Origin: Candidatus Tanganyikabacteria bacterium
Lineage (GTDB): Bacteria; Cyanobacteriota; Sericytochromatia; S15B-MN24; VGJW01
Length of the DNA stretch: 51,213 nt
NCBI GenBank assembly: GCA_016867235.1
Contig: VGJY01000009.1
Location: 1 to 51,213 of the forward strand
Direction: 5' to 3'
Part shown: positions 1-51,213 of the stretch, piece after piece
How the letters are laid out: every line of letters starts with the position of its first letter
Position numbering within the stretch: position 1 is the stretch's first letter
Notes under the pieces: generated by a model
Databases searched by the model: none
The model's input: only the letters and a program-made list of their open reading frames with translations
Told to the model about the DNA's origin: nothing
Program-made: the position numbers and the translations under genes

Positions 1-923
1 GGCCCGACCGCCGGCGCGGTCCCGGTCGTGTCGGCGATGCCGACCTGGTAGTTGAGCTTGAGCGTGCGCCCTCTGGGTAGCCGCTGGATCAAGGCCACCA
101 CCGCATGGGTCGCCGCGCCGGGGTTCTTTCGCAGGTTGCGGTTCTGGTCGACCCGCGCCACCGCCGTGATCTGGGATGTGAGCTGCTGGCTGATGGCCGC
201 GTACCAGCCGAGTTGCTCGGCGCCGGTGTTGACCCCGTGGACCACCTGGCCGCTCAGTTCGAAGGGGCCGAGGCGGGTACGCAGGTCGAAGCCCGTCTTG
301 GTCTTGTCGCCCGGCTTGCGGCCGGTGCCGTAGAAGTAGAATCCTCCCCCCTTGGCGAAACCCAGGTCGACATCCACGCGTCCCAGGGCGTCCCGCACGA
401 GGTTGGCGTCGCCTTTCAGGCTCGTCTTGTTGTTGTAGGCGCCGACCGTGACGCCGACCTGCCGCACCAGCTTCCAGGTGGCCTGCAGGCCCGTGTTGCT
501 CTCCGCGGCGGCGGTCAGGAAGCCGGCCGGGCGCTCGTCCTTGACCAGGTACGCCGGCCGCCCCGCCTCCGGACTGGTCGGCAACACGACCTTGCCTGCC
601 TGGACCGCCAGGGGCGATCCGGTCCCGGTGAGTTCCACGGAGGTCCCGCGCCGGATCGCCTTGAGGCCGGGGAAGGGATCCGGGCCCGCCAGCGGCCTCC
701 AGGTCCGGGTGAGCGACGGCGTGCCGCGGAGCTTTCCGACCTGCTGGGATTGCACCAGCCAGGTCGGGGCGACGCTTTCGAGCGCGGCCAGAGGGCTCTG
801 GGCCTCGCCGTGCTCGGGGGCGTCCGGCAGCCCATCCTGCGCCCAGGCCGGCGGCACGGCCTGCAGCACGAGGGCCGCGGCCAGGTTGCGGCTCCACGTC
901 GTCAGCAGGGCTACGAGGCGCAT
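1..923 (-). CDS. Exported protein, possible outer-membrane beta-barrel (3' end outside window)
   Basis: The reading frame is open from the ATG at 923 to the window edge, so about 307 residues are visible and the C-terminus is missing. Residues 1-29 form a Sec signal peptide (MRLVALLTTW, hydrophobic core, then AWA|QD). After a Pro/Ala-rich spacer, the second half shows short alternating strands with aromatic ends (VGVTVGAYNN, GFYFYGTG, FELSGQVVHG, LGWYAAISQQL, TAVARVDQN, TLKLNYQVGI), as in the strands of an outer-membrane porin. I cannot assign a family. It is divergent from the permease that starts at 962, leaving under 40 bp between the starts. It could instead be a periplasmic beta-rich protein. 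Confidence 0.65.
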   Translation of the reverse strand, partial: MRLVALLTTWSRNLAAALVLQAVPPAWAQDGLPDAPEHGEAQSPLAALESVAPTWLVQSQQVGKLRGTPSLTRTWRPLAGPDPFPGLKAIRRGTSVELTGTGSPLAVQAGKVVLPTSPEAGRPAYLVKDERPAGFLTAAAESNTGLQATWKLVRQVGVTVGAYNNKTSLKGDANLVRDALGRVDVDLGFAKGGGFYFYGTGRKPGDKTKTGFDLRTRLGPFELSGQVVHGVNTGAEQLGWYAAISQQLTSQITAVARVDQNRNLRKNPGAATHAVVALIQRLPRGRTLKLNYQVGIADTTGTAPAVG

Positions 924-961
924 GCAAGCCCCTTGTACCGCGATTCTTGTTAAAGTGTGGC

Positions 962-2359
962 ATGCTGACCGCCCTCGGTTGTCTGGTCGTCTTCCTCGTC
1001 TTCGCCGCCCTGATGGCCACGGGGCGCCTGTCCGCCCTCCTCGCGCTTCCCGGCATGGCGCTGGCGATCGCCCTGGTGGCCCGCATCCCGGCCGCCGACG
1101 TGCTGGACACCGTGCTCAAGGGCGGCACGACGATGTTCGGCGAGGTCATGGTCACGACGATGATCGGCGCCGTGCTCGCGCAGGTGATGACGCGCTTCGG
1201 CATCGGGGCGCGCATCGTGCGCTGGGCGGCCGAGTTCAGCGGAGACAGCCCGTTCGTAGTCGGTTTCCTCCTGCTGGCGGTGACGGCGGTCCTGTTCTCG
1301 ACGATGGGCGGCCTGGGCGCCGTCATCATGGTGGGCTCGGTGGTCCTGCCCGTGATGATCTCGGCGGGGCTGCGGCCGGTCACGGCGGCCGGCGTGCTGG
1401 TCCTGGGCATCTCGCTGGGCGGGATGTTCAACCTCCAGAACTGGGTGTTCTTCCAGGAAGTGCTGCAGGTGCCGCAGGCGGAGATCCGCAACTTCGTGCT
1501 GATCTTCGGCCCCGTGTTCGCCCTGGTGGGGGCCCTCTACCTGTACTTCCAGCTCGAGAACGATCACCGCGTGAAGTCCCTCCCGTTGCTCGCGGGCGCC
1601 CTGGGCCTGGGCGCGGCCGGTATCGCGCTCTGGATGCTGCGCGACCGCCTCCCGGGCGTCTCGGTGTCGGCCTCGGCCCTCAAGGGGATGGCCGCGGCGG
1701 GCGCCCTGGCCCTGGCGGCTTCGTGGCTGCACCGGCGCGCCAACCCGGGCGAGGCCGTCCCCGGGTACGCGCTCCTGACGCCGATCATCCCGCTCGTGCT
1801 GGTAATGGCGTTCAATGTGCCGATCATCCCGGCGTTCCTCGTGGGCATCCTGCACGGCGTGCTCTCCACCTGGCGGCCGGGGCAGGTCAACGCCGCCACC
1901 CACGCCACGTTCGAGGGCATCTCTACGGTAGTGCCCGTGCTGGTGCTGCTGATGGGCATCGGCATGGTGGTCAAGGCGATGATGCACCCCGCGGTGGCCG
2001 AGGCGGTCAAGCCGTCGCTCACGCTGCTCATTCCCTCCCAGCCGATGATGTACGTGCTGGTCTTCGGCCTGCTGGCGCCGCTGTCGCTGTATCGCGGGCC
2101 GTTCAACCGCTTCGGCATGGGGAGCGGTTTCGCCGGCCTCATCCTGGGCACGCAGGCCCTGCCCAACCCCGCGGTCTTCGGCCTCTTCGAGTCGGTGGGG
2201 CAGATCCAGGGCGTCTGCGACCCGACCAACACGCACAACGTGTGGATTTCCAACTTCGTGGGCACCAGTCCCACCAAGCTCATGCTGCACACGCTGCCCT
2301 GGGCCTGGGGCGCGGCGATCGCGGGCCTGGTCATCTCCGCGGTGAGGTACCTCTCATGA
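962..2359 (+). CDS. Multi-pass permease of the GntP/CitM (ion transporter) type
   Basis: This 465-residue protein is almost entirely hydrophobic, with roughly 11-12 membrane segments. It resembles organic-anion symporters of the ion transporter superfamily: there are re-entrant Gly-rich stretches (GGLGAVIMVGSVVLP, LGISLGGMFN) and a second half repeating the pattern (PFNRFGMGSGFAGLI). The ATG at 962 is chosen; a TTG five codons upstream is possible but neither has a Shine-Dalgarno site. A TAAAGT at 951-956 could be a -10 box. Its stop overlaps the start of the hydantoinase gene (ATGA), so the two are translationally coupled and the substrate may be a hydantoin, 5-oxoproline or related cyclic amide. 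The substrate is inference; the permease character is clear. Confidence 0.75.
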   Translation: MLTALGCLVVFLVFAALMATGRLSALLALPGMALAIALVARIPAADVLDTVLKGGTTMFGEVMVTTMIGAVLAQVMTRFGIGARIVRWAAEFSGDSPFVVGFLLLAVTAVLFSTMGGLGAVIMVGSVVLPVMISAGLRPVTAAGVLVLGISLGGMFNLQNWVFFQEVLQVPQAEIRNFVLIFGPVFALVGALYLYFQLENDHRVKSLPLLAGALGLGAAGIALWMLRDRLPGVSVSASALKGMAAAGALALAASWLHRRANPGEAVPGYALLTPIIPLVLVMAFNVPIIPAFLVGILHGVLSTWRPGQVNAATHATFEGISTVVPVLVLLMGIGMVVKAMMHPAVAEAVKPSLTLLIPSQPMMYVLVFGLLAPLSLYRGPFNRFGMGSGFAGLILGTQALPNPAVFGLFESVGQIQGVCDPTNTHNVWISNFVGTSPTKLMLHTLPWAWGAAIAGLVISAVRYLS

Positions 2360-4668
2360 GCACCGGTCGCGAGGAAGAACCCGCCGTGCCCGACACTCCC
2401 GACCGCGGCTCCCAGGGCCAGAACTGGATCACGCGGCTGCGGGACTTCTTCACCCGGCCGCCCGAGCGCGAGGCGCCCCCGGCCGAGGCCGCCGCTCCGC
2501 CCGAGCCGGGAGCACCGCCCATGCGGCGGGTGCGGGTCGGCATAGACGTCGGCGGGACCTTCACGCACGCGGTCGCCCTGGACGCCGGGTCCCTGGCGAT
2601 CGTGGCGCGCGTCAAGGTGCCCACCACGCACGCGGCGGCCGAGGGCGTCGCGGCCGGCATCGTGCAGGTCCTCAAACGCCTGCTGGACGAGGCCGTGCTG
2701 CTGCCGGCCGAGATCGCCATGATCGCTCACAGCACGACCCAGGCGACCAATGCATTGCTCGAGGGCGACGTCTCGCCGGTGGGCATCATCGGCCTGGGGC
2801 GCGGCGCGGACGCCTGGCTCGCCCGGCGGGCCACGCGCGTGGGCGCCCTGCCCCTCGCGCCGGGCCACGCGCTGCGGACCTTCCACCGCTTCCTGGACGT
2901 CGCCGGCGGCCTGTCCGAGCCGGCGTTGCGCCAGATGGTCTCCGAGCTGGCCTCGGCGGGCGCGGAGGCCTTCGTGGTGAGCGGGGCGTTCAGCGTGGAC
3001 GAGCCCGAGATCGAGGCGCGGGCCGTCGAGCTGTTGCGCTCGGAGGGGCGGCTGGCATGCGCCGGCCACGAGATCTCGCAGCTCTACGGGTTGCGGAGCC
3101 GCACGCGCACGGCGGTCCTCAACGCGAGCATGCTGCCCAAGATGATCGAGACGGCCGACATGACCGAGCGGAGCGTCCGCGAGGCCGGCATCGCCGCGCC
3201 GCTGATGGTCATGCGGTCGGACGGCGGCGTCATGGCGCTCGACGAGATGCGCCGGCGGCCCATCCTCACGATGCTCTCGGGGCCGGCGGCGGGCGTCGCG
3301 GCCGCGATGATGTACGTCAAGCTCTCGGATGGCATCTTCCTCGAGGTGGGCGGCACGAGCACCGACATCTCCTGCATCCGCAACGGCAAGGCCCAGGTGC
3401 GCTCGGCCGAACTCGGCGGCCACCGGCTCTACCTGCGCACGCTGGACGTCCGCACGGTGGGCGTCGCGGGCGGATCGATGGCGCGGGCGCGCGGCGGCAA
3501 GGTCTACGCGGTCGGGCCGCGCAGCGCCCACATCGCCGGCCTGGGCTACGCGGCCTTCCCGAAAGCCGACATGAAGGTCAGCGAGGTGACCATCCTGGCC
3601 CCGCGGCCGGGCGATCCCGAGGAGTACGTGGGGCTTCGCACGGGCAAGGACGTCACGCATACGATCACCACCACCTGCGCGGCGAATTTCGCCGGCCTGG
3701 TGCCGCCGGGCGATCCGGCGGAGGGCAACCGCGACCAGGCCCGTATCGCACTCGAACGGGTGGCCAAGGTGCTGGGATCGTCGGCCGAAGAGGTGAGCGA
3801 GGCGATGCTGGCGTCGGCCGCCGCCGGCTGCCAACCCGTCGTCGAGCGGCTCATCGCCGAGTACAAGCTGGATCGCCGGCTGGTGACGCTGATGGGCGGC
3901 GGCGGCGGCGCGGCGGCCATCGTGCCCTACCTCGCGAAGAAGCTTGGCTTGCGGCACGTGCTGGCCGAGAACGCGGACGTCGTCTCGGCGATCGGCGTGG
4001 CGCTGGCCCTGGTGCGCGAGACCATCGAGCGGACCATGATCAACCCGACCAACGAGGACCTGCTGCGCTTGCGGCGCGAGGCGGAGGCGGCGGTCGCGCG
4101 CCTGGGCGCCGCGCAGGGCACGATCGAGGTCCAGATCGAGGTCGACGCCCAGAAGCACATCGTGCGAGCGATCGCGACCGGCGCCACGGAGTTGCGCACC
4201 CGGGACCTGGGCGCCGCGGCCGCTTCCGACATGGAGGTGCGCGACCTGGTGGCGCGGTCGGTGGGCGAACTGCCGGATGCCATCAGCAAGCTGGCCGAGA
4301 CCGAGGGTCTGGCGGTCTGGGGCGCCGAGATCAAGGAGGTGCGCCTGGGGGGCCTGTGGAAGGTGCAGCGCACCGCCTTGCGCGTGGTCGACAGGGATGG
4401 CGTGGTGCGGCTGCAGACCAATCGCGGCGCGCTCCGAACCTCCCGGGCCGGGCAGGTCGTGGACGATCTGCGGGTATTCCTCGAGATGCACGCTAAGTAC
4501 GGAGACGGCGGCAAGGAGATCCCCGACTGCTTCGTCCTGCGCGGCCGCAAGATCCTGGACCTCACGGGCCTGCTCAACGCCGAGCAGGTCGTGAGCCTGA
4601 CCCATGCCGACCTGGAGGGCGTGACGCCCGACGAACCGGTGGTGCTGGTCGGAGCCTTGCGCGGGTAG
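2356..4668 (+). CDS. Hydantoinase/5-oxoprolinase family protein (HyuA type)
   Basis: The protein has 770 residues. Hydantoinase A/oxoprolinase enzymes use ATP to open cyclic amides such as hydantoins or 5-oxoproline in the cytoplasm. The ASKHA phosphate-binding motif is clear (VGIDVGGTFTHAV, about residue 60), followed by the family's HSTTQATNALLEG and the GGTSTDISCIRNG/LSGPAAGVAAAM region near residues 310-345. The first ~55 residues are an unusual Pro/Ala/Glu-rich extension, so an internal ATG at 2521 (MRRVRVGIDVGG) could also be used. No HyuB partner follows, unlike classical hyuAB operons. The gene overlaps the upstream permease stop by 4 nt. The exact substrate cannot be read from the sequence. 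Confidence 0.85.
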   Translation: MSTGREEEPAVPDTPDRGSQGQNWITRLRDFFTRPPEREAPPAEAAAPPEPGAPPMRRVRVGIDVGGTFTHAVALDAGSLAIVARVKVPTTHAAAEGVAAGIVQVLKRLLDEAVLLPAEIAMIAHSTTQATNALLEGDVSPVGIIGLGRGADAWLARRATRVGALPLAPGHALRTFHRFLDVAGGLSEPALRQMVSELASAGAEAFVVSGAFSVDEPEIEARAVELLRSEGRLACAGHEISQLYGLRSRTRTAVLNASMLPKMIETADMTERSVREAGIAAPLMVMRSDGGVMALDEMRRRPILTMLSGPAAGVAAAMMYVKLSDGIFLEVGGTSTDISCIRNGKAQVRSAELGGHRLYLRTLDVRTVGVAGGSMARARGGKVYAVGPRSAHIAGLGYAAFPKADMKVSEVTILAPRPGDPEEYVGLRTGKDVTHTITTTCAANFAGLVPPGDPAEGNRDQARIALERVAKVLGSSAEEVSEAMLASAAAGCQPVVERLIAEYKLDRRLVTLMGGGGGAAAIVPYLAKKLGLRHVLAENADVVSAIGVALALVRETIERTMINPTNEDLLRLRREAEAAVARLGAAQGTIEVQIEVDAQKHIVRAIATGATELRTRDLGAAAASDMEVRDLVARSVGELPDAISKLAETEGLAVWGAEIKEVRLGGLWKVQRTALRVVDRDGVVRLQTNRGALRTSRAGQVVDDLRVFLEMHAKYGDGGKEIPDCFVLRGRKILDLTGLLNAEQVVSLTHADLEGVTPDEPVVLVGALRG

Positions 4669-4712
4669 GCACGGCCGGCCGGGAACAAGATCCCCGGCAT
4701 GGCGATATCCGC

Positions 4713-4799
4713 TTTGCACGACGTGCTTCCAATTTACTGTTTTTGCAGAAAACTCATTGATTTTGCACGCGGACTGAGAAATCATTCTTGCACGGACTG
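4713..4799. promoter_or_regulatory. AT-rich island with repeated TTGCACG motifs upstream of fic
   Basis: The gap between the hydantoinase and the Fic gene is much richer in A/T than its surroundings. It carries four copies of a TTGCA-type word: TTTGCACG (4713-4720), TTTTGCAG (4741-4748), TTTTGCACG (4761-4769) and CTTGCACG (4787-4794). The first lies in a perfect palindrome, GCACG-A-CGTGC (4716-4726). The last two are followed by GGACTG. This looks like a cluster of operator sites for control of the fic gene, but the regulator is unknown. Confidence 0.4.
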
Positions 4800-4837
4800 C
4801 CCGGAGAAGTAGCGATTAGGCAGGAGAGGTTTCGAGA

Positions 4838-6340
4838 TTGCACAAGCTGGCGTCGTCGAAGGGTCGGCCGGTAGGCCAGGCGGCGCTGTGGTCCATGCTG
4901 GAACTGGCCGTGCCGCCTCCCATGGTTCAGAGCTTCATCGTGGCGGGGGCCAGGCGAGCGGTCCACGAGGGGCCGTACCGTATCGAGTACTTTCGGCCTT
5001 CCTACGAGCCGGACGCCACGCCGGTCGGCCACCTGGCCTTCGCTCTCAAGCATGAGCCACTCGATCTCCGGCTGCTCGCCGCGGCCTTCAAGGCCCTGGG
5101 TCCACAGGGCGTCCGGAACTGGATGCTGGCCGAGCCGACGGGCGCCCTCGCGCGCCGCGCTTGGTTCTTCTACGAGAGCCTGACCGGTGTGCACCTCGAT
5201 CTGCCACCGGCAAGTCGTGGCCGCTACGTGGAAGCCCTGGACCCCGAGAGGCACTTCACCGGAGACCGCAGGAACTCCCCCCGCCACCGGGTCATAGACA
5301 ACCTCCTCGGAGTGCCGTCGTACTGTCCCGTCGTGCGAAGAACCGAGCGGCTCGAGTCCCTCGTGGCCTCGAGAGTCGACAGAGACATCAAGTCTTTGCT
5401 GGCCTCGGTCGATCCCCGGGTCCTTCACCGTGCCATCCACTACCTGTACCGCAGGGAGACCAGGTCAACCTTCGCGATCGAAGGCGAATCGCCGTCGAGA
5501 GTCCGCTCCGCACGTTTCGTCGCCGCCTTGGAAGGGGTCCAGGATTTCGACCCGCTGTCGAAGGCGGACTTCGTCGCGTTGCAGAACGCCATCGTGGATC
5601 CTCGCTACGCCGAAAGCGACTGGCGAACGTCGCAGGTCTACGTCGGCCCGGCCGTCCTGGACCACAGGGAGAGAGTGGACTTCATCGGCCCGAAGCCCGC
5701 GGATGTTGCCGAGCTGATGGCCGGCTGGATGGAGATGACGGAGAGAATCCTGGCGAGCGATCTGGATCCGGTGGTTGCGGCGGCTCTCGTGTCATTCGGA
5801 TTCGTCCTGAACCATCCCTTCGAGGACGGCAACGGCCGGATCCACCGGTTCCTCGTGCACCACGTTCTGTGCCGTTCGGGATTCAGCCCGAAAGGCGCGG
5901 TGTTCCCGATTTCCGAAGCCATCCTTCGAGACGTTCCCGCATACTACCGGGCACTGGATACCTTTTCTGCGCCCGCCATGCGGCTCATCACCTGGCGAGC
6001 TGCCGGTGGCGGGGAAATTGAGGTTCTCAACGAAACCGCCGACCTCTATCGCCACTTCGACGCCACCCCGCTGGCCGAGTACCTTTACGACCGGGTAATC
6101 GACACGGTGCACCGCGACCTCAAGGAAGAGCTGGACTATCTTGCGCGGTACGACAAGGCACTCGGTGCCCTGGCGGGGTGCGTCGACATGCCCGACAAGC
6201 GGGCTTCGCTGTTCGTCCAGCTCGTGCTCCAGAGCCTCGAAGGTCGCATCTCGAAGGCAAAGCGCCCCCTGTTCAAGGAGCTGACGGAATCCGAAATCGC
6301 CAGTTGCGAGGACGCGATCGCCGAGGCTGTGAAGACCTGA
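4838..6340 (+). CDS. Fic-domain protein (AMP-transferase type) with inhibitory helix motif
   Basis: This 500-residue protein contains the Fic core HPFEDGNGRIHR (His326 catalytic, then the anion-binding loop). Fic enzymes transfer AMP or another nucleotide group to hydroxyl side chains of target proteins. The self-inhibition motif (S/T)xxxE(G/N) is present upstream as TFAIEG (Thr211 to Gly216), placing it among Fic proteins with an internal N-terminal inhibitory helix. About 170 residues follow the core. The TTG at 4838 is chosen because AGGAGAGG lies 8 nt before it; no ATG fits. No antitoxin-like small gene is adjacent. Composition is a little less GC-rich than the neighbours, which fits horizontal transfer. 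The target is unknown. Confidence 0.9.
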   Translation: MHKLASSKGRPVGQAALWSMLELAVPPPMVQSFIVAGARRAVHEGPYRIEYFRPSYEPDATPVGHLAFALKHEPLDLRLLAAAFKALGPQGVRNWMLAEPTGALARRAWFFYESLTGVHLDLPPASRGRYVEALDPERHFTGDRRNSPRHRVIDNLLGVPSYCPVVRRTERLESLVASRVDRDIKSLLASVDPRVLHRAIHYLYRRETRSTFAIEGESPSRVRSARFVAALEGVQDFDPLSKADFVALQNAIVDPRYAESDWRTSQVYVGPAVLDHRERVDFIGPKPADVAELMAGWMEMTERILASDLDPVVAAALVSFGFVLNHPFEDGNGRIHRFLVHHVLCRSGFSPKGAVFPISEAILRDVPAYYRALDTFSAPAMRLITWRAAGGGEIEVLNETADLYRHFDATPLAEYLYDRVIDTVHRDLKEELDYLARYDKALGALAGCVDMPDKRASLFVQLVLQSLEGRISKAKRPLFKELTESEIASCEDAIAEAVKT

Positions 6341-6360
6341 TCCTCTAGCCGGCCGGCCGC

Positions 6361-7062
6361 CTACCGGCGCGATGCCGACGTGAGTTCGGTCTCGATCAGC
6401 CAGCCTTCGATGCTGTAGTCGCTCTTGACCACGCCGACGCCCCTGGCGAGCCAGTAATAGCCGACCGCCGTGTAGGCCTGGTCGTGGGTGCCGATGACGT
6501 CCAGTTTCACGGTATCGAAGGTGCCGGCCGGCACGGTGACGCGCTCCTCCTTGATCACCTTGCCCATCCAGGCGCCGTCGTCCCAGCGAGAGCCGACCGC
6601 CAGGGGGAACCGCAGGAGCGGGATGGATAGCGAATCGATCGCCGTGGCCACCGGGCCCCAGTAGTCAACGCCCACGAGGTCGACGCCGGCCGGGGACGCG
6701 ATGAGCCGGGGGAAGCGGTAGCGGGTGGTGTACGAGTCGATCTCCCGCAGGTCGATCTCCACGCGTCCCGCTTCCTGCCGGGAGGCTTCCACCCGCACGG
6801 TGTGGGTGCCCGGGTAGTCGACGTAGGGATCGTCGGTGGGGTGCGCGACCGTCCGGTACTGCCAGGTATGGCCGACCTGCCCCGGGAAGTAGGATTGCCA
6901 GTCCCGGGCCGCAAGCCCGCCAGCCGAGGCGGCCCCGCCGGCGGGGGCGGTCCCGGGGACCTTGGCACCGCCGGGCGGCACGGCCGACCCCAACCGGGCC
7001 GCTGTGCCGCAGCCGACCACCAGCAAAGTAGCGGCGATACCCAGAGCGATCCGGCGAGCCAT
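6361..7062 (-). CDS. Lipoprotein of unknown function
   Basis: The 233-residue product begins with a lipoprotein signal (MARRIALGIAATLLVVGC, lipid-modified Cys at 18) followed by a Gly/Ala/Pro-rich linker to about residue 52. The rest is a compact domain with many aromatic and charged beta-type stretches (WQYRTVAHP, VRVEASRQE, GYYWLARGVGVVKSDYSIEGW). The C-terminal half (VPAGTFDTVKLDV...YYWLARGVGVVKSDYS) resembles small exported beta-rich proteins that follow a 'sensor-like' pattern, but I do not recognise a named family. The start has a strong Shine-Dalgarno site (AGGAGG, 8 nt upstream). A promoter and an 11-bp direct repeat lie just upstream. Confidence 0.7.
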   Translation of the reverse strand: MARRIALGIAATLLVVGCGTAARLGSAVPPGGAKVPGTAPAGGAASAGGLAARDWQSYFPGQVGHTWQYRTVAHPTDDPYVDYPGTHTVRVEASRQEAGRVEIDLREIDSYTTRYRFPRLIASPAGVDLVGVDYWGPVATAIDSLSIPLLRFPLAVGSRWDDGAWMGKVIKEERVTVPAGTFDTVKLDVIGTHDQAYTAVGYYWLARGVGVVKSDYSIEGWLIETELTSASRR

Positions 7063-7088
7063 CGCAACCCCTCCTGGAGGTTAAGTCT

Positions 7089-7118
7089 ATTTTAAGACGA
7101 GTGCCCGCCGGCCGCCAA
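7089..7118 (-). promoter_or_regulatory. Candidate promoter and Pho-box-like repeat for the lipoprotein gene at 6361-7062
   Basis: On the minus strand, TTGGCG (7113-7118) and TAAAAT (7089-7094) are separated by 18 bp. The -10 region overlaps two direct repeats, CTTAAAAT and CTTAACCT, exactly 11 bp apart (about 7079-7097). These match the spacing and consensus of cyanobacterial Pho boxes. The start codon is about 26 nt downstream of the -10 box. Confidence 0.45.
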
Positions 7119-7143
7119 CTCGCGTATCTCGACCGGCAAGGCG

Positions 7144-7318
7144 CTAGTGTCCCGCTCCGGAAGTCCATTGTGCCTTCGCCGGCCCTCGCAAACCCAGGCT
7201 GCGTCGCCGTTTCGCTTGTGTACGCGTTCCGCTGGAAGTACACGGCGCGAACCGGCTCCTTGCCTGGATTCGCGATTGCTCGCCGAATGCACAACCCACT
7301 TCCGGAGCGGGACACTAG
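7144..7318. mobile_element. MITE-like palindromic element with 21-bp perfect terminal inverted repeats
   Basis: The 175-bp segment is bounded by perfect 21-bp inverted repeats (7144-7164 and 7298-7318). The core of each arm reads GTGTCCCGCTCCGGAAGT inward from CTAG. Beyond the perfect arms the two halves still match imperfectly (TTGTGCnTTCG, TCGCnAAnCCAGGC, GTGTAC), so the entire element can fold into one long hairpin. CTAG at both ends fits a TA duplication in a CTAG target, the behaviour known for IS630/Tc1-type elements. It encodes no transposase, so it would need one in trans. The right end supplies the CTAG containing the stop codon of the gene at 7315-8064. Confidence 0.8.
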
Positions 7319-8064
7319 CCGAGCGCCCGCCAGGCACGGCCCAGGGTGGCGCCGCCGAACAGGCCGCCCACGGCTCCCACCGCTGCTCCCACGGCGAAGC
7401 CGACGACCGCCCCCGCCGGACCGCCGAAGGCGCCGATTGCCGCCCCCGTGATCGCGCCGCCCGCGGTACCGGCGGCCAACCCGCCCCCGTAGTTGACGAC
7501 ATTGTCGATCGCGCCGTTGAGCCAGGTCTTTCCCAGGTCGAGCGCCGACGCGCCGGTCCATGCCGCACTCCAGGCCGCGACCCGGGCGTCCGTGCGGACC
7601 CGCGCCGAGCCTTCCCGCAGGGCGCGCTCGATCTCGATCAGGCCGTCCGCGGCGGCGGCCCGGGTGGAAGCCGACAGCCTCGGGCTGGCCGCCGCGAGGC
7701 GGGCCGCCGCGACTTCGAGGCGGAGCGCCACCGCTTCCGCGTCGAGGGGCCGCGCCTCGGCGCTGCGCGAGAGGTCGGCGACGCTGCGGCGCAGATAGGG
7801 ATCCTCGCTCTGGGCGGCGGCCTCGTCCAGCGCGGCCAGAGCGGAGTCGAGGGTGGCGCCGCTGGCGGCGCCGAGATCCCGGAGGCTGCCGGCGGCATGC
7901 GCGATGAGCGCGCTGCCGTCGACCTTCAGGCGGTTGACGTCACGCGCCAGCCGCAGCGTGGCTTCCGCCCCGGCCTCCTCGTTGCGCTGCTGCCAGCCCG
8001 TGGGCCGAAACAGGGAACCGACGGCCTGCAGCGCCACTCCGACCAGCTTGCCGAAATCCGACAT
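7315..8064 (-). CDS. Helical protein with C-terminal glycine-zipper domain
   Basis: This 249-residue protein has a mostly alpha-helical, Ala/Arg/Glu-rich body (about residues 20-170) and a C-terminal glycine-zipper segment (GGGLAAGTAGGAITGAAIGAFGG, GAVGGLFGGATLG), typical of regions that insert into or oligomerise in membranes. There is no signal peptide. The start has a good Shine-Dalgarno site (GAGGAGGG). I do not recognise the family; a similar glycine zipper occurs in the protein at 44055-44732. The TAG stop lies in the CTAG at the end of the MITE. If the target site was CTAG before insertion, the gene ended at the same codon, so it is probably intact. Confidence 0.65.
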   Translation of the reverse strand: MSDFGKLVGVALQAVGSLFRPTGWQQRNEEAGAEATLRLARDVNRLKVDGSALIAHAAGSLRDLGAASGATLDSALAALDEAAAQSEDPYLRRSVADLSRSAEARPLDAEAVALRLEVAAARLAAASPRLSASTRAAAADGLIEIERALREGSARVRTDARVAAWSAAWTGASALDLGKTWLNGAIDNVVNYGGGLAAGTAGGAITGAAIGAFGGPAGAVVGFAVGAAVGAVGGLFGGATLGRAWRALG

Positions 8065-8150
8065 CGCTTCACCCTCCTCTTACCGCTCTGGCGTCCACAT
8101 GTCATCTTCTAGATTGATTTGCGGAGGGGCGTGCGTCGGAAAATCAAAAC

Positions 8151-9854
8151 TTAAAGCGCGCGCTGGAGGCCGGTCACGGGATCGGCGTTGTCGCAGGAGT
8201 TCCGGAAGGCCGCGGCCAGAGCCGCGGACTCCTCGTCAGACAGACCGTACAGGCGCCCGGCGATGGCATCGACCTCGGCAAGCGCGGCGGGATCGGGCGA
8301 GCCGCGCTGCAAGCTCGCGGTGGTCCGGGCAAGCGCGGCGACGTCGTCCTCGGGCAGCGCCGGGCACGGGACCTGCTCCAGGAAGGCGGGCAGGAAGTGG
8401 AAGTAGCCGCCGCCGATGCTGATGCCGCGAAAGAGCACGGCGTACAGCGCCGACAGGATGCGGGAATTGAGCAGGGCCGTCCACGCGGCCGTATGCGCCG
8501 CCGGGTCGGGGCAGTCCCGCGGGGCCAGGGCGATCGGGTAGACGTCCTTGGTCACGTACTCGCCATTTTCGTCCCAGTACGCCATCAGGCGCCGGGCGTG
8601 CTGGCAGATCACGATCTTCGGCTGGTCGAAGAGCCCTTCGGGCGGCAGCGGATTGCCAATCGCCGCCAGTTCCTCGGCGGCGTAGCGAATTCCGTAGCCG
8701 TCCCATTCCACGGCGAACGGCGCGATCTCCTTGCGGCGCATCCAGCTCTTCCCGCCCAGGTAGGGCCGCCGGCCCTCGCGGGCGCCGGGCGCGACGTAGC
8801 GCTCGCGCAGGCCCTTCTTGTGGAAGGAGACCGTGCTCCGGAACTGCAGGTGAGCGGCGAGCCGGGGCATCTCGCCGGTCAGCAGGCGAGACATGAGCGC
8901 GCCGAGCCTCGGATCGGGCGGGATGCAGAACGTCGCGGCCGCGCCGGTGGCCTCGAAGGCCCGCAGGTCCATCTCCGCCGCCGCGCCGTCGGGCCCGACG
9001 GTCGTGCAAACGCCCGTCCCGGGAGCCGCCAGGTGCAGGATGATCGGGTAGACGCCGGTGTTGCGGAAGATCGGCAGGTGGCTCAGGTCGCGAAGGGTAC
9101 GCGGCGGCCGGGCCGCGAGGAGGCGGCGCCGCAGGGACCGGGCGTACCGGTTCACCATGAACTTGTTCGGGATCACCATGCCGATGTCCCCGTCGGCCGA
9201 GATGTGCTCCAGGGCGAACTCCAGGAAACACACGTAGAGGTCGAAAGCGCCCTCCACCCGACCGGCGAAGCGGGAGCGCCACCGGCGCTTGTCGGCCTCT
9301 TCGGCTCTCTTGGCTTCCAGGTACGGCGGATTCCCCACGATCCAGCGGAATCTCTCCCCGGCCAGCAGGCCCGGTTCCAGGGCGTCGGCGGTCACTATCG
9401 CCGGCGCGGGCAGGGGCCCGCCGGTCGTCCGGCCGTCCCGGGCGAGGAGATCCCGGGCCAGCAACTCGAGGTGGAGGCGCGCGAGGTCGGCGATCTCGGG
9501 ACGGATCTCGATCCCGGCCAGGTCGGTCAGGATGCGCCTGGCACCTTCGTCCGGCTCCCGGCAGGCCGCCGCGATGCGGCCCGCCGCCCGCGCCAGGAGG
9601 GCGCCGGTCCCGCAGGCCGGATCGAGCAGGCGTCCGACTCGCCGGCCGTCGAAGCCGACATCGTCCAGGATCTGGTCCACCACGTTCGGCGGGGTGTAGA
9701 CCTGCCCGAATGCCCGCCGGTCGGCGTCGGGGAGCCGCTCCCAGGCTCCGAGGCAGCCTGCCGAGAACGTGGCCAGCGCCTCGGGAGCAGGGCGGTTGCC
9801 CAGGTAGCCGTCCCGGACCTCCCGGCCGAGCGCCAGCAGTTCCGCGGGTGTCAT
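8151..9854 (-). CDS. N6-adenine DNA methyltransferase, orphan, Eco57I/TaqI-like
   Basis: The 567-residue protein methylates adenine in DNA using S-adenosylmethionine. Motif X/I region: GQVYTPPNVVDQIL (about 50-62), then the SAM-binding DPACGTG (78-84); the catalytic NPPY is at 175-178. The C-terminal half (about 300-500) has the layout of a TaqI-type target-recognition domain (YLGGKSWMRRKEI, PKIVICQHARRLMAYWDENGEYVTKDVYPI). At 567 residues it is shorter than type IIG fusion enzymes and has no room for an N-terminal nuclease; no restriction gene is adjacent. So it is an orphan methyltransferase or the remnant of a restriction system. Its ATG directly follows the deacetylase stop, indicating co-transcription. 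Confidence 0.85.
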   Translation of the reverse strand: MTPAELLALGREVRDGYLGNRPAPEALATFSAGCLGAWERLPDADRRAFGQVYTPPNVVDQILDDVGFDGRRVGRLLDPACGTGALLARAAGRIAAACREPDEGARRILTDLAGIEIRPEIADLARLHLELLARDLLARDGRTTGGPLPAPAIVTADALEPGLLAGERFRWIVGNPPYLEAKRAEEADKRRWRSRFAGRVEGAFDLYVCFLEFALEHISADGDIGMVIPNKFMVNRYARSLRRRLLAARPPRTLRDLSHLPIFRNTGVYPIILHLAAPGTGVCTTVGPDGAAAEMDLRAFEATGAAATFCIPPDPRLGALMSRLLTGEMPRLAAHLQFRSTVSFHKKGLRERYVAPGAREGRRPYLGGKSWMRRKEIAPFAVEWDGYGIRYAAEELAAIGNPLPPEGLFDQPKIVICQHARRLMAYWDENGEYVTKDVYPIALAPRDCPDPAAHTAAWTALLNSRILSALYAVLFRGISIGGGYFHFLPAFLEQVPCPALPEDDVAALARTTASLQRGSPDPAALAEVDAIAGRLYGLSDEESAALAAAFRNSCDNADPVTGLQRAL

Positions 9855-10526
9855 CTACGCCAGGCGGTCCAGCCGATCGCCGAGCCTGACCCAGCGATAG
9901 CCGGCCTCGCGAGCCGCTTCGAGCAAGCCGGGTAGCATGGCGATGGTCGCTTCCCGGGAATCCAGCCGGGTGTTCGCCCCGTCATGCAACAGGACGATCG
10001 CCCCCGGCGCCAGTTGCAGCCGGAACCAGGCCACCGCCTCGGCGGCGTCCGGGGCCAGCCAGTCCCAGACCATCGCCGACCACTGGACCGGAGTCAGTTC
10101 TTCGCTCCGGCAGACCGCGAGCACCCGCGCATCGTACTGGCCGTACGTGGGCCGGAACAGCCGCGGACGCACGCCGACCAGGGCCGCCACGGCCTCCTGG
10201 CAGGACGCGATCTCGGCTTCCACGCACGCGTCCGAGACCTCGCGCAATCTTACGTGGGTATCGGTGTGGTTCCCGATCTCGTGGCCCAGGGCCACCATGC
10301 GGCGGGCCAGATCCGGCGCGCGCCGTACGTTGTCGCCCACCAGGAAGAACGTGGCGGGCACCCCGTGGCGAGCCAGGATGTCGAGAATCGGCCCTGACGC
10401 CGCGGGATGCGGCCCGTCGTCGAACGTGAGCACGAGTTCGCGCTCGCCGGTCGCCAGGTGCGTCGGGATCCGCCCGTCCAGCAGGAGCGGTACGCCGTGG
10501 TAGGGGTTTGGCGAGGCGACTTCCAT
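9855..10526 (-). CDS. Polysaccharide deacetylase (NodB-homology domain)
   Basis: The 223-residue protein is one NodB/CE4 domain, which removes acetyl groups from N-acetylglucosamine in chitin-like polymers or peptidoglycan. The motifs are clear: TFDDGPH (motif 1, with the two Asp), HEIGNHTDTH (motif 2, zinc-binding His pair), RPTYGQYD (motif 3; Thr replaces the usual Pro), VWDWLAPDA (motif 4) and LLHDG (motif 5). No signal peptide or anchor is visible, so it may act in the cytoplasm or leave by another route. The ATG at 10526 is preceded by a TACAAT 7 nt upstream and by only a weak TGAGG, so the message may be leaderless. The stop abuts the methyltransferase start. Confidence 0.88.
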   Translation of the reverse strand: MEVASPNPYHGVPLLLDGRIPTHLATGERELVLTFDDGPHPAASGPILDILARHGVPATFFLVGDNVRRAPDLARRMVALGHEIGNHTDTHVRLREVSDACVEAEIASCQEAVAALVGVRPRLFRPTYGQYDARVLAVCRSEELTPVQWSAMVWDWLAPDAAEAVAWFRLQLAPGAIVLLHDGANTRLDSREATIAMLPGLLEAAREAGYRWVRLGDRLDRLA

Positions 10527-10533
10527 CGCCTCA

Positions 10534-10539
10534 ATTGTA
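10534..10539 (-). promoter_or_regulatory. -10 box (TACAAT within TATACAAT), possible leaderless start
   Basis: On the minus strand TACAAT ends 7 nt before the deacetylase ATG. Transcription would begin at or next to the start codon. The same TATACAAT octamer occurs at 50522-50529. Confidence 0.5.
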
Positions 10540-10546
10540 TAGGGGG

Positions 10547-12076
10547 CTACTGGATAGCCATGTCCAGGCGGATGCGGCCGTAGCCGTAGTTGGGATCGCG
10601 GCCCGTGGCGCCCTTGTCCTCGACGGACTGGTAGATGCGAGCCTCGACGTTGGAGGCGTTCCAGGTCGGGTGGGTGGCCCAGATGAGCGCCGCCTCGCCC
10701 GAGACGAAGGGGGCCGCCATGCTGGTGCCCGAGAGCTGCGCGTAGCCGGTGCGGCCGGTGCGGTTGGGGCCAAGGGGGGCCAGCGACCAGATGCTGCCGC
10801 CCGGCGCCGATACCGCGACCTTGGGCCCGCGGTTCGAGTACCAGGAAGTCCACTCCCAGAACCAGAACCATTTGCTGGTCGAGGAGACGGCGATCGCTCC
10901 GGGATCGTTGGCCGGCGAGCCCACGTCGCCGCGGTTGTTGCCGGCGGCGGCCACGACCAGCACGCCCCGCGACCGGGCGTACGAGATGGCCTGCGACAGG
11001 GCCGGGTCGACGGTCGTGTCCGAGGAGCCGAGGCTGAGGTTGATGACGCGGGCGCCGTAGTCGGCGGCGTACTTGATGCCTTCCATCACGGTCGAGGTCG
11101 AACCCTCGCCGTTGTCGCCCAGCACCTTGATGGCCATGATGTTGCAGGTCGAGCAGACGCCGGCCATGCCGACGCCGTTGTTGGCCGCTGCGGCGATGAT
11201 GCCCGCCACATGGGTGCCGTGGCCGAAGCGATCCATGACGTCCTTGTTGCCGCCCGCGAAGTTCCAGCCGATCATCACGCGGCCGGCCAGGTCGGGGTGG
11301 GTGTAGTCCACGCCCGTGTCGAGCACGGCGACCGTGATGTTGCGGGCGTCCACGTAGCGGCCGAGGGTCTCGGGGCCCTTGATGGCCTGGTAGCCCCACT
11401 GGTCCTTGGCCATCGGATCGTTCGGCAACGTGGTGTTGGTCAGGCTGTACACGCGGTTCGTCGTGGCGGTCGCGACGGCCGGGTCGCCCTGGTACATGGC
11501 CAATCCGTCCTCGACCGACATGCCGGGCGGAAGCTCGATGGTCTGGTACGTCACGCCGACGTCGACCGCGGACACCGTACGGGTGCCGACGGCCTGCACC
11601 TTGCGAGCCAGCGACATGCCAGGCTTCAAGGCGATGACGAGCTGGTTCGGGACGATGTTCGCCCCCGCGACGTAGCTCGCGGCTTCCTTGGGCTCTTCCT
11701 TGGGCGTGTCCTTGTCGATCATCTCGATCGGCGGAGCGCCGATGGCCGCGGAATTGTTGCCGACGACCTGGGAAGGCTGCTCGATCTTGGGTTCGGGCAG
11801 GACGATCTTCGAGAGGTCGATCTGGGGCGCGGCGGCCGGGGCGGTGGCCGGCTCGGCCTTGGGTGCCGGCTTCGCGGCTGCCGGATCGGCGGGTGCGACC
11901 GCGACCGGGGCGGCCGCCGGCGTGCCGGCGCCAAGGGTCGGAAGCTGCACGACGGGCGCCTTGGCCGGCGCGGTCGGCGTCGCGGGCCTGGCGACCTGCG
12001 GCATCGGGTTGCCGCAACCGGAGATCGCGAGGCCCACGGCGAGGCCAAGGATCCAGAGCCGCTTGTGCCGGGACAT
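10547..12076 (-). CDS. Subtilisin-like serine protease (S8), lipoprotein
   Basis: The 509-residue product has a lipoprotein signal (MSRHKRLWILGLAVGLAISGC, Cys21), a long Pro/Ala linker to about residue 85, a propeptide-like region (about 138-215) and an S8 catalytic domain. The triad is intact: Asp253 in VLDTGVD, His286 in GHGTHVAG and Ser452 in SGTSMAAP. It resembles fervidolysin/thermitase-like enzymes. An odd aromatic run (KWFWFWEWTSWYSN, about residues 401-414) replaces the usual short loop before the SNRG segment. The start at 12076 is chosen because GGGAGG precedes it and it gives the signal peptide; an in-frame ATG 12 codons upstream does not. It probably acts at the cell surface. Three 11-bp direct repeats lie 121-153 nt upstream. 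Confidence 0.93.
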   Translation of the reverse strand: MSRHKRLWILGLAVGLAISGCGNPMPQVARPATPTAPAKAPVVQLPTLGAGTPAAAPVAVAPADPAAAKPAPKAEPATAPAAAPQIDLSKIVLPEPKIEQPSQVVGNNSAAIGAPPIEMIDKDTPKEEPKEAASYVAGANIVPNQLVIALKPGMSLARKVQAVGTRTVSAVDVGVTYQTIELPPGMSVEDGLAMYQGDPAVATATTNRVYSLTNTTLPNDPMAKDQWGYQAIKGPETLGRYVDARNITVAVLDTGVDYTHPDLAGRVMIGWNFAGGNKDVMDRFGHGTHVAGIIAAAANNGVGMAGVCSTCNIMAIKVLGDNGEGSTSTVMEGIKYAADYGARVINLSLGSSDTTVDPALSQAISYARSRGVLVVAAAGNNRGDVGSPANDPGAIAVSSTSKWFWFWEWTSWYSNRGPKVAVSAPGGSIWSLAPLGPNRTGRTGYAQLSGTSMAAPFVSGEAALIWATHPTWNASNVEARIYQSVEDKGATGRDPNYGYGRIRLDMAIQ

Positions 12077-12149
12077 CGAACCTCCCGAATGCGAGGGCGA
12101 ACGGTGCGTCAACCTGTCGCGATCGCGTCGGACCTCCGGCGCGCGCCGC

Positions 12150-13205
12150 TTACGTAGGTTGTCGCTTGCGGATTTTCGCTCGTTGCGTTCGGAGAGCTAA
12201 GCGACCGTTAAGCTTAGGGTAAGCTTCGGCGAGGTCGGAGAGGGCCGGAAGCCGCACCAGCAGTTCGCCATGCTGCTTCATCGCGCTCTCACCGGCCGCC
12301 AGTTGCTTGCGGTAGTCCTGGAGCGAGAAGTCGAGCGAGGCGGCCTCGGGATCCTGCGGAATCACCTGGAAGACCGCGTCGTGCAGGAACATCTTGCCGA
12401 TCAGCAGCGCGTGCCCGAGGCAGAACAGGTACGCCGGGTGCTCCTCGCTGATGAGCGGCGGCGGCGGCGGCTCGGCCTGGGACCGGTACTCGAGCACGAT
12501 CTCGCCGGGCTCCAGATGCACGGCGGCCGGCCGTCCCCTGGCGCGGGGGCTCGGAAAGATGTGCTCGGGATCGATGCGCATGCGGTTCCCGGCAGCCGTC
12601 ACGGGCCCTCCCGGAGCCATGGGCAGCACGCGCTCTAGATCGGTCCTGAGGAGGCCCAGCACGGGCCCCAGGCCGAACCTGGCGGCCTCCACGCGCACGG
12701 CGGCGAGTTCTATTCTGCCGTCGGAATCCAGCTGCATCGGCCCTGCGAGGGTGATCGGCACGGTCACCGGGCCCATGGCGAGCTCCGCGTCGAGTCGCAT
12801 GCCGCGCTCGTCGATGAAGACGCGCGGGTCGCGCAGCGGGATCCGCGCCGCGGGGAAGAGATACTTCCCGAGCAGGGCCTCCACCGAGGCGGCACCCAGG
12901 CGAATTCGCCCATGCACCAGGTGGAAGGTGTACTGGTCGGTCTTCTCCGGGATGAGCGGCAGATCCGGATCGTCCACCTCGATTTCCGCGGCGAGATCCT
13001 CGAGGAACAGGACGACGTCCTCGGCGAAGTGGAGGTTGACCCGCTTCGCCCAGACGCGGATGCGGCCGCCCTCTAGCTGGGCGATTTGCCGCTCGGCCGC
13101 CGTGTGCATGAAGCCCTCGACCAGCACCTGGCCGGCCGCCTTCCAGAACTCGGCGACCTCCGCCAGGGTCCGCAGGAGACGGCCCGGTTTCCGGCGCTCG
13201 GGCAT
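12150..13205 (-). CDS. Unknown protein, possibly LmeA/DUF2993-like lipid-binding
   Basis: The 351-residue protein has no signal peptide. An alternating beta pattern runs through residues 40-210 (GGRIRVWAKRVNLHF, LVHGRIRLGAASVEALLGKYLF, PRVFIDERGMRLDAELAMGPVTVPITLAGPMQL, GRIELAAVRVEAARFGLGPVLGLL). Short antiparallel strands around a repeated 'G.I.L..V.V' pattern are reminiscent of DUF2993/LmeA phospholipid-binding proteins, which cyanobacteria also have, but this is a weak match by eye. The C-terminal tail is basic. The final ~15 codons use rare A/T-rich codons (CTT, TTA, GGT) that coincide with an 11-bp repeat array. No Shine-Dalgarno site is well placed; a TAAGAT lies 6 nt before the ATG. 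Confidence 0.6.
   Translation of the reverse strand: MPERRKPGRLLRTLAEVAEFWKAAGQVLVEGFMHTAAERQIAQLEGGRIRVWAKRVNLHFAEDVVLFLEDLAAEIEVDDPDLPLIPEKTDQYTFHLVHGRIRLGAASVEALLGKYLFPAARIPLRDPRVFIDERGMRLDAELAMGPVTVPITLAGPMQLDSDGRIELAAVRVEAARFGLGPVLGLLRTDLERVLPMAPGGPVTAAGNRMRIDPEHIFPSPRARGRPAAVHLEPGEIVLEYRSQAEPPPPPLISEEHPAYLFCLGHALLIGKMFLHDAVFQVIPQDPEAASLDFSLQDYRKQLAAGESAMKQHGELLVRLPALSDLAEAYPKLNGRLALRTQRAKIRKRQPT
12197..12229. promoter_or_regulatory. Three direct repeats with 11-bp period (GCTTAnC on the minus strand)
   Basis: On the minus strand three units, GCTTACC, GCTTAAC and GCTTAGC, begin exactly 11 bp apart. On the plus strand they read CTAAGCGACCG, TTAAGCTTAGG and GTAAGCTTCGG. The array lies in the last codons of the upstream gene, 121-153 nt before the subtilisin gene. 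Tandem repeats with 11-bp spacing are the typical target of PhoB/OmpR-family regulators. Confidence 0.45.
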
Positions 13206-13211
13206 GGCGTG

Positions 13212-13217
13212 ATCTTA
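13212..13217 (-). promoter_or_regulatory. -10 box (TAAGAT), possible leaderless start
   Basis: TAAGAT on the minus strand ends 6 nt before the ATG at 13205. The AAGGAG just upstream of it is 12 nt from the ATG, too far to act as a normal ribosome-binding site. Confidence 0.4.
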
Positions 13218-13245
13218 CTCCTTGCCCGGCCCAGCGGCTCGCGGA

Positions 13246-13662
13246 CTAGGATGCGACGAGTTGCCGCCGCCGCGCCACGGTGCGGAGGATCTCCTGGCCG
13301 GTGTCGGAAAGGAACTCCGCCAGCCGGGCGAGCGCCGGCCGCGGCGTCAGGACGGCCTGCAGCGATCCGTCTTGCAGGTTCGAGAGCGTTGCGGCGACCT
13401 GCTCCAGGAGGTCGGCGAGGTGGTGCGGCGCCGTGCGCGTGCGCAGCGCGGACATGAAGCAGCGCGGTAATGGGCCGTCCGGGTTCGAGAGGATGGCCTC
13501 CCGCAGGATGCGGCAGGAGTCGGCCGCCGCCCCGAATGCCACCCGGGCTTCCGGCGAGGCGGCGCCCAGGGCCCGCCCGTTGGACCGGGCGAGCGCGGTC
13601 GCGGCCCGCTCCCACGAGATCCCGAGCTGGTAGAGCGTTCGGAGATCGCCGGGTGTCCGCAT
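13246..13662 (-). CDS. Small helical protein of unknown function
   Basis: The 138-residue product is Ala/Leu/Arg-rich and predicted largely alpha-helical, with no signal peptide, membrane segment or cysteine pair. I do not recognise a family. The ATG at 13662 is chosen over an upstream in-frame start because AGGAGGAG lies 3-10 nt before it. It is divergent from the methyltransferase gene at 13758; the ~95 bp between them is AT-rich and likely holds promoters for both directions. Confidence 0.6.
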   Translation of the reverse strand: MRTPGDLRTLYQLGISWERAATALARSNGRALGAASPEARVAFGAAADSCRILREAILSNPDGPLPRCFMSALRTRTAPHHLADLLEQVAATLSNLQDGSLQAVLTPRPALARLAEFLSDTGQEILRTVARRRQLVAS

Positions 13663-13743
13663 GTTCTCCTCCTGTGGATAACTTGCAAATGTCAATTGTT
13701 TACATACGATAGCATGGCTTGCGTCATAACGCCAAATTACCGG

Positions 13744-13749
13744 CATAAT
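13744..13749 (+). promoter_or_regulatory. -10 box (CATAAT), possible leaderless start
   Basis: CATAAT ends 8 nt before the ATG at 13758, and no Shine-Dalgarno sequence is present. A TTGCGT at 13719-13724 could be a -35, with a long 19-bp spacer. Confidence 0.45.
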
Positions 13750-13757
13750 TGTGCTCC

Positions 13758-14471
13758 ATGTCACACCCGCCTCGCACCCGGATCCCCGAGTGGGTCGACG
13801 ACCCGGCGACGCCCGAGAGCGACCTGTTCGCGGCGATGGAGGGCATTGCCGCGATCAATTCCCTGCTGCGCTACCCGGCTCTGGTCGCCTGGCTCGCCGA
13901 GCGCGAGCTGGGGCGATCCCCGCGGCGGGTCCTGGACGTGGGCACCGGGGTGGCCGACATTCCCGTCGGGTTCGCAGCGCGGGCCCGCAAGGCGGGAGCA
14001 CCGCTGACCGCGGTGGGCATCGACCTGAATCCGAGGACCATCCGCCGGGCCAGGGAGCTTGTGGGCGCGTGGCCGGAAGTGGCGGTGGAAGAGCGCGACC
14101 TGTTCGCGCTCCCGGCGGAGTGGGAGCCGTTCGACGTGGTCACGAGCCATCGCACGCTGCATCACCTCACCGACGAGGAAGCCGGCGCGTTCTTCGCCGC
14201 CATGGATCGGGCGCTGGCACCCGGCGGCGTCCTCCTGGTGGCGGATCTGGTGCGGGGAGCCCCGTGCGTGGCGGCCACTTGGGCCCTGATGACGGTCATC
14301 CGCGCGGCGCGCATCACCCGCCGCGACGGCATCGCGTCCATCCGCAACAGCTTCCGGGAAGGCGAGGCGCTTGCCCTCGCCGGCGCCGCGGGCGTGACCT
14401 ACCTCCGGCCCACCGCGTTGCGGCCCCCCTGCCACTTCCTGCTCATCGGCCGGAAGCCGGGCAATCGATGA
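13758..14471 (+). CDS. Class I SAM-dependent methyltransferase (UbiE-like)
   Basis: The 237-residue protein has the Rossmann methyltransferase fold. Motif I is LDVGTGVAD (about residues 59-67), the acidic residue binding the SAM ribose is in VGIDLNP, motif II is VVTSHRTLHHL, and motif III is LAPGGVLLVADL. The N-terminal 'DDPATPESDLFAAMEGIAAINSLL' and the late 'FREGEALALAGAAG' occur in cyanobacterial and plant-type small-molecule methyltransferases, so a metabolite rather than a nucleic acid is the likely substrate. The exact acceptor is unknown. The gene is monocistronic by position, followed by GC-rich hairpins. Confidence 0.85.
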   Translation: MSHPPRTRIPEWVDDPATPESDLFAAMEGIAAINSLLRYPALVAWLAERELGRSPRRVLDVGTGVADIPVGFAARARKAGAPLTAVGIDLNPRTIRRARELVGAWPEVAVEERDLFALPAEWEPFDVVTSHRTLHHLTDEEAGAFFAAMDRALAPGGVLLVADLVRGAPCVAATWALMTVIRAARITRRDGIASIRNSFREGEALALAGAAGVTYLRPTALRPPCHFLLIGRKPGNR

Positions 14472-14561
14472 AGAATCCACCGGCTGCCCCGACGCCTGTG
14501 CACGAACCTGACGCCGGGCAGGGATGCCCGGCGGATCGTCACGGACGGCTCTGCGGGGGGG

Positions 14562-14635
14562 CTCGGGGGGGCGGCACCCCCCCGAGGAGGCTCGAATGAA
14601 AGAGGCCCGGAGCGGGCAGGCGCCCGCCGGGCCTT
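14562..14635. terminator. Two GC-rich hairpins between convergent genes
   Basis: A perfect 10-bp stem (14562-14571 with 14577-14586; arm CTCGGGGGGG) has a 5-nt loop. A second hairpin spans 14604-14633 (GGCCCG...CGGGCC, with an inner GCGGGC/GCCCGC). On the minus strand the second is followed by TCTTTCATT, so it can end the gene at 14646-15002. On the plus strand the pair sits after the methyltransferase gene. Likely bidirectional. Confidence 0.6.
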
Positions 14636-14645
14636 CACCTCTCCC

Positions 14646-15002
14646 CTAGGCGCCCGCGTCGGCCGTCGGGTCAGGGTCGGGCGCATCCAGCAACGCCTGC
14701 AACGACCGGGTCGTCACATTCGCCGTCTGGATCCGCACGGCATCCTGGGCCCGCGCAGTGACCTGGGTGCGAATCGCCGAGGCCAGTTGAATCGCGATTG
14801 CGGGATCCCGCACGCGATTCGCGGCAGCCTGTTGATTCTCCGCTTCCACCTGGCGGCGGGCCACCTCGACCGACACGGCCGCCGGCGGATTGGCACCCCT
14901 GTTGCCATCACCGCTTGCGGACGAAACTGCCTTGTTGCCCTCCGTTGCAGCGGAGCGGACGTCGCGGTGGGACTCCCAGTCCCGGTTGATCCTAAGCTCC
15001 AT
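14646..15002 (-). CDS. Small Ala/Gln-rich helical protein, unknown
   Basis: The 118-residue product starts at the ATG at 15002, which has GGAGGGG just upstream; the longer in-frame ORF does not. The N-terminal half is polar and disordered-looking. The C-terminal half (about 60-110) is a long amphipathic helix (QQAAANRVRDPAIAIQLASA..., SLQALLDAPD). It is reminiscent of short rod-like or motility-associated proteins, but I cannot assign it. It has no signal peptide. Confidence 0.55.
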   Translation of the reverse strand: MELRINRDWESHRDVRSAATEGNKAVSSASGDGNRGANPPAAVSVEVARRQVEAENQQAAANRVRDPAIAIQLASAIRTQVTARAQDAVRIQTANVTTRSLQALLDAPDPDPTADAGA

Positions 15003-15146
15003 GTCACCCCTCCGTGAGCCGTGCTTAGGAAGCGGACGATTCCGTTCCATGGGAGAGTATACCCGACGGCTTGCCGGGATTTACATAAATCGGGCAAGAT
15101 GTGGGCTGCCTCCGGGGCTCCCGCGGCCGGTCCGGTCTCAATTTAC

Positions 15147-15177
15147 GGAACCCCGGGCTTGTCCCGGGAGTGACCCA
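15147..15177. repeat. Dispersed palindromic repeat, copy 1
   Basis: The unit contains CCCGGG-CTTGT-CCCGGG flanked by GGAACC on the left and AGTGACCCA on the right. The same unit recurs at 43990, 47976 and 50579, with a T/A variant (CCTGGG) at 27545 and 43021. Here it lies 19 bp before the M16 protease start codon. Confidence 0.75.
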
Positions 15178-15195
15178 TCAATTCGGAGATTCGCC

Positions 15196-18006
<2,811 letters not shown>

Positions 18007-18010
18007 CAGG

Positions 18011-18619
18011 GTGGGAGCGGCCGCGCCGCGGGACGCGGGGTCTCCCCCCGGGCCGCCGATCTGGGTGCTCGCCGGCCCATCCGGGAGCGGCAAGACCACG
18101 CTTGCCAACGCGCTCGTCGACCGGTCGGGGGGCCTGGTGCGCCGCGCCCGCACTTGCACCACGCGCGAGCCGCGGCCTGGCGAGGTATCGGGTGTCGACT
18201 ACACGTTCGTGAGCGCCGAGGAGTTCCAGCGCCTGGCCGATTCCGGCGCCCTGGTCGAGGAAACGACTTACGGCGGCAACCGCTACGGCGTGCCCGTCTC
18301 GGAGATTCCCCCCGATCGCGAGGTGCTCGTGGTCGTGGACCCTCCGGGCATCCGCCACCTGCGATCCCGCTTCGGCGGCGCTCGCGTGGTGGCCATCTGC
18401 CTGTCGGGCTACTCCGAGACCGACCTGGCCGCCCGCCTCGTCGGGCGCGGAGCCGATCCCGGCGAGATCGAGGCGCGGCTGCGCAACCTGGCGGCCGAGG
18501 CCGCGGCCCTGGACGGCGTCTGCGATTTCCGCGTCGCTCCGGGCGCCCCGGAAGACGTGCTGGGCGCCGTCGAGGAGCTCATGCGACGAGTGAGGGGGCG
18601 CTCGTCGCGCCCCCTCTGA
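18011..18619 (+). CDS. gmk: Guanylate kinase
   Basis: The 202-residue enzyme phosphorylates GMP to GDP with ATP. The P-loop GPSGSGKTT is at about 22-30. The GMP-binding segment TTREPRPGEVSGVDYTFVSAEEF is typical, and the later lid Arg-containing region is shorter than usual. The second half is more divergent: instead of the common 'VLDIDVQGA...' there is VLVVVDPPGIRHLRSRFG. The start is GTG at 18011, 4 nt after the protease stop. The last codons form a strong terminator hairpin. A related GMP-kinase-like function cannot be excluded because of the divergent C-terminal part. Confidence 0.8.
   Translation: MGAAAPRDAGSPPGPPIWVLAGPSGSGKTTLANALVDRSGGLVRRARTCTTREPRPGEVSGVDYTFVSAEEFQRLADSGALVEETTYGGNRYGVPVSEIPPDREVLVVVDPPGIRHLRSRFGGARVVAICLSGYSETDLAARLVGRGADPGEIEARLRNLAAEAAALDGVCDFRVAPGAPEDVLGAVEELMRRVRGRSSRPL
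18592..18616 (+). terminator. Hairpin embedded in the 3' end of gmk
   Basis: A perfect 10-bp stem (GAGGGGGCGC, 18592-18601, with 18607-18616) and 5-nt loop lie entirely in the last codons of gmk, ending 1 nt before its stop codon. No long T run follows. The EF-hand gene converges from the other side at 18646. Confidence 0.55.
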
Positions 18620-18645
18620 TAGCACCGCTCTGAGGTAGAAGTCGC

Positions 18646-19512
18646 CTACAGCAGGTCTTCCCAGGCGTCCCAGCTGTCGCTGTCGATGACGATGACGTGC
18701 TTGCCGTCGGGACCGATGCGGGTGGCCGGGGTGGCACCGCCGCCGTTGCCGGGCGGATTGGCCGGCGGATTGCTCGGCGGGTTGCTCGGCGGAGCGCCCG
18801 GATCGCTCGGAGGCGTCCCGGGGTCGGCCGGCGGGGCGCCGCCGCCGCCGCCCGGCTTGCCGCCCAGCTTGCCGATGAGGGCGACCACGGTCTGGATGTA
18901 GAGATCCTCGAACTCGCCCTGCGACAGCTTGCCGTCGCCGGTCTTGTCGGCGGCCTTGAAGGCGTCGCGCTTGAAGCCGCTGATCTTCACGTCGAGGTGC
19001 AGCTTGGGATACATGAAGCCCAGGCCGGCAGCCTTGACGTTCTTTTGGGTCAGTTCCTTGGCCTGCAGGAAGCCGTCGCCCTTGTCGAACCAGCCGCGCT
19101 TGGGCAGCGAGTCGAAGGACTTGAACGCGCCATCGAGGAAGCCGCGCATCCGATCCAGGAACTTGTCGGGCGAGTCGTTGCCCGCGAGGAAGCCGCCCTT
19201 GGTGGCGTAGGCCATGAACTCGTTGTAATTGATGGCGCCGGCCTTGCCGCGGTCAGCCTTCGGGAACTCGGAGCGCAGGTTGAAGTAGGGGCCCGCCTCG
19301 TACTCGTCGATGCTGCCGTCCTTGTTGCGGTCGACCATGTCGAAGATGGCCTTGTGAATGTCTTCGAAGCCCTGGCGGAGCGCCGCGCTGCTCTTGGAGT
19401 TGAGCTGTGTGCCGGTCGTCGCGGACAGGCCGGTGACCGGGGAGGTCCCGCAGCCTACCACCACCATCGTCGCGCTGGCTGCGGCGAGGAACCGGGTGAA
19501 CGGGGACTTCAT
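18646..19512 (-). CDS. EF-hand calcium-binding lipoprotein
   Basis: The 288-residue protein has a lipoprotein signal (MKSPFTRFLAAASATMVVVGC, Cys21) and two canonical EF-hand loops: DRNKDGSIDEYE (61-72) and DKTGDGKLSQGE (189-200), both with ligands at positions 1, 3, 5 and 12. Two degenerate loops lie between them (DRGKAGAINYNE; WFDKGDGFLQAKE). The C-terminal part is a Gly/Pro-rich repeat (PPADPGTPPSDPGAPPSNPP) leading to an acidic end. It probably binds Ca2+ outside the cytoplasmic membrane. The start has a GGAAGGGAG Shine-Dalgarno site. Pho-box-like repeats lie upstream. Confidence 0.88.
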   Translation of the reverse strand: MKSPFTRFLAAASATMVVVGCGTSPVTGLSATTGTQLNSKSSAALRQGFEDIHKAIFDMVDRNKDGSIDEYEAGPYFNLRSEFPKADRGKAGAINYNEFMAYATKGGFLAGNDSPDKFLDRMRGFLDGAFKSFDSLPKRGWFDKGDGFLQAKELTQKNVKAAGLGFMYPKLHLDVKISGFKRDAFKAADKTGDGKLSQGEFEDLYIQTVVALIGKLGGKPGGGGGAPPADPGTPPSDPGAPPSNPPSNPPANPPGNGGGATPATRIGPDGKHVIVIDSDSWDAWEDLL

Positions 19513-19579
19513 CGCAAAAACACTCCCTTCCCACTTAGGAAAAGCTGACCCACCACCGAGACCCTGAACTGCTCGGCCT

Positions 19580-19636
19580 TTAATCTATTGCTAATATCCG
19601 CTTAACCGCGGGGATCTTTCTTATCATTCGGTTAAG
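19580..19636. promoter_or_regulatory. 11-bp-period repeats and inverted CTTAACCG pair between divergent genes
   Basis: TTAA, CTAA and TTAA words start exactly 11 bp apart (19580, 19591, 19602) in the context CTTTAATC, GCTAATATCC, GCTTAACC. The last one, CTTAACCG (19601-19608), is repeated inverted as CGGTTAAG (19629-19636). A TATCAT (19622-19627) lies 12 nt beyond the direct repeats, where a -10 box would be if the repeats replace the -35. The region lies between the EF-hand gene (minus) and coaE (plus). Confidence 0.45.
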
Positions 19637-19722
19637 TCGAGGTAAAGGATGGGTTGGAGGGCAGGCGTGGAGCGTGTTAGGAAGCTGTTCCGGGACCCCG
19701 CTCCGGGGGCGTGATTCTCTGC

Positions 19723-19728
19723 TACGAT
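19723..19728 (+). promoter_or_regulatory. -10 box (TACGAT), possible leaderless start of coaE
   Basis: TACGAT ends 7 nt before the GTG at 19736, and no Shine-Dalgarno site is present. Confidence 0.5.
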
Positions 19729-19735
19729 CTGCCTT

Positions 19736-20374
19736 GTGACCACCGGGAAGCTCTCTCTGCCGTTCAAGCACGTCGGTCTGACGGGTGGGATCGCTTGCGG
19801 CAAGACGACCGTGGCCAATCTCCTGGCAGAGCGGTTCGGCGCCCACATCATCGATGCCGATCAGCTGGCTCGCGACGTCGTCGAGCAGGGCAAGCCGGCA
19901 TACCGGCAGATCGTGGAGCACTTCGGCGGAAAGATCCTGCGACCGGATGGCTCCATCGACCGCAAGCGCCTCGCGGCACTGGTCTTCGGCGATCCGGTCG
20001 AGCGCGCCACCCTCGAATCCATGATCCACCCCCGGGTGCGGGAAGCGGCGCGTCAGACCGTGGCGCGCCTGGCCGCACGGCCGGTAGTCGAGCGTCCCAG
20101 GCTCGTCGTGGAGGTCGTGCCCTTGCTCTTCGAGGTGGGGCTGGAGCGGGAGTTCGACGAAATCTGGGTGGTGGCATGCACCAAGGCCCAGCAGATCCAG
20201 CGGTTGATGGGACGCGACGGATTGTCCGCCGACGAGGCGCTTGCCCGCCTCAACTCGCAGTGGCCCATCGACCAGAAAATCGAGCGCGCCGACCGCGTGA
20301 TCCAGAACTCGGGCAGCCTGACGGACCTCGAATGGAGCCTGGCGAGCGTCCTGCAGGAGGCCAGGCAAGTTTGA
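19736..20374 (+). CDS. coaE: Dephospho-CoA kinase
   Basis: The 212-residue enzyme phosphorylates dephospho-CoA to make coenzyme A, the last step of the pathway, in the cytoplasm. The P-loop is GGIACGKTT (about 17-25), followed by the family signature DADQLARDVVEQGKPAY and by MIHPRVR, VVEVVPLLFEVGLE and the lid region MGRDGLSADEALARLNSQ. Length is normal. The GTG start fits the homologous N-terminus and has a -10 box 7 nt upstream. Its stop overlaps the TTG of the transglycosylase gene (TTGA). Confidence 0.93.
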   Translation: MTTGKLSLPFKHVGLTGGIACGKTTVANLLAERFGAHIIDADQLARDVVEQGKPAYRQIVEHFGGKILRPDGSIDRKRLAALVFGDPVERATLESMIHPRVREAARQTVARLAARPVVERPRLVVEVVPLLFEVGLEREFDEIWVVACTKAQQIQRLMGRDGLSADEALARLNSQWPIDQKIERADRVIQNSGSLTDLEWSLASVLQEARQV

Positions 20375-20988
20375 CGGCACGAGATCGTATCGTGCCGCAA
20401 GCGCGGCCCGCCTCCCCTGCTCCGCCCGGCCAGGGCACCTCCTGGAGACCGGCGCGGCGCGGGCCCGGTCGTGGGGCGCGCCTGCTGGCCGCCGGCTTCG
20501 TGCTCGGCCTGGGCATCTACGTGGCGCGGGATCCCTTGCTGCGAGTCGGCGGCAAGGTCGTCTACCCCTTTCCCTACCGCGAGGCGGTCGTGGCGGCGGC
20601 GGCCAGCGCTTCCGTCGACCCCCTGCTGGTCGTGGCGGTGATGCGGGTGGAGAGCGGTTTCTCGCCGGAGGCGACGTCGCGGGCCGGGGCGGTCGGGCTC
20701 ATGCAGGTCATGCCCGAGACCGCGGGCTGGATGGCGAAACGCGGGCGGTTTGCGAGGGGCGATCTCCGCGATCCCGACTACAACATCCGGGTGGGGGCCG
20801 CGTACCTGGGGTACTTGCAGCGCCGTTTCGGCGGTGACCTGCCGCGGGTGCTCGCCGCCTACAACGGCGGGGAAGGAAACGTGGCACGGTGGAAGGATCT
20901 GGCGCAGGCCTTCCCCGAGACGCGCCGCTACGTCAAGCGCAGCCTCACGACCTACGCCCGCTATCGCTGGCTGTACGACGACCTGTGA
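20371..20988 (+). CDS. Membrane-anchored lytic transglycosylase (SLT domain)
   Basis: The 205-residue protein has a basic N-terminus, one membrane segment (LLAAGFVLGLGIYVA, about residues 34-48) and a soluble lytic transglycosylase domain. The catalytic Glu is in RVESGFSPEATS, followed by AGAVGLMQVMPETA and YNIRVGAAYLGYLQRRFGG...AAYNGGEGNVARW. Such enzymes cleave peptidoglycan glycan strands outside the membrane. The TTG at 20371 overlaps the coaE stop and has AGGAGG 10 nt upstream; GTG at 20392 is an alternative. It is co-transcribed with coaE and the DciA-like gene. Confidence 0.88.
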   Translation: MTARDRIVPQARPASPAPPGQGTSWRPARRGPGRGARLLAAGFVLGLGIYVARDPLLRVGGKVVYPFPYREAVVAAAASASVDPLLVVAVMRVESGFSPEATSRAGAVGLMQVMPETAGWMAKRGRFARGDLRDPDYNIRVGAAYLGYLQRRFGGDLPRVLAAYNGGEGNVARWKDLAQAFPETRRYVKRSLTTYARYRWLYDDL

Positions 20989-21644
20989 CTGCCGACGCCG
21001 GGGATCGCGGGTCGCGGCGCCGCCGAGGCCGGCCCCTGGCGGTTGGCCGGATGATGCCGGCATTCATGCGGAAGCTGCGCATCGGGCCGGTCCTGGAAGT
21101 GGTGAGAGCCTGGCCGGAAGTGGCCGGGCCGCTGGTCTCGAAGCACCTGCAGGCGGTGCGGTTCGGGGGCGGGATCCTGTGGGTCCGGGCAGAGCAGAGC
21201 GTCTGGGCCCACCAGCTGACCTTCCTGCGGCCCGAACTGCTCGAGAAGTTCGAGGCGAAGCTGGGCAAGCAGGTCGTCGTGGACATCCGGCTGTCGCTCG
21301 CGTCTCCCGGGCCGGGGGAGCCGGCGCCGCCGCCGGCGATCTCCCTGCCGGTGCCCCCGCCCGGTCGCTCGTCGGGGCCGCCGCCGACGGTGCCCGTCGT
21401 GGAGCTCCCGCCGGAGCAGGTGGCCGCGATCGAGGCGCGAGCGGCCGAACACATCAAGAACCCGGACCTGGCCAGGCGGTGGGTGCAAATGGAACTCCGC
21501 GTGCGCGGCGCGCAACTGGGGCGCAGGCAGCTCGGGCAGCAGGGCTGCCGATCGTGCGGCGTGCCGCACCCGGGGCCCGGCGACCTTTGCCCGGTATGCT
21601 ACCGCCAGTCCCTTCCGCCGGCGGACCCGAACCGCCCGATCTGA
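20985..21644 (+). CDS. DUF721/DciA-like protein with C-terminal zinc ribbon
   Basis: Residues about 23-110 match the DUF721 fold: PVLEVVRAWPEVAGPLVSKHL, GGGILWVRAEQSVWAHQLTFLRPELLEKFEAKLG. DciA, a member of this family, recruits the replicative helicase DnaB in many bacteria. A Pro-rich linker follows, then a helical region (VAAIEARAAEHIKNPDLARRW) and a zinc ribbon (CRSCG...CPVCY). The zinc ribbon is an addition to the basic domain. The GTG at 20985 overlaps the previous stop (GTGA); the ATG at 21051 is an equally good start and would remove an Arg-rich 22 residues. A role in replication is inference from the family. Confidence 0.72.
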   Translation: MTADAGDRGSRRRRGRPLAVGRMMPAFMRKLRIGPVLEVVRAWPEVAGPLVSKHLQAVRFGGGILWVRAEQSVWAHQLTFLRPELLEKFEAKLGKQVVVDIRLSLASPGPGEPAPPPAISLPVPPPGRSSGPPPTVPVVELPPEQVAAIEARAAEHIKNPDLARRWVQMELRVRGAQLGRRQLGQQGCRSCGVPHPGPGDLCPVCYRQSLPPADPNRPI

Positions 21645-21860
21645 TGCGCGGTGAGTCGGTCGCGGTCGTGCCGGCGCCGAGTACCTAGGAGTTAACTCCG
21701 GAGGGCAATAGGGCGGGCTATCTACGTCCGTAATGAGCGCCAGGCGAACCTTACACCCCATGTCGGTCGGCTTGCTGTAACCGGCGCTGGGCAAAAAGGC
21801 ATAGATTCCGCGATCAGAAGGAATCGCTGGTCCAAGTATCGGCGTAGCTAGGAGTTTTCG
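21645..21860 (+). other. 216-bp intergenic region before the cytochrome gene
   Basis: No open frame of credible composition is present. It contains the hairpin GGAGTTAACTCC near 21690, and an AGCGCC/GGCGCT pair near 21740 and 21785. The last bases give the Shine-Dalgarno site TAGGAG for the next gene. I tested it by eye for a c-di-GMP riboswitch and saw no match. It probably holds a promoter and structured leader. Confidence 0.35.
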
Positions 21861-22616
21861 ATGCGAGGCGGGAAACTGGGCCGTCTTTCACGGCGAGTCT
21901 GCGTCCTCTCGGTTATCGGCCTGGCGTCGGCCGCGGGGTGCCGGGCCTTGCTGGACGGATACCTCCCCGCGGCCGGCCACAGCCCGCCGCCGGGGACCGC
22001 CGGCGGGGGCGGCGGCGTCGCGTCGGCCTCCGCGGGAAAGGGAGACCAGGGAATCCCTTGGCCGGAGCGGGAGGGTGGCGGCGGGGATGAACGCAACGGG
22101 CCGCGCGTTCGCTGGCCGGAACGGGCGGAGCCGCAGGACTCGACCGCCTGGCGCTACGCCGTGCCATGGCCGGATCGCGGGACGGCTCCGGACCCCGGTT
22201 CGTCCCCCGGCGTGACGCCCGCGCCGGTACCGACGGCGACGCCGGCCAGGACGCCTTCGCCGACTCCGACCGCGACGGCCCCCAGGACTCCGTCCCCGGC
22301 CCCGACCCCGATCCGCACGCCCACGCCCGCCCCCACCCCGCCGCGCACGCCCTCACCCGCTCCCACACCGACGCGTAGCCCTTCGCCGGCCCCGACAGCG
22401 ACGCCGCCGCCTACTCCCACCCCCGCGCCCACCACGGCACCGGACGCGGCCGCCGGCCTGGTCCTCTACGGAGCGCGCTGCGCCGGCTGCCACGGGGCCG
22501 GCGCGGCGTCCAACGTGAAAGGCGCGACCGCGCAGCGAATCACCGAGAGGGGAATGACCTTCGGGCTCACTCCCGGCCAGGTCGCCGACGTGGCGGCCTA
22601 CCTGGCGACCCTGTAG
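21861..22616 (+). CDS. Lipoprotein cytochrome c with long Pro/Thr linker
   Basis: The 251-residue product has a lipoprotein-type signal (...VIGLASAAGC, Cys27). About 150 residues of low-complexity linker follow, with repeats of PTPTPAPTP and similar. The C-terminal domain of about 55 residues has one haem c site, CAGCH (Cys207, Cys210, His211). Met232 in RGMTFGLTPGQVADVAAYL is the likely sixth ligand. The domain is near the lower size limit for class I cytochromes c. It would be an electron carrier tethered to the membrane by lipid through a flexible arm. Its redox partners are not in this window. The start has TAGGAG 7 nt upstream. Confidence 0.85.
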   Translation: MRGGKLGRLSRRVCVLSVIGLASAAGCRALLDGYLPAAGHSPPPGTAGGGGGVASASAGKGDQGIPWPEREGGGGDERNGPRVRWPERAEPQDSTAWRYAVPWPDRGTAPDPGSSPGVTPAPVPTATPARTPSPTPTATAPRTPSPAPTPIRTPTPAPTPPRTPSPAPTPTRSPSPAPTATPPPTPTPAPTTAPDAAAGLVLYGARCAGCHGAGAASNVKGATAQRITERGMTFGLTPGQVADVAAYLATL

Positions 22617-22638
22617 CCAGGGCGGTAGAGCCGGCGCC

Positions 22639-23148
22639 CTACCGGATCAGCCGGAGGGCGCTGGCTTCCATGTCGTCGAGGATCTTGCCCAGGTGCTGGT
22701 TCATCAGGGCGTCGGCCGCGCCGCGCACCATCCCCATCGGCAGGGCTTCCAGGAAGCCGGGCAGGGGCACGTGGACCTTGACGTCGACGGCGTGATCGAC
22801 GTGCGTGCTGCCCGAGCCATTGGGCATGAGCCCGGTGACGCTCGCGTACTCGTAGAGCAGCACGCCCTCCCCGATCCAGGCGTCATGGGGATCGTACGGG
22901 AGGGTCTGCGCCTCGATGCGGTCGTCGTACTCCACGATACGGACATCGGCTGCCAGCCAGAGGTAGAAGTTGAGCGCTCCCACCTTTTGCATGATGATGC
23001 GGTACACGTTGTCGTCGTAGCTCTCGACCGAGTCGACCATCGGCACGCCCTTGAGGAGGCTCGGAAGGTCGAGGAACAACTCGCGCAGGCGCGCCTCTTC
23101 GCCGGGGAATGGCTTGTTGCGGGCAATCGAGCCGGTAACCGTAAGCAT
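22639..23148 (-). CDS. START-like (SRPBCC) domain protein
   Basis: The 169-residue protein has the layout of the START/polyketide-cyclase fold: an N-terminal strand, helix LRELFLDLPSLLKGVPMVDSVESY, several strands (YRIIMQKVGALNFYLWLAADVRIVEY, RIEAQTLPYD), and a long C-terminal helix (AADALMNQHLGKILDDMEASALRLI). Such proteins bind a hydrophobic ligand. The start is taken at 23148 where the fold begins; TATCTT lies 6 nt upstream and no Shine-Dalgarno site fits. A more distant homologue, the DUF1997 protein, is at 30325-30846. Confidence 0.7.
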   Translation of the reverse strand: MLTVTGSIARNKPFPGEEARLRELFLDLPSLLKGVPMVDSVESYDDNVYRIIMQKVGALNFYLWLAADVRIVEYDDRIEAQTLPYDPHDAWIGEGVLLYEYASVTGLMPNGSGSTHVDHAVDVKVHVPLPGFLEALPMGMVRGAADALMNQHLGKILDDMEASALRLIR

Positions 23149-23154
23149 CCTCTC

Positions 23155-23160
23155 AAGATA
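23155..23160 (-). promoter_or_regulatory. -10 box (TATCTT), possible leaderless start
   Basis: TATCTT on the minus strand ends 6 nt before the START-like gene's ATG. The GAGAGG in between is directly against the ATG, too close for ribosome binding. Confidence 0.4.
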
Positions 23161-23188
23161 CCCCGTAATCTTTTTTCCCGCTGTCCCG

Positions 23189-23216
23189 TTGACTCCATGA
23201 GCCGACTGTCGATAAT
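23189..23216 (+). promoter_or_regulatory. Promoter of ssrA
   Basis: TTGACT (23189-23194) and GATAAT (23211-23216) are separated by 16 bp. The predicted start is near 23223, giving a 5' leader of about 27 nt that RNase P would remove. Confidence 0.6.
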
Positions 23217-23250
23217 CGGGAGTAGGCATGCTCTGCCACTACCAACAAAC

Positions 23251-23657
23251 GGGGATGTAACGGTTTCGCCCGGGAGTGGGGTGGTGGAGGCTGCGAGCCG
23301 GGAGTGAATCCGACCCCGCTAAATCAGATTCAAAACAACAAACGCCAAGAAGAACAGCATGGTTCTTGCGGCGGCTCCTGTTTCCGTGAAGCGGAACGTG
23401 GCCCTCAAGGCCGCCTAACTCTTCATAGATTAGGAGTCCAGCTCTCCGCAGCGCACCGGTCGCGGCGGCAGGGCAACTAATACCGGTTGCGACTGGCCCA
23501 CCGCCTGCTAGGCCAGCCCAAGTAACCAGCGGGCTCGGCCACCGCCAATCCCAGGTCTGCGGGGGGAGGCGGGGGTGACCAAAAAACCCGCAGGCTACGC
23601 TCGTAGACGCTTCCATGGCCGCCTTCTGGCACGCGAGTTCGACTCTCGCCATCTCCA
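23251..23657 (+). ncRNA. ssrA: Transfer-messenger RNA (tmRNA)
   Basis: The 407-nt gene frees stalled ribosomes and tags their products for degradation. The 5' end GGGGATGTAACGGTTTCGC and the 3' end CATCTCCA form the acceptor stem (GGGGATG with CATCTCC); the T-arm is GCGAG-TTCGACT-CTCGC. CCA is not encoded. The tag frame runs from a GCC resume codon at 23344 to TAA at 23416, giving 24 residues that begin AKKNSMVL and end VKRNVALKAA. This is longer than the 10-15 residues usual in many bacteria. The segment before the tag (AGTGAATCCGACCCCGCTAAATC) resembles cyanobacterial tmRNA. Exact tag start is by analogy. Confidence 0.93.
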
Positions 23658-23663
23658 CTCGGT

Positions 23664-23995
23664 GGGGCGCCATCCTTACGGACGGCGCCCACCGTATGTT
23701 GGACCCTTTGTGTCCGACATGCTGCGCACGTCGGACAAAAGGTGATGGGGCGCCATCCTTCGGACGGCGCCCATCTTCGGCGGGCTACTCGGCGACCGCT
23801 TCGCGGTGCTGGGGCGCCATGTCCTTCGGACGGCGCCCATCTTCGGCGGGCTACTCGGCGACCGCCTCGCGGTGCTGGGGCGCCATCCTTCGGACGGCGC
23901 CCATCTTCGGCGGGCTACTCGGCGACCGCCTCGCGGTGCCGGGGCGCCATGTCCTTCGGACGGCGCCCATCCCTGGCAGGCTGCTCGGCCGAAGG
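23664..23995. repeat. Tandem array of 64/66-bp units downstream of ssrA
   Basis: Full units lie at 23747-23810 (64 bp), 23811-23876 (66 bp) and 23877-23940 (64 bp), with a degenerate fourth unit at 23941-23995 and a partial unit at 23664-23690. Each begins GGGGCGCCAT, has a GGGCGCC/GGCGCCC hairpin with loop ATCCTTCGGAC or ATGTCCTTCGGAC, and ends CGCGGTGCT or CGCGGTGCC. The extra GT in every second unit suggests duplication of a two-unit block. There are no unique spacers, so it is not CRISPR. Confidence 0.85.
23696..23742 (+). terminator. Alternative hairpins after ssrA
   Basis: TGTCCGACAT (23711-23720) can pair upstream with ATGTTGGA (starting about 23696) or downstream with GTCGGACA (23730-23737), the latter extended by CCTTT/AAAGG. 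The two folds exclude each other, as in attenuators. It may simply terminate ssrA. Confidence 0.35.
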
Positions 23996-24051
23996 TTCCA
24001 CGTACCGGCTCTTGACGCCCACTGCGGTACCGCCTTCCGGCCCCCAGCCTG

Positions 24052-24057
24052 TACGAT
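24052..24057 (+). promoter_or_regulatory. -10 box (TACGAT), possible leaderless start
   Basis: TACGAT ends 8 nt before the ATG at 24066; no Shine-Dalgarno site is seen. Confidence 0.5.
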
Positions 24058-24065
24058 GTTCGCAG

Positions 24066-25898
24066 ATGAAATCCTCGCTGGACATGGGCCTGCTGGCGCT
24101 TGAGGAAGGGCGCTACCAGCAGGCCATCGCGATTCTCGAGGCGACGACCAAGGTCGCTCCCGACGATCCCGAGGTCTGGCTCGCGCTCGCCCGCGCGTAT
24201 CGCGGCGCCGGCGACATCCCCAAGGCGATCGCCGCCTACCAGCTAATCCTGTCCATGCGGCCGCCCGAGGATCTCGTGGCGATCGTCGATCCGGAACTCG
24301 AGGCGATCGAGCACGGGGCGAAAGAGGCCATCGCGGAGGCCATGCGGCCGGTCTGCGCCAGTTGCGGGGCGATGCTTCCCGCGTCCCGCGCCTCGCGGCC
24401 CTGGTGCCTCTGCGGCTGGAACACCCGTACACCCCCGGTCATGGGTCGCCAGCTGTTCCTGACCGACGTCTTCGCTTACGCCCAGCACAGGGGCGTGGCC
24501 ATCGCGTTCAAGCGGCGCGAGGACGTCTTCATCGCGGCCAAGAACCAGCTCCGCCTGCAGGGGCTGGGCAACCGTACGTATCCGGTCGATCCTCGGCTGG
24601 CGCTGGGAAGCCGGGAGCGCATGGCCGTGGTGCTCCAGGACGAACTGCGGCCGGTGCAGGCCGACGCGGGGCCGGACGGGCTGTTTCGGGAGCGCGGCCT
24701 CAACCAGCTCCAGGGCGGCCAGTTCTTTTCCTGGCGCAAGTTCGTCGCCCGCGTCTCGGAACTCGACGGGACCGACGTCTCCATGCGGACGCCCGATACG
24801 TCCATCGCCAACGTCCTTGCCGCCGCCGGTATCCTGACGCCGGCGCAGGTCCAGGAGGCGCGCAAGCAGCGGCGCCCAGACGAGACCATCGGGCAGGCGC
24901 TGGTTCGCATGGGCCTCGTCTCGGTCGAGGGTCTGGTCGCGGGGGTGGTCGGCGAGTTCCGGCTCGGCCCGCAGCCGGTGCGGCCCTTTGCCGAGAGGCT
25001 CGGCGGGCGACTCATTGCCGAGGGATTGCTCGAGGCGCGGCAGCTCAAGCAGGCCCTCTTCCTGCAATCGCAGTTCAAGCGACCGCTCGGCGACCTCCTC
25101 ATCGAGGCGCGCCTGGCCGGCCCCGGGGACGTGCAGGACGTGATCGAGCGGCAGCTTCCGCACCCGGCCGTACTTCCGCAGGCCGACAGCCTCGGCGAGT
25201 TGCTCGTCGCGTCGAAGCTGCTCAGCAGGACGCAGCTCAACCATATCGAGGCGGAGAGCCAGCGGCTGGGCTTGGCTGAACTGGAAGACTTCGTCAGGCA
25301 GCGCCACCTGGCGCCGGAGGATCAGGTGGATCGGTTCGTCGCCTGGCGCCTCCGGAAGCAGGAGCTGAGCCATCTGGGTAGGGAGCGACTCGGCGAGATC
25401 CTGATCGCCCAGCGAGCCATAACTTCCGAGACCCTCGGCCAGGCGCTGATGCAGCAAGTCGACGATCCGCGGCCCCTCGGCCAGTTACTCGCCGAGGCCG
25501 GCCGCATCACCCCGGAGCAACTCGTCGCCGCCCTCGACGAGCAGGATCGGCGCCGCAACCGCCTCGCGTGGCAACTGGAAGAGGAAAGCCTGATCGGCAC
25601 CCGGCCGCTGGATGGCGGCAGTTCTGGCCCGGTAGCGTTCGCGCGGGCGACGACCCGGGCGCTGTCGCGCGTCCTGGTCGGCGACGACGCGCCGCCCCCG
25701 CCGCCGGGTCGGCCGCGCCGCGAGGAGGGCCCGCGCCGGGGCCGCAGGAAGAAGCGCAAGCGCCGCGCCACCCCGTGGCGCCTCGTCGCGTTCGCGGCCG
25801 TGGCATCCTTCCTGGTGGCTACGGCTGCCGGCATCTGGGCCGGCCGCACGGCCAGCCAGCATCCGGGCGCCCCGGCCACGCACTCCCGTAACCGCTGA
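24066..25898 (+). CDS. TPR, zinc-ribbon and tandem MshEN/GspE-N-like repeat protein with C-terminal membrane anchor
   Basis: The 610-residue protein has an unusual order of parts. Residues 5-70 form about two TPR units (ALEEGRYQQAIAILEATTKVAPDDPEVWLALARAYRGAGD). A zinc ribbon follows (Cys97, Cys100, Cys114, Cys116). From about 235 to 500 there are four ~55-65-residue repeats of the type 'LG.LLI..GLIT..QL..AL..Q', as in N-terminal domains of GspE/MshE, where they bind c-di-GMP or partners. A Lys/Arg-rich stretch leads to one membrane helix near the C-terminus (LVAFAAVASFLVATAAGIWAG). No ATPase domain is present, so it may be an adaptor for a secretion or pilus motor. ATG at 24066 is chosen; the longer in-frame ORF reads through the tandem array. 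Confidence 0.75.
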   Translation: MKSSLDMGLLALEEGRYQQAIAILEATTKVAPDDPEVWLALARAYRGAGDIPKAIAAYQLILSMRPPEDLVAIVDPELEAIEHGAKEAIAEAMRPVCASCGAMLPASRASRPWCLCGWNTRTPPVMGRQLFLTDVFAYAQHRGVAIAFKRREDVFIAAKNQLRLQGLGNRTYPVDPRLALGSRERMAVVLQDELRPVQADAGPDGLFRERGLNQLQGGQFFSWRKFVARVSELDGTDVSMRTPDTSIANVLAAAGILTPAQVQEARKQRRPDETIGQALVRMGLVSVEGLVAGVVGEFRLGPQPVRPFAERLGGRLIAEGLLEARQLKQALFLQSQFKRPLGDLLIEARLAGPGDVQDVIERQLPHPAVLPQADSLGELLVASKLLSRTQLNHIEAESQRLGLAELEDFVRQRHLAPEDQVDRFVAWRLRKQELSHLGRERLGEILIAQRAITSETLGQALMQQVDDPRPLGQLLAEAGRITPEQLVAALDEQDRRRNRLAWQLEEESLIGTRPLDGGSSGPVAFARATTRALSRVLVGDDAPPPPPGRPRREEGPRRGRRKKRKRRATPWRLVAFAAVASFLVATAAGIWAGRTASQHPGAPATHSRNR

Positions 25899-25937
25899 AT
25901 CGCGGCGCCTTCCGCGGCACCGCCGCGGGAGCGCCGG

Positions 25938-27332
25938 TCACGGCAGCGGCGCGGGCGTTGCCCTGACCACGGTTTGCCTCTCTACCTCTGGCTCGACTTC
26001 GACGCCCGGAAACGACATGGGGCCTCCGCCCGGCATGACCGGCATGAACTCCTGGGGCTTCAGGACCATGGAGTCGCCGTTGGCGAACTCGATCCTCGGG
26101 TAGCCGCCCTTTGCGGCCTCGTCGGACGTGAAGCGGATCTCGGCCAGCTTGGCCCCGCCACTCGTCGAGGTGAACTTGCCCTCGAGGATGAAGCCCGTGG
26201 CCTGTCGCTGGTCGGCGCTCACGGTGAGCGGCCTGAACGTGCCGGCAAACCGGTACTTCATCGTGTGGTTCTCCCAGTTGACCTCGACGACGGAAGCCCC
26301 GGGGAGCTTGGAGTCGCCCTTGAAGGTGTTGGCGATGGACCAGCTGTTCCAGCCCTTGTCGGTCTCCAGGTTGAAGTCGCCGTTGATGTCGAACTTCCCG
26401 GACGTCTCGCCGGTGCTGGCATAGGTGAAGGACTGCTCGTACTCGAACCTGGGCAGCTTTCCCCGGGTCGCGATCTTATGGGGGAAGCGCGGCGCCTTCG
26501 CCGGGTCGCCGGGGACGCATTCCCCGGGCACGTAGTCGCCCGATTTGTCGAACGTGCCTTCCGCGCACGTCATCGGCGCGCCGAAGCCGCGCAGCAAGCC
26601 CTGCGGTTGCTTGAAGTCCTCGGCTCTGCCCGCGAACTCGACGCGCTTCCCGCCGTCCCCGCGAGGATTGACGCCCACCTTGCCCTCGAGGCGCTCGAGG
26701 CTGGCCATGTCCGGGAGCTGGTCGTAGAAGATCTGGAATGGCGGAGGCGTCGGCGCGGCGTATCCCGGCCGAGATGGCGGCCTGGGGGTATCGAGCCACT
26801 TTTCGGCGTCGATGGTGAATGCCAGGTCGCCGGTCGTGCCGTCCTGTGAGCGGACCAGGGTCAGATCGGCGCCGCGGGCCGAGCCACCGGCCCCTCTGAC
26901 GTTTGCCGAGATCTCGTAGGTGCCGCTCTTGACCCGCGTGATCTGGAGCGAGGCGTCGTCGTACGAAACTTCGGTGCCGTAGGAGTCGATGATCGCCGCC
27001 TTGATGCCCATGGTGCGGAAGAGGGCGGCCACCGCGTACTTGCCCTGCGGGGTCGCCAGCGCGGTCTTGTAGCTGTCCGAGAGGCTGGAACTGGTTTGCG
27101 CCATTGTCGTCTTGATCGCCTCGACTCCGCCCCTGACCGATGCGATCTGGGATTCGCGGTTGATGGGAACGGTCGCTTCGTGGCGGGTCAAGCTCCCCGC
27201 GGGGGCCTTGGCCTTCTTGCCCGTCTTGGCCGGCGGCGCCATGAGGCCCGAGAACGCGTCGCACCCGGCGGTTCCCACCGCGGTAGCGAGCAGCGCGCCA
27301 AGCATCAACCGCAAGGTGTTCCAGGTCGCCAT
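25938..27332 (-). CDS. Large lipoprotein of unknown function
   Basis: The 464-residue product has a lipoprotein signal (MATWNTLRLMLGALLATAVGTAGC, Cys24) followed by a basic Lys/Pro linker. The body is rich in beta-type strands: SYDDASLQITRVKSGTYEISANVRG, GDLAFTIDAEKWLDT, SGKFDINGDFNLETDKGWNSWSIANTFKG, NHTMKYRFAGTFRPLTV, RIEFANGDSMVLKP. This suggests a long beta-sheet or barrel-like surface protein. I do not recognise a family. The ATG at 27332 is preceded by GGGAGGGG; two upstream in-frame starts would lengthen the N-terminus without improving the signal peptide. Confidence 0.75.
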   Translation of the reverse strand: MATWNTLRLMLGALLATAVGTAGCDAFSGLMAPPAKTGKKAKAPAGSLTRHEATVPINRESQIASVRGGVEAIKTTMAQTSSSLSDSYKTALATPQGKYAVAALFRTMGIKAAIIDSYGTEVSYDDASLQITRVKSGTYEISANVRGAGGSARGADLTLVRSQDGTTGDLAFTIDAEKWLDTPRPPSRPGYAAPTPPPFQIFYDQLPDMASLERLEGKVGVNPRGDGGKRVEFAGRAEDFKQPQGLLRGFGAPMTCAEGTFDKSGDYVPGECVPGDPAKAPRFPHKIATRGKLPRFEYEQSFTYASTGETSGKFDINGDFNLETDKGWNSWSIANTFKGDSKLPGASVVEVNWENHTMKYRFAGTFRPLTVSADQRQATGFILEGKFTSTSGGAKLAEIRFTSDEAAKGGYPRIEFANGDSMVLKPQEFMPVMPGGGPMSFPGVEVEPEVERQTVVRATPAPLP

Positions 27333-27431
27333 TCGTCCCCTCCCGATTGCCATCCCCCTGATAGGAAACCGTACCAGGATCAAGTACCACAAGCAGGCGG
27401 TGTGCAACTACGGATCTTTGCCAAGCAGAAG

Positions 27432-27509
27432 GGCCGCCCCGCGAAGCGGGGCGGCCGTGGGACGCTCCAGATGATGATTCAAGGTGGGCCACTTGCGGGC
27501 CCACCTTGA
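27432..27509 (-). terminator. Two strong hairpins downstream of the HU gene
   Basis: A 12-bp perfect stem (27479-27490 with 27498-27509; arm TCAAGGTGGGCC) and an 11-bp perfect stem (27432-27442 with 27446-27456; arm GGCCGCCCCGC, loop GAA) follow the HU gene on the minus strand. The second is followed by CTTCTGCTT. They also shield the upstream region of the lipoprotein gene at 25938-27332. Confidence 0.65.
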
Positions 27510-27544
27510 GCGTTTCAGGAAAGCTGACTTGTTGGTTTCACGGA

Positions 27545-27582
27545 CCTGGGCTTACCCCAGGGATCCTGGGTAAAACCCAGGC
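27545..27582. repeat. Dispersed palindromic repeat, T/A variants (two small hairpins)
   Basis: CCTGGG-CTTAC-CCCAGG and CCTGGG-TAAAA-CCCAGG lie back to back after the HU gene. The first matches the repeat unit at 15147 with CCTGGG in place of CCCGGG. Confidence 0.5.
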
Positions 27583-27603
27583 GAGAAGCTTGTCCCGGGG
27601 GAC

Positions 27604-27915
27604 TTACTTCTTCTTGCCACCGGCGGCGGCGGCCTTCTTCTTGCCTTCCACGCGCTCCTTGAGGGTCTTGCCGGCGGTCCACACGGGGCTCTTCTTCGCC
27701 GGAATCTTCAGGACGGCGCCGGTGCGGGGGTTGCGGCCCTCGCGGGCGGCCCGCTGACGGACCTGGAAGGTGCCGAAGCCGACGAGCGTGATCTTGTCGC
27801 CCTTCGCGAGCGCGTTGCTGATCGCCTCGATAGTGGCGTTCAGGCACTCGCCAGCTTCCTTCTGGCTAACCTTGGCCTTCTGGCTGATCTGTTTGATGAG
27901 TTCCTCTTTGTTCAT
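27604..27915 (-). CDS. hup: HU-family DNA-binding protein
   Basis: The 103-residue protein is a standard HU/IHF-type histone-like protein that bends and compacts DNA. MNKEELIKQISQKAKVSQKEAGECLNATIEAI forms the dimerisation helices, and ITLVGFGTFQVRQRAAREGRNPRTG is the signature with the DNA-intercalating arm. The C-terminus has an extra Lys/Ala tail (EGKKKAAAAGGKKK). GGGAAA lies 8 nt upstream of the start. It is transcribed alone from a near-consensus promoter about 100 nt upstream and ends at strong hairpins. Confidence 0.96.
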   Translation of the reverse strand: MNKEELIKQISQKAKVSQKEAGECLNATIEAISNALAKGDKITLVGFGTFQVRQRAAREGRNPRTGAVLKIPAKKSPVWTAGKTLKERVEGKKKAAAAGGKKK

Positions 27916-28020
27916 CCCACGTTTCCCTTCTGCCGAAAAAGTGGCGGCGATGCTGCCTCCTTCACCGACCGAGATCGGCGAAAGTGGCTTGCTGAGCCAG
28001 CTTCCTGTTGATATTCGAGG

Positions 28021-28049
28021 ATTATAGAGACGCCCCCCAGCATTTGCAA
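28021..28049 (-). promoter_or_regulatory. Sigma-70-type promoter of hup
   Basis: On the minus strand TTGCAA (28044-28049) and TATAAT (28021-28026) are separated by exactly 17 bp. This gives a 5' leader of about 100 nt before the HU start at 27915. It is the best consensus promoter in the window. Confidence 0.75.
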
Positions 28050-28258
28050 GGGGTTTTCCAAAATTTTCTGCAAAAAGATCAGATACTCAGCGGATCTCTG
28101 GAAATCGCTCCGCTCTCTGGGGGGATCCAGGACCCCTTCTCCAAGGAGATCATCCAATTCGTGCGGAGGGGAGTCCCATCAAACATGTCAAGTTATCCCC
28201 CAAAGCCCCTGATGGCGGTGAGCGTTTTTCGCCACCAACACATGGAAGAGTAGGCGGC
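28050..28258. other. AT-richer intergenic region between hup promoter and trpD 3' end
   Basis: About 210 bp separate the trpD stop from the hup -35 box. It is clearly less GC-rich than the coding DNA (AAAATTTTCTGCAAAAAG). It holds a GGGG/CCCC hairpin around 28117-28133 and an imperfect GGCGGTGAGCG/CGCCACC hairpin at 28212-28234. No credible gene was found; it could hold a small RNA or hup control sites. Confidence 0.35.
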
Positions 28259-29290
28259 CTAGGCGAACGTCGTCGAGATGCGCACGAGATCGGCGAGCTT
28301 GGCGCGCGCGGCGCCGCTGCGCAGGGCTTTCTCGGCCTGCGCGAGGCCCGTGGCAAGATCGGGCGCGAGGCCGCCGACCCAAAGGGCCGCGGCCGCGTTG
28401 AGCATGACGACGTCGCTGTGGGGAGCCGGCGCCGTGCCCGCGAGTATGTCGCGGACGATCTGCGCGTTGTGGGCGGCGTCGCCTCCTGCAAGCGCCTCTC
28501 GCGGCGCCGGCGCGAGCCCGAGGGCGGCCGGTTCGATCTGGAAGGACGCGATGTCGCCCCCGTCTACCGAGAGCACGCGCGTGGGGCCTGATAGCGAGAT
28601 CTCGTCGAGTCCCCCGTGCCCGTGGACGACCAGCGCCCGGCGCGGCGAGTCCAGGCGCGCCAGCGCGCCGGCCACCAGGTCCTGCAGGTCGGGCCGGAAC
28701 ACTCCCAGCACCTGCGCCGCGGGCGATGCGGGATTGCACAGCGGACCCAGCACGTTGAATACGGTGGGGAACGGCAGTTCGCGCCGCACGGGCGCGACGT
28801 GCTTCACGGCGGGATGGTAGAGCGGCGCGAAGAGGAACGCGATGCCGGCTTCGTCCAGGCACGCCGCGGCGCCGTCGGGCGGCAGGTCGATGCGGACGCC
28901 CAGTGCCTCGAGGACGTCGGCGCCGCCCGACTTGCTGGTGGCCGACCGATTGCCGTGCTTGGCAACCTTGAGGCCGGCCCCGGCCGCGACGAAAGCTGCC
29001 GCCGTCGAGATGTTGAAGGTGTCGGAGCGGTCGCCTCCGGTCCCGCAGGTGTCGATGAGGTCGCCATGGTCGCCGGGGACGCGCAGGGCGGCGCTCCGCA
29101 TCGCATCGACGAAGCCGGCCACCTCTTCGGGCGTCTCGCCCTTGGCCCGCATCGCCGTGAGGAATGCGGCGATGCGCACGGGCGTGACGTCGCCGGACAT
29201 CATGGCGCGCATGGCCGCGGCGGCGGTGTCGCGATCGATGTGCTCGCCGGCGACGAGGCGCGCGAGCGCATCGTTTAGCAAGTCGGACAT
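28259..29290 (-). CDS. trpD: Anthranilate phosphoribosyltransferase
   Basis: The 343-residue enzyme joins anthranilate to phosphoribosyl pyrophosphate in tryptophan synthesis. The PRPP-binding motifs are intact: DTCGTGGDRSDTFNIST and KHGNRSATSKSGGADVLEALG. The anthranilate-site segment is LYHPAVKHVAPVRRELPFPTVFNVLGPLCNP. Length is normal. No other trp gene is adjacent, so the pathway is dispersed. No good Shine-Dalgarno site is seen. It stands between hup and the sigma factor gene, both on the same strand. Confidence 0.96.
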   Translation of the reverse strand: MSDLLNDALARLVAGEHIDRDTAAAAMRAMMSGDVTPVRIAAFLTAMRAKGETPEEVAGFVDAMRSAALRVPGDHGDLIDTCGTGGDRSDTFNISTAAAFVAAGAGLKVAKHGNRSATSKSGGADVLEALGVRIDLPPDGAAACLDEAGIAFLFAPLYHPAVKHVAPVRRELPFPTVFNVLGPLCNPASPAAQVLGVFRPDLQDLVAGALARLDSPRRALVVHGHGGLDEISLSGPTRVLSVDGGDIASFQIEPAALGLAPAPREALAGGDAAHNAQIVRDILAGTAPAPHSDVVMLNAAAALWVGGLAPDLATGLAQAEKALRSGAARAKLADLVRISTTFA

Positions 29291-29343
29291 GCCATCAATA
29301 CCTACCGTTTCTACTACTCATGAAGAATAGTAGTACGGACAGG

Positions 29344-30105
29344 CTAAAAGAGGCTGGAACCTGTGTTGCCGTTGCGGCCGGGCGGCGTGAGCACGGCCCG
29401 CAGTTGCTTCTCGGCCTTCTTGAGCCGTCTGCAGACTTCCATCTGCGAGATTCCGAGCCGTCGCGACAGCTCGGCCTGCGTGAGGTCCTGGAAATACCGC
29501 ATTTCGAGCAATTCGCGCTGCGACTGGGGCAGGCGGTTCATCGCCTCGGTGAGGACAAGCCGCTCGTCGAGCTCGTCGCGGGCCTCGCCCGAGAAACGGG
29601 GATCGGACAGGCTCTCGAGGAGCGAGCGCTGCTCGTCGTCCTCGCCCTCGGAACCCTCCTGATCGAGCCAGAGCACCGTCACGCGCCGGTCGTACAGCTT
29701 GACCTCGTCGACCTGCTCGGGCGTGACGTCGAGGGCGGAGGCGAGCTCGGCGTTGGTGGGCTCGCGGCCGAACTCCTGGGTCAGCTTCGCGGTGACCTGC
29801 GAGAGGCGATACGAGAGCTCCTGGAGAACCCGGGGGCCGCGCAGGAGGTTTTGGCGGTCGCGCAGGTAATGGCGGATGTGCCCGGTGATGAAGTGGACCG
29901 CGTAGGTCTTGAACTCGGTGTTGTGCCCGGTTTCGTACCGCTCGATCGCTTCGAGCAGGCCGATGGAGCCGACCTGAATCAAGTCCTCGACCGGGTCCGT
30001 GCTGCGGCGCGCGAGCCCGCGGGCGATCTTCTTGACCAGGGGGAGGTACTCGTTTACGAGCCGCTCTTTCTCCTGCGGGGAAGCGCCTTTGAAGGCCTTC
30101 TCCAT
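29344..30105 (-). CDS. RNA polymerase sigma factor, SigB/SigF group 3 type
   Basis: The 253-residue protein has region 2 (LVKKIARGLARRSTDPVEDLIQVGSIGLLEAIERYETGHNTEFKTYAVHFITGHIRHYLRD), region 3 (REPTNAELASALDVTPEQVDEV) and region 4 (RLPQSQRELLEMRYFQDLTQAELSRRLGISQMEVCRRLKKAEKQLRAVL). This is the arrangement of SigB/SigF/SigG stress and development sigma factors, which are commonly controlled by anti-sigma kinases and STAS antagonists. Such a pair lies at 49600-50341 in this window. A GCGGAGG lies 12 nt upstream of the ATG. A candidate promoter is about 100 nt upstream. Confidence 0.92.
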   Translation of the reverse strand: MEKAFKGASPQEKERLVNEYLPLVKKIARGLARRSTDPVEDLIQVGSIGLLEAIERYETGHNTEFKTYAVHFITGHIRHYLRDRQNLLRGPRVLQELSYRLSQVTAKLTQEFGREPTNAELASALDVTPEQVDEVKLYDRRVTVLWLDQEGSEGEDDEQRSLLESLSDPRFSGEARDELDERLVLTEAMNRLPQSQRELLEMRYFQDLTQAELSRRLGISQMEVCRRLKKAEKQLRAVLTPPGRNGNTGSSLF

Positions 30106-30201
30106 GGTCTTGAACTGCCTCCGCTTTATCGGATGTGTGCTGGGCCCGGGAGAGCGTCACGGCGACCCGCGAAAGAGCGCGCCATGGTAAGCCTGCCTAT
30201 C

Positions 30202-30230
30202 AGCCTAGCACAGGATAGGGTGCCCGCCAA
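30202..30230 (-). promoter_or_regulatory. Candidate promoter of the sigma factor gene
   Basis: On the minus strand TTGGCG (30225-30230) and TAGGCT (30202-30207) are 17 bp apart. The same -35 sequence occurs before the lipoprotein gene at 7113-7118. The 5' leader would be about 90 nt. Confidence 0.4.
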
Positions 30231-30324
30231 TCCCCCGGCCCGCCGGTTGTCTGTGACTTCCGTCACGCCTGGGCCCCGATTGGTTCTCGGAGCTTGTACC
30301 CAGCGGGCGGTCGATAATAAATCG

Positions 30325-30846
30325 TCAGGCGGCGATGGCTTGGGGTTCGGCGAAATCCGCCGCGATGAGGTGTTCGAAGCGTGCGGCGGCAGCTTCCATC
30401 GCCGCGGCCAGCACCGGCTGGGCCGCGGCTTCGAGCGCGCGGGCGGGGAGCAGGTTCAGCGGAAAGGGCAGCGAGATGTCGGCGCTGGCATCGCAGACGC
30501 ACGCGATGCGGCAGCCTCCGGGGTGCGGCTGGAAATGCGCCGTGCCCGAGAGCGACACGTCGAGCGCCAGGCCCGCCGGGCCTTCCACCGCGCGGCATTC
30601 GAGGCCTTCCATGGTGGTGAGCCGCGGCGCGTCCACGAAGCGCACGTCGAGCACCGGCCTGACGGCCAGTCCGAGCGCCTCGAACGTGCGGAGCGACACC
30701 CGGTAGAGCCCGTCCTCCAGGCGCAGCACCCTGCCGGGGCCCACCAGGCGCGAGAGCAGGCGCTCGTTGCGGCTGAAGTAGAGAGCGACGGCTTCGGGAG
30801 GGGCGGAGACGACGACGGCCCTGGTGGCCCTGGCTGCGATGTGCAT
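30325..30846 (-). CDS. DUF1997 family protein (START-like)
   Basis: The 173-residue product matches the pattern of DUF1997 proteins, known mainly from cyanobacteria and plastid-bearing eukaryotes. It has a 'YFSRNERLLSRLVGPGRVLRLEDGLYRVSLRTFEALGL' core, then VRPVLDVRFVDAPRLTTMEGLECRAVEG, a GTAHFQPHPGGCRI strand and SADISLPFPLNLLPARALEAAAQPVLAAAMEAA before the final helix. The family is thought to have a START-like ligand-binding fold; its role is not firmly known. The ATG at 30846 is preferred to the in-frame TTG at 30858. No Shine-Dalgarno site is visible. Confidence 0.75.
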   Translation of the reverse strand: MHIAARATRAVVVSAPPEAVALYFSRNERLLSRLVGPGRVLRLEDGLYRVSLRTFEALGLAVRPVLDVRFVDAPRLTTMEGLECRAVEGPAGLALDVSLSGTAHFQPHPGGCRIACVCDASADISLPFPLNLLPARALEAAAQPVLAAAMEAAAARFEHLIAADFAEPQAIAA

Positions 30847-30980
30847 GGCCACATTCAAGCATGGCCGACCGCGAGCGCGGGAGGATGGGGATCACGAGTG
30901 ACGTGCATCGCCGACGCCAGCAGGCCGGTTGGCCAAGATCTTCTAGGCGGAGCGTCCGCCCGATCCGCCTGGCGACGGGG

Positions 30981-30986
30981 TATAGT
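30981..30986 (+). promoter_or_regulatory. -10 box (TATAGT), possible leaderless start
   Basis: TATAGT ends 9 nt before the ATG at 30996, and no Shine-Dalgarno site lies between. Confidence 0.5.
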
Positions 30987-30995
30987 GCGCTCGGA

Positions 30996-31829
30996 ATGCG
31001 GTTGCTTAGCTTCCTTCTGGCCTCTTTGCTAGCCGGGGCCCTTGCGGCGCCCGCCTACGCGGCGTCTCCGGCCTCGCCGGAGATCTCGGCGCGCTCGGCG
31101 CTGATCGTCGACGCCGACGGCCGGATCCTGTACGAGCGCAACGCCAACAAGCGCTTGCCCAACGCCAGCACGACCAAGGTCCTCACCGCTCTCGTCGTTA
31201 TCGACCACTCGGCGCTGGAAGACGTCATCACGGTGAGCAACGCCGCCGCCAAGGCGCCTCCTTCCCGTCTGGGCCTGGTACCCGGCGAGCGCTACACGGT
31301 GCTGGAACTGCTCTACGCCCTGCTGCTCGAGTCGGCCAACGACGCGGCGATCGCCCTGGCCGAGCACGTGGCGGGATCGCCGGAGCGCTTCGCCAAGGTG
31401 CTGAACCAGAAGGCCAAGGCCCTGGGGGCGCAGAACACGCATTTCGTGACGCCAAACGGCCTCCACTCCCCCGGCCACTACAGCACCGCGCGGGATCTGG
31501 CCGTCATCATGCGGGCCGCGATGCAGAGCCCCATCTTCGTGGCGATCGCCCAGACCCAGGCCGTCGACCTGGTGTGGCCGGGCAACCACGCGTCCCACCG
31601 CGTGGACAACCACAACAAGCTTCTGGCATCGTACGCCACTCCGGTCCTCGGCAAGACGGGCTTCACGAACCCGGCCGGCCGCTGCTTCATCGGCGCCACC
31701 CAGGACAACCTTCTGACGGTCGTCATGCTCGGCAGCCAGAACCTCTGGCGCGACGCCCGGCGCCTGTTCGACTGGGGCATCAAGGCCAAGCAGCACACCA
31801 GCCGCGGCGCGGCGGGCGGCCAGAGCTAG
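30996..31829 (+). CDS. dacF: D-alanyl-D-alanine carboxypeptidase (penicillin-binding protein, S11)
   Basis: The 277-residue protein has a Sec signal (MRLLSFLLASLLAGALAAPAYA). The three active-site motifs of S11 penicillin-binding proteins are present: STTK (SxxK, nucleophile Ser), SAN (SxN, in LLESANDAAIALAEHVAG) and KTG (VLGKTGFTNPAG). The enzyme trims the terminal D-Ala from peptidoglycan stem peptides in the periplasm. The C-terminal PBP5-type beta domain and membrane-anchoring helix of longer family members are absent, as in the shorter DacF-like proteins. The start at 30996 is set by the signal peptide and by the -10 box just upstream. Confidence 0.93.
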   Translation: MRLLSFLLASLLAGALAAPAYAASPASPEISARSALIVDADGRILYERNANKRLPNASTTKVLTALVVIDHSALEDVITVSNAAAKAPPSRLGLVPGERYTVLELLYALLLESANDAAIALAEHVAGSPERFAKVLNQKAKALGAQNTHFVTPNGLHSPGHYSTARDLAVIMRAAMQSPIFVAIAQTQAVDLVWPGNHASHRVDNHNKLLASYATPVLGKTGFTNPAGRCFIGATQDNLLTVVMLGSQNLWRDARRLFDWGIKAKQHTSRGAAGGQS

Positions 31830-31865
31830 TGACCCGGCGATCGGCCGGCCGGCGGCGGAGGTGGC

Positions 31866-32369
31866 CTACGCCCCGGGCGGCAGCGGCTTCCGGCTGCGGG
31901 AGACCTCGATCAGTCGCGCCAGGTCGCCCAGGAATGCGTCGTAGCGCTGTGGCTTGTGGGCGACTTGCTCGGCCCTGGTTTCGAGTTCCTCGATGGACGC
32001 CGAGAGCCGGTCCATGGCGCTCATGAGCTGCGCATAGCCGTCGGCGACCTCGTCGGCGGCGGCGGTGATGGCCGTCGCCTTTGCTCGGGCGTCCTGGGCG
32101 ATCACGCCGGGTGCGCGGCGAATGGGGATGGGCTGCTGCTCGGCGGCGGGGGTGGGCACGTAGGACTGGATCACGCGCCGGATGGTCTCCTGGCCGGCGT
32201 TGTGGGTGCGCAGGCCCTTGACCATGTGCATCACGCGCAGGGCGTCCTGGGAGAAGACCGCATTCCCGGTCTCGTCGACCTCCTGCGCCTCGGGGAAATG
32301 GTCGAGCACGATGCGCAGCGTGGTCTCGCCGATGTTGTGCGGGGCCGGAGAGCGGACGGGATCAGCCAT
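31866..32369 (-). CDS. MerR-like winged-helix protein with coiled-coil C-terminus
   Basis: The 167-residue product contains a MerR-type segment: LRIVLDHFPEAQEVDETGNAVFSQDALRVMHMVKGLRTHNAGQETIRRVIQSYVPT (about 18-73), which fits the wing and second half of that domain. The canonical first helix-turn-helix (IGEVA...TLR) is only partly recognisable as NIGETTLRIVL. The C-terminal 90 residues form a heptad-like helix (DEVADGYAQLMSAMDRLSASIEELETRAEQV), as expected for a dimer. It has no metal-binding Cys. It may be a regulator; targets are unknown. TACCAT lies 7 nt before the ATG. Confidence 0.6.
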   Translation of the reverse strand: MADPVRSPAPHNIGETTLRIVLDHFPEAQEVDETGNAVFSQDALRVMHMVKGLRTHNAGQETIRRVIQSYVPTPAAEQQPIPIRRAPGVIAQDARAKATAITAAADEVADGYAQLMSAMDRLSASIEELETRAEQVAHKPQRYDAFLGDLARLIEVSRSRKPLPPGA

Positions 32370-32376
32370 GGCCCGG

Positions 32377-32382
32377 ATGGTA
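32377..32382 (-). promoter_or_regulatory. -10 box (TACCAT), possible leaderless start
   Basis: TACCAT on the minus strand ends 7 nt before the ATG at 32369; no Shine-Dalgarno site is present. Confidence 0.4.
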
Positions 32383-32515
32383 CCGGATCTCCGGGGGCAT
32401 CTCGGTGACGGAGGTCTTACGGTCAGGTCATGAGGCCGGCACGGAGGCCGGCCCCACCAGGCTGGCGCTCGGCCCGGGGGTGGCCGGGACCGCCAGGCTT
32501 GGGCTTGGCCGGCAG

Positions 32516-33280
32516 CTAGGCCATGCGGTTGGGAGAAGACGGCTGCGACCCGGCCGGCGGGGGAAACAGGCGCGTCAGCTCGGCGTCGTGCTTGAAGACC
32601 TCGTGGAAGTTGCAGATCGGGTAGATCTTGCCCTGGATCTTGGCCACGTCGAGGGCCTCCAGGCGGTCGAACGCCTCCCGCGGTTCGAGCGCCCGCAGTT
32701 GCCCGAGTACGGCCTCTCCTTCCGCGACGGCCTGGATGGCGACCTGGTACTGATAGACGGCGACCTGCACGCGGCGCCGGATCTCGACGTCCTTGGCGAT
32801 GGCCTTCGAGATCGAGACGCCCAGCGCCTGCTCTTGCGGCGACAGTTGCACGGACGACCGGGGTTTGGAGACCTTGTCGGGCTTGGCCGCGCTCGCCTGG
32901 GCCTTCTTGGCGGCGAAGGGATTGGGCTTCTTCAGGCCAAACAGGCCCTTCTTGGCCCCCTTGGGGGGCTCGGGTTCGGGCGGTGGCTCGGGGGCCGCCG
33001 CATCCGGCGAGCGCGACACTTCCTCGGCCCATTGCAGGATGCGCATCCGCTGGTTGAACTTGTCGACGATGATGCGGCAGGTACGCAGCTGATCGTCGGC
33101 CTGCTCGACCATCCGGAAGACCAGGTCGCCCGTCACCTGCAGGGGGGCCGTGCGCCGCTTCTGCTGTCCCAGCGACTGGGTCTCGGTCCGCACGAACTGG
33201 TCGGAGTAGCCCTTGTCCCCGAAGGAGACTTTCCCGAGGGGCTGCGTCCGGCCGAACTGATAGCTGTCGTTGTGTCCCAT
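32516..33280 (-). CDS. Unknown cytoplasmic protein with basic Pro/Lys linker
   Basis: The 254-residue protein has two helical parts joined by a low-complexity Pro-, Lys- and Ala-rich linker (about 93-140, with KKGLFGLKKPNPFAAKKAQ). The first part contains VTGDLVFRMVEQADDQLRTCRIIVDKFNQRMRILQWAEE, and the second has QALGVSISKAIAKDVEIRRRVQVAVYQYQVAIQAVAEGEAVLGQLRALEPREAFDRLEALDV. No signal peptide, membrane helix or known motif is visible. I do not recognise it. The start lacks a clear Shine-Dalgarno site. Confidence 0.6.
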   Translation of the reverse strand: MGHNDSYQFGRTQPLGKVSFGDKGYSDQFVRTETQSLGQQKRRTAPLQVTGDLVFRMVEQADDQLRTCRIIVDKFNQRMRILQWAEEVSRSPDAAAPEPPPEPEPPKGAKKGLFGLKKPNPFAAKKAQASAAKPDKVSKPRSSVQLSPQEQALGVSISKAIAKDVEIRRRVQVAVYQYQVAIQAVAEGEAVLGQLRALEPREAFDRLEALDVAKIQGKIYPICNFHEVFKHDAELTRLFPPPAGSQPSSPNRMA

Positions 33281-33364
33281 GCGTCCAAGCGATGTATACC
33301 CGCCGTCCTTGACCCCTCCGGTCGCTCGAAAGCGTTTAATCTGCCTTGCGGGATCATTAGGATT

Positions 33365-33580
33365 GTGTTATCCAGTGGGGCGCCAAGGGGCAGTTTCGCG
33401 GCATTGAAACACGTCGTATCCTTCACCGGGCCAGTCATCCTCTGCTTCGCGGTGGGGCTACTGCTGGATCGGCGCTTCGAGACGGCTCCGTGGTTCATGC
33501 TTGGAGGGCTCGTTCTGGGCTTCATCACGGGCCTGGTCTCGATCCTCCGGCTCCTCAACGAGCCTCCATCGGACGGATGA
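33365..33580 (+). CDS. AtpZ/AtpI-like small membrane protein
   Basis: The 71-residue product has two membrane helices (VVSFTGPVILCFAVGLLLDRRF and PWFMLGGLVLGFITGLVSILRLL), with the conserved 'GLLLD..F.TAPWFML.G..LGF..G' pattern of AtpZ. That protein is encoded at the head of many ATP synthase operons and is linked to assembly or ion supply. GTG at 33365 is chosen; TTG at 33404 is an alternative that would remove the polar N-terminus. Its stop overlaps the atpI start (ATGA). It is the first gene of the ATP synthase cluster. Confidence 0.75.
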   Translation: MLSSGAPRGSFAALKHVVSFTGPVILCFAVGLLLDRRFETAPWFMLGGLVLGFITGLVSILRLLNEPPSDG

Positions 33581-34039
33581 AGGGCTTCGAGGAAAGGCTC
33601 GCCGCTACTCTGGTAGCAGCGATGGCGGTCCTCGGGGTTGCCACCGGTTTCGCGGCGTGGCTCCTGGGTTTCCCGGGAGTGGCGCGGGGAGCGGTGGCGG
33701 GGGCGGCACTCGCCGCGATCTACCTTGCCGTACTTTGGCGGTACGTGAGGGCCTTCGTGGCCCAAGCGCGGGGAGAGCGGCCCAGGCTGCTCGATCTGGT
33801 CATTCTGAGGGGCGGCATGGGCGGGCGATTGCTGATGGCCGGCGGCGTGCTGGCGTTGATCGCCCGGAACCACCCCTGGATCAATCTCTGGGCGGCGATC
33901 CTCACTTTCCTTTCGTACCGGGTCCTGATGGGCCTCTACGAGATCTGGGTCCTGGTGAGGGCCCGCCGCGAGCCCATTCCGCCACCGCTGGGGTGGCGAG
34001 ACGACGACGACCGGTTCGATACAAGGGAGAAGCGCGACA

Positions 34040-35243
<1,204 letters not shown>

Positions 35244-35273
35244 TCCCTCGGCCCCGCCTCACGGAGATCGCTC

Positions 35274-35729
35274 GTGCTTAGCTTCAACTTGACGCTGATC
35301 GTGCAGATGGTCAGCTTCCTGTTGTTCGCCTGGCTCTTCAACCAGGTGTTCTTCAGGCCCGTCGTGCAACACATCGCGGCTCGCGAGAAGTACATCGCGG
35401 ATCAGCAGGCCACGGCGGAGCGCCTGATCGACCAGGCGCGCAAGACCCGCCAGGAGCACGATCGGCGGCTCCGGGAGGCGCAGGCCCAGGCGCAGGCCGC
35501 CGTGGACGCGGCGGTCAAGGAGGCCCAGGCGCGCCGCTCGGAGCGCCTGGCCAAGGCCCGCACGGAGGCACTCGAACTGGTGACCAAGGCGCGGGTGCAA
35601 ATAGGCCAGGAGCGCCACGATGCGCTGGCCAAGCTGCGCGGGGAGGTCGAGGGCATCGCGGCGGCCATCGCCGACAAGGTGCTGTCGACCGGGGCCGCCT
35701 CGCGTAGCCGGGAAGGAGCGCAGGCATGA
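35274..35729 (+). CDS. atpF2: ATP synthase F0 subunit b'
   Basis: The 151-residue protein has one N-terminal membrane helix (LTLIVQMVSFLLFAWLFNQVFF), then a long, charged coiled coil, as in b-type stator subunits. It is the first of two different b subunits in tandem, the arrangement found in cyanobacteria, chloroplasts and some other lineages, where a b-b' heterodimer forms the peripheral stalk. GTG at 35274 is the start. It overlaps atpF by 4 nt (ATGA). Confidence 0.9.
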   Translation: MLSFNLTLIVQMVSFLLFAWLFNQVFFRPVVQHIAAREKYIADQQATAERLIDQARKTRQEHDRRLREAQAQAQAAVDAAVKEAQARRSERLAKARTEALELVTKARVQIGQERHDALAKLRGEVEGIAAAIADKVLSTGAASRSREGAQA

Positions 35730-36214
35730 ACTGGCTGACGGATCCCGGCCTCTGGGCGGGCATCAACTTCGCGATCCTGGTCTTCCTGATCGTGAAGTTC
35801 GGCGGCAAGCCGATCGCCGCCATGTTCAAGGCGCGGGAAGAGGAGATCGCCCGCACGGTCGCGGCGGCCGAGAAGGCGCTCTCCGAGGCGCAGAAGACGC
35901 TCGACGAGGCCAAGCACATCGAAGGCCAGGAGCAGTCCATCCTCGACAACGTGGCCGCCGGCGCCCGGACGCTCGCGGCCAGCCTGGCCGAGGACATCGA
36001 CAAGGAGTCCAAGGCCGAGGCGGATCACCTCAAGGCGGCCGCCCGGGCCGAAATCGACCGCGACAAGCACGCGCTCCTGTCCGAGTTGCGTGCGGCCTTG
36101 CTCAAGGAAGCGTTCGCCGAGGCCGAGCGCCGCATCGCGGCGGCGCTCACGCCCGATCGCCACCGCGAGCTGTTCGACGCCTTCGCACGGAAGGCCGGGG
36201 AGGTCAGGCCATGA
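35726..36214 (+). CDS. atpF: ATP synthase F0 subunit b
   Basis: The 162-residue second b-type stator subunit has membrane helix WAGINFAILVFLIVKFGGKPIAAMF and a coiled-coil body (EEEIARTVAAAEKALSEAQKTLDEAK). It would pair with b' and bind the delta subunit. It starts within the b' stop (ATGA). Its own stop overlaps a 13-codon mini-ORF that bridges to atpH. Confidence 0.93.
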   Translation: MNWLTDPGLWAGINFAILVFLIVKFGGKPIAAMFKAREEEIARTVAAAEKALSEAQKTLDEAKHIEGQEQSILDNVAAGARTLAASLAEDIDKESKAEADHLKAAARAEIDRDKHALLSELRAALLKEAFAEAERRIAAALTPDRHRELFDAFARKAGEVRP

Positions 36215-36252
36215 GCACGCGCCGGGTATCACCCATGGGAGGTTCCTTGTGA
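36211..36252 (+). CDS. 13-residue bridging mini-ORF between atpF and atpH
   Basis: The frame reads MSTRRVSPMGGSL. Its ATG overlaps the atpF stop (ATGA), and its TGA overlaps the GTG of atpH (GTGA). A GGGAGG lies 7-12 nt upstream. Its middle contains the GGAGG that serves atpH. It could keep ribosomes moving from atpF to atpH by re-initiation. It may not make a functional peptide. Confidence 0.4.
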   Translation: MSTRRVSPMGGSL

Positions 36253-36788
36253 GCCAGATCGTCGCGGATCGTTACGCCGAGGCGCTGTTCCAGCTCGCCA
36301 CCGAGCTGGACCTGGTCGACAGGCTCGACCAGGAGCTCACGGTCATCGCGCAGACCCTGGCGGAAAACGCCGAGCTGCGCCTGCTCGTCGAGCACCCGCT
36401 GGTGGCCCGGGCTGACAAGAAGAGCGTGGCGGTGAAGCTGTTCGAGCGGCACGTCCACGAGCTGACCCTCAACTTCCTGCAGTTGCTGTTCGACAAGGGC
36501 CGCGGCGGCGCCCTCGAACTCATCCAGAGCCGCTACCACCACCTGGCGAGCAGGCTGCAGAAGCGGCTGGTCGTGCAGGTGACGACCGCCGTTCCGATTC
36601 CCAACGAGGACGTCGAGAAGTTCCGCGAGCGCCTCGAGAAGGCGTGGGATCGGCTCGTCGAAATCGAGCCCCACATCGATCCGGCCGTGCTGGGCGGCGC
36701 CCGCATGAAGGTCGAGGATCAGGTCGTGGACGGCAGCTTGAAGGGGGCGCTCGACAAGCTTCGCCAGGACATGATGCGTTCCGCGTAA
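36249..36788 (+). CDS. atpH: ATP synthase F1 subunit delta
   Basis: The 179-residue protein links F1 to the peripheral stalk. The N-terminal helical domain begins IVADRYAEALFQLATELDLVDRLDQELT, and the C-terminal signature is the family's IDPAVLGGARMKVEDQVVDGSLKGALDKLRQDM. The GTG start has GGAGG 7 nt upstream. The frame upstream of the GTG is open only by chance. Confidence 0.95.
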   Translation: MSQIVADRYAEALFQLATELDLVDRLDQELTVIAQTLAENAELRLLVEHPLVARADKKSVAVKLFERHVHELTLNFLQLLFDKGRGGALELIQSRYHHLASRLQKRLVVQVTTAVPIPNEDVEKFRERLEKAWDRLVEIEPHIDPAVLGGARMKVEDQVVDGSLKGALDKLRQDMMRSA

Positions 36789-36830
36789 AGTCGTAGAGAT
36801 AAGAAAGACCTTTAGAGGAGACCAAGAGAG

Positions 36831-38354
36831 ATGATCAGCATCCGCCCCGACGAGATTTCGGCGGTCATCAAGGAGCAGATCCAGAAGTACCAGGCCGAGC
36901 TGTCCGTCACGAACACGGGGACGGTGCTCGAGGTGGGCGACGGCATCGCCCGCGTCTACGGCTTGCAGAAGGCCATGGCCGGCGAGCTGGTCGATTTCGG
37001 CAACGACGTTTTCGGCATGGTGCTCGACCTGCTCGAGGATCACGTGGGCGTGGTCATCATGGGCGACTTCCGCAGGATCAAGGAGGGCGACACGGTCAAG
37101 ACGACCGGCCGCATCGCGTCGGTGCCCGTGGGCGAAGGCATGCTGGGCCGCGTGGTCAACGCCCTGGGCATGCCGATCGACGGCCGTGGCCCCATCGCCG
37201 GCGAGGACTTCTCGCGCATCGATCGCAAGGCGCCCGGCATCGTGGCCCGCAAGCCCGTGCACCAGCCGGTGCAGACGGGCCTGATGGGCATCGACTCGAT
37301 GATCCCCATCGGCCGCGGGCAGCGCGAGTTGATCATCGGCGATCGCCAGACGGGCAAGACGGCCATCGCCATCGACACGATCATCAACCAGAAGGGCAAG
37401 GACATGATCTGCGTCTACGTCGCGGTGGGCCAGAAGGCCTCCACCGTGGCGCGGGTCATCAAGGCCCTCGAGGATCACGGCGCGATGGACTACACGATCG
37501 TCGTCAACGCGGACGCCGACGAGGTCGCGCCGATGCAGTACATCGCGCCGATGTCCGGGTGCGCCATCGGCGAGTACTTCATGGAGCGCGGCAAGCACGT
37601 CCTGTGCGTGTACGACGACCTCACCAAGCAGGCCTGGGCGTACCGCGAGATGTCGCTGCTGCTGCGCCGCCCGCCGGGCCGCGAAGCTTACCCCGGCGAC
37701 GTGTTCTACCTCCACAGCCGCCTGCTGGAGCGGGCCGCCAAGTTCAACGACGAGAAGGGCGGCGGCTCCCTGACGGCGCTGCCCATCATCGAGACGCAGG
37801 CCGGCGACGTGTCGGCCTACATTCCGACCAACGTCATCTCCATCACCGACGGCCAGATCTTCCTCGAGACCGATCTGTTCAACGCCGGCATCCGCCCGGC
37901 GCTCAACGTCGGCATCTCGGTCTCCCGGGTCGGCGGCAACGCCCAGACCAAGGCGATGAAGAAGGTCGCCGGCAAGCTCCGGCTCGAGCTCGCGCAGTAC
38001 CGCGAGCTGGCCGCCTTCGCGCAGTTCGCCTCGGAGCTCGACAAGGCCACCCAGGCGCAGCTGGCACGCGGCCAGCGCCTCACCGAACTGCTCAAGCAGC
38101 CGCAGTACTCGCCGCTCAGCGTCGGCCAGCAGGTCACGCTCATCTGGGCGGCGACCAACGGCCTGATGGACGATGTCCCCGTCAACCAGATCACCCGCTT
38201 CAAGACGGAGCTCCTGGCCTACCTCAAGGCCAACAAGAGCGACCTGGTCGAGGGCATCACGGCCAAGGGGACCTTCGAGGAAGGCGACGCCAAGGGCATC
38301 GAGGAAGCGGTCAAGGCCTTCAAGAGCACGATGTTCTCTGGCGTGGGCCACTAG
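36831..38354 (+). CDS. atpA: ATP synthase F1 subunit alpha
   Basis: The 507-residue protein is a complete alpha subunit. It has the non-catalytic nucleotide site with P-loop GDRQTGKT (170-177), the segments [37 protein letters not shown] and [33 protein letters not shown], and the alpha C-terminal helical domain. GAGGAGACC stands before the ATG. A 42-bp gap separates it from atpH, the largest within the core F1 genes. Confidence 0.98.
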
Positions 38355-38372
38355 GGGCGCGGCAGGCCGAAG

Positions 38373-40761
<2,389 letters not shown>

Positions 40762-40765
40762 TCTC

Positions 40766-41182
40766 ATGCCAATCACGCTCGAAATCATCACCCCGGATCG
40801 CGTGGTCATGCGCGAGCCCGTGGACTTCGTACAGGCGCGGGGCGAAGAAGGGGAGCTGGGCATCCTGCCCGGCCACACCCCCTTCTTCACCTCGCTCGCG
40901 ACCGATCTGCTGCTGGTCCGCAGGGGCCAGGACGAGGAGATCGTGGCCGTGATGGGCGGCTTCATGGAAGTCCGCCCCGATCACGTCACGGTGCTGTCCC
41001 CCGCCGCCGAGCGCGCCGCGGAGATCGACGAGTTGCGGGCGAAGGAAGCCGAGGGGCGCGCCAAGGTCGTGGTCGACCGCGAGCGCACGGCCGAGGCGGA
41101 GGCCGCCCTGTCCCGCGCCCTGGTCCGTCTACGGGCCATCGAGCTGGTCGGGCTCTCCAGGAAGCTCAGGAAGCAGGGCTAG
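40766..41182 (+). CDS. atpC: ATP synthase F1 subunit epsilon
   Basis: The 138-residue protein has the N-terminal beta-sandwich (LEIITPDRVVMREPVDFVQARGEEGELGILPGHTPFFTSL, VMGGFMEVRPDHVTVL) and a C-terminal two-helix domain (ERAAEIDELRAKEAEGRAKVVVDRERTAEAEAALSRALVRLRAIEL), the part that can act as a brake on ATP hydrolysis. It closes the ATP synthase cluster. Its stop shares CTAG with the stop of the convergent regulator gene. Confidence 0.95.
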   Translation: MPITLEIITPDRVVMREPVDFVQARGEEGELGILPGHTPFFTSLATDLLLVRRGQDEEIVAVMGGFMEVRPDHVTVLSPAAERAAEIDELRAKEAEGRAKVVVDRERTAEAEAALSRALVRLRAIELVGLSRKLRKQG

Positions 41183-41898
41183 CCCAGCTTGGCGGCCGGC
41201 GCGGCCTCCCCGAGTTCCAGCCGGTAGCCCACGCGCGGCACGTTGACCAGGAAGCGGGGCCGGGTCGGATCCGGCTCGACCTTCTGGCGCAGGTGGCGCA
41301 CGTGGGTGCGCACGACCTCGGGGTTGCCGCGGCGCGGCGGGTAGCCCAGGGCCTCCACGAGCAGCTCTTCCGTCGTGGACGGCCGTCCAGGCCGGCGCAC
41401 GAGGTACTCCAGGATCGCCGTCTCGCGCGGGGTGAGCGGATCGCGTCGCATGTCTTCCAGCAAGACATGGTGGGCGTCGAAATCCAGGACCCTGTCCCCC
41501 AGTTCGAGGCGGCGGACGCCCGCCTGCCGCGTCGCGCGGCGGAGGTGGGCGCGAACGCGGAGCAGGTACTCGCGCTCGTCCATCGGCAGGGGCAGTACGT
41601 CGCTGGCGCCGGCCTCGAAGGCTTCGTAGACGTCCACGGGCGTCGCGCCGCACGCCGCCACGAGGGCGCCGAGATGGCGGTAGCGCCGGTCGGCGCGGAG
41701 GCGGGCCACGGCACCGCGGCCGTCGGGACCCGCGATCTCGACTATCGCCAGCGCGTACAGCCGCGGATCCGCGAGGGCCGTCTCGGTTTCCCCTCCCAGG
41801 CGAGCCGCCACGTACGGGACTCCCGCCGCCGCGAGGACATCGGCCGAATAGGATGTCCAGGCGTCCGGAGACGTGATGATCAGGACACGGTTTTGCAT
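41179..41898 (-). CDS. OmpR/PhoB-type regulator with degenerate receiver (Glu in place of Asp)
   Basis: The 239-residue protein has a receiver-like N-terminal domain (1-120) and a winged helix (about 130-230: PLTPRETAILEYLVRRPGRPSTTEELLVEALGYPP, VRTHVRHLRQKVEPDPTRPRFLVNVPRVGYRLE). At the phospho-acceptor site the sequence is LAIVEIAGPDGRG, with Glu where Asp is expected; the N-terminal acidic pocket is also missing (IITSPDAW). It may therefore act without phosphorylation. GGAGGGAG precedes the ATG at 41898. It is paralogous to the divergent gene at 42064: the winged helices share GYPPR-GNPE-VRTHVR-LRQK. The two flank a 20-bp palindrome. Confidence 0.85.
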   Translation of the reverse strand: MQNRVLIITSPDAWTSYSADVLAAAGVPYVAARLGGETETALADPRLYALAIVEIAGPDGRGAVARLRADRRYRHLGALVAACGATPVDVYEAFEAGASDVLPLPMDEREYLLRVRAHLRRATRQAGVRRLELGDRVLDFDAHHVLLEDMRRDPLTPRETAILEYLVRRPGRPSTTEELLVEALGYPPRRGNPEVVRTHVRHLRQKVEPDPTRPRFLVNVPRVGYRLELGEAAPAAKLG

Positions 41899-41953
41899 AT
41901 CCCCAACTCTCCCTCCTCGGAGTTCCCACCCTAGCGATGGAACACCTTGATCG

Positions 41954-41973
41954 GCACCGGCGCGCGCCGGTGC
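41954..41973. promoter_or_regulatory. Perfect 20-bp palindrome between two divergent regulators
   Basis: The half-site GCACCGGCGC is followed directly by its reverse complement. It lies 55 bp before the minus-strand regulator gene and 90 bp before the plus-strand one. It is flanked by ACACC and GGTGT. It may be a shared operator or a cruciform; as a hairpin it lacks a loop of normal size unless the centre opens. Confidence 0.5.
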
Positions 41974-42063
41974 TTGGTGTGAAGAACGCGTGGTGAATAT
42001 CGGGTTCCCGTGAAGGCCACGCGAGCGCATGCTCGGTGAGAGGGTCGAAAGGAGGGGGTGGAG

Positions 42064-42774
42064 ATGGTCAAGCACGTCCTGGTGGTCGAGGAGGATCCGC
42101 GCGAGCGGCGATTGCTCGAGTTCTTCCTGACGCGTGCCGAATTCGAGGTCGAAGTCGTGGCGGAGGCTGGCGCCGCGATCATGGCGATGCGCGCGCGGCC
42201 GGCCGCCGCCGCGATCGTCTCCTTTGGCGAGCAGGCTTGCGGAATCGAGCTCTGCCGCGCGCTGCTCGACGCGAGGAGCGGTGGACCGGAAGTGCCGGTG
42301 ATCGTGATCGGCGGTCCGGAGGCCTCGCCGGAGGAACGTTGCCGCTGCTTCGAGTGTGGCGTCTGGGACTTCATGCCCAGGCCGGTCGATCACGAGGAGC
42401 TGGTTTGGCGGCTGCGGGCGCACCTGCAGGGGGCGATGGCGGCGAGCCCGGCTCGCGACGTCGTGCAGGCGGGCGGAATGCAGCTCGATACGCGCAACCA
42501 CACCGTTTCCCTGGGCGGAGACCCGGTGATGTTGACACCCAACGAGTGCGCGATACTCCACAAGTTGCTGGAAGCGCCGGGTCGGGCGTTCGACGTCGAG
42601 ACGCTGCTGGTCGACGCTCTGGGGTACCCGCCGCGCCTCGGCAACCCCGAGATCGTGCGCACCCACGTGCGGAACCTCAGGCAGAAGCTCGAAGACGACC
42701 CGCGAGAGCCGAAATTGATCGTCAACCTGCCGCGTATCGGCTACGCGGTTCGCATCCAGGACACGGCCGTGTGA
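42064..42774 (+). CDS. OmpR/PhoB-type regulator with degenerate receiver
   Basis: The 236-residue paralogue of the gene at 41179-41898 has a receiver-like N-terminal part and a C-terminal winged helix (MLTPNECAILHKLLEAPGRAFDVETLLVDALGYPPRLGNPEIVRTHVRNLRQKLEDDPREPKLIVNLPRIGYAVRI). The acidic pocket EED (residues 9-11) is retained. The phospho-acceptor region reads AAIVSFGEQACGIELCR, so the Asp is lost (Val or Ser). The ATG at 42064 is used because AGGAGG lies 8 nt upstream; a GTG 6 nt earlier is possible. Phosphorylation-independent control is likely for both regulators. Confidence 0.85.
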   Translation: MVKHVLVVEEDPRERRLLEFFLTRAEFEVEVVAEAGAAIMAMRARPAAAAIVSFGEQACGIELCRALLDARSGGPEVPVIVIGGPEASPEERCRCFECGVWDFMPRPVDHEELVWRLRAHLQGAMAASPARDVVQAGGMQLDTRNHTVSLGGDPVMLTPNECAILHKLLEAPGRAFDVETLLVDALGYPPRLGNPEIVRTHVRNLRQKLEDDPREPKLIVNLPRIGYAVRIQDTAV

Positions 42775-42870
42775 TCGTCACGCAATCTTGGGCGAAGCGC
42801 GCCTATGGAGGCAAAGCGGACGAGCGGTAGGTTCGTCATCGTGGACGTGCCCCCAAGGGAGGGACTGCGA

Positions 42871-43683
42871 GTGGCGAGTCGGACCCAGCCTTTGACGGTA
42901 ACCATCGTCAGAACCGGACGGCGCCAGGCCGGACCGCTCACCTTGCCTGTGGAACTTCGGGGGGACGATGCGGCGCGACCGACCGGCAAATCGTCGTCGG
43001 TCCGCCGGATTTCAGGCCTCGGGTCACTCCTGGGGCAAGCCCAGGGTACCGTTGTGGGTGGGTCACTCCTGGGGCAAGCCCAGGGTTCCGTTTCCCGGGC
43101 CCGGGTCTGGGAGATCGGGGCCGGCGGCCTGCTGGCCGGTCTGGCCGGTAGCTTGCTGGCAGGGGCATTGCCGCTCCCCGATCCGCTCACGTCCGGTCCC
43201 GCAGGAATAGCCCGCGCGTTGCTCTGGCTGGGCGGAGCCGGAGGCCTCGTGGGCGCCTGCATCGGCGGCCTGGTCGGGGCGGCCCACGCTGGGCGAATCC
43301 CCGTCGTGGCTGCCCGCGGCCTGATCGCCGCCGCCTGGGGCCTGTGGGTCGGCGCCCTCGGCGCGATTGCCATCACCCTGGCCGCACACCGGCTGTGGAG
43401 TGCCCTCGATCTCTCCGGCCCCGTGGCCTCCCTGCCCCCTGGGCCGCTGGCGATGGGTCCCGTGGCCTGGGTAGCGGCGATCGCGCTGTGGGCCGGCCTG
43501 CTGGGCCTGCTCCTCCCCTTCGCGCCCGGCCGGCCGGGCGGGCGACCGGCTGTCGCCGGCGCCTGCGGGGGCGCCGCGGGCATCGTGGGCGGCGCCGTGG
43601 CCGCTTTCACGGGCCTGGTCGCGCCGGCGGCCCTGCTGGTCGGGGCGGCGATCGCCCTGGCGGGCGCCCGGGAGCAGGAATGA
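42871..43683 (+). CDS. Membrane protein with in-frame repeat-derived peptide
   Basis: The 270-residue product has a cytoplasmic N-terminal part and about 6-7 membrane segments rich in Gly/Ala/Leu (GAGGLLAGLAGSLLAGALPLP, ALLWLGGAGGLVGACIGGLVGAA, GLIAAAWGLWVGALGAIAITLAA). Just before the first helix the peptide GSLLGQAQG occurs twice, 13 residues apart, encoded by two tandem copies of the dispersed palindromic repeat. I do not recognise the family. GTG at 42871 is chosen for its AAGGGAGGG; an in-frame ATG at 42805 would add 22 residues but has no Shine-Dalgarno site. It is coupled by ATGA to the next gene. Confidence 0.65.
   Translation: MASRTQPLTVTIVRTGRRQAGPLTLPVELRGDDAARPTGKSSSVRRISGLGSLLGQAQGTVVGGSLLGQAQGSVSRARVWEIGAGGLLAGLAGSLLAGALPLPDPLTSGPAGIARALLWLGGAGGLVGACIGGLVGAAHAGRIPVVAARGLIAAAWGLWVGALGAIAITLAAHRLWSALDLSGPVASLPPGPLAMGPVAWVAAIALWAGLLGLLLPFAPGRPGGRPAVAGACGGAAGIVGGAVAAFTGLVAPAALLVGAAIALAGAREQE
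43021..43085. repeat. Dispersed palindromic repeat, two tandem copies inside a gene
   Basis: Copies of 26 bp begin at 43021 and 43060, spaced exactly 39 bp (13 codons) apart. Each reads GGGTCACTCC, then TGGGGCAAGCCCAGGG, the reverse complement of the unit at 15147 with CCTGGG arms. They keep the reading frame of the host gene open. Confidence 0.75.
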
Positions 43684-43910
43684 CGTACGAGGCGGTCTTC
43701 GCCTGCGCGGCCTGCGATCGGGAGATCCCCTTCCCGCTGACGGCTTGCCGGCGGTGCGAGGCGGCGCCTTTCCCGGCGGCCGGCTCGTCCGGGGAGGAGC
43801 TCCTCGCCTCGGCAGAAGAGTCCTCGGCGGCGGCCTGGCATGGGGTGGCGCTGGCCTGCGGCGCTCTGGCGAGCGGCTGGGTCGTCGTGGCGATCGCGAC
43901 CCTGAACTGA
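43680..43910 (+). CDS. Small zinc-ribbon membrane protein
   Basis: The 76-residue protein has two Cys pairs at the N-terminus (CAAC and CRRC, separated by 12 residues), as in a zinc ribbon, and one membrane helix near the C-terminus (GVALACGALASGWVVVAIATL). Its ATG overlaps the stop of the upstream membrane-protein gene, so the two are probably made together and may interact. The family is unknown. Confidence 0.65.
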   Translation: MTYEAVFACAACDREIPFPLTACRRCEAAPFPAAGSSGEELLASAEESSAAAWHGVALACGALASGWVVVAIATLN

Positions 43911-43927
43911 CGGGAATCTCCCCTGTT

Positions 43928-43957
43928 CTTAAACCATCGCTAGCCGCCGCTTTACCG
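43928..43957 (+). promoter_or_regulatory. Pho-box-like 11-bp-period repeats
   Basis: TTAAACC (43929), CTAGCC (43940) and TTTACC (43951) start 11 bp apart in the context CTTAAACC, GCTAGCCG, GCTTTACC. They lie about 100-125 nt before the glycine-zipper gene. The middle unit is degenerate. Confidence 0.35.
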
Positions 43958-43989
43958 ATTACGGCTTCTTAACGCCCGACCACTAGTTC

Positions 43990-44018
43990 GGAACCCCGGG
44001 CTTGCCCCGGGAGACCCA
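43990..44018. repeat. Dispersed palindromic repeat, copy in an intergenic region
   Basis: GGAACCCCGGG-CTTGC-CCCGGG followed by AGACCCA matches the unit at 15147-15177 closely, in the same orientation, and lies 36 bp before the next start codon. Confidence 0.75.
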
Positions 44019-44054
44019 GACAGAGAACCCAGAGTTTCCGAGGTGGTGAACGAC

Positions 44055-44732
44055 GTGGCGATCCAGATGACGCAACCGGTGGCCGGCGGCACGATTGCTC
44101 CCGAGGCCAGGCCCGGCGCCTTCACGATCAACGTGATCCCCGCGATCACCCCCTTGAAGATGGTTCCGGACATGATGAACCGGGCGGCCTACTCGGCGGT
44201 GAAGGGATCGGGCGACGCCGCCCTGGCGCTCCGGGCCGGGGCACAGGGCCTTAACGGCCTGCGCCCGACGTTCGGGTCGGCGCTGATGCAGGCGCTCAAT
44301 CCGCTGAACCTCTTCCGCAGCCTCAAGTTCGGCGCCATCGTGTCGTTCCCCCTGGCGTTCATCCAGAACTTCATCGACCACAAGAACGGCAAGATAAGCC
44401 AGCAGCAGATGCTTGCCGGCACGGTCGCCGACGGCATCGGCTACACCGTGGCCGGTTCCCTCGGCACCATCGTCGGCGGCCTGATCGGGTCGATCGTGCC
44501 CTTCGGCGGCACGCTCATCGGCATGCTGGTCGGCGGCGGCGTCGGCATCCTGCTGGGCAACCTCTACGACCAGACGCTCAAGCCGAGCTTCACGAAGGAC
44601 ATCGAGGCGAAGATGTTCGGCGGCGGCAACGCCGTGCCGCCGACCCCGCAGTTCGGGCAGCCCGCTCCGGTCTATGCGCCGGCTCCCGCGCCCGCCTACG
44701 GCGCTCCGACGCCTCCGCAGCTGTACCGGTAG
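44055..44732 (+). CDS. Glycine-zipper protein with Pro-rich tail
   Basis: The 225-residue protein has a central glycine-zipper membrane region (GTVADGIGYTVAGSLGTIVGGLIGSIVPFGGTLIGMLVGGGVGILLGNLYD, about 125-175). It has no signal peptide; a polar N-terminus precedes and a Pro/Ala/Tyr-rich tail (QPAPVYAPAPAPAYGAP) follows. The layout resembles that of the protein at 7315-8064 and of proteins that sit on or in membranes as oligomers. GTG at 44055 has GAGGTGG 8 nt upstream; GTG codons at 44043 and 44046 are alternatives. The family is unknown. Confidence 0.65.
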   Translation: MAIQMTQPVAGGTIAPEARPGAFTINVIPAITPLKMVPDMMNRAAYSAVKGSGDAALALRAGAQGLNGLRPTFGSALMQALNPLNLFRSLKFGAIVSFPLAFIQNFIDHKNGKISQQQMLAGTVADGIGYTVAGSLGTIVGGLIGSIVPFGGTLIGMLVGGGVGILLGNLYDQTLKPSFTKDIEAKMFGGGNAVPPTPQFGQPAPVYAPAPAPAYGAPTPPQLYR

Positions 44733-44734
44733 GG

Positions 44735-45544
44735 TCAGGCGACCGGCAGCGGTTCGAGCTGAGCCAGGATGTCCGGGTAGACGTCCCGGACGAAGAGGTG
44801 GACCAGGTCGGGATCGAAGTGGATCCCCGCCAGACGCTGCAGTTCGGCCAGGGCGTCCTGCGGGTCGAGGGCCTCGCGGTACGGGCGGCGATGGGTGAGC
44901 GCCTCGAACGTGTCGGCCAGGCCGAGGATCTGCGCGGGGAGCGGGATCTGGTCGCCCACCAGGCCATCGGGATAGCCCGACCCGTCGTAGCGCTCGTGGT
45001 GCCACCGCACCCAGCAGGCTACCTGGGGATCGGGCGCGATTTCGCGGGCCAGGCGCTCGCCGCGGGCCACGTGTTCGGGCAGGCGGGCCCGCAGGTCGGC
45101 GGTGAGCTGCCCGGGGAAGGCCAGGTCCACGTCCCAGTCCTCGATGCCCGCGTCATGCAGGTGACCCGCCTCGTACAATCCGGCGAGGACATCCGGGGAC
45201 AGGCCCGCCGCGCCGCCCAGGCGCCTGGCGAGGTCGGCCACCCGGGCCGCATGGGCTTCGTCGTAGCCTTCGGCGCACGACGCATGCCGCCCGATGGCCA
45301 CCGGGTCGGTGCCCATCGGGGTGTGCAGCCACTCCATGTCCGGCGCGTCGAGGAGCGCGCCCTTCTCGACCAGCCAGTCCCAGACGCCGCGGCCTATGGG
45401 ATGGCGGCGGAGCGGCTGGAGGCGGATGGTCAGCTCGTACTTGTTGCGCGGAACGTACTCGCCCCACAGGAGAAAGGCCGCATAGGTGGCGGCACCCGCG
45501 ATGCAGAGGCCGCCCAGGACGCTAACCAGGTGTCCGGTAACCAT
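44735..45544 (-). CDS. HD-GYP domain phosphodiesterase with N-terminal membrane helix
   Basis: The 269-residue protein begins with one membrane helix (LVSVLGGLCIAGAATYAAFLLWG) and a linker. The HD-GYP domain follows from about residue 95: the metal pair HD in GHLHDAGIED, then WHHERYDGSGYPDGL with GYP, and GLADTFEALTHRRPYREAL. HD-GYP enzymes hydrolyse cyclic di-GMP (some act on cGAMP). No receiver or other sensor domain is visible. TAAGAT lies 9 nt before the ATG, without a Shine-Dalgarno site. The GGDEF cyclase gene lies 2.4 kb upstream, separated by the pyrophosphatase gene. Confidence 0.92.
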   Translation of the reverse strand: MVTGHLVSVLGGLCIAGAATYAAFLLWGEYVPRNKYELTIRLQPLRRHPIGRGVWDWLVEKGALLDAPDMEWLHTPMGTDPVAIGRHASCAEGYDEAHAARVADLARRLGGAAGLSPDVLAGLYEAGHLHDAGIEDWDVDLAFPGQLTADLRARLPEHVARGERLAREIAPDPQVACWVRWHHERYDGSGYPDGLVGDQIPLPAQILGLADTFEALTHRRPYREALDPQDALAELQRLAGIHFDPDLVHLFVRDVYPDILAQLEPLPVA

Positions 45545-45553
45545 GGCGACGGG

Positions 45554-45559
45554 ATCTTA
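45554..45559 (-). promoter_or_regulatory. -10 box (TAAGAT), possible leaderless start
   Basis: TAAGAT on the minus strand ends 9 nt before the ATG at 45544 of the HD-GYP gene. Confidence 0.5.
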
Positions 45560-45616
45560 GCATTGGACGGCAGATCCGGTCTGTGATCGCCGGTCGGCCG
45601 GAGCCGCCGGGGTGCC

Positions 45617-47878
<2,262 letters not shown>

Positions 47879-47941
47879 CGTCGGTGTCTCCATGCGGATC
47901 CGCTGGCGATGCCGAGAATCGGCTCTTGGCGGGGATCCGGG

Positions 47942-49600
47942 CTATGATCGTGGCGCGGGTTGGGGGTTGCTCGGGTGGGTCGCCCCCGGGTCGAGCCCGG
48001 GGTTCTGTCGAGAACAAAGCGTGACCCGGTTGCGGCCGTTATGCTTGGAATCGTACAGCGCAGCGTCCGCCGCGGCAACCAGGAGTTCCGGGTCGCCGGC
48101 ATGGTGCGGGAAGACCGCGACGCCGATCGAGATGGTGACCGCAAGGAGCTGCCCGTCGGGGCCGGGCACGGCGTGGCTCTCCACCGCGCGGCGGATGCGC
48201 TCGGCCACGCGCATCGCCTCGTCGATGTCGGTCTCGGGCAGGATGGCCGCCATCTCCTCGCCGCCATAACGGGCCGCGACGTCGATATCGTCCCGGACGT
48301 TGCGGGCGAAGAGCTGAGCGACGCTGCGGAGCACCTGGTCGCCCGTCTGGTGGCCGTACGTGTCGTTGAAGGTCTTGAACTTGTCGATGTCGACCAGCAG
48401 GAGGGATAAAGGCAGCGCCGCCTGCCCTGCCCGCGCCAGCTCGTCCGCCAGCTTCATGTCGAAGTGGCGGCGGATGAACAGGCGCGTGAGGCCGTCGACC
48501 GTCGCCTGCTCGTAGAGGCGGGCGTTCTCGATCGACGCCCCGGCCGTGACGGCCATCGACATCAGGGAGTCCTTGTCGTCCTCGGTGAACGCGCCGATGC
48601 CGCGCCGTTCTTCGCGGTCGAAGACGCAAAGCACGCCCACCACCGGCATCTCGGCGGGATCGAATTCGTCGTTGAGGGGGCCCGTGCGGCCACCCTGCCG
48701 CCGCACCAGCAGCGGCACGGCCAGGCAGGAGTAGCACTCGACCTCGGCCGGGATCTCGGCGAGCGCGTCGAGCACCATGCCGGTCTTGCCCAGGATGACG
48801 GGTTCGAGCCAGCTTCGGGAAGCCGGGAAACGCATCCCGATCTCCCACTCCTTGAAGGCGAAGTTGAACGCCTCGTTGAGCTCCAGTTCGTCATGGGCGG
48901 CGTCGTAGGTGAAGAGGATGCCGCGGCGGGCGTTGACCAGGCTGACCGCCTCGCTGACCAGGATCCGGTGGATGGTGCCGGCGCGCAGCGACCCGTGGAT
49001 CTTGAGGCCGATTTGCTGGAACTGGTGCAACTCGGTGCGGGCGCGGGCCTGCTCGGTGCGCTGGGCGCGCGAGTGAAGGGCGACGGCTATCTGCCTGCCC
49101 ATCACCGAGAGGATGTTGAGCTCCAGCGGCGAGTAGGGCAGCAGGTCGCGCTTGGGGCCCAGGAGCGCCAGGCCGTAGACCTTGCCGCGGACGGCGAGCG
49201 GCACCCAGAATTCGGTCGGGAAGGCCGCGAGCGCGGTGCGGTTGTCCGCCATGAATAGGCGGTTGGCGTCGAAGCCCGGCTGGTCGGCCGGCCCGAACGG
49301 GAAGGCATCCTCCATGGCCCAGAACCGCTCGGTGACCTCGGTCAAGGTGAGGATCGGCCCGCGATCGGGGGCGTTGTCCGAGATCAGCAGTTCCATGCGC
49401 CGCGAGTCGCCCTTGAGCGTGAAGACCGAACCGCCTTCGGCGCCGATGTCCCGGACGATGCGCCCGAGAATCGGCCGCAGCACCAGCTTGAGGTTGGGGG
49501 CGGTCGAGACGTCGGCCGCCAGTTCGCCCAGATCGGACAGCGTTCCTATCAGGCGCTCGAGCGTCGTGAAGCCCGGCCCGAGCGGAGCGGTCTTGGCCAT
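47942..49600 (-). CDS. Diguanylate cyclase with two GAF-like domains
   Basis: The 552-residue protein has two GAF-like sensor domains (about 30-195 and 205-365) and a C-terminal GGDEF domain that makes c-di-GMP from GTP. The active-site loop is GGEEM (in ARYGGEEMAAILPET), acceptable for a catalytic GG(D/E)EF. The inhibitory I-site RxxD, normally just before, reads DDID, so product inhibition is probably lost. The last ~20 residues (NPGLDPGATHPSNP) are encoded by a copy of the dispersed palindromic repeat. Its ATG overlaps the STAS gene stop by 1 nt (TGATG), so it belongs to the STAS/anti-sigma operon. Confidence 0.9.
   Translation of the reverse strand: MAKTAPLGPGFTTLERLIGTLSDLGELAADVSTAPNLKLVLRPILGRIVRDIGAEGGSVFTLKGDSRRMELLISDNAPDRGPILTLTEVTERFWAMEDAFPFGPADQPGFDANRLFMADNRTALAAFPTEFWVPLAVRGKVYGLALLGPKRDLLPYSPLELNILSVMGRQIAVALHSRAQRTEQARARTELHQFQQIGLKIHGSLRAGTIHRILVSEAVSLVNARRGILFTYDAAHDELELNEAFNFAFKEWEIGMRFPASRSWLEPVILGKTGMVLDALAEIPAEVECYSCLAVPLLVRRQGGRTGPLNDEFDPAEMPVVGVLCVFDREERRGIGAFTEDDKDSLMSMAVTAGASIENARLYEQATVDGLTRLFIRRHFDMKLADELARAGQAALPLSLLLVDIDKFKTFNDTYGHQTGDQVLRSVAQLFARNVRDDIDVAARYGGEEMAAILPETDIDEAMRVAERIRRAVESHAVPGPDGQLLAVTISIGVAVFPHHAGDPELLVAAADAALYDSKHNGRNRVTLCSRQNPGLDPGATHPSNPQPAPRS
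47976..48005. repeat. Dispersed palindromic repeat, copy in the 3' end of the cyclase gene
   Basis: GGGTCGC, CCCGGG, TCGAG, CCCGGG and GTTC follow in order, the reverse orientation of the unit at 15147. The repeat encodes part of the protein's tail. Confidence 0.65.
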
Positions 49601-49950
49601 CAGGCGGAAAGCGCGGCGAGCGCCGCCTCTTCGGTCTCTTCGATGCCGGCGAACTGGGCGAGACCCATGATGGTGAAGGTCTTGGCGATCACCTTGGTGA
49701 GGTTGCAGAAGAAGATCTTGCCGTCGTGCTCCTGGATGCGTTCGATCAGTTCGATCAGGATGGACACGCCGATCGAATTGACGACCGTGGATTTCTCCAT
49801 GTTGATCACGAAGTGGCGCACGCCCTCGTCGAGCAACGACCGGGCCGTCTCGCCGATCTTCTCGCCGCCCAGGTTGTTGACGTAGCCGTCGGTGTAGATG
49901 ACGGCGAAACCGGGCCCCTTTCGGACCGTGACCGCCAACTCGCTATTCAC
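49600..49950 (-). CDS. STAS domain anti-sigma-factor antagonist
   Basis: The 116-residue single-domain protein (SpoIIAA/RsbV type) carries the phospho-acceptor region VVNSIGVSILIELIERIQEHDGKIFFCNLTKVIAKTFTIMGL; the Ser in NSIG is the likely phosphorylation site. When not phosphorylated, such proteins bind the anti-sigma factor and free the sigma factor. GTG at 49950 overlaps the end of the upstream kinase gene by 8 nt and has GGGAG upstream. The stop overlaps the cyclase ATG by 1 nt. Confidence 0.9.
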   Translation of the reverse strand: MNSELAVTVRKGPGFAVIYTDGYVNNLGGEKIGETARSLLDEGVRHFVINMEKSTVVNSIGVSILIELIERIQEHDGKIFFCNLTKVIAKTFTIMGLAQFAGIEETEEAALAALSA

Positions 49951-50341
49951 TTCTGCTCCCTCTAGCCTTGACCATGGTGATGGTGGTGCCGCCCGGTCCG
50001 GACTGGATGTCCACTTCGTCCATCAGGCCGCGCATGATCTTGACCCCGTTTCCGCGCCAGCCGGGGCTCTTGGTCATGTTGTCCGGATCGAAGCCCTGAC
50101 CGAAGTCCTGGATCACCACCTTGAGGTCGCCGGGGTTCATCACGAACTTGATGTACACCTTGCCCTCGGAGCTGCGGGAATGCTCGAAAGCGTTTATGCA
50201 GGCCTCGATCAACGCGATCTTGACGGCGTCTATCTCTTCGCTGTCGAACTCCATGAACTGCGCAACGGCTTCGGCCGTCTGCGTGGCCGCAATCTCCATG
50301 TTGGGGATCATCGGGATGGTCAGGTTGATTTCCCTGGGCAT
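49943..50341 (-). CDS. Anti-sigma factor / serine kinase of the RsbW type (HATPase)
   Basis: The 132-residue protein is a small GHKL ATPase. It has the N-box EACINAFEHS, the G1 box DFGQGFDP and the G2 box GNGVKIMRGLMDEV, as in RsbW/SpoIIAB, which bind a sigma factor and phosphorylate a STAS antagonist. It is the first gene of the operon with STAS and cyclase. The ATG at 50341 is chosen (AGGTG upstream). The most obvious partner in the window is the sigma factor at 29344-30105. This link is inference. Confidence 0.9.
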   Translation of the reverse strand: MPREINLTIPMIPNMEIAATQTAEAVAQFMEFDSEEIDAVKIALIEACINAFEHSRSSEGKVYIKFVMNPGDLKVVIQDFGQGFDPDNMTKSPGWRGNGVKIMRGLMDEVDIQSGPGGTTITMVKARGSRSE

Positions 50342-50657
50342 CGCACCTGCATCCCTGGGCTGTGGATCCACGACACCGCCTTCCGGGGCCTATGTGGCCG
50401 CAATTCTAAGACATTCGCGAGTGGCGGGTCAAACCGCTGAGCAAAGGCTAGCGCGGGCGTGCGGCCCGGTCTGTGCGACCTGCACCCGCCATCTTCACGC
50501 ATGTCCGGCTACGGACGGGGGTATACAATGTGTGCTGGCTGCCGGCGGCGCGCGGAAGGGGATCCGAGCGACGCCTCGCCACCCCGGGCTTGACCCGGGA
50601 GTGACGCACACAACGGAGGCTTCGGGCAGCCGTCGAAAAACGGGAGGGATCCACGCC
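50342..50657 (+). other. 316-bp intergenic region between divergent genes
   Basis: No credible gene is present. It contains a TATACAAT octamer (50522-50529), likely a -10 box for the plus-strand gene, with no good -35. The dispersed palindromic repeat lies at 50579-50608, inside the presumed leader. GGGAGGG for the next start ends near 50647. The rest, next to the anti-sigma gene, should hold its promoter but none stands out. Confidence 0.45.
50579..50608. repeat. Dispersed palindromic repeat, copy in the leader of the gene at 50658
   Basis: CCCCGGG-CTTGA-CCCGGG followed by AGTGACGCA matches the unit at 15147-15177. Confidence 0.75.
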
Positions 50658-50909
50658 ATGCCACAGGGCGCCAGTAAGATTAGCCGTCGCGCTCAGCAGA
50701 ACGACGCCAACAACGCCGCGATCGAGCGCGCCGCGGAGAGCCGCCGGACGCGGCAGGCGCAGCGTTCGCAGGGGACTCAGCAGACGGCGGCCAGCAACCG
50801 GGCGCGCGCCGAGCAAACCGCGCAGGCGCAGGCCGCCCAGAAGGCCCGCAACAACGCGCCGCCCCCGCGGGATGCCAACCGCGGGCGCAACGTCGACGTC
50901 TTCGCCTGA
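50658..50909 (+). CDS. Small basic Gln/Ala/Arg-rich protein, unknown
   Basis: The 83-residue product is low in complexity and highly charged: MPQGASKISRRAQQND, IERAAESRRTRQAQRS, then Ala/Gln repeats and a PPPRDANRGRNVDVFA end. It is probably disordered or helical. The start has GGGAGGG 10 nt upstream. I do not recognise it. Its composition is like that of the small protein at 14646-15002. Confidence 0.55.
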   Translation: MPQGASKISRRAQQNDANNAAIERAAESRRTRQAQRSQGTQQTAASNRARAEQTAQAQAAQKARNNAPPPRDANRGRNVDVFA

Positions 50910-51029
50910 TCGCAGCCTGCTCCGCCTAGCCGCCTGAGCGGCTTGCCGGCCCGCTTCGAGCGAGCCGGGCCCGGGGCGCGCCGAGCCGGGGTACATGGCT
51001 CTAGCTAGCCCTGACTGGAGGAACCGCAA

Positions 51030-51213
51030 GTGGGCGACAACGACGGTATCGACGCACTGGGCGACTTCTTCGACGAAGGCCCGGCCGCGCCGCCCAAGGC
51101 GGCGCCCCCCCAGGCCAAGCCGGCACAGCCTTCGCTCAAGCCGGGCGGGCCGGGCCTGCAGTTCCCGGCGCCCGTGCGCTCCGGTCCGCCCGCGGGAGCC
51201 ACCGCCGCCGCGG
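51030..51213 (+). CDS. 5' end of a Pro/Ala-rich protein (truncated by window)
   Basis: The GTG at 51030 follows a GGAGG Shine-Dalgarno site. About 61 residues are visible: an acidic start (MGDNDGIDALGDFFDEGP) and then a Pro/Ala-rich stretch (PPKAAPPQAKPAQPSLKPGG) with no stop to the window end. Such N-termini are common in proteins with a flexible leader before a main domain, which is not visible here. Confidence 0.55.
   Translation, partial: MGDNDGIDALGDFFDEGPAAPPKAAPPQAKPAQPSLKPGGPGLQFPAPVRSGPPAGATAAA

What the first reader, a model, noticed from the sequence alone, without database searches (positions are those of the whole stretch)
41179..42774. Divergent paralogous regulators with broken receivers around a perfect 20-bp palindrome
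Both proteins have normal PhoB-type winged helices but have lost the phospho-acceptor Asp (Glu in one, Val/Ser in the other). Glu can mimic phospho-Asp. The shared intergenic palindrome (half-site GCACCGGCGC) is a natural operator for a two-gene switch directly after the ATP synthase cluster. No histidine kinase gene is present.
Basis: partly seen in the sequence, partly recalled or inferred. Interest (0 to 1): 0.65.

Follow-up and report, generated by a model that had tools for sequence, protein, structure and literature searches.

The report
Kinase-less regulator pair beside ATP synthase
Two back-to-back genes encode DNA-binding regulators whose phosphorylation switch has been lost; the gene pair is conserved near the ATP-synthase genes in related bacteria but the palindrome between them is not, so this is a new example of a known kind of regulator rather than a demonstrated new switch.

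Summary
Gene A (41179-41898, minus) and gene B (42064-42774, plus) are divergent OmpR/PhoB-type regulators. Both receivers lack the phospho-acceptor (E54 in A, V52/S53 in B), and a perfect 20-bp palindrome (41954-41973) lies between them. Of 22 OmpR-type proteins tabulated from this genome, only these two lack the Asp. The divergent pair lies near the ATP-synthase genes in three genera of the family, and a gene-A remnant lies there in a fourth; no pair follows atpC in six other families sampled.

All orthologues are pseudo-receivers, with different residues lost per lineage. In genus g3, A keeps Asp and Lys but not the acidic pair or Thr. Purifying selection acts on both g3 receivers (omega 0.22-0.25; atpG 0.18), so they are not decaying.

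The two-gene switch is not supported: the palindrome is absent between the orthologues although the predicted recognition helix is nearly unchanged in g3, and it has no second genomic copy within 2 mismatches. A Glu mimic is unlikely with A's active site otherwise gone.

Best reading: orphan, phosphorylation-independent OmpR-type regulators (ALR/pseudo-receiver kind) with unknown targets; the palindrome is an unexplained lineage-specific element.

The parts
41179..41898 (-). Gene A: OmpR/PhoB-type regulator, 239 aa, pseudo-receiver (E54 at the Asp site; T9-S10, A82, L104) plus winged helix; tail-to-tail with atpC
42064..42774 (+). Gene B: OmpR/PhoB-type regulator, 236 aa, pseudo-receiver (V52/S53 at the Asp site; E9-E10 kept, G83, R106) plus winged helix; AAAGGAGG about 8 nt upstream of the ATG
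41899..42063 (.). 165-bp divergent intergenic region; no sigma-70-like promoter match and no terminator-like site in it (the one terminator-like hit, 42102-42118, is inside gene B)
41954..41973 (.). Perfect 20-bp palindrome GCACCGGCGCGCGCCGGTGC; unique in the genome within 2 mismatches; not conserved between orthologous genes
40766..41182 (+). atpC (ATP synthase epsilon subunit), last gene of the atp operon; its 3' end overlaps the 3' end of gene A by 4 bases (context, not part of the pair)

Best explanation
Genes A and B are a divergently transcribed pair of orphan OmpR/PhoB-type transcription factors with pseudo-receiver domains, from a duplication that predates the split of genera g1 and g3. 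The receivers no longer use His-Asp phosphotransfer but keep the (beta-alpha)5 fold, most likely as constitutive or protein/ligand-controlled dimerisation modules. Activity would then be set by expression level, partner binding or a ligand, and the proteins probably bind DNA as homodimers and possibly as a heterodimer. Shown: gene structure, residue losses, predicted fold, conserved pair in the family, purifying selection on both receivers in g3. Inferred: phosphorylation-independence, dimerisation, auto- or cross-regulation from the shared intergenic region, and any link to ATP-synthase or neighbouring genes. The palindrome is treated as a lineage-specific element (other operator, leader hairpin or chance), not as the operator of the conserved pair.
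For: The active-site quintet is incomplete in every pair member that has a receiver: g1, g3 (two species), g4. Of 22 OmpR-type proteins tabulated from the window genome only A and B lack Asp. The nearest intact paralogues (C57, C19, C131, C10) each have a histidine-kinase ATPase within about 1 kb, the pair has none. The divergent pair lies by the atp genes in g1, g3 and g4, with the H+-PPase further on in g1, G008 and g4; no pair follows atpC in sampled members of f2-f7. Tree: A_win with g3 A 95/97, B_win with g3 B 84/92. omega: A 0.217, B 0.207; receivers 0.245 and 0.217; atpG 0.179. Both models show five beta-alpha units plus winged helix; the top PDB matches of A are RpaA, MtrA and KdpE, with the ALR RitR also listed. 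Glu (26%) and Ser (15%) are common substitutes in ALRs (PMC4395418).
Against: No expression, binding or dimerisation data. g3 gene A keeps Asp and Lys, so weak phosphorylation is not excluded there. omega could be computed only in g3; no congener of the window genome is held. Only four genera carry the locus, the g4 sequences are very divergent (long branches), and in G009 the atp block is inverted relative to the pair. The structure models rest on 10-row alignments; pTM 0.65 for A and 0.79 for B.
Confidence: 0.7

Rival explanations
1. One reading: the palindrome is the operator of both proteins, which form a self- or mutually regulating two-gene switch, with Glu in A as a phospho-Asp mimic.
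For: The palindrome sits between the two start codons and is unlikely by chance in that one intergenic region (0.03%). The predicted recognition helices of A and B are nearly identical (PEVVRTHVRHLRQKV and PEIVRTHVRNLRQKL), so both could read the same sequence. An atypical OmpR-type regulator, HP1043, binds inverted repeats (PMC3960148).
Against: The g3 pairs keep nearly the same recognition helix (PEVVRTHIRHLRQKL or PEIVRTHIRHLRQKL in A, PEIVRTHVRNLRQKL in B) but have no such palindrome or half-site above chance. No second copy in the genome. Most of the family binds direct repeats. A lacks the rest of the active site needed to read a Glu mimic.
Confidence: 0.15
2. The palindrome belongs to something else: the operator of another dimeric regulator, a hairpin in the 5' leader of gene A, or a chance GC-rich palindrome. 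(This can be true together with the best explanation.)
For: Not conserved with the pair. As RNA on the gene A strand the stretch folds better than shuffles (z -2.87). At 69% GC about 0.2 such palindromes per window are expected, so a couple of dozen over 6.1 Mb by extrapolation.
Against: Its intergenic position and perfect symmetry; no T-run, so not an intrinsic terminator; unique in the genome within 2 mismatches, which argues against a widespread regulon.
Confidence: 0.6
3. The pair is in decay: the receivers are relics of a former two-component system on the way to loss.
For: In g2 gene A is reduced to a winged-helix ORF beside atpC, followed by unrelated DNA with no gene B on the contig. 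Different residues are lost in different lineages.
Against: Full-length open frames with coding-like GC3 (0.88 and 0.86), and omega about 0.22-0.25 on the receivers in g3.
Confidence: 0.12

Closest known systems
Aspartate-less receiver (ALR) / pseudo-receiver OmpR-type regulators such as ChxR, HP1043 and RitR (PMC3960148, PMC8345958, PMC4395418, PMC12632262)
   Same: Receiver fold plus OmpR/PhoB winged helix, phospho-Asp replaced by a common substitute, no adjacent kinase gene found
   Different: Here two paralogues are encoded divergently; DNA site, dimer state and signal unknown; low identity (18% between A and RitR in the fold match)
BldM-WhiI of Streptomyces (PMC4125116)
   Same: Two orphan atypical response regulators that cooperate; the BldM homodimer site is palindromic
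   Different: Homology of A and B to BldM or WhiI was not tested; a heterodimer of A and B is only a possibility
CmrR/CmrT of Clostridioides difficile (PMC12548384)
   Same: Two OmpR-family response regulators encoded by one atypical signal transduction system (from the abstract)
   Different: Read only as an abstract; encoded by cmrRST; not compared here by sequence

Membership tests
OmpR/PhoB response-regulator family | C-terminal winged helix (Trans_reg_C, PF00486) | tested here: met
   62.6 and 63.0 bits against cut-off 26.2
OmpR/PhoB response-regulator family | N-terminal (beta-alpha)5 receiver | tested here: met
   B above the Pfam cut-off (36.4 against 30.2); A only by alignment and structure prediction
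Canonical (phosphorylated) response regulator | Conserved D, DD, T/S and K active site | tested here: not met
   A: E54, TS, A82, L104; B: V52/S53, EE, G83, R106
Canonical two-component system | Cognate histidine kinase gene nearby | tested here: not met
   One search finds only the RsbW-like site on contig C9 (the whole window). An unlinked kinase cannot be excluded
Aspartate-less receiver / pseudo-receiver regulators | Recognisable receiver lacking the phospho-acceptor Asp or other key catalytic residues | tested here: met
   definition from PMC4395418 and PMC12632262
Aspartate-less receiver / pseudo-receiver regulators | Activity independent of Asp phosphorylation | not testable with these tools
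   needs biochemistry
HP1043-like inverted-repeat binders | Binds an inverted-repeat operator | tested here: inconclusive
   A perfect palindrome is present but is not conserved between orthologous genes; binding not tested

The most novel reading that the evidence does not exclude
The pair of pseudo-receiver paralogues works as an obligate heterodimer that senses an energy-related signal and controls the nearby ATP-synthase or H+-PPase genes, each lineage changing its operator and its catalytic residues while the receivers stay under selection.
Probability: 0.08. Interest if true: 0.7.

Novelty: new member of a known kind. Interest (0 to 1): 0.33.

Why it matters
How pseudo-receivers are switched on and off is an open question (PMC12632262). 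Two paralogues kept together at one locus, with catalytic residues lost differently in each lineage yet both receivers under purifying selection in g3, make a natural comparison set for asking what a receiver does once phosphorylation is gone. The location by the ATP synthase and H+-PPase genes suggests, but does not show, a link to energy metabolism.

Tried and rejected
Direct repeats with 10-12 bp spacing in the intergenic regions of the window, g3 and g4 do not exceed shuffles. Local alignment of the window intergenic region with those of g3 finds no convincing shared motif (best score reached by 5.6% and 37% of shuffles). A terminator reading of the palindrome was rejected for lack of a T-run. 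The decay reading was weakened by omega in g3. A first translation of gene A was out of frame and was replaced. I first took the pair to follow atpC directly in all relatives; one search corrected this for g3.

Full report
Observation. Gene A (239 aa) ends tail-to-tail on atpC; gene B (236 aa) starts at an ATG with AAAGGAGG about 8 nt upstream. The intergenic region is 165 bp; the palindrome lies 55 nt from the A start codon and 90 nt from the B start codon. It is the only perfect palindrome of 20 bp or more in the 51-kb window (0.2 expected), and 0.03% of simulated intergenic regions of this size hold one. For this one region it is more than chance; among the thousands of intergenic regions of a genome such a palindrome is not extraordinary.

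Receivers. In an alignment of 48 OmpR-type proteins from the class and this genome, A has Glu and B has Val (next residue Ser) at the phospho-acceptor. Alignments with MtrA and RpaA agree. In the models, E54 of A and S53 of B are the last residues of strand beta-3. A has also lost the acidic pair, the Thr and the Lys; B keeps an acidic pair (EE) but not Thr or Lys. Of 22 receiver-bearing OmpR-type proteins tabulated from this genome (20 plus A and B) only A and B lack the Asp; C262, C8 and C1 keep it but depart at other positions.

Conservation. In g4 (G010, L045) the pair abuts atpC as in the window, with the H+-PPase beyond it. In g3 (G008, L031) the atp genes, the divergent pair, the HD protein and the H+-PPase follow in the window's order, but about 0.7 kb separates atpC from gene A. 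In the second g3 genome (G009, L032) the pair and the end of the HD gene are collinear with G008, but the atpH-atpD block beside them is inverted and atpC is not on the contig; whether this is a real inversion or an assembly error I cannot tell. In g2 (G007, L066) only a winged-helix remnant of A is left beside atpC, followed by unrelated DNA. In the sampled members of families f2-f7 no pair follows atpC, as far as the contigs reach. The tree joins A with A (95/97) and B with B (84/92) across g1 and g3, so the duplication predates that split; the g4 members have long branches and are identified by position only. g3 A has VVLDLD at the Asp site and keeps Lys, but has Ser-Arg for the acidic pair and Gly for Thr; g3 B has Gly at the Asp site. 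The pseudo-receiver state is thus shared, with different residues lost in different lineages.

Selection. Between the two g3 species omega is 0.217 for A and 0.207 for B; for the receivers alone 0.245 and 0.217; for atpG 0.179. In g3 the receivers are being kept. No congener of the window genome is held, so the same test could not be made for the window's own genes.

Palindrome. It has no second copy within 2 mismatches in its genome, none within 1 mismatch in 17 other genomes of the class, and no counterpart above chance between the orthologous genes of g3 and g4. The predicted recognition helix, by contrast, is nearly unchanged between g1 and g3 and is much the same in the intact paralogue C57 (PEILRTHVRNLRQKL). 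A conserved reading head with a non-conserved palindrome argues against this palindrome as the operator of the conserved system, though turnover of sites cannot be excluded. Most OmpR/PhoB regulators bind direct repeats, HP1043 being an exception (PMC3960148); direct repeats in these regions do not exceed shuffles either. A hairpin in the gene A leader is possible (z -2.87).

Kinase. The window has no histidine kinase; the HATPase at 49946-50371 is RsbW-like and sits beside a STAS protein and a GAF-GGDEF protein. The nearest intact paralogues (C57, C19, C131, C10) each have a kinase ATPase within about 1 kb. An unlinked kinase cannot be ruled out, least of all for g3 gene A.

Placement. Pseudo-receivers are several percent of receiver domains (PMC12632262), and ALRs make up 2% of receiver-OmpR/PhoB architectures, with Glu, Asn, Ser, Gly and Ala the commonest substitutes (PMC4395418). 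ChxR carries a Glu at this site, and replacing it by Asp or Ala did not abolish its constitutive DNA binding in vitro (PMC4395418). The pair is therefore a new member of a known kind. What seems less usual is that two paralogous pseudo-receivers are kept back-to-back at one locus over several genera; I did not survey how common that is.

Verdict. Observation confirmed; the switch and operator interpretation only partly supported.

Noticed in passing
window 47942-50371 (-): GAF-GGDEF protein, STAS protein and RsbW-like HATPase in a row beyond the H+-PPase; homologues in the same order in G008 (L031).
   Followed up: partly
L032 (G009:C110) 1-4040: The atpH-atpD block is inverted relative to the regulator pair when compared with G008; real inversion or assembly error.
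   Followed up: partly
L066 (G007:C338) 3556-6036: In genus g2 gene A is reduced to a winged-helix ORF beside atpC and followed by unrelated DNA; no gene B on that contig.
   Followed up: partly
L031 about 6611-7040 and L032 4037-4465: Stretch between atpC and gene A in G008, conserved at 77% in G009 and apparently holding a small ORF (MNSGITRLPAS...), not present in the window.
   Followed up: no
L031 about 8398-8560 and L032 5522-5650: g3 gene B has a Pro/Ala-rich N-terminal extension before the receiver that the window's gene B lacks, if the upstream GTG start is right.
   Followed up: no
L043 6385-7083 (G006) and L044 5191-5892 (G002): Two further Asp-less OmpR-type regulators (Gly and Ala at the Asp site) in a separate clade with G004_C96, G005_C17 and G000_C262.
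   Followed up: no
window 42805-43680: 292-aa protein 30 bp after gene B with no Pfam match; no homologue seen at this place in G008.
   Followed up: no
window 27479-27509, 27432-27456, 18592-18616, 14562-14586: Other strong inverted repeats with 10-12 bp arms, not examined.
   Followed up: no
window 36204-39755 (-): 1183-aa open frame antisense to the atp genes; similar antisense frames in g3 and g4, probably a by-product of high GC3 in the sense genes.
   Followed up: no
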